64,000 nt of DNA. Origin: an uncultured Porphyromonadaceae bacterium. GTDB lineage: Bacteria; Bacteroidota; Bacteroidia; Bacteroidales; Muribaculaceae. This document shows positions 1 through 64,000 of the stretch, in pieces. The stretch covers positions 1-64,000 of the forward strand of contig CANRWW010000013.1 in NCBI GenBank assembly GCA_947643665.1. Direction: 5' to 3'. A program made the position numbers and the translations under genes. The notes under the pieces were generated by a model that saw nothing but the letters and a program-made list of their open reading frames with translations, was not told where the DNA came from and searched no databases. Position 1 is the stretch's first letter. Each line of letters starts with the position of its first letter.

Positions 1-31
1 AACTCTCAACACATTACTTTATTCCCCATTT

Positions 32-65
32 ATTGCCATAGTCTCGCGAATTCTCCGTATCTTTG
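32..65 (+). promoter_or_regulatory. Bacteroidetes-type promoter for the TBDR operon
   Basis: ATTG (32-35), 22-nt spacer, TATCTTTG (58-65). Confidence 0.55.
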
Positions 66-218
66 AAAGCTAAATCGTTCCGTTTTGCGCACGATTCGGC
101 TTACTACTTTGTATACCAGCCCAATAACCCGGTTAACATCTTTTCAACACCGGCTACAGCCCGTCTACAAGGCGATCATAAGCAACAACTAATACATCAT
201 ATTTTTACATTCGATTCT

Positions 219-3008
219 ATGAGATTAAAACTTTTTCTATCTCTGATGACATCGGCTATGCTACCCGCCATGGCACAAACTGCCGTGGTGACCGGAAGCG
301 TGATTGACGCCGATACCGGCAGCCCTATACCAGGAGCCGTAATCACAATCCAGGATCAAGGACTTTCAGTCACTGCCGGACCCGCCGGAGATTTCCGCAT
401 CAGCAACGCCCGCCCCGGTGAAGCTGTGCTTCTCATCCAGGCACCGGGATATGACAGCTCTGCCGCACAGACACGCCTGTTCAACGGTCAGAGCGTGGAC
501 GCTGGCGCACTCCGCCTCTTTACCGACTTTGCAGACAACGAATTTGTGATTGACAACCAGACGGAAGCGCTTATAGACGAGAGCATCATGGACGACGAGA
601 ACGACGCCTCACAGGCTGTAGGCGCGCTCACCGGCTCCAACGACGACATTTATTATAAATTCACCCGTTACGGGTACTCGCCTCTCTACTCCAACTACCG
701 CGGCTACCAGAGCACATGGCAGGAGACATACATCAACTCCCTCCCCATGAACGACCTCATCCGCGGCGGCTTCTCATTCCAGCAACTCGCAGGAATGACC
801 TCACGCGCTTTCCGCAACAGCACCGCCACCGTAGGCCTTGGGGCATCGGCCTATGGATTCGGCGCCATCGGCGGCAGCCAGAACTTCAACACCATCACAG
901 ACACCTATGCACCGGGCTTCAACGGCGCGTTGAGCTACACCAACTCAAACTACAAGTTCCGCGCAATGGCCACATACTCCACCGGCATGATGGAAAACGG
1001 CCTTGCCTTCACCATCAGCGCCATAGGTAGATTTGCCGACGAAGGTGTGGTGCCTGGCACATTCTACAACGCAGGAGGACTATTCCTCTCTGCCGAGAAA
1101 ATGCTAAACCGCAACCACTCCATCACCCTCACCGCATGGTGCAACCCACGCCAATATGCAAACGGAAAGTCTGTGGTAGGCGAAATCTTCGACCTCACGG
1201 GAGACCATCTCTACAATCCTACATGGGGATGGCAGAACGGCAAAAAGCGCTCCGACAACATACGTGAGAACTTTGACCCCACGGTAATGCTCAACTGGCT
1301 CTACAAGACAGAGAAAACCACCCTCAACACCGGTGCAGCTTTCCGCTGGGTGCACTTCGCCCGCACACGCCTGAGCTACTTCAAAGGAACCGATACCCGT
1401 CCGGACTACTACAAGAACCTCCCGTCCTACTATCTCAACCCGCTTGACGCCACCAATTACAACCCTGAAAAAGCGGCGTTCTACGAGGAACAATGGAAAA
1501 ACAACGAGGACTTCCGCCAGCTTGACTGGGACGGCTTCTACCTTACCAACGAGCTCAACAACATACAGAACGAGAACCTGCCTTATGACAAGCAGCTCGG
1601 TTCCACATACATGCAGCAGATGGAGCACTCCAACCAGTTCAACTTCATACTCGGCTCCACCCTCAACCACCGCCTCAACGACTACATGAGCCTTCAAGGC
1701 GGTGTAAACCTCAACTATACACGCACAAGCGACTATGCCACCGTGAAAGACCTCCTCGGAGGCCAGTTCTGGTATGACGTGGACGGCTTCTCTGAACGTG
1801 AGATATACAACCCCGAGGCATCACAGGATATCATGCAGAATGACCTCAACCACCCCAACCGGCGTGCAGTAAAAGGCAACCGCATAGGATGGGATTACAA
1901 CATCCACGCCCTCAAGGTACAGGGATGGCTCCAGAACCAGATCAACCTCCCCAAATGGGATGTGAACTACGGCATCAAGATGAGCTACGAGCAGTTCTAC
2001 CGCCACGGCAACATGCGAAACGGCCGCGCACCCCTGAACTCTTTCGGCAACTCAAAGACAATACACTTCGACGACGCTTCCATAAAGGCGGGCGCCACAT
2101 ACAAACTTGACGGACGCAACTATTTCACCCTGCAGGCTGAATACGGCACCGTGGCTCCTGTAATCAACGACGTGTACATCTCACCCCGCGTGAAAGACAC
2201 CACCGTAGACAACATACAGAGCACCCGCGTCTTCTCAGCCGATTTCCGCTACACATGGAACTACCGCCGTTTCCGCGGCTCAATCTCGGCATACTTCACC
2301 GACATGAGCAACGCCATCGAGCGCTACGGCTTCTGGGACGAAAGCCTCAACGCCTTCTGTAACTTCGCACTCAACGGCGTACACCGCCAGTACAAGGGCA
2401 TAGAGCTTGGCATGGCATACCAGATCACCTCCGCACTCCGCGTGAGCTTCGCCGGAAACTTCTCCCGCTACCGTTATGCCAACAACCCCATGGGCACGCG
2501 CTCGGTCGAAAACGGCCTCCAGCCAGACCAGACCACACAGTTCTACCTCAACAACTACTATTGCACCTCCACACCCCAGACCGCTTTCAACATCGCACTG
2601 GCATACAACGCCCCCAAGATGTGGTTCTTCAACGTGGACGCATCATGGCTTGCCGACTACTACGTGCGCCTGGCATACCCGCGCCACCAGATCATTGATG
2701 GACTGGCAGCCTATGCCGGCTCCCCCGCCGAGCTTAACCGCCTCGAAAGCGAGTTCACCGCACAGGAAAAACTGCCAAACAACTGGGTAATGAACGCATC
2801 AGTGGGCAAGGTGATATACATCAACCGCCAGGTAAGCCTCAACCTCAATGTATCGGTAAGCAACGTGATCAACAACCGTAACCTTATCACACAGGCTACA
2901 GAGCAGTTCCGTATTGACACCAAATACTACAACCCCAACGCATTCCCCACCAAGTACATGTACGCACAGGGAATCAAGGTATATGTAAACGCCGGGGTAC
3001 GCTTCTGA
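219..3008 (+). CDS. TonB-dependent receptor with N-terminal carboxypeptidase-regulatory-like domain
   Basis: Signal peptide MRLKLFLSLMTSAMLPAMAQ, CarboxypepD_reg-like GSVIDADTGSPIPGAVITI, long beta-barrel protein ending in aromatic-x-F (NAGVRF). The ORF-track start at 63 is a TTG overlapping the promoter; ATG at 219 precedes the signal peptide. Confidence 0.85.
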   Translation: MRLKLFLSLMTSAMLPAMAQTAVVTGSVIDADTGSPIPGAVITIQDQGLSVTAGPAGDFRISNARPGEAVLLIQAPGYDSSAAQTRLFNGQSVDAGALRLFTDFADNEFVIDNQTEALIDESIMDDENDASQAVGALTGSNDDIYYKFTRYGYSPLYSNYRGYQSTWQETYINSLPMNDLIRGGFSFQQLAGMTSRAFRNSTATVGLGASAYGFGAIGGSQNFNTITDTYAPGFNGALSYTNSNYKFRAMATYSTGMMENGLAFTISAIGRFADEGVVPGTFYNAGGLFLSAEKMLNRNHSITLTAWCNPRQYANGKSVVGEIFDLTGDHLYNPTWGWQNGKKRSDNIRENFDPTVMLNWLYKTEKTTLNTGAAFRWVHFARTRLSYFKGTDTRPDYYKNLPSYYLNPLDATNYNPEKAAFYEEQWKNNEDFRQLDWDGFYLTNELNNIQNENLPYDKQLGSTYMQQMEHSNQFNFILGSTLNHRLNDYMSLQGGVNLNYTRTSDYATVKDLLGGQFWYDVDGFSEREIYNPEASQDIMQNDLNHPNRRAVKGNRIGWDYNIHALKVQGWLQNQINLPKWDVNYGIKMSYEQFYRHGNMRNGRAPLNSFGNSKTIHFDDASIKAGATYKLDGRNYFTLQAEYGTVAPVINDVYISPRVKDTTVDNIQSTRVFSADFRYTWNYRRFRGSISAYFTDMSNAIERYGFWDESLNAFCNFALNGVHRQYKGIELGMAYQITSALRVSFAGNFSRYRYANNPMGTRSVENGLQPDQTTQFYLNNYYCTSTPQTAFNIALAYNAPKMWFFNVDASWLADYYVRLAYPRHQIIDGLAAYAGSPAELNRLESEFTAQEKLPNNWVMNASVGKVIYINRQVSLNLNVSVSNVINNRNLITQATEQFRIDTKYYNPNAFPTKYMYAQGIKVYVNAGVRF

Positions 3009-3036
3009 TATATCATACTAAAACAGAGACGAAACG

Positions 3037-4434
3037 ATGAAAAAATCGATAATATACATGGCGGCTCTCCTCGCCGCCGCAGGATTCACCGCCTGCGACA
3101 ACGACTTCGAACGCCCTCCATATTATGAGATCGGCGACGACATCAAAGTTGAAGCCAACACCACCATAGAGGAGCTTAAGAAAGCCTTCACACAGGATGT
3201 GAACTATTTCAACACCCCCATAGGCACCAAGGAAAACGGCGAACACTATATAATCCGCGGCCGTGTGACATCGGACACCCGTGCCGGTAACGTATTCAAG
3301 AAAGTCTGCGTAGAAGACGAGACCGGAGGCATAATCTTCTCGGTGAACAACAGCAGGCTTTACGAAGTATCGCCTTTCGGCCAGGAAGTGATCGTAGACT
3401 GCACAGGCATGTATTACGGCAACTACGGCTTCGGAGTGCAGGTAGGCTCTGAAGGGGAGGCACATTCCACCACCGTGGCTCCGTCACGCATGCCCGAAGA
3501 CATGTGGAATGCCCATGTGACAGCTGTCGGTGTGCCTGATCCGGCACTGGTAAACGTGCATGAAGTGACACTTGACGACCTCCGCACCATCTATTCTGAC
3601 CCTGAGACACGCCTCCAGTGGCAAGGGTTGCTTGTGAAAGTAAAAGATGTGAAGTTCCAGACACCGGGCACACAGCTCGGCAAACAGAACCAGAGCAATA
3701 ACTCCGTATATCTGGTACCCGCTGCCGGCGGACAGGGACGTCTTGCCATCAACACATCCGGCTACTCTACCCTGTGGGACATCTACGCGCCCAACGGCAC
3801 AGGAGACATCACAGGTGTGCTGTCTGTCTACAACACCGACTGGCAACTCGCGCTTAACGACGCAGAAGGTATCGGTGACACATTCACCCCATGGATCCCC
3901 GCTCCCCCCGCCCTCTATGAGGAGACATTCGCCACAAACCAGGGCAGTTTCACCATACATAACATAGAAATGACAGGTCCCATGACCTATGTATGGAAAC
4001 ACGACGCATCGCGAGGCTATATGGTGGCGTCAGGCTTCGTATCAGGAGCTTCATACGCATCCAGCTCCTGGCTCCTGTCTCCGGTACTGGATCTCTCCAA
4101 GACAGAGGAACCATCCTTCACTTTCGACCACGTGACCAACAAATTCCCCGACCTTGAGACCGCCAAGCGCCATGTATCCATGGCCATCAGCGTAGACGGC
4201 GGAGACTGGCAGACCATAGCCATCAAGGAATGGTCCACAAACGCAGACTGGAACTTTGTGAATGCCGGCACCTACGACCTCTCAGCCTATGCAGGCAAGA
4301 AGATCATGATCGGCTTCCACTATACCAGTGAGGACGGGGCTTCCGGCTCATGGGAAATAAAGAACTTCGCTGTAAACGGCAAGGGCACCGTGACCGCCAC
4401 ACCTGGCGACACTTTCCCCGGCGGCTCCAATTAA
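3037..4434 (+). CDS. DUF5689-type lipoprotein with choice-of-anchor-J-like C-terminal domain
   Basis: Lipobox AAAGFTAC; OB-fold-like block YIIRGRVTSDTRAGNVFKKVCVEDETGGIIFSVN; C-terminal SSWLLSPVLDLSKTEEPSFTFDHV...SGSWEIKNFAVNG. Confidence 0.75.
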   Translation: MKKSIIYMAALLAAAGFTACDNDFERPPYYEIGDDIKVEANTTIEELKKAFTQDVNYFNTPIGTKENGEHYIIRGRVTSDTRAGNVFKKVCVEDETGGIIFSVNNSRLYEVSPFGQEVIVDCTGMYYGNYGFGVQVGSEGEAHSTTVAPSRMPEDMWNAHVTAVGVPDPALVNVHEVTLDDLRTIYSDPETRLQWQGLLVKVKDVKFQTPGTQLGKQNQSNNSVYLVPAAGGQGRLAINTSGYSTLWDIYAPNGTGDITGVLSVYNTDWQLALNDAEGIGDTFTPWIPAPPALYEETFATNQGSFTIHNIEMTGPMTYVWKHDASRGYMVASGFVSGASYASSSWLLSPVLDLSKTEEPSFTFDHVTNKFPDLETAKRHVSMAISVDGGDWQTIAIKEWSTNADWNFVNAGTYDLSAYAGKKIMIGFHYTSEDGASGSWEIKNFAVNGKGTVTATPGDTFPGGSN

Positions 4435-4466
4435 CAGAACCCTACCCATAAGAAGAACTTAACGTT

Positions 4467-7232
4467 ATGAAAATTCTGAAATCAATCGCAATAGGTCTCG
4501 CTGCCATAGCAGCCCTGGGAGGATTCACTGCCTGTCAGGACGACTTTGACAACCTCAATGTGCTTGAGACCGTACCCAAGGCCGAGCTAGAGCCTAACAC
4601 CACCATACTTGAACTCAAAAAGGCCTTCTGGCAGGACGGCGTGGAAAACTATGCCACACAGGTAGGCACAAAAGAGGACGGATCGCACTATATAATCTCC
4701 GGACGCGTCATCACATCCGACTATTCCGGAAACATCTACAAGAGCCTTGTCATACAAGACGAGACAGCAGCCATCCAATTCTCCATCAACGCCTACAGCC
4801 TATATCAGAAATACCGCTACGGCCAGGAAATAGTGATAGACCTCACCGGCCTCTACGTAGGCAAATACATGGGCCTGCTACAGGTAGGAGCCAAGGGACA
4901 AAACTCGTCAGGCACGGAACAGACCTCATACATGAGCGACGCCCGTTTCTACTCGCTGGCACAGCTCAACGGACTGCCTGAGCCATCCAAAGTAAACATA
5001 TATACCCTTGAGAACCTCAGCCAGCCGGCAGCCGACAACATGCGCTGGCAGAGCGAACTGGTGCGTTTCAACAATGTTATCGCCGAACCACAGGAAAGCA
5101 ACCTCAACGATGAGGGGATCTTCAAACCTGTGTACACTTTCGGCATCTACCACGAAAATTTCGACCAGATCGTGAAAATTGACGGTACGGGCTACAAGCT
5201 GCGTACAAGCGGTTATTCCAATTTCTACTACGAACTTATGCCAACAGAGCCGTTCGACTTGCAGGCACTCCTGTCGTACTACAACGGCGACTGGCAGCTT
5301 TTCATCATCAACTACTCTGATGTGATGAACGCCGGCGACCCCACAATACCGGCAGGTTCGGAAAAGAACCCGTGGACCATTGACCAGGCTATAGAAAACA
5401 TAAACTCCGGTATCACCACATACGGGTGGACCAAAGGCTACATCGTGGGCACAGTGGCTCCGGAAGTTACAGAAGTTACCTCCGATGCCGACATCGAATG
5501 GGGTTCAGAAGCCACCCTGTCCAACACCGTGGTGATAGCACCTTTCCCCGAATGCCAGGACTACAAGTCATGCATCATCGTGCCGCTGCCGCAGAACTCA
5601 GTCATGCGCAGCAAAGTGGCACTCAAGGAGAACCCCGGCAACCTCGGCAAAGAGATCGCCGTACAGGGCACACCAGACATGTACATGGGCACATTCGGCA
5701 TAACCGGCAACCTCGGTACAGCAGGGGAGTTCAAACTCGAAGGGCTTGACCTCTCCGGCAAGGGGGATGGAACAGAAGCTAGCCCCTACAACTGCGCACA
5801 AATCATAGCCATGAACCCGCAGTCAACCACTGTGGCCGTAGAGAGTGGCATTTGGGTTCGCGGTTACATCGTGGGCTACTATGAGGAATACGAGGCGCAC
5901 TTCCAGGCGGCGACCACACAGCGTGCTAACATCCTCATCTCAGACGTCCTCAACCCCACAGACAAGGCACAGACCGTATGCGTGCAACTTGTTGCACAAT
6001 CTGACGCCCGCAACGCCCTCAACCTTGTAGACAATCCAGACAACCTGGGCAAACAGGTAGAGCTCAAAGGCGACGTGATGAAATACAATACCCTGCCCGG
6101 CATCAAGAACACTTCGTCATACAAACTTGACGGACAAAGCGGTGGCGACACCCCAACTCCGGGGCAAGCGCTCTTCTCACAGACATTCAAGGAGAGCCAG
6201 GGCGATTTTGTAATCCACAACGTGGAGCTCAACGCCGCATTGAGCTATGTCTGGAGCCACGACGCTTCATACGGGTATATGAAAGCCTCCGCTTTCGTGG
6301 CAGGCGCCTCACATGCCTCCAACTCCTGGCTCATGTCGCCTGTGCTTGACCTCAAGTCCGCACAGAACCCCACCCTGACTTTCGACCATGTGACCAACAA
6401 ATTCCCCGATATCGCCACAGCCAAACAGCAGGTATCGCTCGCCATAAGCGTTGACGGGGGAGACTGGCAGACAGTGGCCATACCCAACTGGTCAACCAAT
6501 GCCGACTGGACATTTGTAAACGCCGGCACCATAGACCTCTCAGCCTATGCCGGAAAGAAGATCAAGGTTGGATTCCACTACACCAGCACAGAAGGGGTAT
6601 CGGGCTCTTGGGAAATAAAGAACTTCGCAATCAACGGCACCGGCACCGTTACCGCCATCCCGGACACCACATTCCCAGGAGGCGGGGACACACCCGGCGG
6701 TGAAGACCCTGTAACACCCCCTGCCGGCGACTACAAAGGCGATTTTGACACCTTCAACGGTGGCGAACCCAAAAGCAGCCCCTATGGCACATACACCAAC
6801 GCCACCGGGTGGACGGCAGAAGGAAGCATCATCCTCGGAGGCCAGACTTCAGGAGTGGACGACGCCAACCCACGTTTCAGTTTCATCGGCGGACCGAAGA
6901 CATTAGCGGTATGCCTCAACGGTAAGACATCCGCCCCTGGCAAACTGACTTCACCGGTGCTTACAGACGGCATCAAAACCCTCACATTCAAGTACGGCAC
7001 AGCCTACAGCACATCAGCATCTAAGTTTTCCTTCACTGTAAAAGTGCTCCAGAACGGTACAGTTGTCAAAGAGGAGACGCTCACACCTGACATGACAATC
7101 AAGACAGCATACGACGCTTCTATCGAAGTAAACGCTACCGGCGACTTCACTATCGAAATTGTCAACAACTGCCCAAGCGGACAGGACAAGAACCTTGACC
7201 GCGTGGCCATCTGGAACCTCACATGGGACTGA
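4467..7232 (+). CDS. Multidomain lipoprotein: DUF5689-like, two DUF6359-like blocks, choice-of-anchor-J, C-terminal jelly-roll-like domain
   Basis: Lipobox ALGGFTAC; paralogous to 3037..4434 at both the DUF5689 and anchor-J parts; internal repeats WTIDQAIENI.../YNCAQIIAMN.... Confidence 0.72.
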   Translation: MKILKSIAIGLAAIAALGGFTACQDDFDNLNVLETVPKAELEPNTTILELKKAFWQDGVENYATQVGTKEDGSHYIISGRVITSDYSGNIYKSLVIQDETAAIQFSINAYSLYQKYRYGQEIVIDLTGLYVGKYMGLLQVGAKGQNSSGTEQTSYMSDARFYSLAQLNGLPEPSKVNIYTLENLSQPAADNMRWQSELVRFNNVIAEPQESNLNDEGIFKPVYTFGIYHENFDQIVKIDGTGYKLRTSGYSNFYYELMPTEPFDLQALLSYYNGDWQLFIINYSDVMNAGDPTIPAGSEKNPWTIDQAIENINSGITTYGWTKGYIVGTVAPEVTEVTSDADIEWGSEATLSNTVVIAPFPECQDYKSCIIVPLPQNSVMRSKVALKENPGNLGKEIAVQGTPDMYMGTFGITGNLGTAGEFKLEGLDLSGKGDGTEASPYNCAQIIAMNPQSTTVAVESGIWVRGYIVGYYEEYEAHFQAATTQRANILISDVLNPTDKAQTVCVQLVAQSDARNALNLVDNPDNLGKQVELKGDVMKYNTLPGIKNTSSYKLDGQSGGDTPTPGQALFSQTFKESQGDFVIHNVELNAALSYVWSHDASYGYMKASAFVAGASHASNSWLMSPVLDLKSAQNPTLTFDHVTNKFPDIATAKQQVSLAISVDGGDWQTVAIPNWSTNADWTFVNAGTIDLSAYAGKKIKVGFHYTSTEGVSGSWEIKNFAINGTGTVTAIPDTTFPGGGDTPGGEDPVTPPAGDYKGDFDTFNGGEPKSSPYGTYTNATGWTAEGSIILGGQTSGVDDANPRFSFIGGPKTLAVCLNGKTSAPGKLTSPVLTDGIKTLTFKYGTAYSTSASKFSFTVKVLQNGTVVKEETLTPDMTIKTAYDASIEVNATGDFTIEIVNNCPSGQDKNLDRVAIWNLTWD

Positions 7233-7288
7233 TGCCCGCATCCACTACATTCCGCGGCTGATACTCCAGCCATTCCACCCATAGACAG

Positions 7289-7316
7289 CTGTGGCGTCCG
7301 GTACCGGACGCCACAG
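7289..7316 (+). terminator. Perfect 28-bp palindrome downstream of TBDR/lipoprotein operon
   Basis: CTGTGGCGTCCGGT|ACCGGACGCCACAG then TTTCC, 56 nt after the stop. Confidence 0.7.
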
Positions 7317-7383
7317 TTTCCGTAAATAAGTAAGTCATGAGCCACTAGATATAGGGTAACCCGATATAAATAACCCGTCCGGG

Positions 7384-7502
7384 CCTTGAAGAGATCCGCC
7401 AAATCCTGAGCATAAGGCATTTATACGGTTGAAGATTATGCCATAAATCAGGCGCCTGTAACTGGATCATCTTTGTGCGGAATTGTGCCCGCCTCTTCAA
7501 GG
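7384..7502. other. Candidate structured region in the 770-bp spacer between the lipoprotein operon and the 8003 gene
   Basis: Perfect 10-bp outer inverted repeat CCTTGAAGAG (7384-7393)/CTCTTCAAGG (7493-7502) with nested GGCAT/ATGCC and ATTTAT/ATAAAT pairs. Confidence 0.35.
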
Positions 7503-7761
7503 TGCGGATATAGGGAAACGATCCTATCCCCCGCACTGCCACCAAAACACCTCCCGGTATATTGCGTATCAACAGACTTTTTGTGGATTGAAAATTTTTA
7601 GCGGACAGTAATGATACGATATATATATTATTGTTTTCAAGGTTTATCGGACTGCTATAAATATTGCTGTTTTTTTGCGGCGCGAAGGAAACCTGCGAAT
7701 CAGGCAAAATGACACTCCAATAGAGATTCCTCAAAAAAAATGCAAAAATCAGGAGGCAAAT

Positions 7762-7793
7762 GTTGGCAGAATGAAAAAAAATGTCTAAGTTTG
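7762..7793 (+). promoter_or_regulatory. Bacteroidetes-type promoter (distal) upstream of 8003 gene
   Basis: GTTG, 20-nt spacer, TAAGTTTG. Confidence 0.55.
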
Positions 7794-7833
7794 CAACGTG
7801 CTCTATAAATATGCTCTAAAACATAGGCTCATA

Positions 7834-7866
7834 TTTGGAGAGTGGGCAATAAAGTTGCTATCTTTA
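7834..7866 (+). promoter_or_regulatory. Bacteroidetes-type promoter (proximal) upstream of 8003 gene
   Basis: TTTG (7834-7837), 21-nt spacer, TATCTTTA (7859-7866). Confidence 0.55.
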
Positions 7867-8002
7867 GCCGTCCAACTTAAAAACGCTTAAAAACTGTCAA
7901 CTGCGGTTCCCAATCCCGCCATTGCAAACCAGCAAGCGATCATCACTTTGATAAAATTACAAACAACAATATCTCTTTAATCACGTAAAAATTTCTATCA
8001 GC

Positions 8003-9325
8003 ATGAAGAAACTTTACACTTTACTCCTTGGTGCGGTCGTAGCGCTCTCCGCTTCCGCCAGCGCACTTGCACCGCAACCGATTGCTTCCAAAATGGCAAA
8101 GCCTACAAAGCAGATGACAGCCAAACTGTCTCTTAAAAGTTTTGCTAAAGACGCACCTTCAAAAATCGGAGCAAACGTATCCATAGATGAAATCGCAGGC
8201 GAATATGAATGGACATATACAAATGCTATTGAACCAGGTGGCGACGCAGTCGGCACCGCCATTCTGGAAATAAAAGATGCAGATGCCGGGGTACTTTCCC
8301 TCACTCTGGGCAATTGGACAATCGAAGCGACATATTCAAAAGGTAACCTGAGCATCGCTCCAGGCCAGGATCTCGGTTACAATCAGGCAAACAAGATGCA
8401 GGTATATACTTACCACTGGCATTGGGTTCCCGATGGAGACGACTATACAACCAGTCCTCTTGACACCCCGATGATCGGTAGCGCATCCTTTGATGATAAC
8501 GATAATGTGATTATCGAATTTGATGGTGATGATATCCTGCTTATCGGCAATGAAAAAGTAGGATTCTTCATCGGATCATACAACAACAAGTTCGCTCCCG
8601 AATCAGAATGGGAAGACCAGCTTATGCCTGCAGAAGGCTGGGTTAGGCATTGTACTTCTACATTTACAGACGGATGGCAGGTTGCAGGTTACGGAGCTGA
8701 TCCAGCAGAGTTCCCATACGATGTAGTAGTGGAAAAGAACGTGTCAGCAGACTACGATGGCGTGGAATTATATCGTATTGTCAATCCTTATGGTGCAGGG
8801 ACTCCTTTATACAGCTATAACACAGATCCTAACGGCGGCGCTGGATATATCCTCTTCTCTCTGCAGATACCTGAATTTGTAATGGCTTATCCAGCAGTTT
8901 ACTCCGGTCTCACCGATGAATACGGCGCATATCTGAACTGCAACCTTGAAGGATGGGGTTTTATTTTCGGAGACCAATTAATGGGCAATAAAAACTGGAC
9001 ACTCCAGGATCTGATTGACAAACTCCAACTTGAGAAGTTATCAGCATATGAAAACGGCCTCATCACATTCCATAACTGCGTTTTCGCAACCAAGCAAGAC
9101 CCAACAGGGGCATTTAACTGGAAAGACGACGCCGGAAATCCCATCATCTTCCCCTCTACCCTTACACTTGCCAACACCGAAAATGGAGTTGATAATGTAG
9201 CAGCAGACCATGACGGCATTGTAGAATACTACAACCTCCAGGGCATGCGTGTAGAAAACCCGACAAATGGAATCTACATCAAGAAAGAAAACGGCAAGAC
9301 TTTCAAAGTACGCGTAGTCCGCTAA
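8003..9325 (+). CDS. Secreted protein of unknown function with Bacteroidales C-terminal YYNLQGMRVENPTNGIYIKK tail
   Basis: Signal peptide MKKLYTLLLGAVVALSASASA; conserved-type C-terminal tail (YYNLQGxRVxNPxxGIYI); own promoter and terminator. Confidence 0.65.
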   Translation: MKKLYTLLLGAVVALSASASALAPQPIASKMAKPTKQMTAKLSLKSFAKDAPSKIGANVSIDEIAGEYEWTYTNAIEPGGDAVGTAILEIKDADAGVLSLTLGNWTIEATYSKGNLSIAPGQDLGYNQANKMQVYTYHWHWVPDGDDYTTSPLDTPMIGSASFDDNDNVIIEFDGDDILLIGNEKVGFFIGSYNNKFAPESEWEDQLMPAEGWVRHCTSTFTDGWQVAGYGADPAEFPYDVVVEKNVSADYDGVELYRIVNPYGAGTPLYSYNTDPNGGAGYILFSLQIPEFVMAYPAVYSGLTDEYGAYLNCNLEGWGFIFGDQLMGNKNWTLQDLIDKLQLEKLSAYENGLITFHNCVFATKQDPTGAFNWKDDAGNPIIFPSTLTLANTENGVDNVAADHDGIVEYYNLQGMRVENPTNGIYIKKENGKTFKVRVVR

Positions 9326-9361
9326 TCAGCAAACAAACGCATAGTAAATAAGCAAATAACT

Positions 9362-9402
9362 GGCGTGCCAGTTTCACAATTGTGAGGCTGGCACGCCTTT
9401 TT
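9362..9402 (+). terminator. Intrinsic terminator of the 8003..9325 gene
   Basis: GGCGTGCCAG ... CTGGCACGCC + TTTTT; loop itself contains TCACAATTGTGA palindrome. Confidence 0.9.
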
Positions 9403-9704
9403 CGTCCACCAATGGCATACAGGGTGTACCAGCATACGGGTTATGCCTACCTCCCCGGCAATCCACTGGAACTTCAATTATCCGCGGATACCGGAATCCG
9501 TAATATCCGGTGAAAGTAAGAATATAAAAAACGAGAAATTGCCTCACGGTAACTCCTCGTTAAATAATAAACCAATCATTATCACATTTCTTGCAATGGA
9601 AAAAGTAATTTTGCTATGTACTATTAGAACACCATAGAGTGGAAAAGGTTTATCACGGCCATGATTTTTTTGTGATTTTCCCTGAAAACACCACCGGATT
9701 GGAG

Positions 9705-9712
9705 TATCTTTG
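9705..9712 (+). promoter_or_regulatory. -7 element upstream of GH127 gene
   Basis: TATCTTTG; no clear TTTG at -33. Confidence 0.4.
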
Positions 9713-9736
9713 CATACGTAACCTCAAATCAGCCAG

Positions 9737-12178
9737 ATGAAAACATTCCTGAAAATTATTTTTACAACATTATTGTTTTTACCCCATAACCAGACTACAA
9801 ATGCAGGAGAAATCGATGACCGGACGGTAGTTATAAACCGCCAGCCAAAGGTCTGGAAAACATTCCCGCTGTCGGAAGTACGGCTTTTGCCCGGAAGCCC
9901 CTTCCACCACGCGATGGAGGTATCACGGGGATACCTGCTTGACATGGATGTGGAAAGGATGCTCAACGGACTGCGTAAACGGGTGGATCTCCCTGCCAAA
10001 GCGCCCTATCCGGGATCCAACCAGCCGGAAGGCACACGCCCAGGCGACATGGCACACTACCTCTCAGGCACATCGCTGATGTATGCACAGACCGGAGACA
10101 CACGCCTGCTTGACCGGGTAAACCATATCATAGACGAGATGTGCAAGGTGCGCGACGAGTACCACCGGAAGGGGGAACGGGTGCATTATGATTTCGAAAA
10201 AATACTCAAAGGGGAACTGCTGCTCAACCGCCCGGACGATTGGGGAGCACCTTGGGGCGGAACATCAGGAAACGCCTTCTACAAGATCCATAAATACCAT
10301 GCCGGACTGCGCGACGCCTACCTGTACTGCGGCAATAAACAGGCTCTCGAATTATGGATAGAGCATGCCGACCAGATAGCAGATTTCGTAATGGCATGCA
10401 ACCCCGACCTGTTTGAAGGGTTCCTTGACATAGAACATGGAGGAATGAACGCCGTATATGCCGACCTGTATGCACTGACAGGCGATGAACGCTATATGAA
10501 GGTGTCACGCCGCTTCAACCACCAGAAAGTGATACTGAACATTGCCGACGGCCACGACGTGCTCTACGGCCGGCATGCCAATTTCCAGACACCCACATTT
10601 GAAGGAACGGCACGCCAATACCAGCTGACAGGCGACGAGGTGAGCCGGCTTGCCACAGAAAACTTTCTTGAAATGGCATACGGCGGCCATATAAATTGCA
10701 TAGGCGGCAACAGCTGCTATGAACGGTTCGGGCGTCCGGGAGAAACCACAAAACGGCTCGGATACACTTCCAGCGAGACCTGCAACACATACAATATGCT
10801 CAAAGTGGCACTCAACGCATTTGAATCAGGAGGAGACCTGCAACACATGGACTACTTCGAGCGGGCGCTATACAACCATATCCTCGCTTCACAAGACCCT
10901 GAGACCGGCGGAGTCACCTATTACACCAGTACTATTCCGGGCGGATTCAAGACCTACAGCGACCGCTTCAACCTGCAAGGGGTATGGTGCTGTGTCGGCA
11001 CCGGCATGGAAAACCATTCCAAATATGGTGAAGCCGTGTACTTCAACAACGGCAATGTGCTGTACGTGAACCTCTTTATACCTTCGACCCTTGATTGGAA
11101 AGAGAAAGGGCTGAAAATGAAACAACAGACAGACTTCCCCCAGACCGACCGCACTACCCTGACAATCGAAGAGTGCGGCAATTATGCAGCCCCCATCTAT
11201 CTGCGCTATCCGCAATGGGCAGAAAAAGGCGTGAGGATAAGCATAAACGGCGTGCGGATTCCTGTAAAAGCGAAACGGGGAGAATACATCGCCATAGCGC
11301 ACCCATGGAAACAGGGCGACCGCATAGAGGTGGAGATGCCACAGACATTCCGCCTTGAGGCAGCCGATGACGATCCCTACATGAATGCCATATGCCGGGG
11401 GCCGATCGTCTATGCCGGAATACTAGGCAGCGACCATATGCCTGCCGACCGCGTAAACGGCGCCGGAAACAATAACCGCGTTGTGCCGGAAAACGACATA
11501 CCCACATTCATAGCCGATAAACATGACCTTGACAGCTGGATAAAACCGACCGGGAAACACCCCATGGAATATGCCACGGAAGGAGCGGGAAATCTCCACG
11601 GAAAGAAAAAGGAACTGACGTTGCTGCCATATTACATGACCCACCACACGCGCTACTCTCTATACCTGAAAGTTTACACGCCACAGGAAATGGCACTCCG
11701 CAAACGCGTGGTAATTGACGAACTGCGGCCATCGTATGCCGAAGATGAAAAAGCACACAACATGCAGTGCGGCACATCGCGGCTCGTAAGCCAGGGTGGC
11801 CACTCTCCGGCTCTTGGATTCAACTCCTGGGAGCACACACGGCTCGGGCGTGAGGCAGACGACTGGTTTTCATACGATCTGAAAACCGTCAAGAGAGAAA
11901 CCAATTACCTAGTGGTCACATACTGGGGCAACGAGAATGAAGGACATGAATTCGACGTGTCAGTAAATGGAGTGAAAGTAGCCACCGAGATCTTATTTGA
12001 CAAAATGCCACTGACATTCTACGAAACCGTTTATGAAATACCCGCAGAAGCTATCGGAGACGGAGGAAAGGCCACAGTCTCGTTCAAAGGGCATGAGGGG
12101 AAAAAAGCCGGCACCGTCTTCGCCTTGAAAACTACTACAGATCCCTGCCGGTTCCCCAACTACAATTTTTATTTTTAG
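9737..12178 (+). CDS. Beta-L-arabinofuranosidase-like glycoside hydrolase (GH127/GH146-type, DUF1680)
   Basis: Signal peptide; SSETCNTYNMLK and WCCVGTGMENHSKYGEAVYF motifs of the Cys/Glu GH127-like clan. Confidence 0.82.
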   Translation: MKTFLKIIFTTLLFLPHNQTTNAGEIDDRTVVINRQPKVWKTFPLSEVRLLPGSPFHHAMEVSRGYLLDMDVERMLNGLRKRVDLPAKAPYPGSNQPEGTRPGDMAHYLSGTSLMYAQTGDTRLLDRVNHIIDEMCKVRDEYHRKGERVHYDFEKILKGELLLNRPDDWGAPWGGTSGNAFYKIHKYHAGLRDAYLYCGNKQALELWIEHADQIADFVMACNPDLFEGFLDIEHGGMNAVYADLYALTGDERYMKVSRRFNHQKVILNIADGHDVLYGRHANFQTPTFEGTARQYQLTGDEVSRLATENFLEMAYGGHINCIGGNSCYERFGRPGETTKRLGYTSSETCNTYNMLKVALNAFESGGDLQHMDYFERALYNHILASQDPETGGVTYYTSTIPGGFKTYSDRFNLQGVWCCVGTGMENHSKYGEAVYFNNGNVLYVNLFIPSTLDWKEKGLKMKQQTDFPQTDRTTLTIEECGNYAAPIYLRYPQWAEKGVRISINGVRIPVKAKRGEYIAIAHPWKQGDRIEVEMPQTFRLEAADDDPYMNAICRGPIVYAGILGSDHMPADRVNGAGNNNRVVPENDIPTFIADKHDLDSWIKPTGKHPMEYATEGAGNLHGKKKELTLLPYYMTHHTRYSLYLKVYTPQEMALRKRVVIDELRPSYAEDEKAHNMQCGTSRLVSQGGHSPALGFNSWEHTRLGREADDWFSYDLKTVKRETNYLVVTYWGNENEGHEFDVSVNGVKVATEILFDKMPLTFYETVYEIPAEAIGDGGKATVSFKGHEGKKAGTVFALKTTTDPCRFPNYNFYF

Positions 12179-12423
12179 AAACCACCGGGAACAAACAGTA
12201 AAAAGAAATCACATATAAATAAGTCCAGGAAATTATTACGCATAGAATTATCATCAGGCTTTATATTCTATGCGGCTTCCTTTCGCAGGTTTTATCCTCA
12301 TCTTCAACCGTGTATCCCGCCACACTCCTTCATCTTAGGACAAAAAACGGCTGAACGCATGCTCTCGGACAATATAAAATAATTTCCATAACTTAATTAT
12401 TACAAAAAAGTTGAAATACGGCA

Positions 12424-12455
12424 GTTGCGCGTGTGCCGCTATTATGTTATCTTTG
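12424..12455 (+). promoter_or_regulatory. Bacteroidetes-type promoter upstream of recA
   Basis: GTTG, 20-nt spacer, TATCTTTG. Confidence 0.55.
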
Positions 12456-12599
12456 TATGATGGAAGCCACCGGATTGAAAAGCATTTTTAATTCTTCTGT
12501 GAATCTTTTTTGCCCAGCTCCCGCATAACTTTGTACCGTCGGTCCCTGGCAACGAGGTCCGGCACATGGACAGACAAAACAAAAAGCACTACATAACAG

Positions 12600-13835
12600 A
12601 TGGAAAAAACTCCGAAACCCAAAAAAGCCCCCATAAAGAAGATTGATAAGAATATTGATCCCAAAGAGGCCAAAGCCAACGCCCTGGCACAGGCGCTTGG
12701 CAACATAGAGAAAAACTACGGGCGAGGCGCCATAATGAAACTCGGCGACGAAGCCATAGAGAAAGTGGAAGTGATCCCAAGCGGTTCCATCGGCCTGAAC
12801 TACGCCCTCGGTGTAGGAGGCTACCCCAAGGGACGCATCATAGAGATCTATGGCCCGGAATCGTCAGGTAAAACGACACTTGCCATACATGCGATAGCGG
12901 AAGCCCAGAAAAAGGGAGGCATAGCCGCAATGATTGACGCCGAGCACGCCTTTGACCGCTTCTATGCCGAGAAACTCGGCGTGGATGTGACAAACCTCCT
13001 CATAGCACAGCCCGACAACGGAGAACAGGCACTTGAGATCGCCGAGCAACTAATACGTTCGGCAGCAATTGACATACTGGTGGTAGACTCTGTGGCGGCA
13101 CTCACCCCCAAGAGCGAAATCGAAGGGGATATGGGAGACCGCAATGTAGGTCTGCAGGCCCGTCTTATGTCGCAAGCCATGCGTAAGCTCACGGCAACGA
13201 TCGCACGCACCAACACGGTATGTATCTTCATCAACCAGCTGAGGGAAAAGATCGGTGTGATGTTCGGGCCATCGGAAACCACTACCGGCGGCAACGCCCT
13301 CAAATTCTATGCTTCGGTGCGCGTGGACATACGCCCCGGCAGCCCCATCAAGGATGGAGACGACGTTTTGGGCAAACGGGCTAAAATAAAAGTTGTCAAA
13401 AACAAAGTGGCTCCACCTTTCAAACGCTGCGAATTTGACATAATGTTCGGCGAGGGTATCTCCAAATCCGGTGAAATCATAGACCTCGGAGTGGAATACG
13501 GCATCATCACGAAGAGCGGTTCGTGGTTCAGCTACAACGGCTCAAAACTCGCCCAGGGACGAGACGCGGCCAAGGCTGTGATTCTTGACAATCCCGAACT
13601 GGCTGAAGAACTGGAAGAGAAGATAATGGCGGCATTGCAAGGCCATGATCCAAATGCCGCTCCGGCAAATGCCACAGAAGAGGGGACAGCCGCTGACGAA
13701 GATGCACCCGCACCAAAAGCCTCCACAAAAACAAAAAGCCCTAAATCCAAGACCGAACAGCCAGAACTTGGAGAGCTTGACTTCGACACGGACTTTGACG
13801 ACGACGACGATTTCACCCTTGAAGAGGAACTATAA
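12600..13835 (+). CDS. recA: Recombinase RecA
   Basis: [23 protein letters not shown] Walker [35 protein letters not shown]; extended acidic C-terminus. Confidence 0.98.
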
Positions 13836-13875
13836 AAACCGCCTTCCATACAGGCAACAATACAGCTAAACAACC

Positions 13876-13920
13876 AGGGTGTCATAATGTCCCGAATTAC
13901 AGGAACCATTATGACACCCT
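13876..13920. terminator. Bidirectional terminator between recA and lpdA
   Basis: 14-bp perfect stem AGGGTGTCATAATG / CATTATGACACCCT between convergent genes. Confidence 0.8.
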
Positions 13921-13946
13921 CTGTTTGTCCATCAACTTGCAGATCC

Positions 13947-15272
13947 CTACCTACATGCGATCTGAAGGGCTTCTCCAAGCGTGGGGTGTGAATGTATCGT
14001 CCGTGCGACAGCGGAGACCGGCAAACGGGAAGAGACCGCAAGCGCCGCTTCAGCAATGATATCCGCCGCATGCGGCCCTACAATCTGGCATCCGAGCATA
14101 ATACCCGTAGAAAGGTCGGCAACAACCTTTACCACCCCTTCCGGCTCACCCATTGCAAGAGCCTTTCCATTGGAACGGAATGTGCATTTTGAAACCTTGC
14201 ATTGTATCCCGGCATTCCGGCACTGTTCCTCAGTAAGTCCTACCATGGCACACTCAGGCACAGTGAACACTGCGGCGGGGATCACCGAAAGATCCACCTC
14301 CTCATCCATAACCAGATTTGCCTGGGCAGCCGCAGCATGAGCCAGAAGCGAGATGCCGTTGCAGTCTCCCACGGCATATACCCCCTTGATGGCGGTCTCG
14401 AACCGGGAATCAACCTCTATGCCACGACGGCCTACAACCGCACCGGCCTCGGTAAGCCCATCCGGCACCACCGGATGACGGCCTACTGCCATAAGAACAT
14501 ATTCCGCCTCCACCGCATCAGTTTTCCCTTTTTTCCGGTACTCTACGCACTTGAGCGCCCCGTCTGCTCCATGTACCGCACATACCTCGGCTTCAGTATG
14601 GAATTCCACTCCACGCCGTTTGAGAACCGTGCGGAGCTGTTTTGCCACATCCTTATCAAAGGCAGGAAGTACCTCCTTGCAATATTCAATCACTGTTACA
14701 GGCACGCCGAAAGCAGCGAATACAGACGCGAACTCCATGCCGATCACTCCCCCGCCGATTATGGCGAGGGAACGCGGCAGAACCGTCATTTCAAGCAGTT
14801 CTGTGGAAGTGACGCACAATTCCGCCCCCTCCACCGGCAACGATGCCGAGCGTGAGCCAGTCGCCACGATTATCTTGGGAGCGGTGAACATGCGGCCAGC
14901 CGCTTCAATTTCATGCGCACCGGCAAACCGCGCCTCGGCATGGAGTATCTCCGCACCGTCGCATACGGCAGCCACAGCTTCGCGCAACTGCGCGACGACC
15001 GCATCCTTGCGCTCCACCACCCGGGCCATATCCACGGAAAATGAAGCACCGGCAGGAAGCATCACACCGAACGCAGAAGCGCCGGCGACATCGGCCGCCA
15101 CCTGGGCAGAACGGCAAAAGGCTTTGGTGGGGATGCAGCCCTTGTTGAGGCATGTGCCACCCAAATGGTCTTTTTCTACAAGCAGAGTGCGCATTCCGTG
15201 CCTTACGGCGATTGCAGCAGCCTCATAACCGGCGGGGCCGGCTCCAATCACTATCAGATCATATTTTTCCAT
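13947..15272 (-). CDS. lpdA: Dihydrolipoyl dehydrogenase
   Basis: MEKYDLIVIGAGPAGYEAA, GGTCLNKGCIPTKA redox disulfide, C-terminal HSHPTLGEAL. Start moved to the M before the FAD motif. Confidence 0.95.
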   Translation of the reverse strand: MEKYDLIVIGAGPAGYEAAAIAVRHGMRTLLVEKDHLGGTCLNKGCIPTKAFCRSAQVAADVAGASAFGVMLPAGASFSVDMARVVERKDAVVAQLREAVAAVCDGAEILHAEARFAGAHEIEAAGRMFTAPKIIVATGSRSASLPVEGAELCVTSTELLEMTVLPRSLAIIGGGVIGMEFASVFAAFGVPVTVIEYCKEVLPAFDKDVAKQLRTVLKRRGVEFHTEAEVCAVHGADGALKCVEYRKKGKTDAVEAEYVLMAVGRHPVVPDGLTEAGAVVGRRGIEVDSRFETAIKGVYAVGDCNGISLLAHAAAAQANLVMDEEVDLSVIPAAVFTVPECAMVGLTEEQCRNAGIQCKVSKCTFRSNGKALAMGEPEGVVKVVADLSTGIMLGCQIVGPHAADIIAEAALAVSSRLPVSAVARTIHSHPTLGEALQIACR

Positions 15273-15298
15273 AACGGCAATTTTCCTGGAATCGGTGC

Positions 15299-16783
15299 TC
15301 AACACATATCAAAAGTGACATGTGGATTGAGTGCCGCCTCCGTATCATCAGGATGTGTCACAGGTGTATTATGGGGAGCTGAAAGCACTATATCAGGGGT
15401 TTCACGAGCCTCACGGGCTATATCCCGCATCACTGCCACAAACTCGTCAAGGGTCTCCTTGCTTTCGGTCTCCGTAGGCTCTATCATCAGCGATTCATGG
15501 AAGAGCAGGGGGAAATATATGGTAGGAGCATGGTAACCATGGTCCAGTAGACGTTTTGCCACATGGAGCGTGGTCACCCCCGTGCTCTTGTCTGACAGCC
15601 CGTCGAATACAAACTCATGTTTGCAAAGCCCCTCTACCGGCAACAGATAGTCTCCTTTGAGAGCCTCTTTCACATAGTTGGCGTTAAGGGTCGCAAGTGA
15701 CCCTGCCTCCATCAGCCCATCGCTGCCAAGAGACAGTATGTATGCCAGAGCACGCGCCTGCACGGCAAAATTACCAAGCGTAGCCGAAATGCTTCCAAGA
15801 GCTTCATGTGAATATTCCAGATCAAGAGTGCCGTCGGCATGCTCCACCACACGCGGGGAGGGGAGGAAACACTCCAGCCCCGCACGCACACCTACCGGGC
15901 CGGAACCGGGGCCTCCTCCGCCATGAGGGGTGGAGAATGTCTTGTGAAGATTGATGTGCATCACATCGAAACCCATGTCGCCTGGACGTGCCATACCGAG
16001 CATCGGATTAAGGTTGGCACCATCGTAATACATCAGGCCGCCAGCATCATGCACCATACGTGCGATTTCAGGGATACTGTGCTCGAATATACCCAGGGTA
16101 TTCGGATTGGTCATCATCATCGCTGCCACTGTATCGTCAAGCAGCGGCCGGAGCGCCTCTACATCAACCGTGCCGTCAGGTAGACTTTTTACCTCCACCA
16201 CCTCCAGGCCTGCCACAGCAGCCGAGGCCGGATTGGTGCCATGGGCGGAATCAGGCACTATCACCTTGCGGCGGCGCTTGTCGCCACGCGAATCATGGTA
16301 TGCGCGTATCACCATAAGGCCGGTAAGCTCGCCATGCGCTCCCGCAAACGGATTGAGGGTAAACTCTGCCATGCCGCCGATTTCAGACAGTGCACGCTCC
16401 AGGGTACGATACAGACGCAGACGTCCTTGCGATGCATAACCGGGAGTTGCAGGATGGGCAGAAGCAAATCCGGCATGCGACGCCACCTCCTCATTTATTT
16501 TAGGATTATACTTCATGGTACATGACCCGAGGGGATAGAACCCCGTATCCACACCGAAGTTATTGGTAGACATATTGTTGTAATGTCTTACTACCGTAAG
16601 TTCGTCACATTCCGGAAGAGACAGCTGCTGCCGGCGCAACAACACGGAAGGTATCTCCGGCGCTTTCTCCCCCTTGCTCCCGACAAGATCGGATGAAGAG
16701 ATATGGCTCTGTGGAAGGCGATAGCCACGCCGTCCAGGCCTTGACAGTTCAAACACAAGTTTGCCGTACAATTCTCTGTTCAT
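15299..16783 (-). CDS. gcvPB: Glycine dehydrogenase (decarboxylating) subunit 2
   Basis: GSCTMKYNPKINE, DSAHGTNPASAAVAG, NLHKTFSTPHGGGGPGSGPVGV (PLP lysine). Confidence 0.96.
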   Translation of the reverse strand: MNRELYGKLVFELSRPGRRGYRLPQSHISSSDLVGSKGEKAPEIPSVLLRRQQLSLPECDELTVVRHYNNMSTNNFGVDTGFYPLGSCTMKYNPKINEEVASHAGFASAHPATPGYASQGRLRLYRTLERALSEIGGMAEFTLNPFAGAHGELTGLMVIRAYHDSRGDKRRRKVIVPDSAHGTNPASAAVAGLEVVEVKSLPDGTVDVEALRPLLDDTVAAMMMTNPNTLGIFEHSIPEIARMVHDAGGLMYYDGANLNPMLGMARPGDMGFDVMHINLHKTFSTPHGGGGPGSGPVGVRAGLECFLPSPRVVEHADGTLDLEYSHEALGSISATLGNFAVQARALAYILSLGSDGLMEAGSLATLNANYVKEALKGDYLLPVEGLCKHEFVFDGLSDKSTGVTTLHVAKRLLDHGYHAPTIYFPLLFHESLMIEPTETESKETLDEFVAVMRDIAREARETPDIVLSAPHNTPVTHPDDTEAALNPHVTFDMC

Positions 16784-16794
16784 ATTACAAAGGG

Positions 16795-18132
16795 TTAAAG
16801 GTTACGGAATACATTTACAAGACGGTCCACATCCTCCTTGGTCTGCATCTCGGTGCACGCCATAAGCAACCTGTTACCGTCAATCCTTATGCCGGGGAGA
16901 ATCTTTTCATCCTCAATGCAACGCCTTACAAACAAGTCAAGATCCACATCGGCGTCCATCTCCAGGAGGAACTCATTAAGGAAAGGTTTGTCAGGATAAG
17001 CCATGCGGCATCGTCCTGACCCCGTCATTTCCTGCAGCAGATACAGCGCAGTCTGGTGTCCGCGCCATGCCACCTCGCGCAATCCCTCCGAACCCAGAAG
17101 GCTCATATATATAGACACATACAGTGTCATAAGCCCCTGGTTGGAACAGATGTTGGATGTCGCCTTGTCACGGCGTATATGCTGCTCACGTGCCTGCAAG
17201 GTGAGCACAAACGAGCGGCGCCCCCCTGCATCGGCGGTAGCACCGACGATACGTCCCGGCATCTTTCTCATAAGCGATTTGGCAGCGCACAGGTAGCCGA
17301 GATAAGGTCCCCCGAAGCTGAGAGGTATGCCGAGGCTCTGGGCATCGCCACATGCGATGTCGGCACCCCATTCTCCCGGAGTGCGCAGAGTGGCAAGGTC
17401 GGCTGCGATACAATTGAGTATGAGGAGCGCTTTACGGGCATGTACCTTGTCGGCAATCCCGCTTAAGTCCTCTACTATGCCGTAACGGTTTGGCTGCGGC
17501 AAAACCACGCCTGCAATATCGTCATACGCAGCCAGAAGCCGGTCAAGATGCAAAAGGTCAGTCACACCTCCCGCCTCCGTTACCGTCTCCACTTCAACAC
17601 CATGGTAACGTGCATATGTATCAACTACCCTGCGCACGGCAGGATCCAGAGTGGCAGAAACCAGCACCCTGCGGCGTTTGCGGCCCACTGCCACAGCCAT
17701 CATCATCGCCTCGGCTGTGGCAGTGGAACCGTCATACATCGAAGCATTGGAAATTTCCAATCCGGTAAGACGGCTCATCATTGTCTGGTATTCGAATATA
17801 TATTGGAGGGTTCCCTGAGAAATCTCAGGCTGGTAAGGTGTATAGGCGGTAAGAAACTCCGAACGCCCGATAAGCGACTTCACTGCGGCGGGCACATAAT
17901 GGTCATAAAAACCACCCCCCGCGAAACAAGCCTTTACCGGAATATTCTGCTCTGCAAAGGCATCAAAAGCCTTACGCACCTCATCATCGCTCATCTGTGC
18001 CGGCAGATCATACGGCTTTGCCAGCAACAGTTCTGCCGGCACGTCACCGTAAAGTTCGCGCAGCTCAGAAAGGCCACATGCCGCCAGCATCTCGCGTATC
18101 TCGGCCTCTGTATGCGGAAAATATCTATGCAT
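16795..18132 (-). CDS. gcvPA: Glycine dehydrogenase (decarboxylating) subunit 1
   Basis: MHRYFPHTEAEIREML; YTPYQPEISQGTLQYIFEYQTMM; NICSNQGLMTLYVSIYMSLLG. The upstream 11 codons of the ORF call fall in a repeat element. Confidence 0.95.
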   Translation of the reverse strand: MHRYFPHTEAEIREMLAACGLSELRELYGDVPAELLLAKPYDLPAQMSDDEVRKAFDAFAEQNIPVKACFAGGGFYDHYVPAAVKSLIGRSEFLTAYTPYQPEISQGTLQYIFEYQTMMSRLTGLEISNASMYDGSTATAEAMMMAVAVGRKRRRVLVSATLDPAVRRVVDTYARYHGVEVETVTEAGGVTDLLHLDRLLAAYDDIAGVVLPQPNRYGIVEDLSGIADKVHARKALLILNCIAADLATLRTPGEWGADIACGDAQSLGIPLSFGGPYLGYLCAAKSLMRKMPGRIVGATADAGGRRSFVLTLQAREQHIRRDKATSNICSNQGLMTLYVSIYMSLLGSEGLREVAWRGHQTALYLLQEMTGSGRCRMAYPDKPFLNEFLLEMDADVDLDLFVRRCIEDEKILPGIRIDGNRLLMACTEMQTKEDVDRLVNVFRNL

Positions 18133-18143
18133 ATAATAAAATT

Positions 18144-18306
18144 GAGAAGTTGGAAGCCAGAACATTAGAAGCTAAGCAAAAAAAAATAGATTTTTTTGGA
18201 GTACCAGAGATATCGGATGAATCAAAGATAACCGAGTGATCAGAAAAATTCCATTCCCTAATTTCCCAAAACTATCCTTGCTTGATTTCTCATGCTCTTA
18301 CTTCTC
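18144..18306. repeat. Dispersed TIR-bearing element, copy 1 (gcvH-gcvPA spacer)
   Basis: Right arm TTGCTTGATTTCTCATGCTCTTACTTCTC (18278-18306) is 26/29 identical to copy 2; left arm GAGAAGTTGGAAGCC...TTAGAAGCTAAGCAA is its imperfect inverse. Confidence 0.65.
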
Positions 18307-18312
18307 ATGCTC

Positions 18313-18675
18313 TTATTTTTTACAATATCCCTCATACTCCTCCTGTGACATCAAGGAGTCAAGCTGTGAGGGATCAGAAAGACGGATTTTTACAATCCAG
18401 TTTGCCATCGGGTCACGGTTAACAGCACGGGGATCGCTTTCGAGAGCCGTATTGACCTCCACGACCTCACCGCTTACAGGGGCGATGAGATCCGATGCCG
18501 CTTTCACACTTTCTATGGCACCGAAATCCTCCCCCGCCTCAAGCTCGTCACCCTCTTCGGGCATATCCACATACACTACGTTTCCGAGTTGTTTCTGGGC
18601 GTAATCGGAGATACCGATATAACCATATTCGCCATCTACGCGAACATATTCATGAGTCTCTGAAAATTTTATCAT
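18313..18675 (-). CDS. gcvH: Glycine cleavage system H protein
   Basis: THEYVRVDGEYGYIGISDYAQKQLGNVVYVDMPEEGDELEAGEDFGAIESVKAASDLIAPVSGEV (lipoyl lysine in ESVKA). Confidence 0.97.
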   Translation of the reverse strand: MIKFSETHEYVRVDGEYGYIGISDYAQKQLGNVVYVDMPEEGDELEAGEDFGAIESVKAASDLIAPVSGEVVEVNTALESDPRAVNRDPMANWIVKIRLSDPSQLDSLMSQEEYEGYCKK

Positions 18676-18756
18676 GGCATTTATAATTTAGTTACGGTTA
18701 AGCAAGTCGTGAAAATTATCACGCATCAACTATATGAAATCATTTCCACGAATTAC

Positions 18757-19878
18757 TTATTGTTTATATGATTTTTTGTAAAATTTCTTTTTAACGACAA
18801 CGCACGGGAAAGTCTTGCGGCGTATCCTCACCTTAAGCGGCGTGCCAAGCGGCGCGAAACGTGCGTCAATAAGCGCCATAGCTATGCTTTTATCCACAGA
18901 CAACGCATGGTATCCGGTAGTAATGTGGCCTATTACATTGTCGTCAAGATCAAGCACCTCATATCCGTGGCGTGGTATCGCCCGATCCTGGAGTTCAAGC
19001 CCTACCACCTTGCGTGAAGCCCCGGCAGCCTTTTGTGCCGCCACCGGCTCGCGCCCGACGAACGCAGGTTTGTCAAGTTTCACAAACATTGACAGCCCCG
19101 CCTCCACAGGAGTTATGTCATCGGTAAGTTCGTCGCCATACAGAGGAAGCCCTACTTCAAACCGCAAGGTGTCGCGGCATCCGAGACCGCAGGGTACGCA
19201 ACGCCTGGAAGCCATAAGCGCATCCCAGATCTCCACAATCTCCTCGTCGCGCGCATAAATCTCAAAACCATCCTCTCCGGTATATCCCGTACGGCTTATC
19301 AATACCGGTGCGCCCCTGAATGAAGTTTCCTTGAAAGTATAGAAAGCAAGGTCTGCACATTGTATGCCGAGAACCTCCTCCACCACCCGTTCGGCATCAG
19401 GGCCCTGTATCGCCAGCTCCGAAGTGACATCGCTGATGAATTCCAGATCCACTTTGAAGAATCCGCCGCCGGGACGAGAGCCGTTCATCTGCCGTTCCAC
19501 CCATTGCTCGTCCTTCTCTATATTGGAAGCGTTTATTACCAGCAGGTAACGGTTGGCATTGAAACGGTAAACCAACAGGTCGTCCACCACTCCCCCACGT
19601 TCGTTGAGCATCATCCCATAAAGGCACTGGCCGTCATGCGCCGTACTGACATCATTTGTGAAAATATGGTTGACAAACTCGGTGGCGTCTTCCCCGGTCA
19701 CTATTATCTCACCCATGTGGGAAACATCAAACACCCCGCAGGCATTACGCACGGCATTGTGCTCCTCCTCTATGGAAGAATACTGAATGGGCATGTCAAA
19801 CCCTGCGAAAGGGCTCATAACCGCCCCGAGCGCCGTATGGCGGTCATGGAGGCAGGTTTTCAAAATTTCGTCCATCAC
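18757..19878 (-). CDS. gcvT: Glycine cleavage system aminomethyltransferase T protein
   Basis: GVFDVSHMGEI, LAIQGPDAERVVE, SRTGYTGEDGFEIY, CGLGCRDTLRFEVGLPLYG. Confidence 0.97.
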   Translation of the reverse strand: MMDEILKTCLHDRHTALGAVMSPFAGFDMPIQYSSIEEEHNAVRNACGVFDVSHMGEIIVTGEDATEFVNHIFTNDVSTAHDGQCLYGMMLNERGGVVDDLLVYRFNANRYLLVINASNIEKDEQWVERQMNGSRPGGGFFKVDLEFISDVTSELAIQGPDAERVVEEVLGIQCADLAFYTFKETSFRGAPVLISRTGYTGEDGFEIYARDEEIVEIWDALMASRRCVPCGLGCRDTLRFEVGLPLYGDELTDDITPVEAGLSMFVKLDKPAFVGREPVAAQKAAGASRKVVGLELQDRAIPRHGYEVLDLDDNVIGHITTGYHALSVDKSIAMALIDARFAPLGTPLKVRIRRKTFPCVVVKKKFYKKSYKQ

Positions 19879-19958
19879 TTATAAGTTTTTATGGTACAGA
19901 TATTTTTGTTTTAAGGTTTGCATCCGATGCATAACGGACGCCCGACAAAGAGCCGGAA

Positions 19959-20993
19959 TCAGGAGGAAGAGGCTTCAAGGAGCATATCGGCAAGCTGTTC
20001 AGGCCTGAGATTGGGTATCAGTTTGTCCAGCTTCAACGAACCGAGACGCCGCATAAGCGCTTGGCGTGTAAGTTCACAGCCACAAAGCGGAGACAACAGG
20101 TGACGGTCCATATCACCCATAAGGAAGAAATCGCCCGAAAGGTCAATCGCCTCAATGCGCGGCACCTCATCGGAAGATGGCCGCAAGTCCACCACAAATT
20201 CCCCGACACCTTCCACCCTGTGGCGTGGAGACTTTATATGCCGGTGCCTGGTACCTGAGATCCAATCAGTGGCATAATACGGTTCCGCCAATTCCTCAAT
20301 AGCCTTGATATCGGCAGCGTTCAATTCAAGTGTACTGTGGCATAGCTCCCCACGCACAAAAGCCTGGAATTCTTCCATACCTATGGCAGAATGCTCCCGG
20401 ATGGTTGTCACATGCTTGCGGACCGAACTCACACCCTTGGCCTCCAGTTTCACACTTGAGGGGGTTATAGCCTGTTCCATGGCGGCCAGATCAGCATCAT
20501 ACAACATTGTGCCGTGTACTATCGCCCGGCTTTCGGTATGGTGCGAAAGGGTGTTTACAAGGTTTATATGATAAAAAGCATAACCGCTTACCTTGCGGTC
20601 CCCTATCATTATATCATTGCGTCCGGTAGTATGTGCCTTCCCGATACCCATGCGCCGCAATATGCCTGCCACGGTGCCGGTAAATTCCGTAAATGTCGAT
20701 GCCACAGACGAGCATGTGGTCACATGGCTGAACATTATGTTGTTGCGGTCGGCATACACACATCCTCCACCGCTTTTGCGACGATAAACACCAATTCCGT
20801 TACGGCGGCAGAACTCAACGTTTACCTCAGCTTCCATCTGCTGGTTGCGCCCGAAAATCACCGTGGGATCCACCTGCCACATAAAGAAATATTCACCCTC
20901 GAAATATCGGGCGAGATACTCTTCCATGGCCAGATAAAACGGTAGCCTTCTTGGCTTCCCGGAGGGTATGTCGGGCAAAAGGGCGTAAATCAT
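19959..20993 (-). CDS. lplA: Lipoate--protein ligase
   Basis: FGRNQQMEAEVNVEFCRRNGIGVYRRKSGGGCVYADRNN; DRKVSGYAFYHINLVNTLSHHTESRAIVHGTMLYDADL. Confidence 0.88.
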   Translation of the reverse strand: MIYALLPDIPSGKPRRLPFYLAMEEYLARYFEGEYFFMWQVDPTVIFGRNQQMEAEVNVEFCRRNGIGVYRRKSGGGCVYADRNNIMFSHVTTCSSVASTFTEFTGTVAGILRRMGIGKAHTTGRNDIMIGDRKVSGYAFYHINLVNTLSHHTESRAIVHGTMLYDADLAAMEQAITPSSVKLEAKGVSSVRKHVTTIREHSAIGMEEFQAFVRGELCHSTLELNAADIKAIEELAEPYYATDWISGTRHRHIKSPRHRVEGVGEFVVDLRPSSDEVPRIEAIDLSGDFFLMGDMDRHLLSPLCGCELTRQALMRRLGSLKLDKLIPNLRPEQLADMLLEASSS

Positions 20994-21026
20994 GGTCAGA
21001 TGCGGTTAGTTGCATTTCTTATTTCC

Positions 21027-21058
21027 CAAAGTTAGAAACTCTTCCCCAACTTCCCAAA
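21027..21058 (-). promoter_or_regulatory. Bacteroidetes-type promoter for lplA-gcv operon
   Basis: Minus strand TTTG, 20-nt spacer, TAACTTTG: exact consensus. Confidence 0.65.
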
Positions 21059-21083
21059 TATTTTCCATGAAAGATTTTAATGG

Positions 21084-21115
21084 GTTGGGTATCTTCCGTG
21101 AAATGCGTAACTTTG
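21084..21115 (+). promoter_or_regulatory. Bacteroidetes-type promoter for ruvB
   Basis: GTTG, 20-nt spacer, TAACTTTG; ATG at 21125. Confidence 0.6.
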
Positions 21116-21124
21116 TGTTATCTT

Positions 21125-22156
21125 ATGGATCAACAGGATTTCGACATACACAACAGCGCAGCCGAACGCGACAGGGAGTATGAACGCGCCCTGCGACCCG
21201 GACGCTTCGAAGCGTTTGCCGGGCAGGAGAAAATCGTGGAGAACCTGCGTGTGTTCGTTCAGGCAGCCCGCATGCGCGGCGAACCGCTTGACCACCTGCT
21301 TCTGCACGGTCCTCCAGGACTGGGAAAAACCACCCTCTCGGCAATCATAGCCAATGAACTCGGGGTGGGGTTCAAGGTAACCTCAGGCCCTGTACTTGAC
21401 AAGCCCGGCGACCTTGCCGGAATACTTACATCCCTGGAGGAAAACGACGTGCTCTTCATTGACGAGATACACCGCCTCAGCCATACGGTGGAGGAATATC
21501 TCTATTCCGCAATGGAAGACTACCGGATAGACATCATGATAGACAAGGGACCGGGGGCAAGATCGGTGCAACTAAGCCTTTCCCCATTCACACTTGTCGG
21601 CGCCACGACACGCAGCGGACTGCTCACACCGCCGCTGCGCGCACGTTTCGGCATAGACTGCCATCTGGAGTACTACGACCATGAAGTGCTTGAACGCATC
21701 ATCCTGCGCTCGGCCCGGCTTCTGGGAGTGGAGTGCATGCCCACCGCAGCACATGAAATATCCATGCGTTCACGCGGTACGCCCCGTATTGCCAACGCCC
21801 TGTTGCGCCGTGTGCGCGATTTCGCACAGGTGAAAGGCTCAGGGCGCATTGATCTGGAAATAGCCCGGTACAGCCTGGAGGCACTCAACATTGACCGTTA
21901 CGGCCTGAACGAGATAGACAACAAACTCCTCTTTACGGTCATCACAAAATTCAAGGGGGGGCCAGTGGGACTTTCCACCATAGCCACCGCAATGGGAGAA
22001 GATCCGGGTACTATAGAAGATGTATATGAACCGTTCCTGATAAAAGAAGGATTCATCAAACGGACACCGCGCGGACGCGAAGTAACAGACCTGGCATGGC
22101 GCCATCTTGGTTTCAACACTCCGGGAGACTGCCTTTCAGGACTTTTCAACAATTAA
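21125..22156 (+). CDS. ruvB: Holliday junction branch migration DNA helicase RuvB
   Basis: [54 protein letters not shown]. Confidence 0.97.
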
Positions 22157-22167
22157 CATTCTTCAAC

Positions 22168-23631
22168 ATGGGGATCAAGTATCTCTTCAAAGACACCGCC
22201 ATCTACGGACTGAGCAGCATCGTAGGAAGGTTCCTCAACTGGTGCCTTGTGCCGATGTACACATACTGCTTTACTGAAGCGCAATACGGTGTGGTAACAG
22301 ACTTGTATGCTTATGCGGCAATAGCGCTTATCATACTTACATACGGCATGGAGACCGGCTTTTTCCGTTTTGCCAACCATGAACGGTTGGCAAAAACCGG
22401 ACAGGTCTATACCACCGCCCTCAGCTCGCTCGGAGTATCATCAATGATTTTCATAATCATCGGATGCTTGCTCTCACCCGAAATAACGCGGTGGCTTGAA
22501 TACGCCGACAATCCGGCATACATATGGACGATGGTGGTCGCCGTTGGGGTAGACGCGTATACTTCACTGCCGTTCGCTTACCTGCGTTACAAAAAACGCC
22601 CCATAAGATTCGCCACCCTGAAACTGCTGAACATCGCCGTAAACATAGGATTGAACCTGTTTTTCATACTGCTGTGTCCGGTGATATGGCGCACATCACC
22701 GGAATGGATAGCCTGGTTCTACCGTCCTGATTTCGGCATAGGCTACATATTCCTGGCAAACATGATCAGTTCACTGGTAGTGCTCATGCTCGTGATACCG
22801 GAAATATTTGCCGAAACCTACAGCTTCTCCGGCAAACTGCTGCGTGAAATGCTGCGATACTCCTATCCCTTGGTCATACTTGGGATAGCAGGTGTCATGA
22901 ACCAGACTATTGACAAGATACTCTATCCCATGCTGGCTCCCGACAAGGCTCTTGCCATGGATGGACTTGGTGTGTATGCCGCAAACTACAAGGTAGCCGT
23001 AGTGATGGTAATGTTCATCCAGGCATTCCGTTTCGCATATGAACCTTTCATTTTCGCCCAGAACAAGGAAAAGGGGGAGGATAAGACCCGCGCATACAGC
23101 GAGGCCATGAAATGGTTTGTGATATTCGGACTGTTTATCTTCCTAGGCGTGATGTATTTCCTTCCGGTAATCAAATATTTTATCTCACCCAAATATTTCT
23201 CAGGCCTGAGGGTTGTGCCGATTATAATGCTCGGGGAGTTCTTCTTCGGCATATTCTTCAATCTTTCCCTATGGTACAAACTTACCGACAAGACCATCTG
23301 GGGCACATGGTTCTCCCTGGCAGGGCTTGCGGTGACACTTATCTTGAACTTCGCTTTCGTTCCGGTTTACGGATATATAGCATGCGCATGGGCAGCTTTC
23401 TGCAGTTACGGCTTCATGATGGTGGCGAGCTATATTGTCGGCAAGAAGATGTATCCCATAGATTACGGCATCAAGCGTCTTGCCCTCTATTTCCTGGGAG
23501 CTATGGCGCTATGGGGTGTATCCGGTTTGGTCGCCACCGGCAATAACCTGATTGACTTTCCGGTGCGTGCCGTACTGTTGTGTATATTTGCCGCCGTGAC
23601 ATACCTGTGCGAAATCAGAAAGAAACGATGA
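22168..23631 (+). CDS. Lipopolysaccharide/polysaccharide biosynthesis flippase (MATE-like, multi-TM)
   Basis: MGIKYLFKDTAIYGLSSIVGRFLNWCLVPMYTYCFTEAQYGVVTDLYAYAAI; multiple TM helices. Confidence 0.82.
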   Translation: MGIKYLFKDTAIYGLSSIVGRFLNWCLVPMYTYCFTEAQYGVVTDLYAYAAIALIILTYGMETGFFRFANHERLAKTGQVYTTALSSLGVSSMIFIIIGCLLSPEITRWLEYADNPAYIWTMVVAVGVDAYTSLPFAYLRYKKRPIRFATLKLLNIAVNIGLNLFFILLCPVIWRTSPEWIAWFYRPDFGIGYIFLANMISSLVVLMLVIPEIFAETYSFSGKLLREMLRYSYPLVILGIAGVMNQTIDKILYPMLAPDKALAMDGLGVYAANYKVAVVMVMFIQAFRFAYEPFIFAQNKEKGEDKTRAYSEAMKWFVIFGLFIFLGVMYFLPVIKYFISPKYFSGLRVVPIIMLGEFFFGIFFNLSLWYKLTDKTIWGTWFSLAGLAVTLILNFAFVPVYGYIACAWAAFCSYGFMMVASYIVGKKMYPIDYGIKRLALYFLGAMALWGVSGLVATGNNLIDFPVRAVLLCIFAAVTYLCEIRKKR

Positions 23632-24863
23632 AAGCCGTTTTCCTATGTACCAACGACCGGACTGGAGGAGCTGCCATAGTCACATACCGGCTGATGGAGG
23701 CTCTTGCAGGATCGGGAGTGGATGCCCGCATGGTCGTGGCACACAAGAAATCAACATCCGGGAGGGTAAGCACCGTGGGAAAGTGGCGCTACCGGCTGTC
23801 GTTCCTGGCCGAGAGGCTTGACATATTTCTCCGTTCGGGATTCAGACGGGCAGACCTCTGGAAAGCAGATACGGCGCGGTTCGGATGCGGCATATCCCGC
23901 CATCCATGGGTCAAAGAAGCCGATGTGGTAGTGCTCTCATGGGTGAACCAGGGGCTGGTATCGCTAACTGACATACGGAGGATACATGCCATGGGAAAAC
24001 GCATTTTCTGGACGATGCACGACATGTGGTGTTGCACAGGCGTGTGCCACCATTCAGAAGCATGCATGCGTTTTGAAGGGAAATGCGGACTATGCCCGTT
24101 GCTTGGAAAGCGATCCGGCACAGACCTCTCTACCAAAATACAACGCCGGAAAGCGTCGCTGTATGCCGAAGTGCCTATCACATTCATACCTGTAAGCAAC
24201 TGGCTCGCTGCCCAATGCCGCAAAAGCTCACTTATGCGGACTGCAAAAATAGAAGTGATACCGAACGCACTGCCGATTGAAAGTTTCGCTACAAACCCCA
24301 TCGTTTCACGCCATGAAATAGGGTTGCCGGAAAAAGGCGACCTGATAATATTCGCCGCCGCACGCATTGACGATCCCATCAAGAATCTTCCATTGGCCAT
24401 CGCCACACTTAACAAGCTCCATGACACACATTTCAACGGGACAGACCGATCACCGGTAGCGGTATTTTGCGGCACAATAAAAGATACCACATCGCTTGAC
24501 GGACTAAGGCTGCCTTACGTACATATGGGGACAGTAGATCCGTCAATGATGGCCCAGATCTTCGCACACGCCACAGTCGTGCTATCAACATCAGTGCGTG
24601 AGACGCTTCCAGGCACATTGATAGAGGGTATGGCAGCCGGGGCGGTTCCGGTCACCACAGGACACGGCGGACAGGCAGACATAATAGACCACGGCACCGA
24701 CGGCTACATCAGCAATGACGACAACCCAGAGACACTTGCCACATTTGTATCCCTCGCCATATCGTCGCCGTTTCCCCGAAAACAACAGCATGAGGCCGCA
24801 TTGCGGAGGTTCGCATCAGCCGAAATCGCCGCACGCATGTATAGGCTGCTCGCATCAGTCTGA
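23628..24863 (+). CDS. GT4-like glycosyltransferase
   Basis: MKAVFLCTNDRTGGAAIVTYRLMEAL; EVIPNALPIESF; IEGMAAGAVPVTTGHGGQADII. Start overlaps the flippase stop (ATGA). Confidence 0.83.
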   Translation: MKAVFLCTNDRTGGAAIVTYRLMEALAGSGVDARMVVAHKKSTSGRVSTVGKWRYRLSFLAERLDIFLRSGFRRADLWKADTARFGCGISRHPWVKEADVVVLSWVNQGLVSLTDIRRIHAMGKRIFWTMHDMWCCTGVCHHSEACMRFEGKCGLCPLLGKRSGTDLSTKIQRRKASLYAEVPITFIPVSNWLAAQCRKSSLMRTAKIEVIPNALPIESFATNPIVSRHEIGLPEKGDLIIFAAARIDDPIKNLPLAIATLNKLHDTHFNGTDRSPVAVFCGTIKDTTSLDGLRLPYVHMGTVDPSMMAQIFAHATVVLSTSVRETLPGTLIEGMAAGAVPVTTGHGGQADIIDHGTDGYISNDDNPETLATFVSLAISSPFPRKQQHEAALRRFASAEIAARMYRLLASV

Positions 24864-25397
24864 CACATATCCCACACCCAATGCAGACAGCAACACAAAC
24901 CTGTCAGGAAGCGGATAATCAGAATAAGATGCCGTGATGACAAGATCGGCAGACACGATATATATGCGCGGCACTACCGAGGATGCAAACAGATGGTAGA
25001 CCGCGGCATCGGATTGCGCCGAATATGGGAGCGAAAGACCGTTGTCGCGCCAGTATGCGCCCACTTCAGCCTCCCCCTCCCCACGGGATATACATACGAA
25101 CTCCACATCAGCCGCTTCACCGGATTTTACAATATCATACACCTCCTGCACCACAGGCAATTCCCTGCGGCAGTCGGCACACCCGGTATCAAAAAACATT
25201 ATAAGCGACCTTTTCCCCTCAAGCATGCCGGTTGAAAGCAGTGTGCCGTCATCCATTGCCACCTCAAATGACGGGCACCTATCACCGACACCGATAGACC
25301 ATGGTTCTTCAATACTGTCTGTGACGCAACCGGATAACAACACCGGCAGAAGCATACCGCCTATAATTCCACTTTTATGTGAACATATCATTCCCAT
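24855..25397 (-). CDS. Thioredoxin-like (TlpA/AhpC-TSA) lipoprotein
   Basis: Lipobox LLSGC; thioredoxin-type FFDTGCADCRRELPVVQ (CxxC). Confidence 0.75.
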   Translation of the reverse strand: MGMICSHKSGIIGGMLLPVLLSGCVTDSIEEPWSIGVGDRCPSFEVAMDDGTLLSTGMLEGKRSLIMFFDTGCADCRRELPVVQEVYDIVKSGEAADVEFVCISRGEGEAEVGAYWRDNGLSLPYSAQSDAAVYHLFASSVVPRIYIVSADLVITASYSDYPLPDRFVLLSALGVGYVSD

Positions 25398-25424
25398 AAG
25401 GCGAAATTACGAAAAAACATCGGT

Positions 25425-27164
25425 TCAGCAATGTCCGGGACGAAGACGGCGGGAATTGCGGGACTTAGCTTCCGAGGCTTTCTTTACGGAGCCGGCAGCC
25501 CGGTTTACCGCATCAGAGGCACGTATCGCCACTCGGCGTATCTTGCCGGAAATGGTTTTGGGAAGCTCGTTTACAAATTCCACGACACGTGGATATTTGT
25601 ATGGAGCGGTAACACGCTTCACATGGTTCTGTATCTCCCTGACCAGTTCAGGTCCAGCCTTCTTGACATAATCACGTGCCAGCACAATAGTGGCCTTCAC
25701 CACCTGCCCGCGCACCTCGTCGGGAACAGCCGTAATAGCACATTCCACTACTGCGGGATGGGTAAGGCACGCGCTCTCCACCTCAAACGGGCCAATACGG
25801 TAACCAGACGACTTGATCACATCGTCTTTCCTGCCGACAAACCAGAAATAGCCGTCCTCGTCACACCACGCCACATCTCCGGTGTGGTAAAGACCGTCGT
25901 GCCATGCAAAACCTGTAAGTTCCGGATCATCAAGGTACTCCTTGAAAAGACCAAGCGGCTTCCATTTGCCATCCGGCACAGATATCACAATCTCTCCCTG
26001 CTCCCCAACCGGAGACGGCGAACCATCGTTGCGGGCTATATATATGTCATACTGCGGATTAGGCTTGCCCATGGAACCAGGCTTCGGTATCATGCCTGGA
26101 AAATTGCCTACAGTGAGAGTAGTTTCGGTTTGCCCGAAACCCTCCATGAGAGATATGCCTGTAAGCTCCTTCCAGCGCTCGAACACACTCGGATTCAGCG
26201 CCTCACCCGCAATAGTACAATAACGCAAAGCACTCAGGTCATATTTAGAAATATCCTCGCGGATCATGAAACGGAATACAGTGGGAGGGGCACAAAACGA
26301 GTTGATCCGGTATTTCTCCATCATACGCAGCAGATCGGCAGGCACGAACTTATCGAAATCATAAACAAACACATCAGCCCCCACAATCCACTGGCCATAC
26401 AGTTTGCCCCATACGGCCTTTCCCCATCCGGTATCGGCAAGCGTCAAGTGAAGGTCACCCTTCCTGAGGTTGTGCCAACAATAGGCAGTGGCAATATGGC
26501 CGAGAGGATATGTGAAATCATGCGCCACCATCTTAGGCTCACCGGAAGTACCTGAAGTGAAATAAAGCAACATCACATCCGAGTTGTCATTGGGATGTTC
26601 CGGACGCACAAAAGAGGGGGCACACTCTATCCCTGCATTGAAATCCAGCCATCCCACCGGAACATCCGGGCCGGTGGAAACAAGCCATTCAAGCGTGGGA
26701 CAATGCGGCCTGGCTTTCTCTACATGGTTGATTATAATCTCGTCGCCGGCGGCAATTATCGCCTTTATATGCGCTTTCCCACAACGGTATTCGATATCCT
26801 CTTCCGTAAGCAAGTGGGTTGCCGGGATTGCCACGGCACCGAGTTTGTGGAGCGCCACTATTGAAAACCAGAACTGGTAACGGCGTTTCAACATCAGCAT
26901 GACCCTGTCCCCCTTACCGATCCCCAGCGACTGGAAAAAAGCGGCTGTGCGATCGGTATAATCCTTCAGCTCGCCAAAAGTAAACCTCCTTTCACCTCCG
27001 TGCTCGTCTGTCCATAACAGCGCCTCACGGCCAGGCTCCTCAGCCGCCCATGCGTCAACCACATCATATCCGAAGTTGAAATTATCAGGAACTTTCACCT
27101 TGAAATTCTTAACAAGACCGTCATACCCGTTGAAATCAGTATGATCCAAAAATCTTTCTACCAT
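25425..27164 (-). CDS. AMP-forming acyl-CoA synthetase (medium-chain/acetyl-CoA synthetase-like)
   Basis: LLYFTSGTSGEPKMVAHDF, GFGQTETTLTVGNFPGMIPKPGSMGKP, YHTGDVAWCDEDGYFWFVGRKDDVIKSSGYRIGPFEVE, LPKTISGKIRR. Confidence 0.9.
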   Translation of the reverse strand: MVERFLDHTDFNGYDGLVKNFKVKVPDNFNFGYDVVDAWAAEEPGREALLWTDEHGGERRFTFGELKDYTDRTAAFFQSLGIGKGDRVMLMLKRRYQFWFSIVALHKLGAVAIPATHLLTEEDIEYRCGKAHIKAIIAAGDEIIINHVEKARPHCPTLEWLVSTGPDVPVGWLDFNAGIECAPSFVRPEHPNDNSDVMLLYFTSGTSGEPKMVAHDFTYPLGHIATAYCWHNLRKGDLHLTLADTGWGKAVWGKLYGQWIVGADVFVYDFDKFVPADLLRMMEKYRINSFCAPPTVFRFMIREDISKYDLSALRYCTIAGEALNPSVFERWKELTGISLMEGFGQTETTLTVGNFPGMIPKPGSMGKPNPQYDIYIARNDGSPSPVGEQGEIVISVPDGKWKPLGLFKEYLDDPELTGFAWHDGLYHTGDVAWCDEDGYFWFVGRKDDVIKSSGYRIGPFEVESACLTHPAVVECAITAVPDEVRGQVVKATIVLARDYVKKAGPELVREIQNHVKRVTAPYKYPRVVEFVNELPKTISGKIRRVAIRASDAVNRAAGSVKKASEAKSRNSRRLRPGHC

Positions 27165-27404
27165 AAACCTATTGCATTTACACGACTGATCCGGCTGTAT
27201 TTGCCGGACTACATCCCTTTTATACCTATCGTTTTAGAAACTCTTATTGAAAAACACCCGAAATTTAACAAAAGATTTTGCATATGCCAAACAAGCTACA
27301 TTATTTAATCATCCGCACAGCACTTCTAAACAAGCGTTAAAAATGGCATATCGTTCAAAAATTCAATTCTTTAGGCATTTTAACAGTGTGCAATCACCCC
27401 ATAA

Positions 27405-27437
27405 CTTGTACTATTCAGTGGAAAAACATTAACTTTG
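27405..27437 (+). promoter_or_regulatory. Bacteroidetes-type promoter for dnaX
   Basis: CTTG, 21-nt spacer, TAACTTTG; ATG at 27444. Confidence 0.55.
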
Positions 27438-27443
27438 TAGAGT

Positions 27444-29234
27444 ATGGAAGAAAACTATATCGTATCGGCACGAAAATACCGTCCGACAACCTTTTCATCG
27501 GTAGTCGGGCAGAAAGCCCTATGCTCCACCCTGCGCAATGCAGTGGCAACAAACAGGCTTGCCCACGCATACCTGTTCTGCGGTTCGCGCGGAGTAGGAA
27601 AGACCTCTACGGCACGTATTTTTGCCAAAAGCATCAACTGCGAGAATCCCACTCCCGATGGCGACCCGTGCAACGAGTGCCACTCCTGCCGGCAGTTCAA
27701 CGAAAACCGCTCACTCAACATACTTGAGCTTGACGCCGCATCGCGCAACAGCGTGAGCGATATCCGCGACCTCGTGGACCAGGTGATGGTGCCCCCTACC
27801 GAGGGACGCTACCGTGTGTTCATCATTGACGAGGTGCACATGCTTTCGCAGGCTGCTTTCAACGCCTTCCTGAAAACCCTTGAGGAACCGCCGTCGTATG
27901 TAGTGTTCATTCTGGCCACGACAGAAAAACACAAGATAATACCCACCATCCTGTCACGTTGCCAGATCTACGACTTCCACCGCATCACCGTAGGAGACAT
28001 AGCTGACCATCTGGAATACGTCGCAAAACAAGAAGGCTACACCACCGAACGCGCCGCGCTCAATGTAATAGCCCAGAAAGCAGACGGTGCCATGCGCGAC
28101 GCCCTGTCAATATTCGACCAAGTGGCAGCATCCTCGCGCGGCAACATCACATACCAGTCGACAATAGAGAATCTAAACGTACTTGACGAGCGATATTTTT
28201 CCAGATTGTATGACGCTTTCCGCAAAGCCGACGTAGCCGATGCGCTGGTGGTTTACAAAGAAGTGCGGGAACATGGATTCGACTCCCACTTCTTCATCAA
28301 CGGCCTTGCGCAATATCTGCGTAACCTCATGGTAGCCCGTGATCCGCGCACCCTGTCGCTGCTTGATGCCGATGATGCCGTGAAACAGCAGATGGCGGCA
28401 CAGGCGGCAGAGCTCACACCGGAGTTCTTTTACGCTTCCATGAGCTTATGCAACGAGGCAGACCTCGCATACCGGCAAGCCTCAGACAAGACGTTCCTTG
28501 TAGAACTTCTGCTCATAAAACTATGCCAACTAAACGGCCCCTCCCCCATCTTTAGTGGCGACGGAGAGGGGCAGAAACTTCAAAAAATAGAGGTGGTTCC
28601 GGCTCAAAGCCAGACACCAGCCACACCACAGGCGCCCGCCACTACGGCAAAGTCAGGCGCCGCAACCGCACCAGCGCAACCCCAGGCAACGCAAACAGTG
28701 CAACCCGGTCCGCGAACCGCAGCCACCGCGACGCCAACTCCTGCCGGTGCAACACCCCGCACCATCCGCCACACAGCAACTACCCGCGGCCATGTGAGCC
28801 TTGCTTCCGTCCTCGCCGAAAAAAAGCCGGAGGAGTCAACGGCTGCAAGCACAATGCCCAAACGTCGGCAGACTTTTACAGACGGACAACTGATGCAGCA
28901 ATGGGGCGCTTTCATAACCGCGCATCCCAAAGAACATATACTCGTCAACACCATGCGCGCGCATTCACCGGTACATATCAACGGTGAAGAACCGGAAACC
29001 TATCTGGTGACAGTAGTAAACATCGGGCAGGTGGAACTTCTGAACGAAGTAAAGCCTCGGTTGCTGAAATTTCTGCGCGACGCATTATCAAACGACTACC
29101 TGGACCTGCGTTTCAATTATGACGAAAGCGCAATATCACCCACTGCATGGAACGACCGCGATGTGCTCGCACACCTTGTGGAGCATTCGCCACAAGTGGC
29201 AGCACTGATAAGCGCATTCAAGTTCACTCTTTAA
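27444..29234 (+). CDS. dnaX: DNA polymerase III subunit gamma/tau
   Basis: YIVSARKYRPTTFSSVVGQ, AYLFCGSRGVGKTSTARIFAKSINC, zinc-site Cys, VFIIDEVHMLSQAAFNAFLKTLEEPP; Pro/Ala/Thr-rich C-terminal linker. Confidence 0.96.
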   Translation: MEENYIVSARKYRPTTFSSVVGQKALCSTLRNAVATNRLAHAYLFCGSRGVGKTSTARIFAKSINCENPTPDGDPCNECHSCRQFNENRSLNILELDAASRNSVSDIRDLVDQVMVPPTEGRYRVFIIDEVHMLSQAAFNAFLKTLEEPPSYVVFILATTEKHKIIPTILSRCQIYDFHRITVGDIADHLEYVAKQEGYTTERAALNVIAQKADGAMRDALSIFDQVAASSRGNITYQSTIENLNVLDERYFSRLYDAFRKADVADALVVYKEVREHGFDSHFFINGLAQYLRNLMVARDPRTLSLLDADDAVKQQMAAQAAELTPEFFYASMSLCNEADLAYRQASDKTFLVELLLIKLCQLNGPSPIFSGDGEGQKLQKIEVVPAQSQTPATPQAPATTAKSGAATAPAQPQATQTVQPGPRTAATATPTPAGATPRTIRHTATTRGHVSLASVLAEKKPEESTAASTMPKRRQTFTDGQLMQQWGAFITAHPKEHILVNTMRAHSPVHINGEEPETYLVTVVNIGQVELLNEVKPRLLKFLRDALSNDYLDLRFNYDESAISPTAWNDRDVLAHLVEHSPQVAALISAFKFTL

Positions 29235-29261
29235 CCATAATTCAACTAACTGAAACAACCC

Positions 29262-31358
29262 ATGAACAACAAAGGTATTACCGCCTTCGCCATAGCCATG
29301 TGCGCGGCAGCAACACCGCAACTACACAGCGCAGACAAACAGCAGCGCACCTCAATAGAGGCTGCCCCTCTGGCTTCTGTGGAGGTAAACGATGCTTTCT
29401 GGGCTCCCAAACTGCAACTGTGGAGCACAACCACTGCCAACGACGTGCTGAACAAGTTTGAGGGACTGCATATAAAGGACAACAATCCCGATGCACGCCA
29501 TAACACCCTTGACAACTTCAGATCCGTGGCGAAAGGCGACCGCAATACCCACAACCATGTGAACCTGCCATGGTTCGACGGCCTCATCTACGAAAGCATC
29601 CGTGGGATAGCCGACCTGCTTGCCCAATACCCCGACGATGCACTGAAAGCAAGGGTAGACAACATTGTAGATCTCATTGCCGCCGCACAAGCCACCGAGC
29701 CAAGCGGTTTCATAAACACTTATACCCAACTTGAAGAAAACGACCACCGCTGGGGAGAGAATGGCGGCCTGTTAAGATGGATGCACGATGTGTACAACGC
29801 CGGAATGCTGATAGAAGCGGGAGTGCACTATTACAATGCCACAGGGGAAACGAAACTTCTTGAAGTGGCCACAAAGATGGCAAACCTCATGTATGACTAT
29901 ATGGGACCGGCTCCGAAACGCAATCTTATCCCGGCACATTCCGGACCAGAAGAAGCGCTTGTAAAACTCTACCGCGTTTATTCTTCCGATCCTGCCCTTG
30001 CAAAAAAGATAGATGCACCGGTAAACGCAGACAACTATCTGTCACTTGCCGAGTTCTGGATTGACCAACGCGGCCACCACTGCGGATTGCCCAACTGGGG
30101 CGGGTGGGGCAACGACAATGCCGAACGCTGGATAAAAGACAACAAATATGCCGACACTTCACTTTACGGCGACCATTCGCGCCCGACATTCGGGCCATAT
30201 GCGCAAGATTCCATACCCCTTGCCGAACAGCAGACGATCGAAGGGCACGCCGTGCGCGCCACCCTGTACCTGACCGGGGTAGCTGCGGCAGCCAAAGAGG
30301 ATGGCCGCAAAGATTATACGGAATCGGCGGCACGACTTTGGGACAACATGGTCGGACGCCGCATGTATGTGACTGGTGGAGTGGGTGCCATATCTTTCGA
30401 CGAGAAATTCGGCGACGATTATTTCCTCCCTTCCGACGCATATCTTGAAACCTGCGCAGCGGTGGGCTCCGGGTTTTTCAGCGGAAACATGCATCAGATC
30501 ACAGGCGATGCGAAATATATGGACGAATACGAACGTGTGCTGTACAACGGCGTTCTCACGGGCATATCCCTCACTGGCGACAACTATACCTACCAGAACC
30601 CGCTCAATTCCACCTCACATGCCCGATGGGAATGGCACGGATGCCCCTGCTGTCCTCCGATGTTCCTGAAATTCATGGGAGCCATGCCAGGAAACATCTA
30701 CTCGCACAAAGGCAACGAAATATTCGTAAACCTCTACACCGGCAGCAAAGCCACCCTGACCGCCGGGTCAACCGAAGTGGAACTGGCACAGACCACTTCA
30801 TATCCGTTCAAAGGGGATGTGAAATTGGAGGTAAACCCTGCCAAGAAATCAAAATTCACGCTCAAACTCCGCATACCGGGATGGGCACGCTCAGAGGAGA
30901 ATCCTTTCGGACTATACACCTCCACGGTATCATCACCTGTCAGCGTAAGCGTGAACGGTAAAAAAGTCAACGCTACCCTTGCCGACGGATACGCCGTCAT
31001 AGAACGGAAATGGAAAAAGGGTGACGTGGTAACACTGGAGCTGCCGATGAAACCGCGTTTCGTCACTGCCGACCCCAATGTCAAAGATCTCGAAGGACAG
31101 GTCGCCATAGCCTATGGCCCGATGGTGTATTGCCTTGAAAGCGTAGACAACAGCAGCCTTGAAGACTTGAGCATTGACACCTCATCATCGTTGCTCCTGT
31201 CTGTGAACATGCCCGAACTGGACAACGCCCCGGCAATAAGCGGCATAGCCGTAAACCCAAAGGGAGAAAGCCTGCCGTTCCGCGCCATACCGTACTACCT
31301 GCTCGGAAACCGCACGAAAGGCTCCCCATACAAAGTTTGGATGCCTGCCAGACGGTAA
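29262..31358 (+). CDS. Beta-L-arabinofuranosidase-like glycoside hydrolase (GH127, DUF1680)
   Basis: Signal peptide; DAYLETCAAVGS and WEWHGCPCCPPMFLKFMGAMPGNIYS, matching the Glu/Cys-zinc site of GH127. Confidence 0.88.
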   Translation: MNNKGITAFAIAMCAAATPQLHSADKQQRTSIEAAPLASVEVNDAFWAPKLQLWSTTTANDVLNKFEGLHIKDNNPDARHNTLDNFRSVAKGDRNTHNHVNLPWFDGLIYESIRGIADLLAQYPDDALKARVDNIVDLIAAAQATEPSGFINTYTQLEENDHRWGENGGLLRWMHDVYNAGMLIEAGVHYYNATGETKLLEVATKMANLMYDYMGPAPKRNLIPAHSGPEEALVKLYRVYSSDPALAKKIDAPVNADNYLSLAEFWIDQRGHHCGLPNWGGWGNDNAERWIKDNKYADTSLYGDHSRPTFGPYAQDSIPLAEQQTIEGHAVRATLYLTGVAAAAKEDGRKDYTESAARLWDNMVGRRMYVTGGVGAISFDEKFGDDYFLPSDAYLETCAAVGSGFFSGNMHQITGDAKYMDEYERVLYNGVLTGISLTGDNYTYQNPLNSTSHARWEWHGCPCCPPMFLKFMGAMPGNIYSHKGNEIFVNLYTGSKATLTAGSTEVELAQTTSYPFKGDVKLEVNPAKKSKFTLKLRIPGWARSEENPFGLYTSTVSSPVSVSVNGKKVNATLADGYAVIERKWKKGDVVTLELPMKPRFVTADPNVKDLEGQVAIAYGPMVYCLESVDNSSLEDLSIDTSSSLLLSVNMPELDNAPAISGIAVNPKGESLPFRAIPYYLLGNRTKGSPYKVWMPARR

Positions 31359-31406
31359 TCCTACACCAAAGCAAGATTTGTGATTCTAAATATTCATTTT
31401 AAACCT

Positions 31407-33731
31407 ATGTCATCTACACTTGTCAGGCGCTATGCGTTTACCGCCATAGCACTTTCGCCGGCTCTTGCGGGAACGGGTATGGCAGTTCCCAGGCACAATG
31501 ACGCGACAGTAATGTCAACCACTGCATACCGGTGGGTTGGCGACAGCATCATCCAGGGACCATTCAAGGCATATGCCGAGGGACCAGACCGCATCATATC
31601 GGATTATTCCGCAGTGCCAGGCTACTTCATGCCGATAGAAAAGGAATGGAAACTTAAAAACGACATTTCCGCATACCCCCGTCTCACCACTTCAAACACC
31701 CTGCATACGGCAATCTTCAACATGGGGCTTGACGAGATGGTAAACGCGGTGGAACCGGACAGCACACTGCGTACCGGCCGGGAATGGCCGGGGGTATGGA
31801 CGCGCGACGTCAGCTATTCCATAATACTTGCCATGGCGGCATTGCAGCCTGAAGTATCACGCATATCGCTTGAACATAAGATCTCACCTGCAGGGCGCAT
31901 CGTGCAGGACACAGGATCGGGAGGCGCCTGGCCGGTAAGTTCCGACCGTCAGATATGGGGCATCGCCGTTTTCGAGGTCTACAAGGCCACCGGCGACAAA
32001 GAGTGGCTGAAAAAAATATACCCGGTGATAAAAAACTCCCTGGAGGATGACTATGCAAGCATCTATGACAGGGAGACAGGGCTTGTGCGTGGAGAGACCT
32101 CCTTCATAGACTGGCGCGAGCAAAGTTACCCCACATGGATGCAGACCGCAGACATATACCGTAGCGAGGCGCTTGGCACCTCCGTGGTGCATGCTCAGGC
32201 TTGGCGTACCCTTGCGGAGATAGCTTCCATTCTCGGAGACAAAAAAGAAGCACGGACATACAGTGAGAGAGCCGACAAACTCGCCGAAGCGATCAACCGG
32301 GAACTGTGGATGGACGATAAAGGATATTACGCCATGTACCTTTACGGACGCGACCACCTCATCACCAATCCACGTGCCGAAACCCTCGGCGAATCACTGG
32401 CAATACTCTACGGCATAGCGCCGCAAGAGCGCGCACAATCCATAACAGAAAATAATCCTACCACACCTTTCGGCACTGCGATCTTCTACCCACAGATCGC
32501 CGACCAGCCCCCATATCACAACAATGCCCTCTGGCCATGGGTGGCAGCATACTGGACACTTGCCAATGCCAAAACCGGCAACGAGGAGGGGGTGTTGCAA
32601 GGGATAGGATCAATTTTCCGCCCGGCAGCCCTGTTCGCCACAAACAAAGAGAACTTCGTGCTTGACAACGGCGACATAGGCACACAACTAAACTCATCAA
32701 ACATGCTCTGGTGCCTCTCGGGCAACCTTGCCATGACGATGAACGTACTGTTCGGCATACACTACGAGACAGACGGCATACGTTTCGCACCATTCGTGCC
32801 CAAAGCGCTTGCCGACAGCCGGTCGCTTGACGGATTGCGTTACCGTGATGCCACACTCAATATCTCTGTCAGCGGCTATGGCAACCGCATTGCCAGCTTC
32901 AAGCTAAACGGGAAAGAGCATGAGCCGTTCATACCTACCGGCATCAAGGGTGAAAACGACATTTCGATAGTCATGGCAGACAACGACATCACTCCGATGC
33001 GGGTAAACGAAGTTGCCAACGCAAAAGCCCCGCTGACCCCTGTGGCATGGCTCAGCCACGATCCTGCGGTAGCTGATGCCGCATCTCCAGCCAACAACCT
33101 GCTGCAATGGAACCCCATCGAATATATCAACCATTACATCGTACTGCGTGACGGCAAGGAGGTCGCGCAGACCACTGAGACTTCATATGCGGCCACCATT
33201 CCGGGAGAGTACCAGGTGATCGGCGTGGATGGCAACGGCGTGCAATCTTTCGCCTCACAGCCCAGGAGCAACGCTCCTGAACTACGCGTGGATTTCAAAG
33301 GCGAGAAGCGGGAAATAATGTCGGAAGAAGCGCTACACAAACCCTCTGCTCCTATAAGCGGTTACCATGGCGATGGATTTGCCGAAACAGACCATGCCGC
33401 CCGCACGGTATCGTCCACAGTCAAGATACCTGAAGATGGATTATACTCCATAAGCGTACGTTATGCCAACGGCAATGGTCCCGTCAACACCGAAAACCGA
33501 TGCTCCATACGCACACTCAAAGTTGATGGCAAAGAAGCCGGCACCATAGTGATGCCACAGCGCGGCACCGGCAACTGGAACGACTGGGGGATGAGCAACA
33601 CCGTAAATGTGCGCCTCACTCCAGGCACGCATAGCCTATCGCTTGATTTCCTCCCGGTCAACGAAAACATGAACCTGAAAGTGAACCATGCCTTGACTGA
33701 CCTGATAGTCATCCGCCGTATCGCCCGGTAA
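31407..33731 (+). CDS. Six-hairpin glycosidase-like protein with C-terminal accessory domains
   Basis: REWPGVWTRDVSYSIILAMAALQPEV, DWREQSYPTWMQTADIYRSEALGTSVVHAQAWRTLA, ALWPWVAAYWTLANAKTG; C-terminal CBM-like jelly-roll ISVRYANGNGPVNTENRCSIRTL. Confidence 0.7.
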   Translation: MSSTLVRRYAFTAIALSPALAGTGMAVPRHNDATVMSTTAYRWVGDSIIQGPFKAYAEGPDRIISDYSAVPGYFMPIEKEWKLKNDISAYPRLTTSNTLHTAIFNMGLDEMVNAVEPDSTLRTGREWPGVWTRDVSYSIILAMAALQPEVSRISLEHKISPAGRIVQDTGSGGAWPVSSDRQIWGIAVFEVYKATGDKEWLKKIYPVIKNSLEDDYASIYDRETGLVRGETSFIDWREQSYPTWMQTADIYRSEALGTSVVHAQAWRTLAEIASILGDKKEARTYSERADKLAEAINRELWMDDKGYYAMYLYGRDHLITNPRAETLGESLAILYGIAPQERAQSITENNPTTPFGTAIFYPQIADQPPYHNNALWPWVAAYWTLANAKTGNEEGVLQGIGSIFRPAALFATNKENFVLDNGDIGTQLNSSNMLWCLSGNLAMTMNVLFGIHYETDGIRFAPFVPKALADSRSLDGLRYRDATLNISVSGYGNRIASFKLNGKEHEPFIPTGIKGENDISIVMADNDITPMRVNEVANAKAPLTPVAWLSHDPAVADAASPANNLLQWNPIEYINHYIVLRDGKEVAQTTETSYAATIPGEYQVIGVDGNGVQSFASQPRSNAPELRVDFKGEKREIMSEEALHKPSAPISGYHGDGFAETDHAARTVSSTVKIPEDGLYSISVRYANGNGPVNTENRCSIRTLKVDGKEAGTIVMPQRGTGNWNDWGMSNTVNVRLTPGTHSLSLDFLPVNENMNLKVNHALTDLIVIRRIAR

Positions 33732-33825
33732 ACCGGGTATATTCCGGATACGGCGGGTACAATTCCGGGTAGTATTTATTCATCACAACCATTTGCATAA
33801 CGCAGACATAAAACATAATAAAGCA

Positions 33826-33860
33826 AGGCCGGCGATGTGTCATTGACGCATCGCCGGCCT
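33826..33860. terminator. Bidirectional terminator between six-hairpin glycosidase and asnS
   Basis: 12-bp perfect stem AGGCCGGCGATG / CATCGCCGGCCT between convergent genes. Confidence 0.8.
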
Positions 33861-33881
33861 GCGTATTTCAGGAAAAATTGA

Positions 33882-35276
33882 TCAGAATTCAGCAGATTTC
33901 GGGGTACGGGGGAAAGGTATGACGTCGCGGATATTGGTCATACCTGTCACGAATAATACCAGACGCTCAAAACCGAGGCCGAAACCGGCGTGCGGGACAG
34001 TGCCGAAACGGCGTGTATCAAGATACCACCACATGTCTTTCATCGGTATGCCGAGTTCTTCGATACGGCCAATAAGTTTGTCGTAGTTCTCTTCACGCTC
34101 CGAGCCGCCGATGATTTCGCCGATGGCGGGGAAAAGCACATCCATGGCACGAACCGTGCGACCGTCGTCGTTGAGTTTCATATAGAACGCCTTGATCTCT
34201 TTTGGATATCCGGTAAGGATTACGGGGCGCTTGAAATGTTTCTCTACAAGGAAGCGTTCATGCTCGCTCTGGAGGTCAACCCCCCATGACACTGGGAACT
34301 CAAACTTATGACCGGAGTTCAGAAGTATGTCTATAGCCTCGGTATAGCTCAGGCGCACGAAATCCTCGCCGGTAACCGATTCCAGACGGGCAACCAGTTC
34401 CTTGTCGTAATGCTCGGCAAGGAATTCAATATCGTCGCGGCAATTGTCAAGAGCATATCGGATACAGTATTTGAGGAAGTCCTCAGCCAGATCCATATTC
34501 TCGTTGATGTCAATGAACGCCACTTCCGGCTCTATCATCCAGAACTCTGCCAGATGACGGGGGGTGTTGGAGTTCTCTGCACGGAAAGTAGGGCCGAAAG
34601 TATATATGGCCCCGAGAGCTGTAGCACCAAGCTCCCCTTCAAGCTGCCCACTCACGGTAAGGGCTGTAGGCTTGCCGAAGAAATCGGAAGAATAATCCAC
34701 CCCACCCTCTTCGGTACGGGGAAGATCATTGAGAGGAAGGGTGGTCACCTGGAACATGGCTCCGGCACCCTCGCAGTCGCTTGCTGTGATTAGCGGTGTG
34801 TTGAGGTAATAGAAACCCCTCTCCTGGAAATAGCGGTGGATGGCAAAAGCCAAAGCGGAACGCACGCGCAGCACGGCAGAGAAGGTGTTTGTGCGGGGAC
34901 GCAGATGGGCGATCTCACGCAGGAACTCCAAAGAGTGCCCTTTCTTCTGCAAGGGATAATTCTCAGGGTCGGCAGTGCCGTAAAGTTCCATTTCGCGTGC
35001 CTGGATCTCAATGGTCTGCCCCTTTCCCTGGCTTTCTACAAGGATGCCGTCCACACGGATGGCCGATCCTGTGGTAAGCGGTTTGAGCTGCTCATCGGTG
35101 AAGGCGTTCATGTCGAACACGATCTGTATGTTGCGTATGGTGGAACCGTCGTTGAGTGCCACAAACTGCACATATTTGTTACCGCGGTGGGTACGTACCC
35201 ACCCTTTGACACACACCTCCTGCCCTATCAGCTCTGTGGCACTGGCAAAAAGGTCAGATATCTTTATACGTTTCAT
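33882..35276 (-). CDS. asnS: Asparaginyl-tRNA synthetase
   Basis: [92 protein letters not shown]. Confidence 0.97.
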
Positions 35277-35305
35277 TGTGTCGTGATTGATTTAAAAGGG
35301 CGCGA

Positions 35306-36979
35306 TTATTCGAATGAGCCCATTTTGAGATAGTTAACCTCCTCCTGTGTAAGATAGCGCCAACGGCCGCGGGGAAGGTTCTTTTTGGTGAGACCGGCAA
35401 AATAAACGCGGTCAAGTTTTGTCACATGATATCCGAGAGACTCGAATATACGGCGCACGATACGGTTGCGCCCGGAGTGGATCTCAATACCTGCCTGGTT
35501 GCGGTCTGTCTCTGTGGCATAACTTATGGCGTCGGCATGTATGGGGCCATCCTCAAGTTCTATGCCGTCGGCTATGCGCTGCATATCCTCCTCGGTGATA
35601 TCCTTGTCTGTCCACACATGGTATATTTTTTTCTTGACATACTTGGGATGTGTGAGCTTTGAGGCAAGGTCTCCATCATTGGTAAGCAACAGCACACCTG
35701 TGGTGTTGCGGTCAAGGCGTCCTACAGGATAGATACGCTCGTTGCATGCACCCTTTACAAGATCAAGCACCGTAGTGCGGCCATTTGGGTCATCGGATGT
35801 GGTGACACAGTCTTTTGGCTTGTTGAGCAGTATGTAGCATTTGCTCTCAAGTGCCACTATCTTCTCGTCATACTCCACCGTATCAGTATGGGAGATCTTT
35901 GTGCCGAGTTCGGTAACCACTTCACCGTTTACTTTCACAAGCCCCTGCTGTATGAATTCATCGGCCTCCCGACGGGAGCAGATTCCGGAATTTGCCATGA
36001 ACTTGTTCAAGCGGATCTTTTCATCCGGATCAAGCACCGGCATTTCATATTCCACACGCTTGGGACGAGGGATAAAGCTCTTGCCCTGACGCATGTTGTT
36101 TTTCTGGAAACGTCCACCCTGGCCGGGACGGTTGAAACCGCCCTGATTGCGATTATAACCACCCTGCCCAGGACGATTATTGTTATAAGGGCGCTGCTGG
36201 CCGTAACCACCTTGCTGACCCTGGTTGTTGTAGCCGCCGGGACGGTTGTTGTAGGGGCGCTGCTGGCCGTAACCGCCCTGCTGGCCCTGGTTGTTGTAGC
36301 CGCCGGGACGGTTGTTGTAAGGGCGCTGCTGGCCGTAACCACCCTGCTGGCCCTGGTTGTTGTAGCCGCCGGGACGGTTGTTGTAGGGGCGCTGCTGGCC
36401 GTAACCGCCCTGCTGGCCCTGGTTGTTATAGCGTGGCTGGTAACCGCCCTGCTGACGGTTATTGTTATATGGGCGCTGGCCATAATTGTTACGAGGCTGA
36501 TAACCGCCCTGCTGGGGCTGTTGTGCAGCTGCACCTTCTACACCTTCGGCTGAAGCGGTTGCAGATAGAGCGGTTGCCGATGATGTTTCACCGATAGTAT
36601 CCGGTGCCTCCGGACGTGGCTGCGGATTGTAAGGGCGCTGCTGGTTATAGCCGCCGGGACGACGGTTGTAGCCACCCTGCTGACCCTGGTTGTTGTAACG
36701 TGACTGGCCGTAACCACCCTGCGGACGGTTGTTGTTATATGGGCGCTGGCCATAACCGCCCTGCGGACGCTGTTGGCCGTAATTGTTACGGGGCTGATAG
36801 CCACCCTGTCTGGGTTGGTAACCACCTTGTGGGCGCTCTGCGTTCTCGCCACGATGTTCTCCATCGTTAAAATTCTGATTCTCGTAATGATTGTCGGCTG
36901 CATTAGCAGTGTTGTCATTAAGCCCGACCGGTTGCCCGATGCGAGGGCGTTTCGGTTTTTTAGCTTCGTTAGCTTCCAT
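35306..36979 (-). CDS. RluB/RsuA-family pseudouridine synthase with ~310-aa Y/G/N/Q/R-rich repetitive N-terminal extension
   Basis: C-terminal S4 (IRLNKFMANSGICSRREADEFIQQGLVKVNGEVV) and YPVGRLDRNTTGVLLLTNDGDLASKLTHPKY; N-terminal GGYNNQGQQGGYGQQRPYNNRP repeats. Confidence 0.93.
   Translation of the reverse strand: MEANEAKKPKRPRIGQPVGLNDNTANAADNHYENQNFNDGEHRGENAERPQGGYQPRQGGYQPRNNYGQQRPQGGYGQRPYNNNRPQGGYGQSRYNNQGQQGGYNRRPGGYNQQRPYNPQPRPEAPDTIGETSSATALSATASAEGVEGAAAQQPQQGGYQPRNNYGQRPYNNNRQQGGYQPRYNNQGQQGGYGQQRPYNNRPGGYNNQGQQGGYGQQRPYNNRPGGYNNQGQQGGYGQQRPYNNRPGGYNNQGQQGGYGQQRPYNNNRPGQGGYNRNQGGFNRPGQGGRFQKNNMRQGKSFIPRPKRVEYEMPVLDPDEKIRLNKFMANSGICSRREADEFIQQGLVKVNGEVVTELGTKISHTDTVEYDEKIVALESKCYILLNKPKDCVTTSDDPNGRTTVLDLVKGACNERIYPVGRLDRNTTGVLLLTNDGDLASKLTHPKYVKKKIYHVWTDKDITEEDMQRIADGIELEDGPIHADAISYATETDRNQAGIEIHSGRNRIVRRIFESLGYHVTKLDRVYFAGLTKKNLPRGRWRYLTQEEVNYLKMGSFE
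36233..36430. repeat. Three exact-length 66-bp tandem units within the pseudouridine synthase gene (a further diverged unit at 36181-36232)
   Basis: Unit gccgccgggacggttgttgta[g/a]gggcgctgctggccgtaacc[g/a]ccctgctggccctggttgtt[g]ta starts at 36233, 36299 and 36365. Confidence 0.92.
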
Positions 36980-37119
36980 GTCAAATAAAAAAATAGTGTA
37001 GTGATGCCAACCGTTGAGTTATAGCTGCCTCTCGGCATGCTCAATAGTTATGTCTACAATATGAATAAATGAATTATATTTGTGTTAATAAGTTCCGTTT
37101 AAATATTTTGGATTTAATC

Positions 37120-37247
37120 CGTAAAAGCAATCCCTCTGTTTTTACATGTTTAGAAGAGGCTATGAGGCTGAGGACAGGAAACCAAAGAGAGTCCCCCAGC
37201 ACCATTGAACTGCTTGTGCCACGCGCCACTGCACGCTCCACAAAAAG
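37120..37247 (-). ncRNA. Candidate small structured RNA or long structured leader of the pseudouridine synthase gene
   Basis: Consensus promoter at 37254-37284 (-); hairpin GCTG-GG-GGAC/GTCC-T-CAGC (37167-37200); second stem GTAAAA/TTTTAC (37121-37145). No covariance test done. Confidence 0.35.
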
Positions 37248-37253
37248 TTAACA

Positions 37254-37284
37254 CAAAAGTAGCTGAAAACTCCGAAATTCCAAA
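37254..37284 (-). promoter_or_regulatory. Bacteroidetes-type promoter firing into the 37.0-37.25 kb intergenic region
   Basis: Minus strand TTTG, 19-nt spacer, TACTTTTG. Confidence 0.55.
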
Positions 37285-37389
37285 ACCATTTTATGATTTT
37301 TTTGCAACCCGGACTCAATATAAGGACGCCAAACGTTTATTATCAAAAGATTTCAGTTCGGCAATTATTGTTTCACACGCGATACGGCA

Positions 37390-38385
37390 TCAATTATCCC
37401 TTGATATGATGAAGTCAATAAGTGCGATAAATGAGTCTGTTATGTCAGAGCGGTCAAAACGGGAAAGGAGACTGACAGCCTCGTCGCGCATGCGCCGCAT
37501 CACATCCTCGGCATATTCAATGCCGCCATTTTCAATAGCAAAGGCTATCAACGCATTTATTTCATTTGTATCAAGCGCCTCTTTACGAGCTAAAGACTCC
37601 ATCTCGGCATGGCGCGGATGAGAGGTGTTTTTCAGAGCATGGAGAAGGGGCAAGGTCACTTTCCCTTCACGCAGGTCATTGCCGGTAGGTTTCCCGATTT
37701 TTTCGTCGGAAAAATAATCGAATATGTCATCCTTGATCTGGAAACACAATCCGAGAAGACGTGCATATTCCCGGAGCGTGTCAAGACGGTCGTCGTCCAC
37801 TCCTGTAGCATAGGCCCCTACTTCCACGCATGACACAAAAAGCGAGGCTGTCTTTCGGTAGATGATATTGAAATATGCCTGCTCGTCAAGCTCGTTGTAA
37901 CGGGCATTGTATATCTCGTCCAGTTCCCCGATAGACAGGAGGCGCCCAAGATTGGATATGGAATGTATTATACGGATATCGTTTGTATCCGCACCTTGAA
38001 GAAGTGCATTGGAAAGGAAAAAGTCGCCGACAAGCACTGCAAGGTGATTGTCCCACGTTCCGTTGATGGTGGCAGCTCCACGCCGTGTGACGGTATCATC
38101 CACCACGTCATCATGGATTAGCGATGCATTATGCAGCAACTCCACCGCCGTGGCACCTGCAAGCACATTGTCGTTCACCTCACCCAGCAGGTGTGCGCTA
38201 AGAAGCACAAGTATGGGGCGTATCTGCTTCCCCTTCTTTTCAAGATAATGATGCACCACCCTGTTCATAAGCGCATTGGGCGAATCAAGCGCCGACAATA
38301 TACGGTCGTTCAGGCGCTTCAGATCTGGAGCCAGGGTATGTTGGATCGTTTGGAACGGGGTCATTATTTCTAATGAGGGATGCAT
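37390..38385 (-). CDS. Polyprenyl synthetase (IspB/octaprenyl-diphosphate synthase-like)
   Basis: KKGKQIRPILVLLSAHLLGE, LLHNASLIHDDVVDD, QIKDDIFDYFSDEKIGKPTGNDLREGKVTLPLLHAL. Track start at 38439 overlaps the trmB start; internal ATG preferred. Confidence 0.93.
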   Translation of the reverse strand: MHPSLEIMTPFQTIQHTLAPDLKRLNDRILSALDSPNALMNRVVHHYLEKKGKQIRPILVLLSAHLLGEVNDNVLAGATAVELLHNASLIHDDVVDDTVTRRGAATINGTWDNHLAVLVGDFFLSNALLQGADTNDIRIIHSISNLGRLLSIGELDEIYNARYNELDEQAYFNIIYRKTASLFVSCVEVGAYATGVDDDRLDTLREYARLLGLCFQIKDDIFDYFSDEKIGKPTGNDLREGKVTLPLLHALKNTSHPRHAEMESLARKEALDTNEINALIAFAIENGGIEYAEDVMRRMRDEAVSLLSRFDRSDITDSFIALIDFIISRDN

Positions 38386-38405
38386 TATCTCTTGATTATC
38401 GGGCG

Positions 38406-38433
38406 CAAAGTTACACACTTTTTCGTAATTTTG
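38406..38433. promoter_or_regulatory. Back-to-back divergent -7 boxes between polyprenyl synthetase and trmB
   Basis: Minus-strand TAACTTTG (38406-38413) and plus-strand TAATTTTG (38426-38433). Confidence 0.45.
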
Positions 38434-38437
38434 TGGC

Positions 38438-39205
38438 ATGGGAAAGAATAAACTGAAAAAATTCCGGGAGATGGAGACACTTGACTGTGTTTTCCAATAT
38501 CCTTTCGGCGTGCTCCGCGAGCAGGGTTTCCCTTTGCGCGGACGTTGGAACTGCGACTATTTCCGAAACGACGGACCAATTGTGCTTGAACTTGGATGCG
38601 GCAAGGGGGAATATACCGTGGGGCTTGCAGAACGGTTTCCGGAGAAGAATTTCATCGGTATTGACATAAAAGGCGCACGCATGTGGACAGGAGCTTGCCA
38701 GGTGCGTGACCGCGGCCTGAAAAACGCGGCTTTCCTGCGTACCAACATAGAACTTCTCCCCCACTTTTTCGCTCCATCCGAAATAAGCGAGATATGGATC
38801 ACATTCCCTGATCCACAGATGAAAAAAGTGCGCAAACGACTTACATCCACCACATTCATGCAACTTTACAGACAGGTGATGAAAGACGGTGGAATAGTGA
38901 AACTCAAGACAGACAGCCCGTTCCTGTTCACATATACCCGGTTGATGGCCGAACTTAACGGGATCATACCTGAAGCCTGCACCGACAACCTCTACGAATC
39001 AGGAATTGCCGATGACATACTCCAGATCCGCACTTTTTATGAACAGCAATGGCTTGAACGTGGTCTAACAATAAAATATATCGCTTTCCCACTCGCACAA
39101 GAGGGTGACCTCGAAGAACCGCAAGACGACATACCGCTTGATACATACCGGAGTTTTTCGCGCGGAACCCTGGAACAGAAAGAAATTGAGAAATTGAGAA
39201 ATTGA
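38438..39205 (+). CDS. trmB: tRNA (guanine-N7-)-methyltransferase
   Basis: GKNKLKKFREMETL; VLELGCGKGEYTVGLAERFPEKNFIGIDIKGARMW; ITFPDPQMKKVRKRLTS. Confidence 0.95.
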   Translation: MGKNKLKKFREMETLDCVFQYPFGVLREQGFPLRGRWNCDYFRNDGPIVLELGCGKGEYTVGLAERFPEKNFIGIDIKGARMWTGACQVRDRGLKNAAFLRTNIELLPHFFAPSEISEIWITFPDPQMKKVRKRLTSTTFMQLYRQVMKDGGIVKLKTDSPFLFTYTRLMAELNGIIPEACTDNLYESGIADDILQIRTFYEQQWLERGLTIKYIAFPLAQEGDLEEPQDDIPLDTYRSFSRGTLEQKEIEKLRN

Positions 39206-39362
39206 GAAGTAAGAGTATTAGAAGTCAAGCAATAATAGTTTTGCTGATATATTTGATATCTCTGATGGCTCTGATTCCTCTGATTTCCAATCCCTGGTTC
39301 CTCTGATATTTTCTCCCACCTCATCTGCCAACCTTGCTTTACTTCTCCTGCTCTTACTTCTC
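39204..39362. repeat. Dispersed TIR-bearing element, copy 2 (trmB-Mrp spacer)
   Basis: Left TIR GAGAAGTAAGAGTATTAGAAGTCAAGCAA (39204-39232) vs right TIR TTGCTTTACTTCTCCTGCTCTTACTTCTC (39334-39362): 25/29 inverse match; ~100-bp core rich in CTCTGAT. Confidence 0.72.
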
Positions 39363-39376
39363 AGCTCTAACTTTTA

Positions 39377-40492
39377 ATGCAAATGCAACGACTATACCCG
39401 CAACTCATACTGGACGCACTCAAAAATGTGCGCTATCCTGCCTCCGGCAAAGACATAGTATCTGCCGGAATGGTGGAAGATGACATACGTATTGACGGAA
39501 ACAAAGTCAGTTTCTCGCTTATATTCGACCGTCCCACAGACCCGTTCATAAAGTCGCTGGTGCGTGCCGCCGAATCTGCCATAAGCACCTACATATCCCC
39601 CGAAGTCGAAATAAAGGGCAACATTGCAGTAAAGACCCGCACCCAGGCACCACAGCCAGCCCCGAAACCTCTGGCCCAGGTAAAGAACATTATCGGTGTA
39701 AGTTCCGGCAAAGGAGGAGTGGGAAAATCTACCGTGGCAAGCAATCTTGCCGTGGCTCTGGCACGCGAGGGCTACAAGGTGGGGCTGCTTGATGCAGATA
39801 TTTTCGGGCCCTCCATGCCCAAGATGTTCGGAGTGGAGGATGCCGAACTGTATATGCATGAAGTAGACGGCCGGCAGCTCATCATACCACACGAAAAATT
39901 CGGCGTAAAGCTCCTTTCCATAGGTTTTCTTGTAGACAGGAACGCTCCTGTGCTCTGGAGAGGCAGCATGGCTTCAAATGCGCTCAAACAACTCATAGGT
40001 GAAGCAGACTGGGGCGAGCTGGACTATTTCGTTATTGACATGCCTCCAGGCACAAGCGACATACACCTCACACTGGTGCAGACACTAGGCATAACCGGTG
40101 TGGTGATCGTAACCACACCGCAGCAAGTGGCTCTTGCAGATGCCCGCAAAGGTATAGCGATGTTCACAGGCGAAAAGGTCAATGTGCCCATACTCGGCCT
40201 TGTGGAAAACATGGCATGGTTCACACCTGCAAAACATCCCGACGAGCGCTACTACATCTTCGGACATGAAGGTGGCGTGGCACTCGCAAAAGAATTGGGA
40301 GTAAAACTGCTGGCACAGATACCGCTGGTGGCAGATGTATGCGAAGATGGCGACGCCGGCACCCCGATAGCGCTGAAAGATTCGGTGATGGGGCATGAGT
40401 TCCTGCATCTGGCTCATGAAGTAGTTGATGTAGTAGACGAACGCAACCGTATGCTTCCCCCCACCGCGAAAGTGGACGTCACTAAAAAATAG
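39377..40492 (+). CDS. Mrp/NBP35-family Fe-S cluster carrier ATPase
   Basis: NIIGVSSGKGGVGKSTVASNLAVALAREGYKVGLLDADIFGPSMPKMFG; DYFVIDMPPGTSDIHLTLVQ. Confidence 0.95.
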   Translation: MQMQRLYPQLILDALKNVRYPASGKDIVSAGMVEDDIRIDGNKVSFSLIFDRPTDPFIKSLVRAAESAISTYISPEVEIKGNIAVKTRTQAPQPAPKPLAQVKNIIGVSSGKGGVGKSTVASNLAVALAREGYKVGLLDADIFGPSMPKMFGVEDAELYMHEVDGRQLIIPHEKFGVKLLSIGFLVDRNAPVLWRGSMASNALKQLIGEADWGELDYFVIDMPPGTSDIHLTLVQTLGITGVVIVTTPQQVALADARKGIAMFTGEKVNVPILGLVENMAWFTPAKHPDERYYIFGHEGGVALAKELGVKLLAQIPLVADVCEDGDAGTPIALKDSVMGHEFLHLAHEVVDVVDERNRMLPPTAKVDVTKK

Positions 40493-40499
40493 TGCGGTC

Positions 40500-40925
40500 A
40501 TGGTAAGGATACTCATAATAAACGGCCCGAACCTCAACCTCCTAGGGGTGCGTGAGCCGGAGGTTTACGGCCGCGTGTCAATGGACGATTACCTTAAGGC
40601 ACTCGCCGTGGACTATCCTAACGTGGAGATAGAATATTACCAGAGCAACCATGAGGGCGATCTTGTGGATCGTCTTCAGGAAGCCGGATTCGACGATTCC
40701 CTGCGTGGTATAATACTCAACGCCGGAGCATACACACACACCTCCCTGGCGCTCTACGACGCGATACGAGCAATTGAGCGCCCTGTCATAGAGGTGCATA
40801 TCTCCAATCCCCAGGCACGTGCAGAGGAAATACGCCACCGCTCGCTTATAGCACCGGCATGCCGCGGCACCATAGCGGGATTCGGGATGGACAGTTACCG
40901 CCTTGCCATAGAATCCCTCATCTGA
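40500..40925 (+). CDS. aroQ: Type II 3-dehydroquinate dehydratase
   Basis: ILIINGPNLNLLGVREPEVYG; YYQSNHEGDLVDRLQEA; IILNAGAYTHTSLALYDAI. Confidence 0.97.
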   Translation: MVRILIINGPNLNLLGVREPEVYGRVSMDDYLKALAVDYPNVEIEYYQSNHEGDLVDRLQEAGFDDSLRGIILNAGAYTHTSLALYDAIRAIERPVIEVHISNPQARAEEIRHRSLIAPACRGTIAGFGMDSYRLAIESLI

Positions 40926-40930
40926 ACGAA

Positions 40931-41569
40931 ATGCAGACATCCGATCCCGAACAATACATCCTTGACCACATATCACCGGAGCCTGACAACCTGCACCGGC
41001 TCGGGCGTGACGTGCATCTGCGGCTTCTGTATCCGCGCATGTGCTCAGGACACCTGCAGGGACGTCTGCTCTCCATGCTCACATCTATGATCTCCCCTAA
41101 CCGCGCACTTGAAATTGGCACATATGCGGGCTATTCGGCACTATGCATAGCAGAGGGGTTGCCTGAAGGGGGCATACTTGACACAATTGAAATCGATGAT
41201 GAAATGGAGCGGTTCATAACCGCACAGTTGCGCAAATCCCCCTATGGCAACCGGATAAGACTGCATATCGGCGATGTAGCGGAAGTACTGCCGACACTCG
41301 CTCCCGGATATGACATGGTATACATGGATGCAAACAAACGCACTTACCTCGCCACCTTCCGGGCGGTACTCCCCTATGTGCGTCCGGGAGGATTCATAAT
41401 AGCTGATAACACACTATGGGACGGGAAAGTGACAGACATACAGGCTAACCATGATCCACAGACACTCGGAATAGCAGAATTCAACGATGCGATCGCAGCC
41501 GATCCGCGCCTTGAAAAAGTAATATTGCCCCTGCGCGACGGCCTCACATTAATACGTGTCAAACCATGA
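40931..41569 (+). CDS. SAM-dependent O-methyltransferase (class I-like)
   Basis: RALEIGTYAGYSALCIAEGLPEGGILDTIEID; YDMVYMDANKRTYLATFRAVLPYVRPGGFIIADNTLWDGKV. Confidence 0.9.
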   Translation: MQTSDPEQYILDHISPEPDNLHRLGRDVHLRLLYPRMCSGHLQGRLLSMLTSMISPNRALEIGTYAGYSALCIAEGLPEGGILDTIEIDDEMERFITAQLRKSPYGNRIRLHIGDVAEVLPTLAPGYDMVYMDANKRTYLATFRAVLPYVRPGGFIIADNTLWDGKVTDIQANHDPQTLGIAEFNDAIAADPRLEKVILPLRDGLTLIRVKP

Positions 41570-42453
41570 CCACGCGCAAGGGAAACGGCCACTTTGCCGT
41601 AATAGGGATGTTTGACGGAGTGCATACCGGGCACAGATACCTGCTGGGAGAACTGAAAAAACTTGCAGCCTCAAAAGGACTGTCGCCTTTGGCTATCACA
41701 TTCTCAAACCATCCCCTTGAGCTTATAGCGCCGGAAAAAGCCCCGCAACTCCTCACCACAACTACCGAAAAGCTGCGTCTCATAAACGAGGAAAATGTGA
41801 ACGGGATAGCTATCCCGTTCGACCACAAACTCAGGTGTACATCAGCTATGGATTTCCTGCACCTCCTACATGACCGGTACGGTGTTGAGGCACTGCTTAT
41901 GGGCTACAACAACAGATTCGGCCACAATGCCCCCAAGGGTTTTGACGAATACCGAAACATGGGGGAACAATGCAACATAGACATTATCCCGGCAAAAGAG
42001 TATACCCCGAAAGAGGGGACGAGGGTAAGTTCCACCGAAGTACGAAGGCTGCTGAAAGAGGGGAATGTGGAAGATGCCGCCAGGCTCCTCGGACGTCCAT
42101 ACGCACTGTCTGGCACCGTGGAAAGCGGCAAACAGCTCGGTCGCCGCCTCGGATTCCCCACAGCCAACCTGCGTCTGTCCGACCCGCGTCAACTGGTGCC
42201 AATGGGTGGAGTGTATGCTACGACAGCTTTAGACCGCCCGGCAATGACCAACATAGGGACACGCCCCACTGTGGACAACACCGGCGAAACCACTATTGAA
42301 ACACATATCATCGGCTGCGACAAAGATCTGTATGGGTCACCACTGACGGTGAGCTTCCGCCACCGTATCCGTCCGGAACGCCGTTTCAATTCACCGGAGG
42401 ATCTGGCTGCACAACTTCAATCAGACCGTATGGCTGCCCTCGCCCGATTTTAA
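41566..42453 (+). CDS. ribF: Bifunctional riboflavin kinase/FAD synthetase
   Basis: AVIGMFDGVHTGHRYLLGELKKLA; SSTEVRRLLKEGNVEDAARLLGRPYALSGTVESGKQLGRRLGFPTANL. Confidence 0.94.
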   Translation: MTTRKGNGHFAVIGMFDGVHTGHRYLLGELKKLAASKGLSPLAITFSNHPLELIAPEKAPQLLTTTTEKLRLINEENVNGIAIPFDHKLRCTSAMDFLHLLHDRYGVEALLMGYNNRFGHNAPKGFDEYRNMGEQCNIDIIPAKEYTPKEGTRVSSTEVRRLLKEGNVEDAARLLGRPYALSGTVESGKQLGRRLGFPTANLRLSDPRQLVPMGGVYATTALDRPAMTNIGTRPTVDNTGETTIETHIIGCDKDLYGSPLTVSFRHRIRPERRFNSPEDLAAQLQSDRMAALARF

Positions 42454-42527
42454 ACTGCCCCGCGATTTCCGATAGTACATTTTTGTACGGCAGCTACAAT
42501 TATATGCCGGCCTTGATCCGGAACCGG

Positions 42528-43577
42528 TCAATACATGGGAGTAAACGGTTTCGAGGGTTTGAGATGGGAATTGGCACACCCCACGAGCTGTGTCTCCTTT
42601 GAAGTGTCAAGCCTCAAAACCGGCGCTCCATCATACAGGTCAAGTTTCATAAGGTCAATGTAATAGATACCAAAATTGGTGACTATATCAAAATAGTATC
42701 TCTTATCGCGCAGCTCTGCAAACGAGCGCCATTGTGTGGAAGACAGGTTTGGCTCTCCTTCAATCATATAAGTATACGGGACAGAAGCATCCTGTAAAAT
42801 GCTACGTGTGATACTCAATGCGAGCGACGGATCATCCACCTTTTCAACATGGTGAGCGAAATAATTCGCACGCACGCAACGGCTCGGACTTGTCACTGTG
42901 CCAGGAAGCATATTCTGGCCGCCGATTTTTCCCCAATAGTCAATTATAGCCCTCATGGCAGGCCATTCAGGATCGTTGGTCATGGCACGGTAATCGCCCA
43001 TATCGTATACCATTACCTTTCCATGGTCGAACTCCAGTATCGCCGATCGTCCGGTAGCATCCGTTATACCCCAGTGAAGCGCGGAAACCGTCCCGCCGTC
43101 GAACGTAGCACCGCCAATAGAAAAATTTTGGGCTTTGAGCACATCTATCACTTCCTGAGTGGTAGCATTCATATCAAGCAACCATCCGACGAACATCGCC
43201 AGCGACATAGCCGGCTTACCCTTGGAGTCATCACCGTTGTAAACGGTGCCTTTGCAGAAAAGGCCGTTTATGACAAGCCCCATTTCATTCATCCCCTCGG
43301 TTATGCCACCATCGTAGCCCACAGCATATACGGCACCATATTTAGAAGTCCATTCCACACTGCCCGGCACATCCGATCCTTTTTTGGCAATCCCACGGGG
43401 ATAAACATAAAGATTTGTAGGAATAGGGGTCTTCCAGTCAAGAGAACGCCCTACTACCATCAATGAGTCCAACCCTTTGTAAAGGACACGTGAGCACGCT
43501 CCCGCATCAGGAATAAAAACTGACGACGCAGCAATCATACACACCGCCGTCATTGCAGATCTGATGAATTTTTTCAT
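42528..43577 (-). CDS. Secreted linear-amide C-N hydrolase (choloylglycine hydrolase/penicillin V acylase family)
   Basis: Signal peptide ending ...PDAGA^CSRVLYKGLDSLMVVGRSLDW; AMTNDPEW; SPSRCVRANYF, the Ntn-hydrolase active-site set. Confidence 0.87.
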   Translation of the reverse strand: MKKFIRSAMTAVCMIAASSVFIPDAGACSRVLYKGLDSLMVVGRSLDWKTPIPTNLYVYPRGIAKKGSDVPGSVEWTSKYGAVYAVGYDGGITEGMNEMGLVINGLFCKGTVYNGDDSKGKPAMSLAMFVGWLLDMNATTQEVIDVLKAQNFSIGGATFDGGTVSALHWGITDATGRSAILEFDHGKVMVYDMGDYRAMTNDPEWPAMRAIIDYWGKIGGQNMLPGTVTSPSRCVRANYFAHHVEKVDDPSLALSITRSILQDASVPYTYMIEGEPNLSSTQWRSFAELRDKRYYFDIVTNFGIYYIDLMKLDLYDGAPVLRLDTSKETQLVGCANSHLKPSKPFTPMY

Positions 43578-43942
43578 AAACTATAAGCAACTGTTCAAAA
43601 TCATTTTATGGCACCGGCCAATATCACCTGAAACACACCCGGCGAAATTTCAAAATATTTCCCCCGGGCAGAAATTCATGCCAATTACGACCGGTTATTT
43701 TTGTCTCCTATGTGATAAAAACACTTTGATCCGGCATGTGGTTTATAAACCATGCATACCCCAACAGGAAAATTATCCACAAATACATGGTAAAACGTCT
43801 GATCTGGACATTTACACATGTTTTCAGGACAAAAACTCATATCGCCAAACACACATAACCGCTAAATTTGCAGCGATATAAGCCAACACATACAAGTAAT
43901 TCGCCTACTGGCCCAAGTAATTATAAACAACAGTTACTATCC

Positions 43943-44422
43943 ATGAAAAAGTTAATTTTGCCGCTGGTGATGCTCCTGCCGGTCACTGCCATCTGGAGCT
44001 TCGACGCATACTTCTATAAGGAAGATGCCAATAGAGCCATACATGTGGCTAAAAATGTGACATGTTTGGAGTTCAAACCGTCAACTACGGTTGTTACACG
44101 TTCGGATTTTACCACATCCGAACTTGACAATTCCACATTCCACCACCTGCTGTTCCGCGATAAATCCACAAGCGGAATGACAGCCTCCGTAACTTCTGCC
44201 AGCAAAATAAAAATTTCCGTAAACGGCACCATTCTGCATGTAACGGCAGACGCCCCCATAACCTCATTGCAGATAATATCAGCAAGCGGAGTCCAGGTAG
44301 CCTCCCTGCCTGCGAGCGCCTCAAACCTGACACATGACATAAGCGACCTTGTCCCCGGCATATACATAGTGCTGGCTCAATCAGACAATCAGGTATCCGT
44401 TTCCAAAATAATCAAAAAGTAA
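43943..44422 (+). CDS. Small secreted protein with T9SS type A-like C-terminal sorting domain
   Basis: MKKLILPLVMLLPVTAIWS signal; C-terminal ITSLQIISASGVQVASLPAS...ISDLVPGIYIVLAQSDNQVSVSKIIKK. Confidence 0.6.
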   Translation: MKKLILPLVMLLPVTAIWSFDAYFYKEDANRAIHVAKNVTCLEFKPSTTVVTRSDFTTSELDNSTFHHLLFRDKSTSGMTASVTSASKIKISVNGTILHVTADAPITSLQIISASGVQVASLPASASNLTHDISDLVPGIYIVLAQSDNQVSVSKIIKK

Positions 44423-44435
44423 TCCCGCAAACACC

Positions 44436-47198
44436 ATGAATCCTATTAAAATATTTACGTTAGCCGGGGCTATAATATCAAGTGCGGCAAATATTGCCAC
44501 CGCGAAGACCGCTAACGATACAGGCAACATCTATCTCTATCACAACAACAGTATAATATACGCTCACGAAGCCGCACTTGTAGACAGCATCGCCTGGGAA
44601 GAAAACGGCACACAAATATCACTTTATAACGCAGAGGGTGCGAGACTCTTCACCTCGGGGATAACAGAGGTAGACAGCCTTTCAACAAACTGCCACACAC
44701 CTAAGGCCGATGTCCTTGATGTGGTGTTCAACGAAGACGGCACTGCCACTGACATATCACCCATGGCAAACGCCATAACAACCGTAGCTTCCGAAAAACT
44801 CACGACATATTACAATCCTACATACGGCAGATATGCCGCACATTTCGACAATCCGTGGGCAGGGGCGGCAGCTGGATACTACCGCATTGATTATAAAAAC
44901 AACGAGGCTTTCAAGAGAGCCTTAGAAAGCGGCCACACTCTTGAGGTGGTGGTCATGGCTGATGAAATAAACAATTCAGAGGCAAAATTTTTCTCATCAC
45001 ATCAGGCCGGAGGTACAGGGCTGATGATCTGCAACAAGAATGACGGGCGCAAATTCAACTCATTCACATTCCTGCCTAACATTTCGGAAAGCAGTGCCAG
45101 CACATGGCGCTGGGCAAACAGCAATGTACAGCCTGTGCCACAGCAATATTACCATCTGGTAGCAGTCTACGACAAACATAACGAGACGGCAAGCATATAC
45201 GTGGACGGCGAACTGAAATGCACGACTCCCGCCAAAGGGAACTTGCGGCATGCCGCCGACAACAGCCAATGGTTTGGCATAGGTTGCGATCCCGGAGGCG
45301 ACAAGGGTGAACAGGCATGGCACGGAGACGTAGTGCTCGCACGCATATATGACAATGCCCTTACCGCATATGATGCAAAGGCATTATATGACCGACTGGC
45401 TGCCGGCGAAAAGGAACCGGAAGAAACCGAACTTCCAAAAGCCGGCGTTCTTGACATCGTATTCAACCCCGACGGCACCGCCACTGACATGTCGCCAATG
45501 GCAAATGAAGTGGAAACCATAGCATCAGACCGGTTATACACCTACTACAGCCCTGCTTTCGGAGGCTATGTAGCACACTTCAACAACGACTATGCCGGAC
45601 TTGCGACCGGATACTACCGCATAGACTATAAGGACAACGCCGTTTTCAAGCAAGCACTTGAAAACGGACATACACTGGAAGCCATATTCATGGCCGACAT
45701 TGATGTTCCCAATACCGAAGCTAAGTTCTTCTCCTCGCATGGAGCCGGCGGGACCGGGCTGATGATCTGCAACAAAAACGAGGGACGCACAGCAAACGCC
45801 ATCACCTTCCTACCCAATGTGACTGAAAACGGAGGTAGCACATGGCGTTGGGCAAACAGCGGTGTCGTGCCACAGAAAAATGTATTTTACCACGTTGTGG
45901 CTGTTTATGACAAGGATGCCCAGAAAGCACGCATATATGTAAACGGCATTCTGAAAGGTGAAGGGAACGCCCCCGGAAACTACCGCCATCCTGACCCTGC
46001 CACACTCCACTGGTTCGGCATAGGATGTGATCCCGGCACACGCAATGGAAATATTGTAGGAGAACAATCCTGGCATGGCGATGTAGCCATGGCACGTATC
46101 TACGACAAAGCCCTGACAGCCGACGATGCAGCCAATCTATGGAAGGCTGTAAAAAACAAAATCGAATACAAAGATCCCGAACTCGCACAGAATGTGCGCC
46201 TATACAGCCTCCCCGTAATACAGGGCAGGACTTACACAATCTATGGCAACGGATTCACGGAAAATGACATACTTGAGGTAACGACAACAGACAACACGCC
46301 TGTAAACACCAGCTATGCTGTAACAGACAAAGGACTGTCGCTGACACTGCCTGTAGATTTCACCACCGGTACATACCGCTTTGTCCTGCACCGCGGCGAA
46401 CAGCAACAGACGCTGGGAAATGCCACACTGACCGTAGTGGAATCCATGCCCAAAGGCGCCGAGATAATCGCACATCGCGGGCACTGGACAGCAGAAGGAG
46501 CAGTACAAAACTCACGTGCCTCCCTCCAGGCTGCCATGGACATCAAAGCCTATGGAGCTGAGACAGATATCTGGATCACGACAGATGACCACCTGATGAT
46601 AAACCATGACCGCACATTTAACGGTGTGACCATATGCGAATCCACATACGCACAATGTAAAGACCTTATCCTCAGCAATGGCGAAAAGATGCCACAGTTA
46701 CAGGATTTCCTTGATATCGTAAAAAATGCACCGGAAAACCCCACACGTCTCGTTATTGAGATAAAAGACCATGGCAACCGCACTCTTGACGAACGAGCTG
46801 CAGAAGCCACTGTAAAAGCAGTTGAAGAGAGCGGCATGAAAGGGGATGAGAAAATCAAATATATCTCTTTCAGCCAGGATGCCTGTAAGAAAGTCATAGC
46901 ATTAGAGCCAGAAGCAGAAGTGGCGTTCATATGCGCCAATGCAAACAACGCCCTTACACCGCAATCTCTTTTTAACCAGGGCTACCATGGTTTAGACTAT
47001 GAAATAGGGCTGCTCCGCAACAACCTGCGATGGATCAAGGAAGCCCACGACCTCGGCATAATCGTGAATGTCTGGACCGTAAACAATGCCTCCGACATTA
47101 TTGACATGATGCGGCAAGGTGTTGACTTTGTCACCACAGACAACCCTGAGACAGGACTTGACATCAAACACCATTTCGACTCCAACCAGCCGGAATAA
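44436..47198 (+). CDS. Secreted glycerophosphodiester phosphodiesterase with two tandem LamG-like domains
   Basis: Duplicated blocks KADVLDVVFNEDGTATDISPMAN... and KAGVLDIVFNPDGTATDMSPMAN...; C-terminal GDPD EIIAHRGHWTAEGAVQNSRASLQAAMDIKAYGAETDIWITTDDHLMINHDRTFNG. Confidence 0.85.
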   Translation: MNPIKIFTLAGAIISSAANIATAKTANDTGNIYLYHNNSIIYAHEAALVDSIAWEENGTQISLYNAEGARLFTSGITEVDSLSTNCHTPKADVLDVVFNEDGTATDISPMANAITTVASEKLTTYYNPTYGRYAAHFDNPWAGAAAGYYRIDYKNNEAFKRALESGHTLEVVVMADEINNSEAKFFSSHQAGGTGLMICNKNDGRKFNSFTFLPNISESSASTWRWANSNVQPVPQQYYHLVAVYDKHNETASIYVDGELKCTTPAKGNLRHAADNSQWFGIGCDPGGDKGEQAWHGDVVLARIYDNALTAYDAKALYDRLAAGEKEPEETELPKAGVLDIVFNPDGTATDMSPMANEVETIASDRLYTYYSPAFGGYVAHFNNDYAGLATGYYRIDYKDNAVFKQALENGHTLEAIFMADIDVPNTEAKFFSSHGAGGTGLMICNKNEGRTANAITFLPNVTENGGSTWRWANSGVVPQKNVFYHVVAVYDKDAQKARIYVNGILKGEGNAPGNYRHPDPATLHWFGIGCDPGTRNGNIVGEQSWHGDVAMARIYDKALTADDAANLWKAVKNKIEYKDPELAQNVRLYSLPVIQGRTYTIYGNGFTENDILEVTTTDNTPVNTSYAVTDKGLSLTLPVDFTTGTYRFVLHRGEQQQTLGNATLTVVESMPKGAEIIAHRGHWTAEGAVQNSRASLQAAMDIKAYGAETDIWITTDDHLMINHDRTFNGVTICESTYAQCKDLILSNGEKMPQLQDFLDIVKNAPENPTRLVIEIKDHGNRTLDERAAEATVKAVEESGMKGDEKIKYISFSQDACKKVIALEPEAEVAFICANANNALTPQSLFNQGYHGLDYEIGLLRNNLRWIKEAHDLGIIVNVWTVNNASDIIDMMRQGVDFVTTDNPETGLDIKHHFDSNQPE

Positions 47199-47216
47199 CA
47201 TCTGAATCTTATATTT

Positions 47217-47262
47217 CTGCCCGCAAAACCCAAAATCACCATAGGTTTAGCGGGCAGTTTTT
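47217..47262 (+). terminator. Intrinsic terminator after GDPD gene
   Basis: CTGCCCGC ... GCGGGCAG + TTTTT. Confidence 0.8.
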
Positions 47263-47397
47263 CTATATCCTCATATTATCCCTTTTTTGTATCCGGCATT
47301 TCCACAGGAGAGTAACACGTATTTTTGGAATCTTTATTTTCCAAATCGGTTATATTTGACTATTTTTGTATGCGGAAACCAATGCATTGTCACTACC

Positions 47398-48951
47398 ATG
47401 AAAAAGATAACGTTCACAGTGGGAGCCGCGCTCATGGCAACCATGACCTCCTGCCGCACAGACAACAACAAACGTCCTGAGAAAAGCGAAACGCCCAATA
47501 TCATTGTCATCCTGGCTGATGACCTCGGTTTCGGAGATGTCAGTTTCTATGGTTCAAAGACCATTTCCACCCCGAATATCGACAGCCTTGCCCGTGGAGG
47601 CGTATGCTTCAACAACGGATATGCATCCTCATCCACATCTACCCCCAGCCGCTATGCGCTGCTTACCGGAATGTACCCATGGCGCGACGATATAAAAATC
47701 CTGCCGGGTGACGCTCCACTTGTGGTATCCACCAACCAGGAGACGCTTCCAAAAATGATGCAGAAAGCCGGATACGCCACAGGCGCCATAGGGAAATGGC
47801 ATCTCGGCATGGGAAATGGTACAGTGAACTGGAACGACACCATACGCCCTGGAGCACGCGAAATAGGATTTGACTACTCATGCATCATAGCTGCCACCAA
47901 CGACCGCGTACCCACAGTATATGTGGAAAACGGCGGTGTCGTAGGCCTTGAAGCCGACGATCCGATATATGTGGACTACGAGAAGAACTTTGAAGGCGAA
48001 CCCACAGCCCTGGAAAACCCTGAGATGCTGAAAATGCATTGGGCACATGGCCACCAGAACTCCATAGTCAACGGCATACCACGCATAGGTTACATGAAAG
48101 GTGGTACAAAAGCCCGCTGGACCGACGAGGATATGGCAGATTATTTCGTCGGCAAAGTGAAAGAATTCCTTCAAGAAAACAAAGAGCGGCCGTTCTTCCT
48201 CTATTACGGGCTACATGAGCCTCATGTGCCGCGTGCGCCACACTCGCGTTTTGCAGGAACAACCGGCATGGGACCCAGAGGTGATGCAATAGCCGAAGCA
48301 GACTGGTGTGTGGGAGAATTGATGAAAGAGCTGGAGCGGCTCAACATTGCAGACAACACACTAATAATTTTCACAAGCGATAATGGTCCGGTGCTTAACG
48401 ACGGATACCTTGACCAGGCACGCGAACTTGCCGAAGCACGCGGACACAAACCTGCCGGCGGCCTGCGAGGCGGCAAATACAGCCTCTTCGACGGAGGCAC
48501 ACATATCCCCCTCTGTGTATATTGGAAAGGCAAAGTGAAACCTACCGTAAGCGACGCGCTCTTCTGCCAGATGGATATAATGGCCTCACTTGCCGAACTT
48601 GTAGACGGTGAAATATCCGACACCCTTGACAGCAAGCCACTGCTCAACACCTTGCTTGGCAACGACCTCAAAGGTAGGGAACATCTGGTAATCGAAAATC
48701 AAGGCAAACTGGGGCTGCGCATGGGTGATTACGCATATCTGCCTCCATATACCGGTCCCGAGACAAACCAGACGGGCAACGAACTTGGAAACCTCGGCAC
48801 TGAGGGACTGTTCAATCTCAAGGAAGATCCGGCACAGACAAACAATCTTGCCGCAACCGACACAACACTTCTGGCACAAGCCAAGAAGATATTCAGCCAC
48901 GAAACAGACGGTTTCTACCGCCCGTTTGTAGAGGAGATCCCGCTTAAATAA
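47398..48951 (+). CDS. Ser-type arylsulfatase (alkaline phosphatase superfamily)
   Basis: NIIVILADDLGFGDVSFYGSKTISTPNIDSLARGG; SSTSTPSRYALLTGMYPWR (S-x-P-S-R signature); IGKWHLGMG; IIFTSDNGP. Confidence 0.93.
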   Translation: MKKITFTVGAALMATMTSCRTDNNKRPEKSETPNIIVILADDLGFGDVSFYGSKTISTPNIDSLARGGVCFNNGYASSSTSTPSRYALLTGMYPWRDDIKILPGDAPLVVSTNQETLPKMMQKAGYATGAIGKWHLGMGNGTVNWNDTIRPGAREIGFDYSCIIAATNDRVPTVYVENGGVVGLEADDPIYVDYEKNFEGEPTALENPEMLKMHWAHGHQNSIVNGIPRIGYMKGGTKARWTDEDMADYFVGKVKEFLQENKERPFFLYYGLHEPHVPRAPHSRFAGTTGMGPRGDAIAEADWCVGELMKELERLNIADNTLIIFTSDNGPVLNDGYLDQARELAEARGHKPAGGLRGGKYSLFDGGTHIPLCVYWKGKVKPTVSDALFCQMDIMASLAELVDGEISDTLDSKPLLNTLLGNDLKGREHLVIENQGKLGLRMGDYAYLPPYTGPETNQTGNELGNLGTEGLFNLKEDPAQTNNLAATDTTLLAQAKKIFSHETDGFYRPFVEEIPLK

Positions 48952-48974
48952 CACATGACCAAAACAGAAACAAT

Positions 48975-50207
48975 ATGCCAACGGACAATCCACAACCACT
49001 GCATACACCTTTTTCCGCACCGCTATACATCATGGCAAAACCGGCGGGACCATCATGCAACCTCGCGTGTGAGTATTGCTATTATCTAGAAAAGAAAGAT
49101 CTTTTCGAGCCAAAGCAACGCCCGATCATGACCGACGCCACGCTGGAGCAATATATCCGTACATATATAGAAGCCCAGACAACAAATAGGGTGGAATTTG
49201 TATGGCACGGAGGGGAAGCCACACTGCGGCCATTGTCATTTTTCCGCCGGGCAATGGAACTTCAGAAACAATATGCCGCCGGACATGATATATGCAACGC
49301 CCTACAGACCAACGGCACGCTCCTGACACCCGAATGGTGCCGGTTCCTGCATGACAACAACTGGCTTGTGGGAATTTCCATTGACGGCCCCCAGGAGTTC
49401 CATGACGAATACCGCCGCAATCCATTGGGAAAACCGACATTCCTGAACGTCATGAAAGGGATACGCCTGCTCCAGCAGTATAATGTGGAATGGAACGCCA
49501 TGGCTGTGGTAAATGACTACAACGCCGATCATCCTCTTGAATTTTACCGTTTTTTCAAGAATATAGGATGCCGCTACCTGCAGTTCACCCCGATAGTGGA
49601 ACGTGTGAAACCTGATGGCCGTCTTGCCACACCGCTTGACAACTGCGGCGAGCTGACGGAAATGTCTGTCACCCCGGCGCAATGGGGGAAGTTTTTATGT
49701 GACCTGTTTGATGAATGGATAAAGGAGGATGTCGGCAAAGTATTCGTGCAGATTTTCGACTCCACTCTTGCCAACTGGGCCGGGGTAAGCCCCGGTTTAT
49801 GCACCCTTGACACCAACTGCGGGCATGCGGCGGTAATGGAACACAATGGCGACGTGTATTCCTGTGACCATTTCGTATTTCCGCCATACAAGCTCGGCAA
49901 CATACATCACGATTCAGTCATATCAATGATGGGAAGTGAGCGCCAGTTGAAATTCGGAACTGCAAAAAGCGCCACCCTTCCGCGCCAGTGCCGTGAATGC
50001 CGCTGGCTTTTCGCCTGCCATGGCGAATGCCCCAAAAACCGGTTCTGCATTACTTCCGACGGCGAATCGGGTCTGAATTACCTGTGCGAAGGCTACCGCA
50101 TGTTCTTCACCCATGTAGAACCCTACATGGACTACATGAAAAAGGAACTTGATGCCAAAAGGCCACCAGCCAACGTGATGCAGGTTTTGGAACAGCTGAA
50201 AAAATGA
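48975..50207 (+). CDS. Anaerobic sulfatase-maturating enzyme (radical SAM/SPASM)
   Basis: AKPAGPSCNLACEYCYYLEK (CxxxCxxC); VWHGGEATLRP; SPASM cysteines CTLDTNC...SCDHFVFPPYKLGN...CRECRWLFACHGECPKNRF. Confidence 0.94.
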   Translation: MPTDNPQPLHTPFSAPLYIMAKPAGPSCNLACEYCYYLEKKDLFEPKQRPIMTDATLEQYIRTYIEAQTTNRVEFVWHGGEATLRPLSFFRRAMELQKQYAAGHDICNALQTNGTLLTPEWCRFLHDNNWLVGISIDGPQEFHDEYRRNPLGKPTFLNVMKGIRLLQQYNVEWNAMAVVNDYNADHPLEFYRFFKNIGCRYLQFTPIVERVKPDGRLATPLDNCGELTEMSVTPAQWGKFLCDLFDEWIKEDVGKVFVQIFDSTLANWAGVSPGLCTLDTNCGHAAVMEHNGDVYSCDHFVFPPYKLGNIHHDSVISMMGSERQLKFGTAKSATLPRQCRECRWLFACHGECPKNRFCITSDGESGLNYLCEGYRMFFTHVEPYMDYMKKELDAKRPPANVMQVLEQLKK

Positions 50208-53200
50208 TCAGCGTCCGCGGCGCACTACCATCTTGGCCGGTGCGGCAGAGCCATAACGCAATCCTATATTGAAATATGTCTCTATGGTGTAAAGGCCATC
50301 CGGGACAATATCGCCGCCTGTAGTCCTGAGATCCCACCGATATGGGAATGTCACCCCATTTTCAGTAAATACCACCTTGCCGGAAGCATCCTTGACAATC
50401 AGACGTCCCACAGGGATATCACCGGAATCACAATCAAGATTTATGGTAGCTTCCGTAGAGGCCGGATACTCTTCCACAGAGAGCTTTGCCTGCCCTGCCA
50501 CATTCACGACAGTGAAATTTATGGTACGCTCAGTACTCTGGCCGGCATAATTTTTCACTTTCAAGGTGAGCGTGTGGTAACCGTCGGCAATATCCGTAAG
50601 CGGAAGTTCAATAGTGCCCCCACCCTCTGTATCTGACTTGAATACAAGCGGTGCATTTGCGAACATGCGCGCTCCACCATCAAGCGCAAGCGAGGCAGAC
50701 TGCCCTAAAATAGCGCTATGGCCTGCCACCACAAACTGATTCGGTGCAATCTCGGCATGGAACATAAGATCGCCTGTGACAACATCACCATCGGCAAATT
50801 TACTGTCGTTGATATACATGGATGTTATTTCAGGCAATGTATCGTCACCGGTTTCCGGCATGCTCCCGGAAATTTCAACAGTAATATTTTCTACAGAACC
50901 GGAAGCCTGCATACCGCCATCATCGCTTGAGGCGATAAAAGTCATGCGGTTGGCTTTGCCAGGACGTTGTGGGGCCGGCATTACGACCGAAAATCGGAAA
51001 CGCCCATTTTCCACCTTGTCAAGTGTCTCAAAAATTATCTCATCCGCCATAGGCACCTCATAGCCCAGCCAGCTGTTTTCCATCGAAGTATTACCGACAT
51101 TCAGTACTTTCGCGATCCGGCTTCCATCAAAAAGACTGAGCGTCACATCACCGTTGAAATCAGTAACGACATTTCCTTCCCGATCAGTCACACATCCCCC
51201 TATTACCACCTTTTCGGCAGAAGAGAGCGACACCGGCACGGAACTGTCAAACGGTTCTCCATTTACATCCGTAATATTCATCACAAATTGCGGCCGGTGG
51301 ATCCTGATCTCAGGATCTCCAATAAGATTATAGGACAGTGTATTGATTATCAAATCATTGTTCATTGACTGCGGAGTGCTTACAGAACTTCGGCAGGCTA
51401 GACGGAACACATCGCCGGCTGTAGTGCCCCCAGTGGCACTGTAAAAGTATTTTCCGGCTTCCACATTCATCACCTGGTTCTTCTCCTTGAAGACCTCCCT
51501 GAGAGCGCCTATGACAGCAATGGATCCGCCATTAGGCTTGTAAAGGGCAACTTCTCCTATATTATCTCCGGGATGGTCGAAATATAATGCTCGGCAGGTT
51601 GCAAACACGGTAAACGGAGGCATATCGTAATCGGTCTGTTGCACAAGGTTTATATCCCATATAGGCTCCGAACCGAAAGAATATGGTGTCGCGTGCCCGC
51701 TATATGACCAATATCCTACCCCTTTCGACAGCATGTTTGATATGTACCTGTGCAATTCGTCGGCATGTCCATTGTTTTTGGGGAAAATGGTATTGTAGCC
51801 TTTATATACAACCGTGGAAGGAGCCGCATGCATGATTGCCGAATCCAGCATCTGGGAATCTCCCATATGCCCCAGCGCATCACCCTTATCGCACATGAGC
51901 AATGCGGAATTTACTGCGCGGGCAGAGGGGGGAGCCGACATGTAACGTATGGTCTTATCAACCACCGCACATGCATCGCCAATGTTTTCTGCCGGGATGC
52001 GCGCCACATTCACATCCATATGACGGGTATATATGTTGAAAGGCTCCTCGTCACTGTCCTCAGCCATCATACCGACAAAAGAATCTGTGATATAGCTTTT
52101 TGAACGATGACCGCTTAATCTGAAATCTTCCTGTTGCAGAAGAGGGATATGTGTTTCCCTGAACTCCTGTCTCCCGCCATTGGGTATATCGCGGCTGTCG
52201 TAACTTCCTGCACCGAAAAGCAACACCGATTTGAGCTTACCCGGCTCACGGTCATAGAGCATCTTCACAAACCGACGCAAAGCGGTAACATGGGGAGTAC
52301 CTGATGAAAATTCATTATATACATCATCCTGGCACACCACAGCGACATCAATCCCGTCAATATCGCGATGAGCCTGCGCCAGACGTTCAGCCTCCTCATA
52401 CATCCGCCTTGATGATATGACGATCATTCTCGGAACGGCAAGCGCATGCAGGTTCTGGCAAGCGACCTCTTCGGCAAAAGAAACAGGAAGCAGCTGGCTG
52501 TCAGGGTCAAATGCGACTATTGACGCCGGATTTCCTGAAGCTACAGAATATGCGGCCGGAGAAAAGACCTCTTTAAGATACGGCACAACGGCATCTGCCG
52601 ACAATTCCCCGCTGCAATCTGACACTTCAAAACTGCGTATATTATACGGATCCGACACATCCCAGACCATCATATCCTGAATGTTGGTGGGGATTTGTAT
52701 ACGGCTCCCTTGCGAAAGACGACTGTAGGCCATTCTCTGCTGGCCACCGCTGAAAGTATTGTCACGTTCATAAGTAACCGTAAAATAATCAAGCGCTCCG
52801 AAATTGATATACGGCAACGAGGAAGCATCAAAAACGACACTGTATAGCCCGTCGGGGGATGAGGCGGGGAAATCCTTACCCACCCAGTTCAAACCGTTAT
52901 ATACATAGGAAGAGAGACTTGTGGCTGGAACCGTGATTTGGCCCGTAATTCCCGACGGAGGAGTTATGACTACGTTTCCTGAAATGCTTACCTGGAATGC
53001 AGCTGCCATCTGCACGTATATTCCTGTCCCATCAAGAAATCCCGGCATTTCAAATGAATATGCCTGCCTCCGTTCATCCACAAAACTGCTTCCGAAAAAG
53101 AATGGGCCTATTTCACCCTTATTGCTTGTCTCTTCTTCGTAATGCACCATGCCAAAACCACTTGTAACTGCGGGGAAATCGCCAGTATCTCCTGACGCCG

Positions 53201-53693
53201 GGATCTTCTGCGGTTCTTTTCCGTCATATGCATCAGTCAGGAAATATGTACCGAAATCAGCATAAAAATTTCTGGTAACACGCACAGGAATGTTAATGCC
53301 TGTGGCGGATGATCCATTCTGGTAGATATCATTACGCACATCAGCTTCACCATAAAATATGAGCTTCTCCCCATGCCTGATTGCAGGCACAGGCGGAAGA
53401 TCGTCAGGTGTACGTTCTGTCAATTTATAGTCAGACAGCGATACCGCCGGAAAACCGAACACCGCCACTTTCGAAGGATCGGCAAAGCCCATCTCCTTAA
53501 GTTCGATATCGGTAATCTGGTGCATACCGGTATCTTTTACCTTGATTTTAACCCAACGCCCTTTGCTCAGACGTGAATCACCGGCAAAATAACCGGAAGA
53601 GAAAGCGGCGGCATCTACAGAGACAGCCGCCAATATCAATATTACCGCAAACCTAATATATCTGCGTATGTTTTTCCAGAAGGTGTTATTCAT
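50208..53693 (-). CDS. PorU-like C25 protein (type IX secretion sortase family), paralog 1
   Basis: LSKGRWVKIKVKDTGMHQITDIELKEMGFADPSKVAVFGFP; C25 core GYWSYSGHATPYSFGSEPIW...FATCRALYFDHPGDNIGEVALYKPNGGSIAVIGALR. Confidence 0.8.
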   Translation of the reverse strand: MNNTFWKNIRRYIRFAVILILAAVSVDAAAFSSGYFAGDSRLSKGRWVKIKVKDTGMHQITDIELKEMGFADPSKVAVFGFPAVSLSDYKLTERTPDDLPPVPAIRHGEKLIFYGEADVRNDIYQNGSSATGINIPVRVTRNFYADFGTYFLTDAYDGKEPQKIPASGDTGDFPAVTSGFGMVHYEEETSNKGEIGPFFFGSSFVDERRQAYSFEMPGFLDGTGIYVQMAAAFQVSISGNVVITPPSGITGQITVPATSLSSYVYNGLNWVGKDFPASSPDGLYSVVFDASSLPYINFGALDYFTVTYERDNTFSGGQQRMAYSRLSQGSRIQIPTNIQDMMVWDVSDPYNIRSFEVSDCSGELSADAVVPYLKEVFSPAAYSVASGNPASIVAFDPDSQLLPVSFAEEVACQNLHALAVPRMIVISSRRMYEEAERLAQAHRDIDGIDVAVVCQDDVYNEFSSGTPHVTALRRFVKMLYDREPGKLKSVLLFGAGSYDSRDIPNGGRQEFRETHIPLLQQEDFRLSGHRSKSYITDSFVGMMAEDSDEEPFNIYTRHMDVNVARIPAENIGDACAVVDKTIRYMSAPPSARAVNSALLMCDKGDALGHMGDSQMLDSAIMHAAPSTVVYKGYNTIFPKNNGHADELHRYISNMLSKGVGYWSYSGHATPYSFGSEPIWDINLVQQTDYDMPPFTVFATCRALYFDHPGDNIGEVALYKPNGGSIAVIGALREVFKEKNQVMNVEAGKYFYSATGGTTAGDVFRLACRSSVSTPQSMNNDLIINTLSYNLIGDPEIRIHRPQFVMNITDVNGEPFDSSVPVSLSSAEKVVIGGCVTDREGNVVTDFNGDVTLSLFDGSRIAKVLNVGNTSMENSWLGYEVPMADEIIFETLDKVENGRFRFSVVMPAPQRPGKANRMTFIASSDDGGMQASGSVENITVEISGSMPETGDDTLPEITSMYINDSKFADGDVVTGDLMFHAEIAPNQFVVAGHSAILGQSASLALDGGARMFANAPLVFKSDTEGGGTIELPLTDIADGYHTLTLKVKNYAGQSTERTINFTVVNVAGQAKLSVEEYPASTEATINLDCDSGDIPVGRLIVKDASGKVVFTENGVTFPYRWDLRTTGGDIVPDGLYTIETYFNIGLRYGSAAPAKMVVRRGR

Positions 53694-54280
53694 CTTATTT
53701 TCAAGTCTATCACAGGCATTCCGTTAAGAGTGGCGGAAATACGTGTGCCGACCACCGGTTCTACATGAAGCGGTGTGCGGCATGGGACAATCATGTCTCC
53801 GGTCTTCAACATCATAAACCTGCTTGTCAATGCCACCGTATCATCTATATGCATCATTGCAGCAGACAAAGATATTTCATCTTTTCCGTCAAGGCATATC
53901 GTGAAATTGCCATCGGCAGGAGCCGCAATTACACGCCCAGGAGCGATAGCTCCGTCAAAATTGGCTCCAAATGCGCCACAGGGTGCCCCATCCGGCGGGA
54001 GAAGCCTTGCAACCAATGAAACATTTGTATAATAACGGTGTGCGAAACGTGGCTCAATCCATTTACCCAGACGGCTTATTATCACGACCGGCGCTATCTC
54101 AAGCCGCCATTTTGCAGCAAAATCGGGAACAAACAACGGCGTCCCATATCGAACCACTGCAGAATCCGTTAGCAGTGATGTCGGAAGACAGGCCGGTAAT
54201 GATGCCATATCTCCCTGAACTGCCATTTGCGCTGTTTCAGGCCATAGATCAAACGCTCTTTCTACCGCTATGATTTTCAT
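53690..54280 (-). CDS. Fumarylacetoacetate hydrolase-family protein
   Basis: MKIIAVERAF...YTNVSLVARLLPPDGAPCG...SAAMMHIDDTVALTSRFMMLKTGDMIVPCRTPLHVEPVVGTRISATLNG. Confidence 0.8.
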   Translation of the reverse strand: MKIIAVERAFDLWPETAQMAVQGDMASLPACLPTSLLTDSAVVRYGTPLFVPDFAAKWRLEIAPVVIISRLGKWIEPRFAHRYYTNVSLVARLLPPDGAPCGAFGANFDGAIAPGRVIAAPADGNFTICLDGKDEISLSAAMMHIDDTVALTSRFMMLKTGDMIVPCRTPLHVEPVVGTRISATLNGMPVIDLKIR

Positions 54281-54313
54281 TGCTGTATATTAACATCCCC
54301 TTTGTAGCCTCAT

Positions 54314-54946
54314 TTATGAGTGCATCCTATTGTACATCACTGCAAGATGTGCATAAATGGAGGTATTTGAGATGACAATGCCGTCAGGCACGCATATCCT
54401 GTATGGAGTGAAATTCCATATGGCTTTCACACCTGCCTCAATCAGCCGGTCGGCTGTAGCCTGGGCATGTTCCACCGGTACCGTCACTATGCCGATACCT
54501 GCATGCAATATCTGGCAGCGTTCCTTTAATTCATTTATATTATAAACGGGCAAACCGTGGCGCAAGGTTCCTGCCACCGCCGGATTGACATCAAACCCGG
54601 CAACAATCTCCAGGCCATAACGCCCGAGACCGGAATCCTGCATCAAAGCTCCACCCAGCGATCCCACTCCCACTATTACAGCACGGTGTTCACGCCTGAA
54701 TCCAAGAAATTCCTCAAGTTTGTGCTCAAGGAGCGCCACCTCATATCCTATGCGTGTCTTCCCCTTTATATCCAGAAAAGACAGGTCCTTTGCAATTTGC
54801 GATGCGTCCACTTTCAGTTCACGTGAAATCTGGGTGGAGGAAACGAACTCCACTTTCCGCTCACGCAGGAGGCTCACATAAGCAAGATACCAAGGCATAC
54901 GCCTCAGAGCCGGCTCCGGAATTATGTCGTGGCGAGTATTGTCCAT
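54314..54946 (-). CDS. rex: Redox-sensing transcriptional repressor Rex
   Basis: EPALRRMPWYLAYVSLLRERKVEFVSSTQISRELKVDASQIAKDLSFLDIKGKTRIGYEV; VIVGVGSLGGALM Rossmann motif. Confidence 0.95.
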   Translation of the reverse strand: MDNTRHDIIPEPALRRMPWYLAYVSLLRERKVEFVSSTQISRELKVDASQIAKDLSFLDIKGKTRIGYEVALLEHKLEEFLGFRREHRAVIVGVGSLGGALMQDSGLGRYGLEIVAGFDVNPAVAGTLRHGLPVYNINELKERCQILHAGIGIVTVPVEHAQATADRLIEAGVKAIWNFTPYRICVPDGIVISNTSIYAHLAVMYNRMHS

Positions 54947-55025
54947 TATAAAACTGAATTATTTTGCAAAGGTACAAAGTTTTCGCCAAATATCCGCATG
55001 GAGGCAGCCCGTTTGGCTTCTTGCC

Positions 55026-58000
55026 CTATTGGGCTGTGACTGCCAGCTTACGCGACGCAGTGGCCGTCTTTTCCCCACTGTCGCCATCAGAAATTGTGGC
55101 ACGGTAAAGATATATTCCACGCGGCACACGACGTCCACCGGAATCAAGCAGATCCCACGAAACAGGGGTTGTGGTAAACATATCGCTTCGTGCAGTCTGC
55201 GTTTTCTGCCAGACAGGCCTTCCCATGAGGTCGAAAACTTCTATGGTAACCGTCATTGTAAGGTCAGGACGGTCATGCGACACATAGAAATCGGCTTTGT
55301 CCGATACCGGATTTCGATCTGTATATACCTCATATATTGTAGGAATTATATCCTGCTGTACGGTAAAATTGAGGGTTGCTTCAGCAGAATTAGGACCGGT
55401 ATCCCACACGCGCAATCTCAATGAATGGTAACCTGTGGGAAGGTCTGACAGCGGATAATTGATCGTACCGCCAGGAGTGCCGTCAGGGAATGGGGTAAAG
55501 AATTCCGACACATCGGTGTAACTTTTGCCACCTTCATCAAGATACAAAGCCATCTGGTGCCCTATGCCGGATGTGGACAAGTTCAATGCACGGTCATCCG
55601 TAACAGAAGCGATGAGCATAGGCGATGAATTCACAGCCTGCCCGTCTTGAAACGACGGATGATTCAAGTATATCGTCTCTATAACCGGAGCTGTGTCATC
55701 CGGCACAGCATCCGGATCAATACCATATACATACAGGTCACGGCAAACACCATTTGCCTCCCTTCCATCTGTGGCAGACGCATACATATTGAGAGTGGCC
55801 TGGCGATAATTGTCTGCAACTTCGGCCGGCATAAGCACATTCATTTCAAATGCCCCGTTTTTCACATGGGCAGACCCTACATAAAGCCGCCCACCCATTT
55901 TGTCAGTCGTGATTTGTTCCCCCGGATCATCTGCGGTACTATATCCATGAGTCGTGACCGAATAATCCGAATCGTACAGGGTCAATGTTATAGTGCCGTT
56001 GAAATCAGCCAGTTCGTTTCCGAAAGGATCTGTGATATTGCCACGCAACACCGCAGACTGCCGTGCCATAAGCTGTACCGGATCTTCAGGGCCATCAACC
56101 GGTACCACAGGTTTGCCACTGACCTCTGTCAGCCTCACTATGTTACCTGGATAGACAAGCCGCAATGCAGGATCGCCAAGAAGCACATACCTGAGCTTGT
56201 TGACGTCATATTTGGAACCTGCACTGGTAGCCAGCCCTATCTCGTTTTTCATTGCCTGGTATATTTCCCCTATCGTACGGACGCGCCCGCTTGTGTCGCG
56301 GATAAAAAACTGAATGCCGAGCGATTTTGTCAGATCCCCGTTGTCACCGATATATACAGGCCGTGTGGCGCTGATAGCCGAGATCACCCCGCCATTAGGA
56401 TTCTTGAAGAGGATTTCGGCGCCGGAAAGGTTTACCGAATCCCAACGCATGAAATCGCACGTGGCGGCATAAACCAAGGGCCAATGACGAAGGTAGAAAT
56501 TGTTGAGGTCGCTATATGTGACTATATTCTCAGCCGTAAGCGATGAGGGATTGGCATGGCCAATGTATGCCCAAAGCATCGCCCCTTCGTCAAGATTACG
56601 GTAAAATTGCGAGCGAGCCTCAGGATATGTATTGGAAACCATCTCATATTCATCTATATAAACTTTTTTGTATATGGCACCGGCTCCCGGAGTAGATGAG
56701 GTAGCCTTCTCCATAGCCTCCAACATGGAATCGGACTGAAGCATATGCACACCGGAATTTTTGTCATCGGCAAGCACCACTACATTGTTCTGCCACAGGC
56801 CACGCGGCGAACGCTCCTTGTATGCAATGATTTTGTCCACAGCAGCCTTGGCATCTGAGACTGATGTTACGGGCAAACGTCCCAGGGCGATTGACAGACG
56901 GTCACGCCCTGTATTGGTACCCGAATTGTCTTCAAGAAAAGCCAATATATCGTCGGTCATGTATGAATCGTTGTCGTTCAAGCCTTTATCTGTAAACCAT
57001 GCCGGCAACATCGGATATTTAAGCGCGGCAACCCGCTGAGTCACCCTACGGACATCATAAGTAGGACGGCTCATAAACAGGGCATAACGCAGTTTGCCCT
57101 CCCCCCCGGCTGGAGCTTCCTGCGCATTGCTGCGGTCATAGAACATTTTAAGGCATTTGCGGAAAGACTGCACATCTGGCATACCTGAGGAAAATTCATT
57201 GTACACTTCCTGGGGAGTAAGTACCAGCACCTGGAGCGGATCTTCCTTATCGCTCCGGTGGAAATCGGCAAGCCGTTCAGCCTCTGATTTCCATTCATTG
57301 GGAGTGAAAATCACCATGTCCGGCACCGGAAGGGCATGGAGATTCTGATTGCGCACATGTTCCACAAACGAAGGTACCGGCAACTTTCCTCCCGGTTCCC
57401 ATGCCACATATGTGCGGTTGGCGGAAATAACGCCCCACTGCAGGCTGTCATTGATCATTTTGGTCTCCATCTCACGGATGGCAAACGGATCCGTCACATC
57501 CCATACCCTGGTTTCAGAACCTGCATTGGCAAGGCGGGCGTCTGAGCGCCCCGACATATAAACCATGAGATGCCTTGATGAAGGCATTTGCAATTTGCGC
57601 AGATAAGCAATCGCAATATAATTGAGATTGGCACGGGATACCGAACCGGAAGACCTATAGTTCACACCAAGCGACAACTTTTCTGATCTGGCCAGATATG
57701 TCTTGCGGCTATTGCTCTGGCGGCCATGTGTATAATGGTTATCACCACTTACATCATCTATTTTATCCGCGGTTGTCTCCGGAAGCGCCACACCGTTGGC
57801 CGTGTATGTAATTGTACTTCCGCCCGACACCGTCAAAGCCACAAAAGAAAATTCCATATTCACAGTGGGCAAGTCAACCAGGGTGGAGTCCTTTTTGCCG
57901 GTTTCCTCGTCAACTGAATACTGCCACTCTTTCAGTGGTTGTGCCAGATCGGTAAGCGTGAAATCGAAAACCTGTTTGTTCTGGTACCTGAAATCCTCAC

Positions 58001-58589
58001 CTACCATAAAAAATCCGGCCTCTCCGGGCGATTCCAAATCTTTCTCATGAAAAATGCGGTCGTAAAACGTATTCACGCGAAGATCCGATCCGGGTGTGGA
58101 GACCTGTGAAAACGGACGGTCCTCAGGATGCAGACGATCTGGATCGTCCGGCGCTCCATCATCGGTAAGGTAATAGTAACCTGTAAAAGTGAACGGATTA
58201 TGGATAGGACGATATAGATCGCTGGAAGCCATGCCCCACTCCACCGGTCCCATGGCATAGAAATATACACCTTTTCCCTGTACATATTCGGAAGGGGTCT
58301 GTGGCAGATCATCAAGATATGATTTGGAAAGTTGTTCCGGCAGCCTCTTGGCTCCGTAACCATATACTCTGACTTTAGAAGGGTCAGAGAAGCCCCACGA
58401 CCGCAATGTAGGTTCCGGAATAGAGTGCATGCCTGTGGAAGTGACAGCTATACGCACCCACTTCCCTGCAGACAGACGCGAGGATGCCGCATAGGTATTG
58501 AGGTCAAGCGCTGCCGAGGTAAATGCAGAAACCATAAATGCCACAACAACGGCAAGAACCGCATAAATATTTGAATATCTTTTAGTCAT
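55026..58589 (-). CDS. porU: PorU-like C25 protein (type IX secretion sortase family), paralog 2
   Basis: SSRLSAGKWVRIAVTSTGMHSIPEPTLRSWGFSDPSKVRVYGYGAK; LWAYIGHANPSSLTAENIV...YAATCDFMRWDSVNLSGAEILFKNPNGGVISAISATRPVY; C-terminal VPRGIYLYRATISD...ASRKLAVTAQ. Confidence 0.82.
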   Translation of the reverse strand: MTKRYSNIYAVLAVVVAFMVSAFTSAALDLNTYAASSRLSAGKWVRIAVTSTGMHSIPEPTLRSWGFSDPSKVRVYGYGAKRLPEQLSKSYLDDLPQTPSEYVQGKGVYFYAMGPVEWGMASSDLYRPIHNPFTFTGYYYLTDDGAPDDPDRLHPEDRPFSQVSTPGSDLRVNTFYDRIFHEKDLESPGEAGFFMVGEDFRYQNKQVFDFTLTDLAQPLKEWQYSVDEETGKKDSTLVDLPTVNMEFSFVALTVSGGSTITYTANGVALPETTADKIDDVSGDNHYTHGRQSNSRKTYLARSEKLSLGVNYRSSGSVSRANLNYIAIAYLRKLQMPSSRHLMVYMSGRSDARLANAGSETRVWDVTDPFAIREMETKMINDSLQWGVISANRTYVAWEPGGKLPVPSFVEHVRNQNLHALPVPDMVIFTPNEWKSEAERLADFHRSDKEDPLQVLVLTPQEVYNEFSSGMPDVQSFRKCLKMFYDRSNAQEAPAGGEGKLRYALFMSRPTYDVRRVTQRVAALKYPMLPAWFTDKGLNDNDSYMTDDILAFLEDNSGTNTGRDRLSIALGRLPVTSVSDAKAAVDKIIAYKERSPRGLWQNNVVVLADDKNSGVHMLQSDSMLEAMEKATSSTPGAGAIYKKVYIDEYEMVSNTYPEARSQFYRNLDEGAMLWAYIGHANPSSLTAENIVTYSDLNNFYLRHWPLVYAATCDFMRWDSVNLSGAEILFKNPNGGVISAISATRPVYIGDNGDLTKSLGIQFFIRDTSGRVRTIGEIYQAMKNEIGLATSAGSKYDVNKLRYVLLGDPALRLVYPGNIVRLTEVSGKPVVPVDGPEDPVQLMARQSAVLRGNITDPFGNELADFNGTITLTLYDSDYSVTTHGYSTADDPGEQITTDKMGGRLYVGSAHVKNGAFEMNVLMPAEVADNYRQATLNMYASATDGREANGVCRDLYVYGIDPDAVPDDTAPVIETIYLNHPSFQDGQAVNSSPMLIASVTDDRALNLSTSGIGHQMALYLDEGGKSYTDVSEFFTPFPDGTPGGTINYPLSDLPTGYHSLRLRVWDTGPNSAEATLNFTVQQDIIPTIYEVYTDRNPVSDKADFYVSHDRPDLTMTVTIEVFDLMGRPVWQKTQTARSDMFTTTPVSWDLLDSGGRRVPRGIYLYRATISDGDSGEKTATASRKLAVTAQ

Positions 58590-58636
58590 GCTGTTTCACA
58601 TAGATTACTTCATATTCCATGCCACTGAGAATTATG

Positions 58637-58669
58637 CAAAATTACTGCTGTTGTACAAGGATTTGCAAT
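58637..58669 (-). promoter_or_regulatory. Bacteroidetes-type promoter for PorU-like paralog 2
   Basis: Minus strand ATTG, 21-nt spacer, TAATTTTG. Confidence 0.5.
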
Positions 58670-58727
58670 TTCTACTGCTTATTAAAATGCACGGAAATGC
58701 TATTGGAATAACGTCATTTTTACGGGT

Positions 58728-59522
58728 TTATTGCACTGAACCATTGCTAATTCGGCCATTTGCACCACCAGTGTGCATACCTGCCCCGGCAACAATAGCA
58801 GCAAACCGGTGGGCAGGATTGATGGTATTGCAGTCTACATAACCGGAGATGCCTGGTATAAATCCCCGGTGGCTGTATTGCCAGATTGCCCAAGATTGCC
58901 CGTCACCCAGCGGCGGATCGGTAAATGAACAGATCCACAATGGGAAATCTTCGAAATGGCCACGGAGATAACGCTGGTAACCATTCTTATTGGAATAAAT
59001 TATTGGCTCATATCCCTCCCGGCACATAAGGTCAAGCATACGACGCAGTTCACGACGTATGCGGTTAATATGCACCCCGTCGGCATTGCCCCACTCCTCT
59101 ACATCCACCGCCGGGGGAAGGGCGAAATCACGCCCTCTGAGCGAATTGAGAAAATTCCAAGCCTGCATCTCCCCGTCGCGGTTGAACCTGAAAAAATGAT
59201 ATGCACCAGTAGGGATTCCTGCACGTTTCAGCCCTGTGGCATTCTGAATGAAACGACGGTCACAAAAGTCCGCCCCCTCAGTAGCCTTTATATACGCGAA
59301 CTGTACGCCTGCATCGCGCAGACGGCTGTAATCCACATCTCCATTATGTGCTGAAATATCTATGCCACGTACCGGATATTCTTCTATTGACGGATTTGCC
59401 CTTTCTGAAAAAAAACGGTTGTATCCCCACCATCCGGCTGCAATTATCAGAAACAAGCCACCGAAAACCAGAAAGAACCATTTTTTACCGGCTGAAGAAA
59501 AAGGCTTGCGCAAATGCTTCAT
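58728..59522 (-). CDS. Membrane-anchored GH25-family lysozyme
   Basis: N-terminal TM WFFLVFGGLFLIIAAGWWGY; GIDISAHNGDVDYSRLRDAGVQFAYIKATEGADFCDRRFIQN; ALPPAVDVEEWGN; WAIWQYSHRGFIPGISGYVDCNTIN. Confidence 0.9.
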   Translation of the reverse strand: MKHLRKPFSSAGKKWFFLVFGGLFLIIAAGWWGYNRFFSERANPSIEEYPVRGIDISAHNGDVDYSRLRDAGVQFAYIKATEGADFCDRRFIQNATGLKRAGIPTGAYHFFRFNRDGEMQAWNFLNSLRGRDFALPPAVDVEEWGNADGVHINRIRRELRRMLDLMCREGYEPIIYSNKNGYQRYLRGHFEDFPLWICSFTDPPLGDGQSWAIWQYSHRGFIPGISGYVDCNTINPAHRFAAIVAGAGMHTGGANGRISNGSVQ

Positions 59523-60346
59523 ATATGCCCCTTCCTTCTCAATGAAACGAAAATCCCTTTGCCCAACCGCGAAAAAACATAAACCACACCCAGAAGAAGC
59601 ACTATCAAGGCCGAGCATGGTACGTCAATATAGGTAGACAGAATCAGCCCACCGGCTCCGGACGCTATCGAGATCACCGCCGACAGCCACATTACTGATA
59701 GGAAACGGCGGCAAAACACCTCTGCCGCCATCTGAGGCAGAGATATGACCGCCATGAGCATCATTATCCCTACAAGCCGTATGGCAAGCACTACACAGAG
59801 GGCTACCAGAACTGTCATTGTCAATGTAATAAAGCGCACAGGAAGCCCTGCCACGTACGCAAAATCCCTGTCAAACGAGCATGCAACTATCTCGCGGAAT
59901 TTCCAGGCGAAAAAGGCTCCGAGAAGCAATGTGTATATCGCGAAAAGCCATAGGTCGCCATAAGAAATATTCAATATGTTACCAAACAGGAACGAATTAA
60001 GTTCCGGCACAAAACCGGGAGTAAGAAACACGAAAAGCACTCCCAGCGCCATGCCTACCGACCATACTACAGCTATTGCCGAATCCTCGCGGACCTTATG
60101 GCGTGAAGCCATCCATTCCACAATCAGGGAAGAACCGACTGCGAAAACACCCGCCATGGCTATGGGGCTTACTCCGAGATAATACCCTAATCCCAGTCCA
60201 CCGAAACAGGCATGGGTAACCCCACCTGTTATTGCCGCGAGCCTGCGAGCCATCACGTAGGTTCCAACCATGGCAGTTGCGACAGCTATTATCAGCACCC
60301 CCACAAGGGCATTTGTAAAAAAACTATATCCTAACAGTTCACTCAT
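59519..60346 (-). CDS. Metal (zinc-type) ABC transporter permease, ZnuB-like
   Basis: MSELLGYSFFTNALVGVLIIAVATAMVGTYVMARRLAAITGGVTHACFGGLGLGYYLGV; multi-TM ABC-3 family pattern. Confidence 0.9.
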   Translation of the reverse strand: MSELLGYSFFTNALVGVLIIAVATAMVGTYVMARRLAAITGGVTHACFGGLGLGYYLGVSPIAMAGVFAVGSSLIVEWMASRHKVREDSAIAVVWSVGMALGVLFVFLTPGFVPELNSFLFGNILNISYGDLWLFAIYTLLLGAFFAWKFREIVACSFDRDFAYVAGLPVRFITLTMTVLVALCVVLAIRLVGIMMLMAVISLPQMAAEVFCRRFLSVMWLSAVISIASGAGGLILSTYIDVPCSALIVLLLGVVYVFSRLGKGIFVSLRRKGHI

Positions 60347-60801
60347 TTCGTCTTAATATTCCCTGTACCCTCACGCCGGGCTTCGGCAACAATCATAAGC
60401 AGTTCATCACGCACTTCAGAAGGAAGTTCTATACCACGCAACTGGATACTACGCGCCCACGGCGCTATGTCTGTTGGCAGAAGGGTGAGAAGCACATCGC
60501 GGAACTCCTCTATCTCCTCATCATCATAACTGCCGGGTGCCCGGCCTGCAAATTTATCAAGCTCCTCATCATCGAAATATTCGATCTTTTCACTTACGGA
60601 AGCAAGCAACGAGTCTTTTTCACATGTGACATGCATGCCACAACACGCACTGTCGTCACCGTCTTCATCCTGCACACGGTCCGGCATAGGCCCGATGGTG
60701 GGATCCTGGGCAGTGCCACGGCGCACATCGCGGCGATGAAACAGATAGAGCACCAGTCCTGTCGCCACTAATGCGAGAAGGATTATAAGAGCACCTTTCA
60801 T
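60343..60801 (-). CDS. Uncharacterised single-TM protein with CCGMHVTC motif
   Basis: N-terminal TM ALIILLALVATGLVLYLF; DDSACCGMHVTCEKDSLL; overlaps both neighbours by 4 nt. Confidence 0.7.
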   Translation of the reverse strand: MKGALIILLALVATGLVLYLFHRRDVRRGTAQDPTIGPMPDRVQDEDGDDSACCGMHVTCEKDSLLASVSEKIEYFDDEELDKFAGRAPGSYDDEEIEEFRDVLLTLLPTDIAPWARSIQLRGIELPSEVRDELLMIVAEARREGTGNIKTK

Positions 60802-62090
60802 GCCTGGTCCTCCTCTTCCGCATCTTCGGATGCATCCGCAACCTCAAAACCTACGGAACGAAGATCGTCCCAATAACCAGGATACGACTTGCTCACACAC
60901 TCCGCACCGTAAATCGTAATACCTGGAATATATACTGATACCGGAGCAAGAGCCATCGCCATACGATGGTCTCCATGGGCATTGAATCCGGGAAGCTCTG
61001 CCACCGGATGGGTCTTACCCTCCCATTCCAGGCCAAAATCGCGCACTTTCTCAACAACACGGCCGATCTTGTCCATCTCCTCACATATTGCCGCCAAGCG
61101 GTCACACTCCTTGGTGGCCAATGTGGCGAGACCCACGAACCTGAACGGCACACCGATAAGGCAACAAGTTACCGCAAGAGCGGGAGCCAGGTCTGGATTA
61201 TCCGTAAGATCAAGATCAAGACGGCCATATATCTCAGGAGACGGGCAAAGCTGCACACCCTCTTCCACATCTTCAGTGGATAGCGTAACACCAAGACATT
61301 CAAAAAGAGCAGCGGCTGCACGGTCACCTTGGATACTGCTTTCCGACAGATTTGTAATATTGATCCATCCGGCCGACAATGCAGATACCTCAAACCAGAA
61401 AGCGGCAGCAGACCAATCCCCTTCGGCAGGTTGCTCAAATGGGGTATAATTGCCGGAGCGTACAACAATTTTAAGTGGTTCACGGGAAGCATCCATGCCT
61501 CGCTGGCGCATCATTTCGAGTGTCATGGTTATATATGGCAATGACACCGGTTCACCATTCAGGTTAATCGTAAGCCCCAAAGTCATATAAGGGGCAATCA
61601 TCAACAATGCAGAAATGAACTGTGACGAGACAGTGGCATCAATAGTTACTTCTCCCCCCACAAGGGCACAACCACGGATTTTTACGGGTGCACACCCTTC
61701 CTTTCCAAGATATTCAATCTGGGCACCGCATCTGCGCAATGCCTCTACCAACGGTTCCATCGGGCGTTCACAAAGCCGCGATGTACCGGTAAGTTCTACT
61801 TCGATGCCGGATTGGATGGAAAAATAAGCAGTAAGAAAACGCAAAGCGGCACCAGATGATTGCACATCAACTTTTATGCATTTTCCCGGCACGTTTTCAC
61901 GGGTTGCCGATATAGCCTCTATAATAACGCGTGTATCATCGCAGTCGGCCACTGCTCCTCCGGGAGCGTCATGATATATTCCGGAAAGCGCATCAAGCAC
62001 CAGCATGCGGGTGGATATGCTTTTGGACACAGGGAGAGTGACCATACCATCCTCAATCAGTTCACCCGGAGGCATAATCGCATATTTCAT
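60798..62090 (-). CDS. aroA: 3-phosphoshikimate 1-carboxyvinyltransferase
   Basis: LPVSKSISTRMLVLDALSG; SSGAALRFLTAYFS; ATVSSQFISALLMIAPYM; FNAHGDHRMAMALAP. Confidence 0.93.
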   Translation of the reverse strand: MKYAIMPPGELIEDGMVTLPVSKSISTRMLVLDALSGIYHDAPGGAVADCDDTRVIIEAISATRENVPGKCIKVDVQSSGAALRFLTAYFSIQSGIEVELTGTSRLCERPMEPLVEALRRCGAQIEYLGKEGCAPVKIRGCALVGGEVTIDATVSSQFISALLMIAPYMTLGLTINLNGEPVSLPYITMTLEMMRQRGMDASREPLKIVVRSGNYTPFEQPAEGDWSAAAFWFEVSALSAGWINITNLSESSIQGDRAAAALFECLGVTLSTEDVEEGVQLCPSPEIYGRLDLDLTDNPDLAPALAVTCCLIGVPFRFVGLATLATKECDRLAAICEEMDKIGRVVEKVRDFGLEWEGKTHPVAELPGFNAHGDHRMAMALAPVSVYIPGITIYGAECVSKSYPGYWDDLRSVGFEVADASEDAEEEDQA

Positions 62091-62190
62091 TTCAAAAACG
62101 GTCTCTTTGTTAGGATTTAAGCATGTTCAGGGTGAATAACCGGCATAATAATTAGGCGGGTCTATCCTGAACGATCATTTCATAAAACAT

Positions 62191-63393
62191 TTATCGTGCG
62201 GACTCTTCCACCTTGCATTCAGCCAGGGCTTTTTCCAGCTTCCCGAGCGCATCAAACAGAGCACTGCGCGGGGTTGCCACGTTCACACGCATGAAACCGT
62301 GTCCCTGCGGGCCGAACATCTCGCCGTCGTTGAGGGCAAGCCCGGCGTGGTTCACCACTAGATCTACAAGCTCGTCATGATCCATGCCAAGGCCGCGGAA
62401 ATCCATCCACACGAGGAACGAAGCCTGCGGACGCACCATGCGTATGCCAGGCAGACGGGTATCTATATACTCCTGCATGGCGTCAAGATTACCCTCTATG
62501 TATTCCACAACCTCCTCAAGCCAAGGCTCTCCATTTGTATAAGCGCTCTCGGCACCGATAGTTGAAACGAATGTGGTGGCGTTGAACTCATTGACTTCAA
62601 GCCAATGGAAGAATGGATCTCGTATTTCGGGATTCTTGACAACGCACCATGAACTTACCAGTCCGGGGATATTGAATGTCTTGCTAGGCGCACCGAAAGT
62701 GATGGCTACAGCCGCCGCATCGTCGCCACAGGCGGCAAACGGATAATGTGTGCGGCCGCCAAGCATGAGGTCGCCATGTATCTCATCTGAAATCACCAGC
62801 ACACCATATTTGCGTGCAAGACGCCCCACTTCCGCAAGTACCTCGCGGCTCCACTGAAGCCCCACCGGATTATGGGGATTGCAGAGCACCATCATGCGCG
62901 GATGTTCAAGTGAGAAAATCTCCTCCAGTTCATCAAGATTCATTTCGTAGCTGCCGTCGGCCGTCGGGACAAGGGGATTCGGCACTACCACACGTCCGTT
63001 ACCTTCAATGACGATCCGGAACGGATGATATACCGGCGGCTGTATGACAACTTTATCTCCCTTGCAAGTGAAAAAATTGATAGCGAAAGCGATCCCTTTA
63101 ACCACTCCGGGCACATAGGTCAATTCATCCCGGCTCACCTCGAAACCGTGCCGGCGGTGCAGCCAGTCGGTTATGGAGCTCCAGTATGTATCTTTCGGAC
63201 GCGAATAACCATAAATCGGATGCGATATCCTATCCTGAAGCGCCTTGGTTATTTCAGGGCATACACAAAAATCCATATCGGCGATCCAGAGAGGTGTAAG
63301 ATCCTCCTTGCCGAAAAGAACCCGAAGATCCTCAAGTTTTGTACAGCCACTTCCGTGGCGGTCAATCACTTCGTCAAAATTGTATTTTTTCAT
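62191..63393 (-). CDS. MalY/PatB-family PLP aminotransferase / cystathionine beta-lyase-like
   Basis: FGKEDLTPLWIADMDFCVCPEITKALQDRISHPIYGYS; LCNPHNPVGLQWSREVL; ISDEIHGDLML; FGAPSKTFNIPGL (PLP Lys). Confidence 0.92.
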   Translation of the reverse strand: MKKYNFDEVIDRHGSGCTKLEDLRVLFGKEDLTPLWIADMDFCVCPEITKALQDRISHPIYGYSRPKDTYWSSITDWLHRRHGFEVSRDELTYVPGVVKGIAFAINFFTCKGDKVVIQPPVYHPFRIVIEGNGRVVVPNPLVPTADGSYEMNLDELEEIFSLEHPRMMVLCNPHNPVGLQWSREVLAEVGRLARKYGVLVISDEIHGDLMLGGRTHYPFAACGDDAAAVAITFGAPSKTFNIPGLVSSWCVVKNPEIRDPFFHWLEVNEFNATTFVSTIGAESAYTNGEPWLEEVVEYIEGNLDAMQEYIDTRLPGIRMVRPQASFLVWMDFRGLGMDHDELVDLVVNHAGLALNDGEMFGPQGHGFMRVNVATPRSALFDALGKLEKALAECKVEESAR

Positions 63394-63600
63394 TGCATGG
63401 TATAATGAGAGGGAAACAGAAGCCTTTCAGGCTTTTATGACACCCGGAACCGCATATATGGATGATTCCGTCTATCGGTAGCAAATTTACGCAAAAAGTT
63501 CCGTTTTCCAACCACCGGCAAGAAAGAAACTATCAAACACAAAACACTATATGCATAGGCTCATGCGTTATAAAGACAACAACTATAAATATCTGGAATT

Positions 63601-64000
63601 ATGGAGAAATGGGAGACGCTCGCGAGCGAGTATCTGTGCCGCCGTCCCTGGATGACAGTAAGAAAAGACACGGTAAAACTGCCTACCGGGGTAGTGAACG
63701 ACGAGTATTATATACTTGAATATCCTACGTGGGTGAACGTCATAGCGATCACAAAAGATGGGAAATTCGTCATGGTGGAGCAATACCGGCATGGACTCCA
63801 GGATATATTCACCGAACTGGTTGCCGGCGTTGCTGAAACAGGAGAAGACCCTTTGACTGCTGCCAAAAGGGAACTGATGGAAGAAACCGGTTATGGGAAA
63901 GGCAAGTGGCGGTTGAACATGGTGGTCAGCGCCAATCCGGGTAGCCAAAACAATCTGTCTTATTCTTTTATCGCGGAAGATGTGGAACCTGTAGGTGAAC
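63601..64000 (+). CDS. NUDIX hydrolase, truncated by the window end
   Basis: Manual translation MEKWETLASEYLCRRPWMTVRKDTVKLPTG...; Nudix box GVAETGEDPLTAAKRELMEETGY fits Gx5Ex7REUxEExGU. Absent from the ORF track because no stop lies in the window. Confidence 0.93.
   Translation, partial: MEKWETLASEYLCRRPWMTVRKDTVKLPTGVVNDEYYILEYPTWVNVIAITKDGKFVMVEQYRHGLQDIFTELVAGVAETGEDPLTAAKRELMEETGYGKGKWRLNMVVSANPGSQNNLSYSFIAEDVEPVGE

Follow-up and report, generated by a model that had tools for sequence, protein, structure and literature searches.

A TonB-dependent receptor and two tandem DUF5689 lipoproteins form a predicted DNA uptake complex in a Muribaculaceae-like genome

The three-gene operon found at the beginning of the window (the entire 64,000-nt stretch of DNA analyzed here, from an uncultured Porphyromonadaceae bacterium) probably encodes an outer-membrane surface complex for the uptake of DNA or, more generally, of nucleic acid. 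We favor this reading because deletions of the Riemerella anatipestifer genes RA0C_RS04915 and RA0C_RS04920 abolish transformation, because a nuclease associates with the locus and because the DUF5689 domain displays an OB-fold signal; conserved lipoboxes followed by acidic residues and the presence of ComEC, DprA and a ComF-like protein in the genome lend further support. The passage of DNA across the outer membrane of Bacteroidota, for example in Porphyromonas gingivalis, has been stated to be unknown (PMC11532111). A conserved three-part candidate that recurs across many families of Bacteroidia opens the question of DNA import to direct testing and bears on gene transfer among gut and oral bacteria. 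If the prediction is true, the locus would add to the few examples in which a TonB-type barrel transports a polymer as large as DNA. The wide distribution of the system, its linkage to a nuclease and a variant lacking ComEA appear to be new here.

The operon comprises a TonB-dependent receptor (TBDR) gene followed by the lipoprotein genes LP1 and LP2 (Table 1), with intergenic gaps of 28 and 32 nt. The open reading frames and domain matches agree in this respect with the initial annotation, which had described a TBDR and two lipoproteins, each with a lipobox cysteine, and no SusD. The order of TBDR and lipoprotein genes is kept at orthologous loci and the operon arrangement is therefore not due to chance. 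A terminator had been proposed downstream of LP2, and the perfect palindrome found there (folding energy -27.4 kcal/mol, z -6.2, with a weak T-tail) likely marks the end of transcription. The single promoter proposed at the same time could not be established: a Bacteroidota-type box could be read by eye, but no sigma-70-type promoter was detected upstream of the TBDR gene on the + strand, and the candidate box is considered weak because the frequency of such motifs in the window does not exceed chance. It is to be noted that the start of the window coincides with a contig end, which leaves any genes upstream of the operon out of view in the source genome. An Rfam search gave no match.

Table 1. 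Coordinates of the operon, of associated features and of the Riemerella lipoprotein gene. Positions refer to the window unless a locus is named.
Feature	Position	Strand	Basis or remark
TBDR-type beta-barrel gene	219..3008	+	CarboxypepD_reg; Plug in 8/18 orthologues; full-length Riemerella profile match; BLASTP
LP1, DUF5689 + choice-of-anchor J lipoprotein	3037..4434	+	Domain matches; BLASTP to RA0C_RS04920; Cys + acidic signal
LP2, LP1 tandem paralogue with two inserted DUF6359 and an extra C-terminal beta domain	4467..7232	+	Domain matches; alignment with LP1
Perfect 28-bp palindrome, two 14-nt arms	7289..7316	+	Likely transcription end
Candidate Bacteroidota-type promoter: TTG 33-35, TATCTTTG 58-65	33..65	+	Read by eye; weak
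recA	12600..13835	+	5.4 kb downstream of the operon; context, outside the operon
Riemerella DUF5689 lipoprotein gene	L074 14387-15796		M949_1556 family

Downstream of the operon, an exported 440-aa protein (8003-9325, +) has no Pfam or NCBIfam match and shows weak similarity to proteins adjoining the TBDR locus in three relatives. The recA gene lies close to the TBDR locus only in the window, in one congener (L047) and in Riemerella, and a conserved recA linkage was therefore rejected. Among the other genes of the window are two of the GH127 beta-L-arabinofuranosidase type (9737-12178 and 29262-31358, +), a gene encoding a choloylglycine hydrolase-family protein whose scores fall far short of the cut-offs for bile-salt hydrolase and penicillin amidase (42528-43577, -), and a gene whose product combines Laminin_G_3 domains with a glycerophosphodiester phosphodiesterase (44436-47198, +) and which adjoins a sulfatase gene (47287-48951). 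Two PorU-type type IX secretion sortases (50208-53693 and 55026-58589, -; 540 and 837 bits for a cut-off of 420) lie on either side of a Rex repressor gene and a single small gene; such closeness of two full PorU-like genes looks unusual.

The window TBDR carries a signal peptide, a CarboxypepD_reg domain (4e-12) and a C-terminal aromatic residue, and no canonical TonB box was recognized in it. The Plug model, silent on the window protein, reached 5.8e-7 in the best of the orthologues that it matches. Searching with a profile of 18 Bacteroidales TBDRs recovered the Riemerella TBDR over its full length (1.6e-213, 709 bits), the next barrel scoring 137 bits, and a BLASTP comparison of the window and Riemerella proteins gave 27% identity across the whole length (6e-93). 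Across the class sample, orthologues scored above 700 bits and paralogues at most 232. Judged by these comparisons, the window TBDR is a full-length orthologue of R. anatipestifer RA0C_RS04915. A PDB sequence search with the barrel returned nothing beyond the CarboxypepD domain, and an AlphaFold model of the TBDR alone was uninformative (pLDDT 30).

In R. anatipestifer, a bacterium of ducks, a transposon screen and markerless deletions identified RA0C_RS04915, encoding a CarboxypepD_reg outer-membrane protein, and RA0C_RS04920, encoding a DUF5689 and anchor protein, as essential for natural transformation, which fell below detection in either deletion mutant (Huang et al. 2021, PMC8459023). 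The system can thus no longer be called uncharacterized, as it had been in the initial annotation. An R. anatipestifer genome, which we retrieved via a published comEC primer, displays the order recA, dinB, sdhB, sdhA, sdhC, comEC, two genes, a PF19580 nuclease gene on the opposite strand, the TBDR gene and the DUF5689 lipoprotein gene. This order is that of the published locus tags, which fixes the identity of RS04915 and RS04920 and places the nuclease at the RS04910 position. Transformation is also reduced in R. anatipestifer tonB mutants, partly through iron (PMC8383284). RS04915 homologues were previously placed in Flavobacteriaceae only (PMC8459023), a range which is too narrow. Attempts to transform F. 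johnsoniae were unsuccessful in the conditions used, despite the presence of homologues in Flavobacterium, and this speaks against the DNA-uptake reading.

RS04920 falls in the NCBIfam family M949_1556 (591 bits for a cut-off of 475), which takes its name from a gene with a reported effect on O-antigen/LPS and antigenicity, although membership of the family does not prove that the two are the same gene. This connection between the Riemerella transformation lipoprotein and an LPS/antigenicity gene was not drawn in the literature found. The complex might accordingly import or assemble some other surface ligand, such as an LPS component, with an indirect loss of transformation in Riemerella. We regard this as unlikely, given that both single deletions lose transformation completely (PMC8459023) and that the conserved nuclease linkage and the OB-fold signal point to nucleic acid.

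LP1 is composed of a DUF5689 domain (1.1e-42) and a choice-of-anchor J domain and is homologous to RA0C_RS04920 (BLASTP 8e-14), while in LP2 DUF5689 (1.5e-42) is joined by two copies of DUF6359, choice-of-anchor J and, at the C-terminus, a beta domain without family assignment. The anchor-J domains of the two proteins are near-identical when aligned, and LP2 is by sequence comparison a tandem paralogue of LP1. Neither lipoprotein matched SusD/RagB. The lipobox cysteine is followed by acidic residues in both (CDNDFE in LP1, CQDDFD in LP2), as in nearly all the lipoproteins examined. Acidic residues after the cysteine are expected of Bacteroidota surface lipoproteins, and LP1 and LP2 are thus presumably exposed on the cell surface. 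In congeners whose TBDRs are 80 and 74% identical to that of the window, LP1 is 39% and LP2 53-57% identical; this faster evolution of the lipoproteins as compared to the barrel fits exposed proteins under diversifying pressure.

Three OB-fold modules had been proposed in LP2. The nucleic acid binding OB-fold family PF01336 matches 5 of 12 DUF5689 members (best 7e-4), one member of the same set matches the OB domain of DNA polymerase alpha, and the DUF5689 domain of LP2 itself gave an E-value of 0.075 only, below the Pfam cut-off. These matches lend tentative support to the OB-fold idea for DUF5689. The support does not extend to DUF6359, which matched no OB-fold profile; a relationship between DUF6359 and DUF5689 was likewise rejected by profile comparison. 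PDB sequence searches with DUF5689 and LP2 yielded no related solved structure, and the AlphaFold model of LP1, computed from a two-row alignment, was uninformative (pLDDT 38).

The TBDR was found in 31/37 genomes of the window's family, which we take from its gene content to be Muribaculaceae, and in 9/24 from other Bacteroidales families. One or two DUF5689 lipoprotein genes lie directly downstream on the same strand at 28 of the 29 TBDR loci examined. Of 148 evenly sampled Bacteroidia genomes, 33 encode a TBDR orthologue; viral contigs gave one weak match. A search of related neighborhoods for linked extracellular nucleases, suggested in the initial annotation, proved productive: an exported DNase I-like nuclease of the endonuclease/exonuclease/phosphatase family (PF19580) is encoded in all 33 TBDR-positive genomes as compared to 56 of the 115 TBDR-negative ones (Fisher p 5e-9), and its gene is located within about 3 kb of the TBDR gene in 25/33 genomes, belonging to 13 of 16 families. 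This spread over families is a stronger argument for linkage than a binomial figure, which treats genomes as independent and is not to be taken at face value. The adjacency emerged from the present comparison and was not used to define the Riemerella-type pair. The linked gene is usually divergent, 190-550 nt from the TBDR gene, and twice lies directly upstream on the same strand. In the window genome the nuclease is present in one copy, unlinked to the operon (contig C63:770-1735), as in most of the window's family, and retains its export signal and the conserved family motifs. In the nuclease tree, a branch with 98/97 support has on one side all the TBDR-linked copies together with the C63 copy, and on the other second copies and copies from genomes of other families without the TBDR; members of the window's family devoid of the TBDR keep the linked-type nuclease. 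A PDB sequence search with the nuclease gave no related solved structure.

These neighborhoods also bear on a SusC-type glycan-uptake locus or a siderophore/haem TBDR locus, a reading that we consider highly improbable. CarboxypepD_reg is typical of SusC-type barrels and a GH127 gene is found 2.5 kb downstream of the operon, but SusD is missing, orthologous loci do not share the GH127 gene and the recurring neighbor is a nuclease. The consistent linkage to a glycan utilization locus or siderophore system that would have spoken against the initial annotation was looked for and not found, and both readings were rejected on gene neighborhoods. The idea of a complex capturing nucleic acid rather than glycan is, on the other hand, well supported by the Riemerella orthologues, the conserved nuclease neighbor and the DUF5689 OB signals.

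The window genome encodes ComEC, DprA and RecA as well as a ComF-like protein scoring below the curated cut-off; these four proteins are near-universal and constitute weak evidence for transformation. ComEC, present in 146/148 Bacteroidia genomes, is uninformative as to co-occurrence with the TBDR. A ComEA-like HHH protein is essential in Riemerella (PMC8459023), as is ComEA in P. gingivalis (PMC11532111). No such protein could be detected in the window genome, in which the HHH search gave only a Tex-type HHH_3 protein and no homologue of the Riemerella HHH protein was found. Matches in the window's family are essentially restricted to Tex and long polymerase-type HHH_3 proteins, whereas most other Bacteroidales families possess a multi-HHH protein of 200-400 aa. 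Over the class sample, the HHH protein is uninformative (26/33 TBDR-positive vs 83/115 negative genomes). The window's family therefore keeps the uptake module without one known transformation partner. The missing ComEA-like protein, the unlinked nuclease of the window genome and the lack of a recognized TonB box all count against DNA uptake.

Alternatively, the same machinery could serve nutrition in Muribaculaceae and have no part in transformation: captured extracellular DNA would be cleaved by the nuclease, and the resulting oligonucleotides would be taken in as a source of phosphate or nucleosides. The near absence of ComEA-like HHH proteins from a family in which the TBDR is so frequent, the duplication of the lipoproteins and their enlargement with DUF6359, and the retention of the nuclease gene would all suit such a function. 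Conversely, ComEC, DprA, the ComF-like protein and RecA are kept, an objection weakened by their near-universality, and the nearest experimental precedent is transformation. We consider this variant possible but rather doubtful; as a sub-case of nucleic-acid uptake, its probability overlaps with that of the broader reading.

Under the preferred reading of nucleic-acid uptake, LP1 and LP2 would be anchored at the surface and capture extracellular DNA via their OB-like DUF5689 domains. The secreted DNase I-like nuclease would trim or nick the substrate, and the DNA or its fragments would then cross the outer membrane through the TBDR channel, probably energized by TonB; this order of events is our conjecture. 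In Riemerella the imported DNA would be handed to ComEC for natural transformation, and in the Muribaculaceae-like host it may follow the same ComEC route or serve nutrition. The literature found reports no measurement of DNA binding or transport by these proteins, and the uptake role, which we judge probable, stays a prediction. More tentatively, and as a proposal that we hold to be somewhat short of probable, a TonB-type barrel, together with OB-fold lipoproteins on the surface and its own nuclease, might constitute a general outer-membrane DNA importer replacing the type IV pilus in Bacteroidia, which in Muribaculaceae would have become separated from ComEA and turned to DNA scavenging with duplicated, fast-changing lipoproteins.

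The closest known counterpart is the RS04915/RS04920 pair of Riemerella, with which the window operon shares an orthologous full-length TBDR gene and, next in line and equally oriented, a gene for a DUF5689 and choice-of-anchor J lipoprotein, as well as a homologous exported PF19580 nuclease, ComEC, DprA, a ComF-like protein and RecA encoded in the genome. The window differs in having two lipoproteins in tandem instead of one, LP2 being extended by two DUF6359 and a C-terminal domain, in a nuclease gene that does not adjoin the TBDR gene, in the lack of a detectable ComEA-like HHH protein, in its order (Bacteroidales) and in a TBDR that is merely 27% identical. With SusCD systems, the operon has in common an outer-membrane barrel with CarboxypepD_reg at its N-terminus and, downstream, a gene for a lipoprotein partner; this partner is however a DUF5689 protein and not SusD, and the conserved neighbor is a nuclease, without conserved glycoside hydrolases. 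In other Gram-negative bacteria, external DNA is moved into the periplasm for ComEC by type IV pilus/secretin uptake. The window channel, a TonB-type barrel with surface lipoproteins, is not homologous to that apparatus, but its proposed role would be the same, the delivery of external DNA to the periplasm for ComEC.
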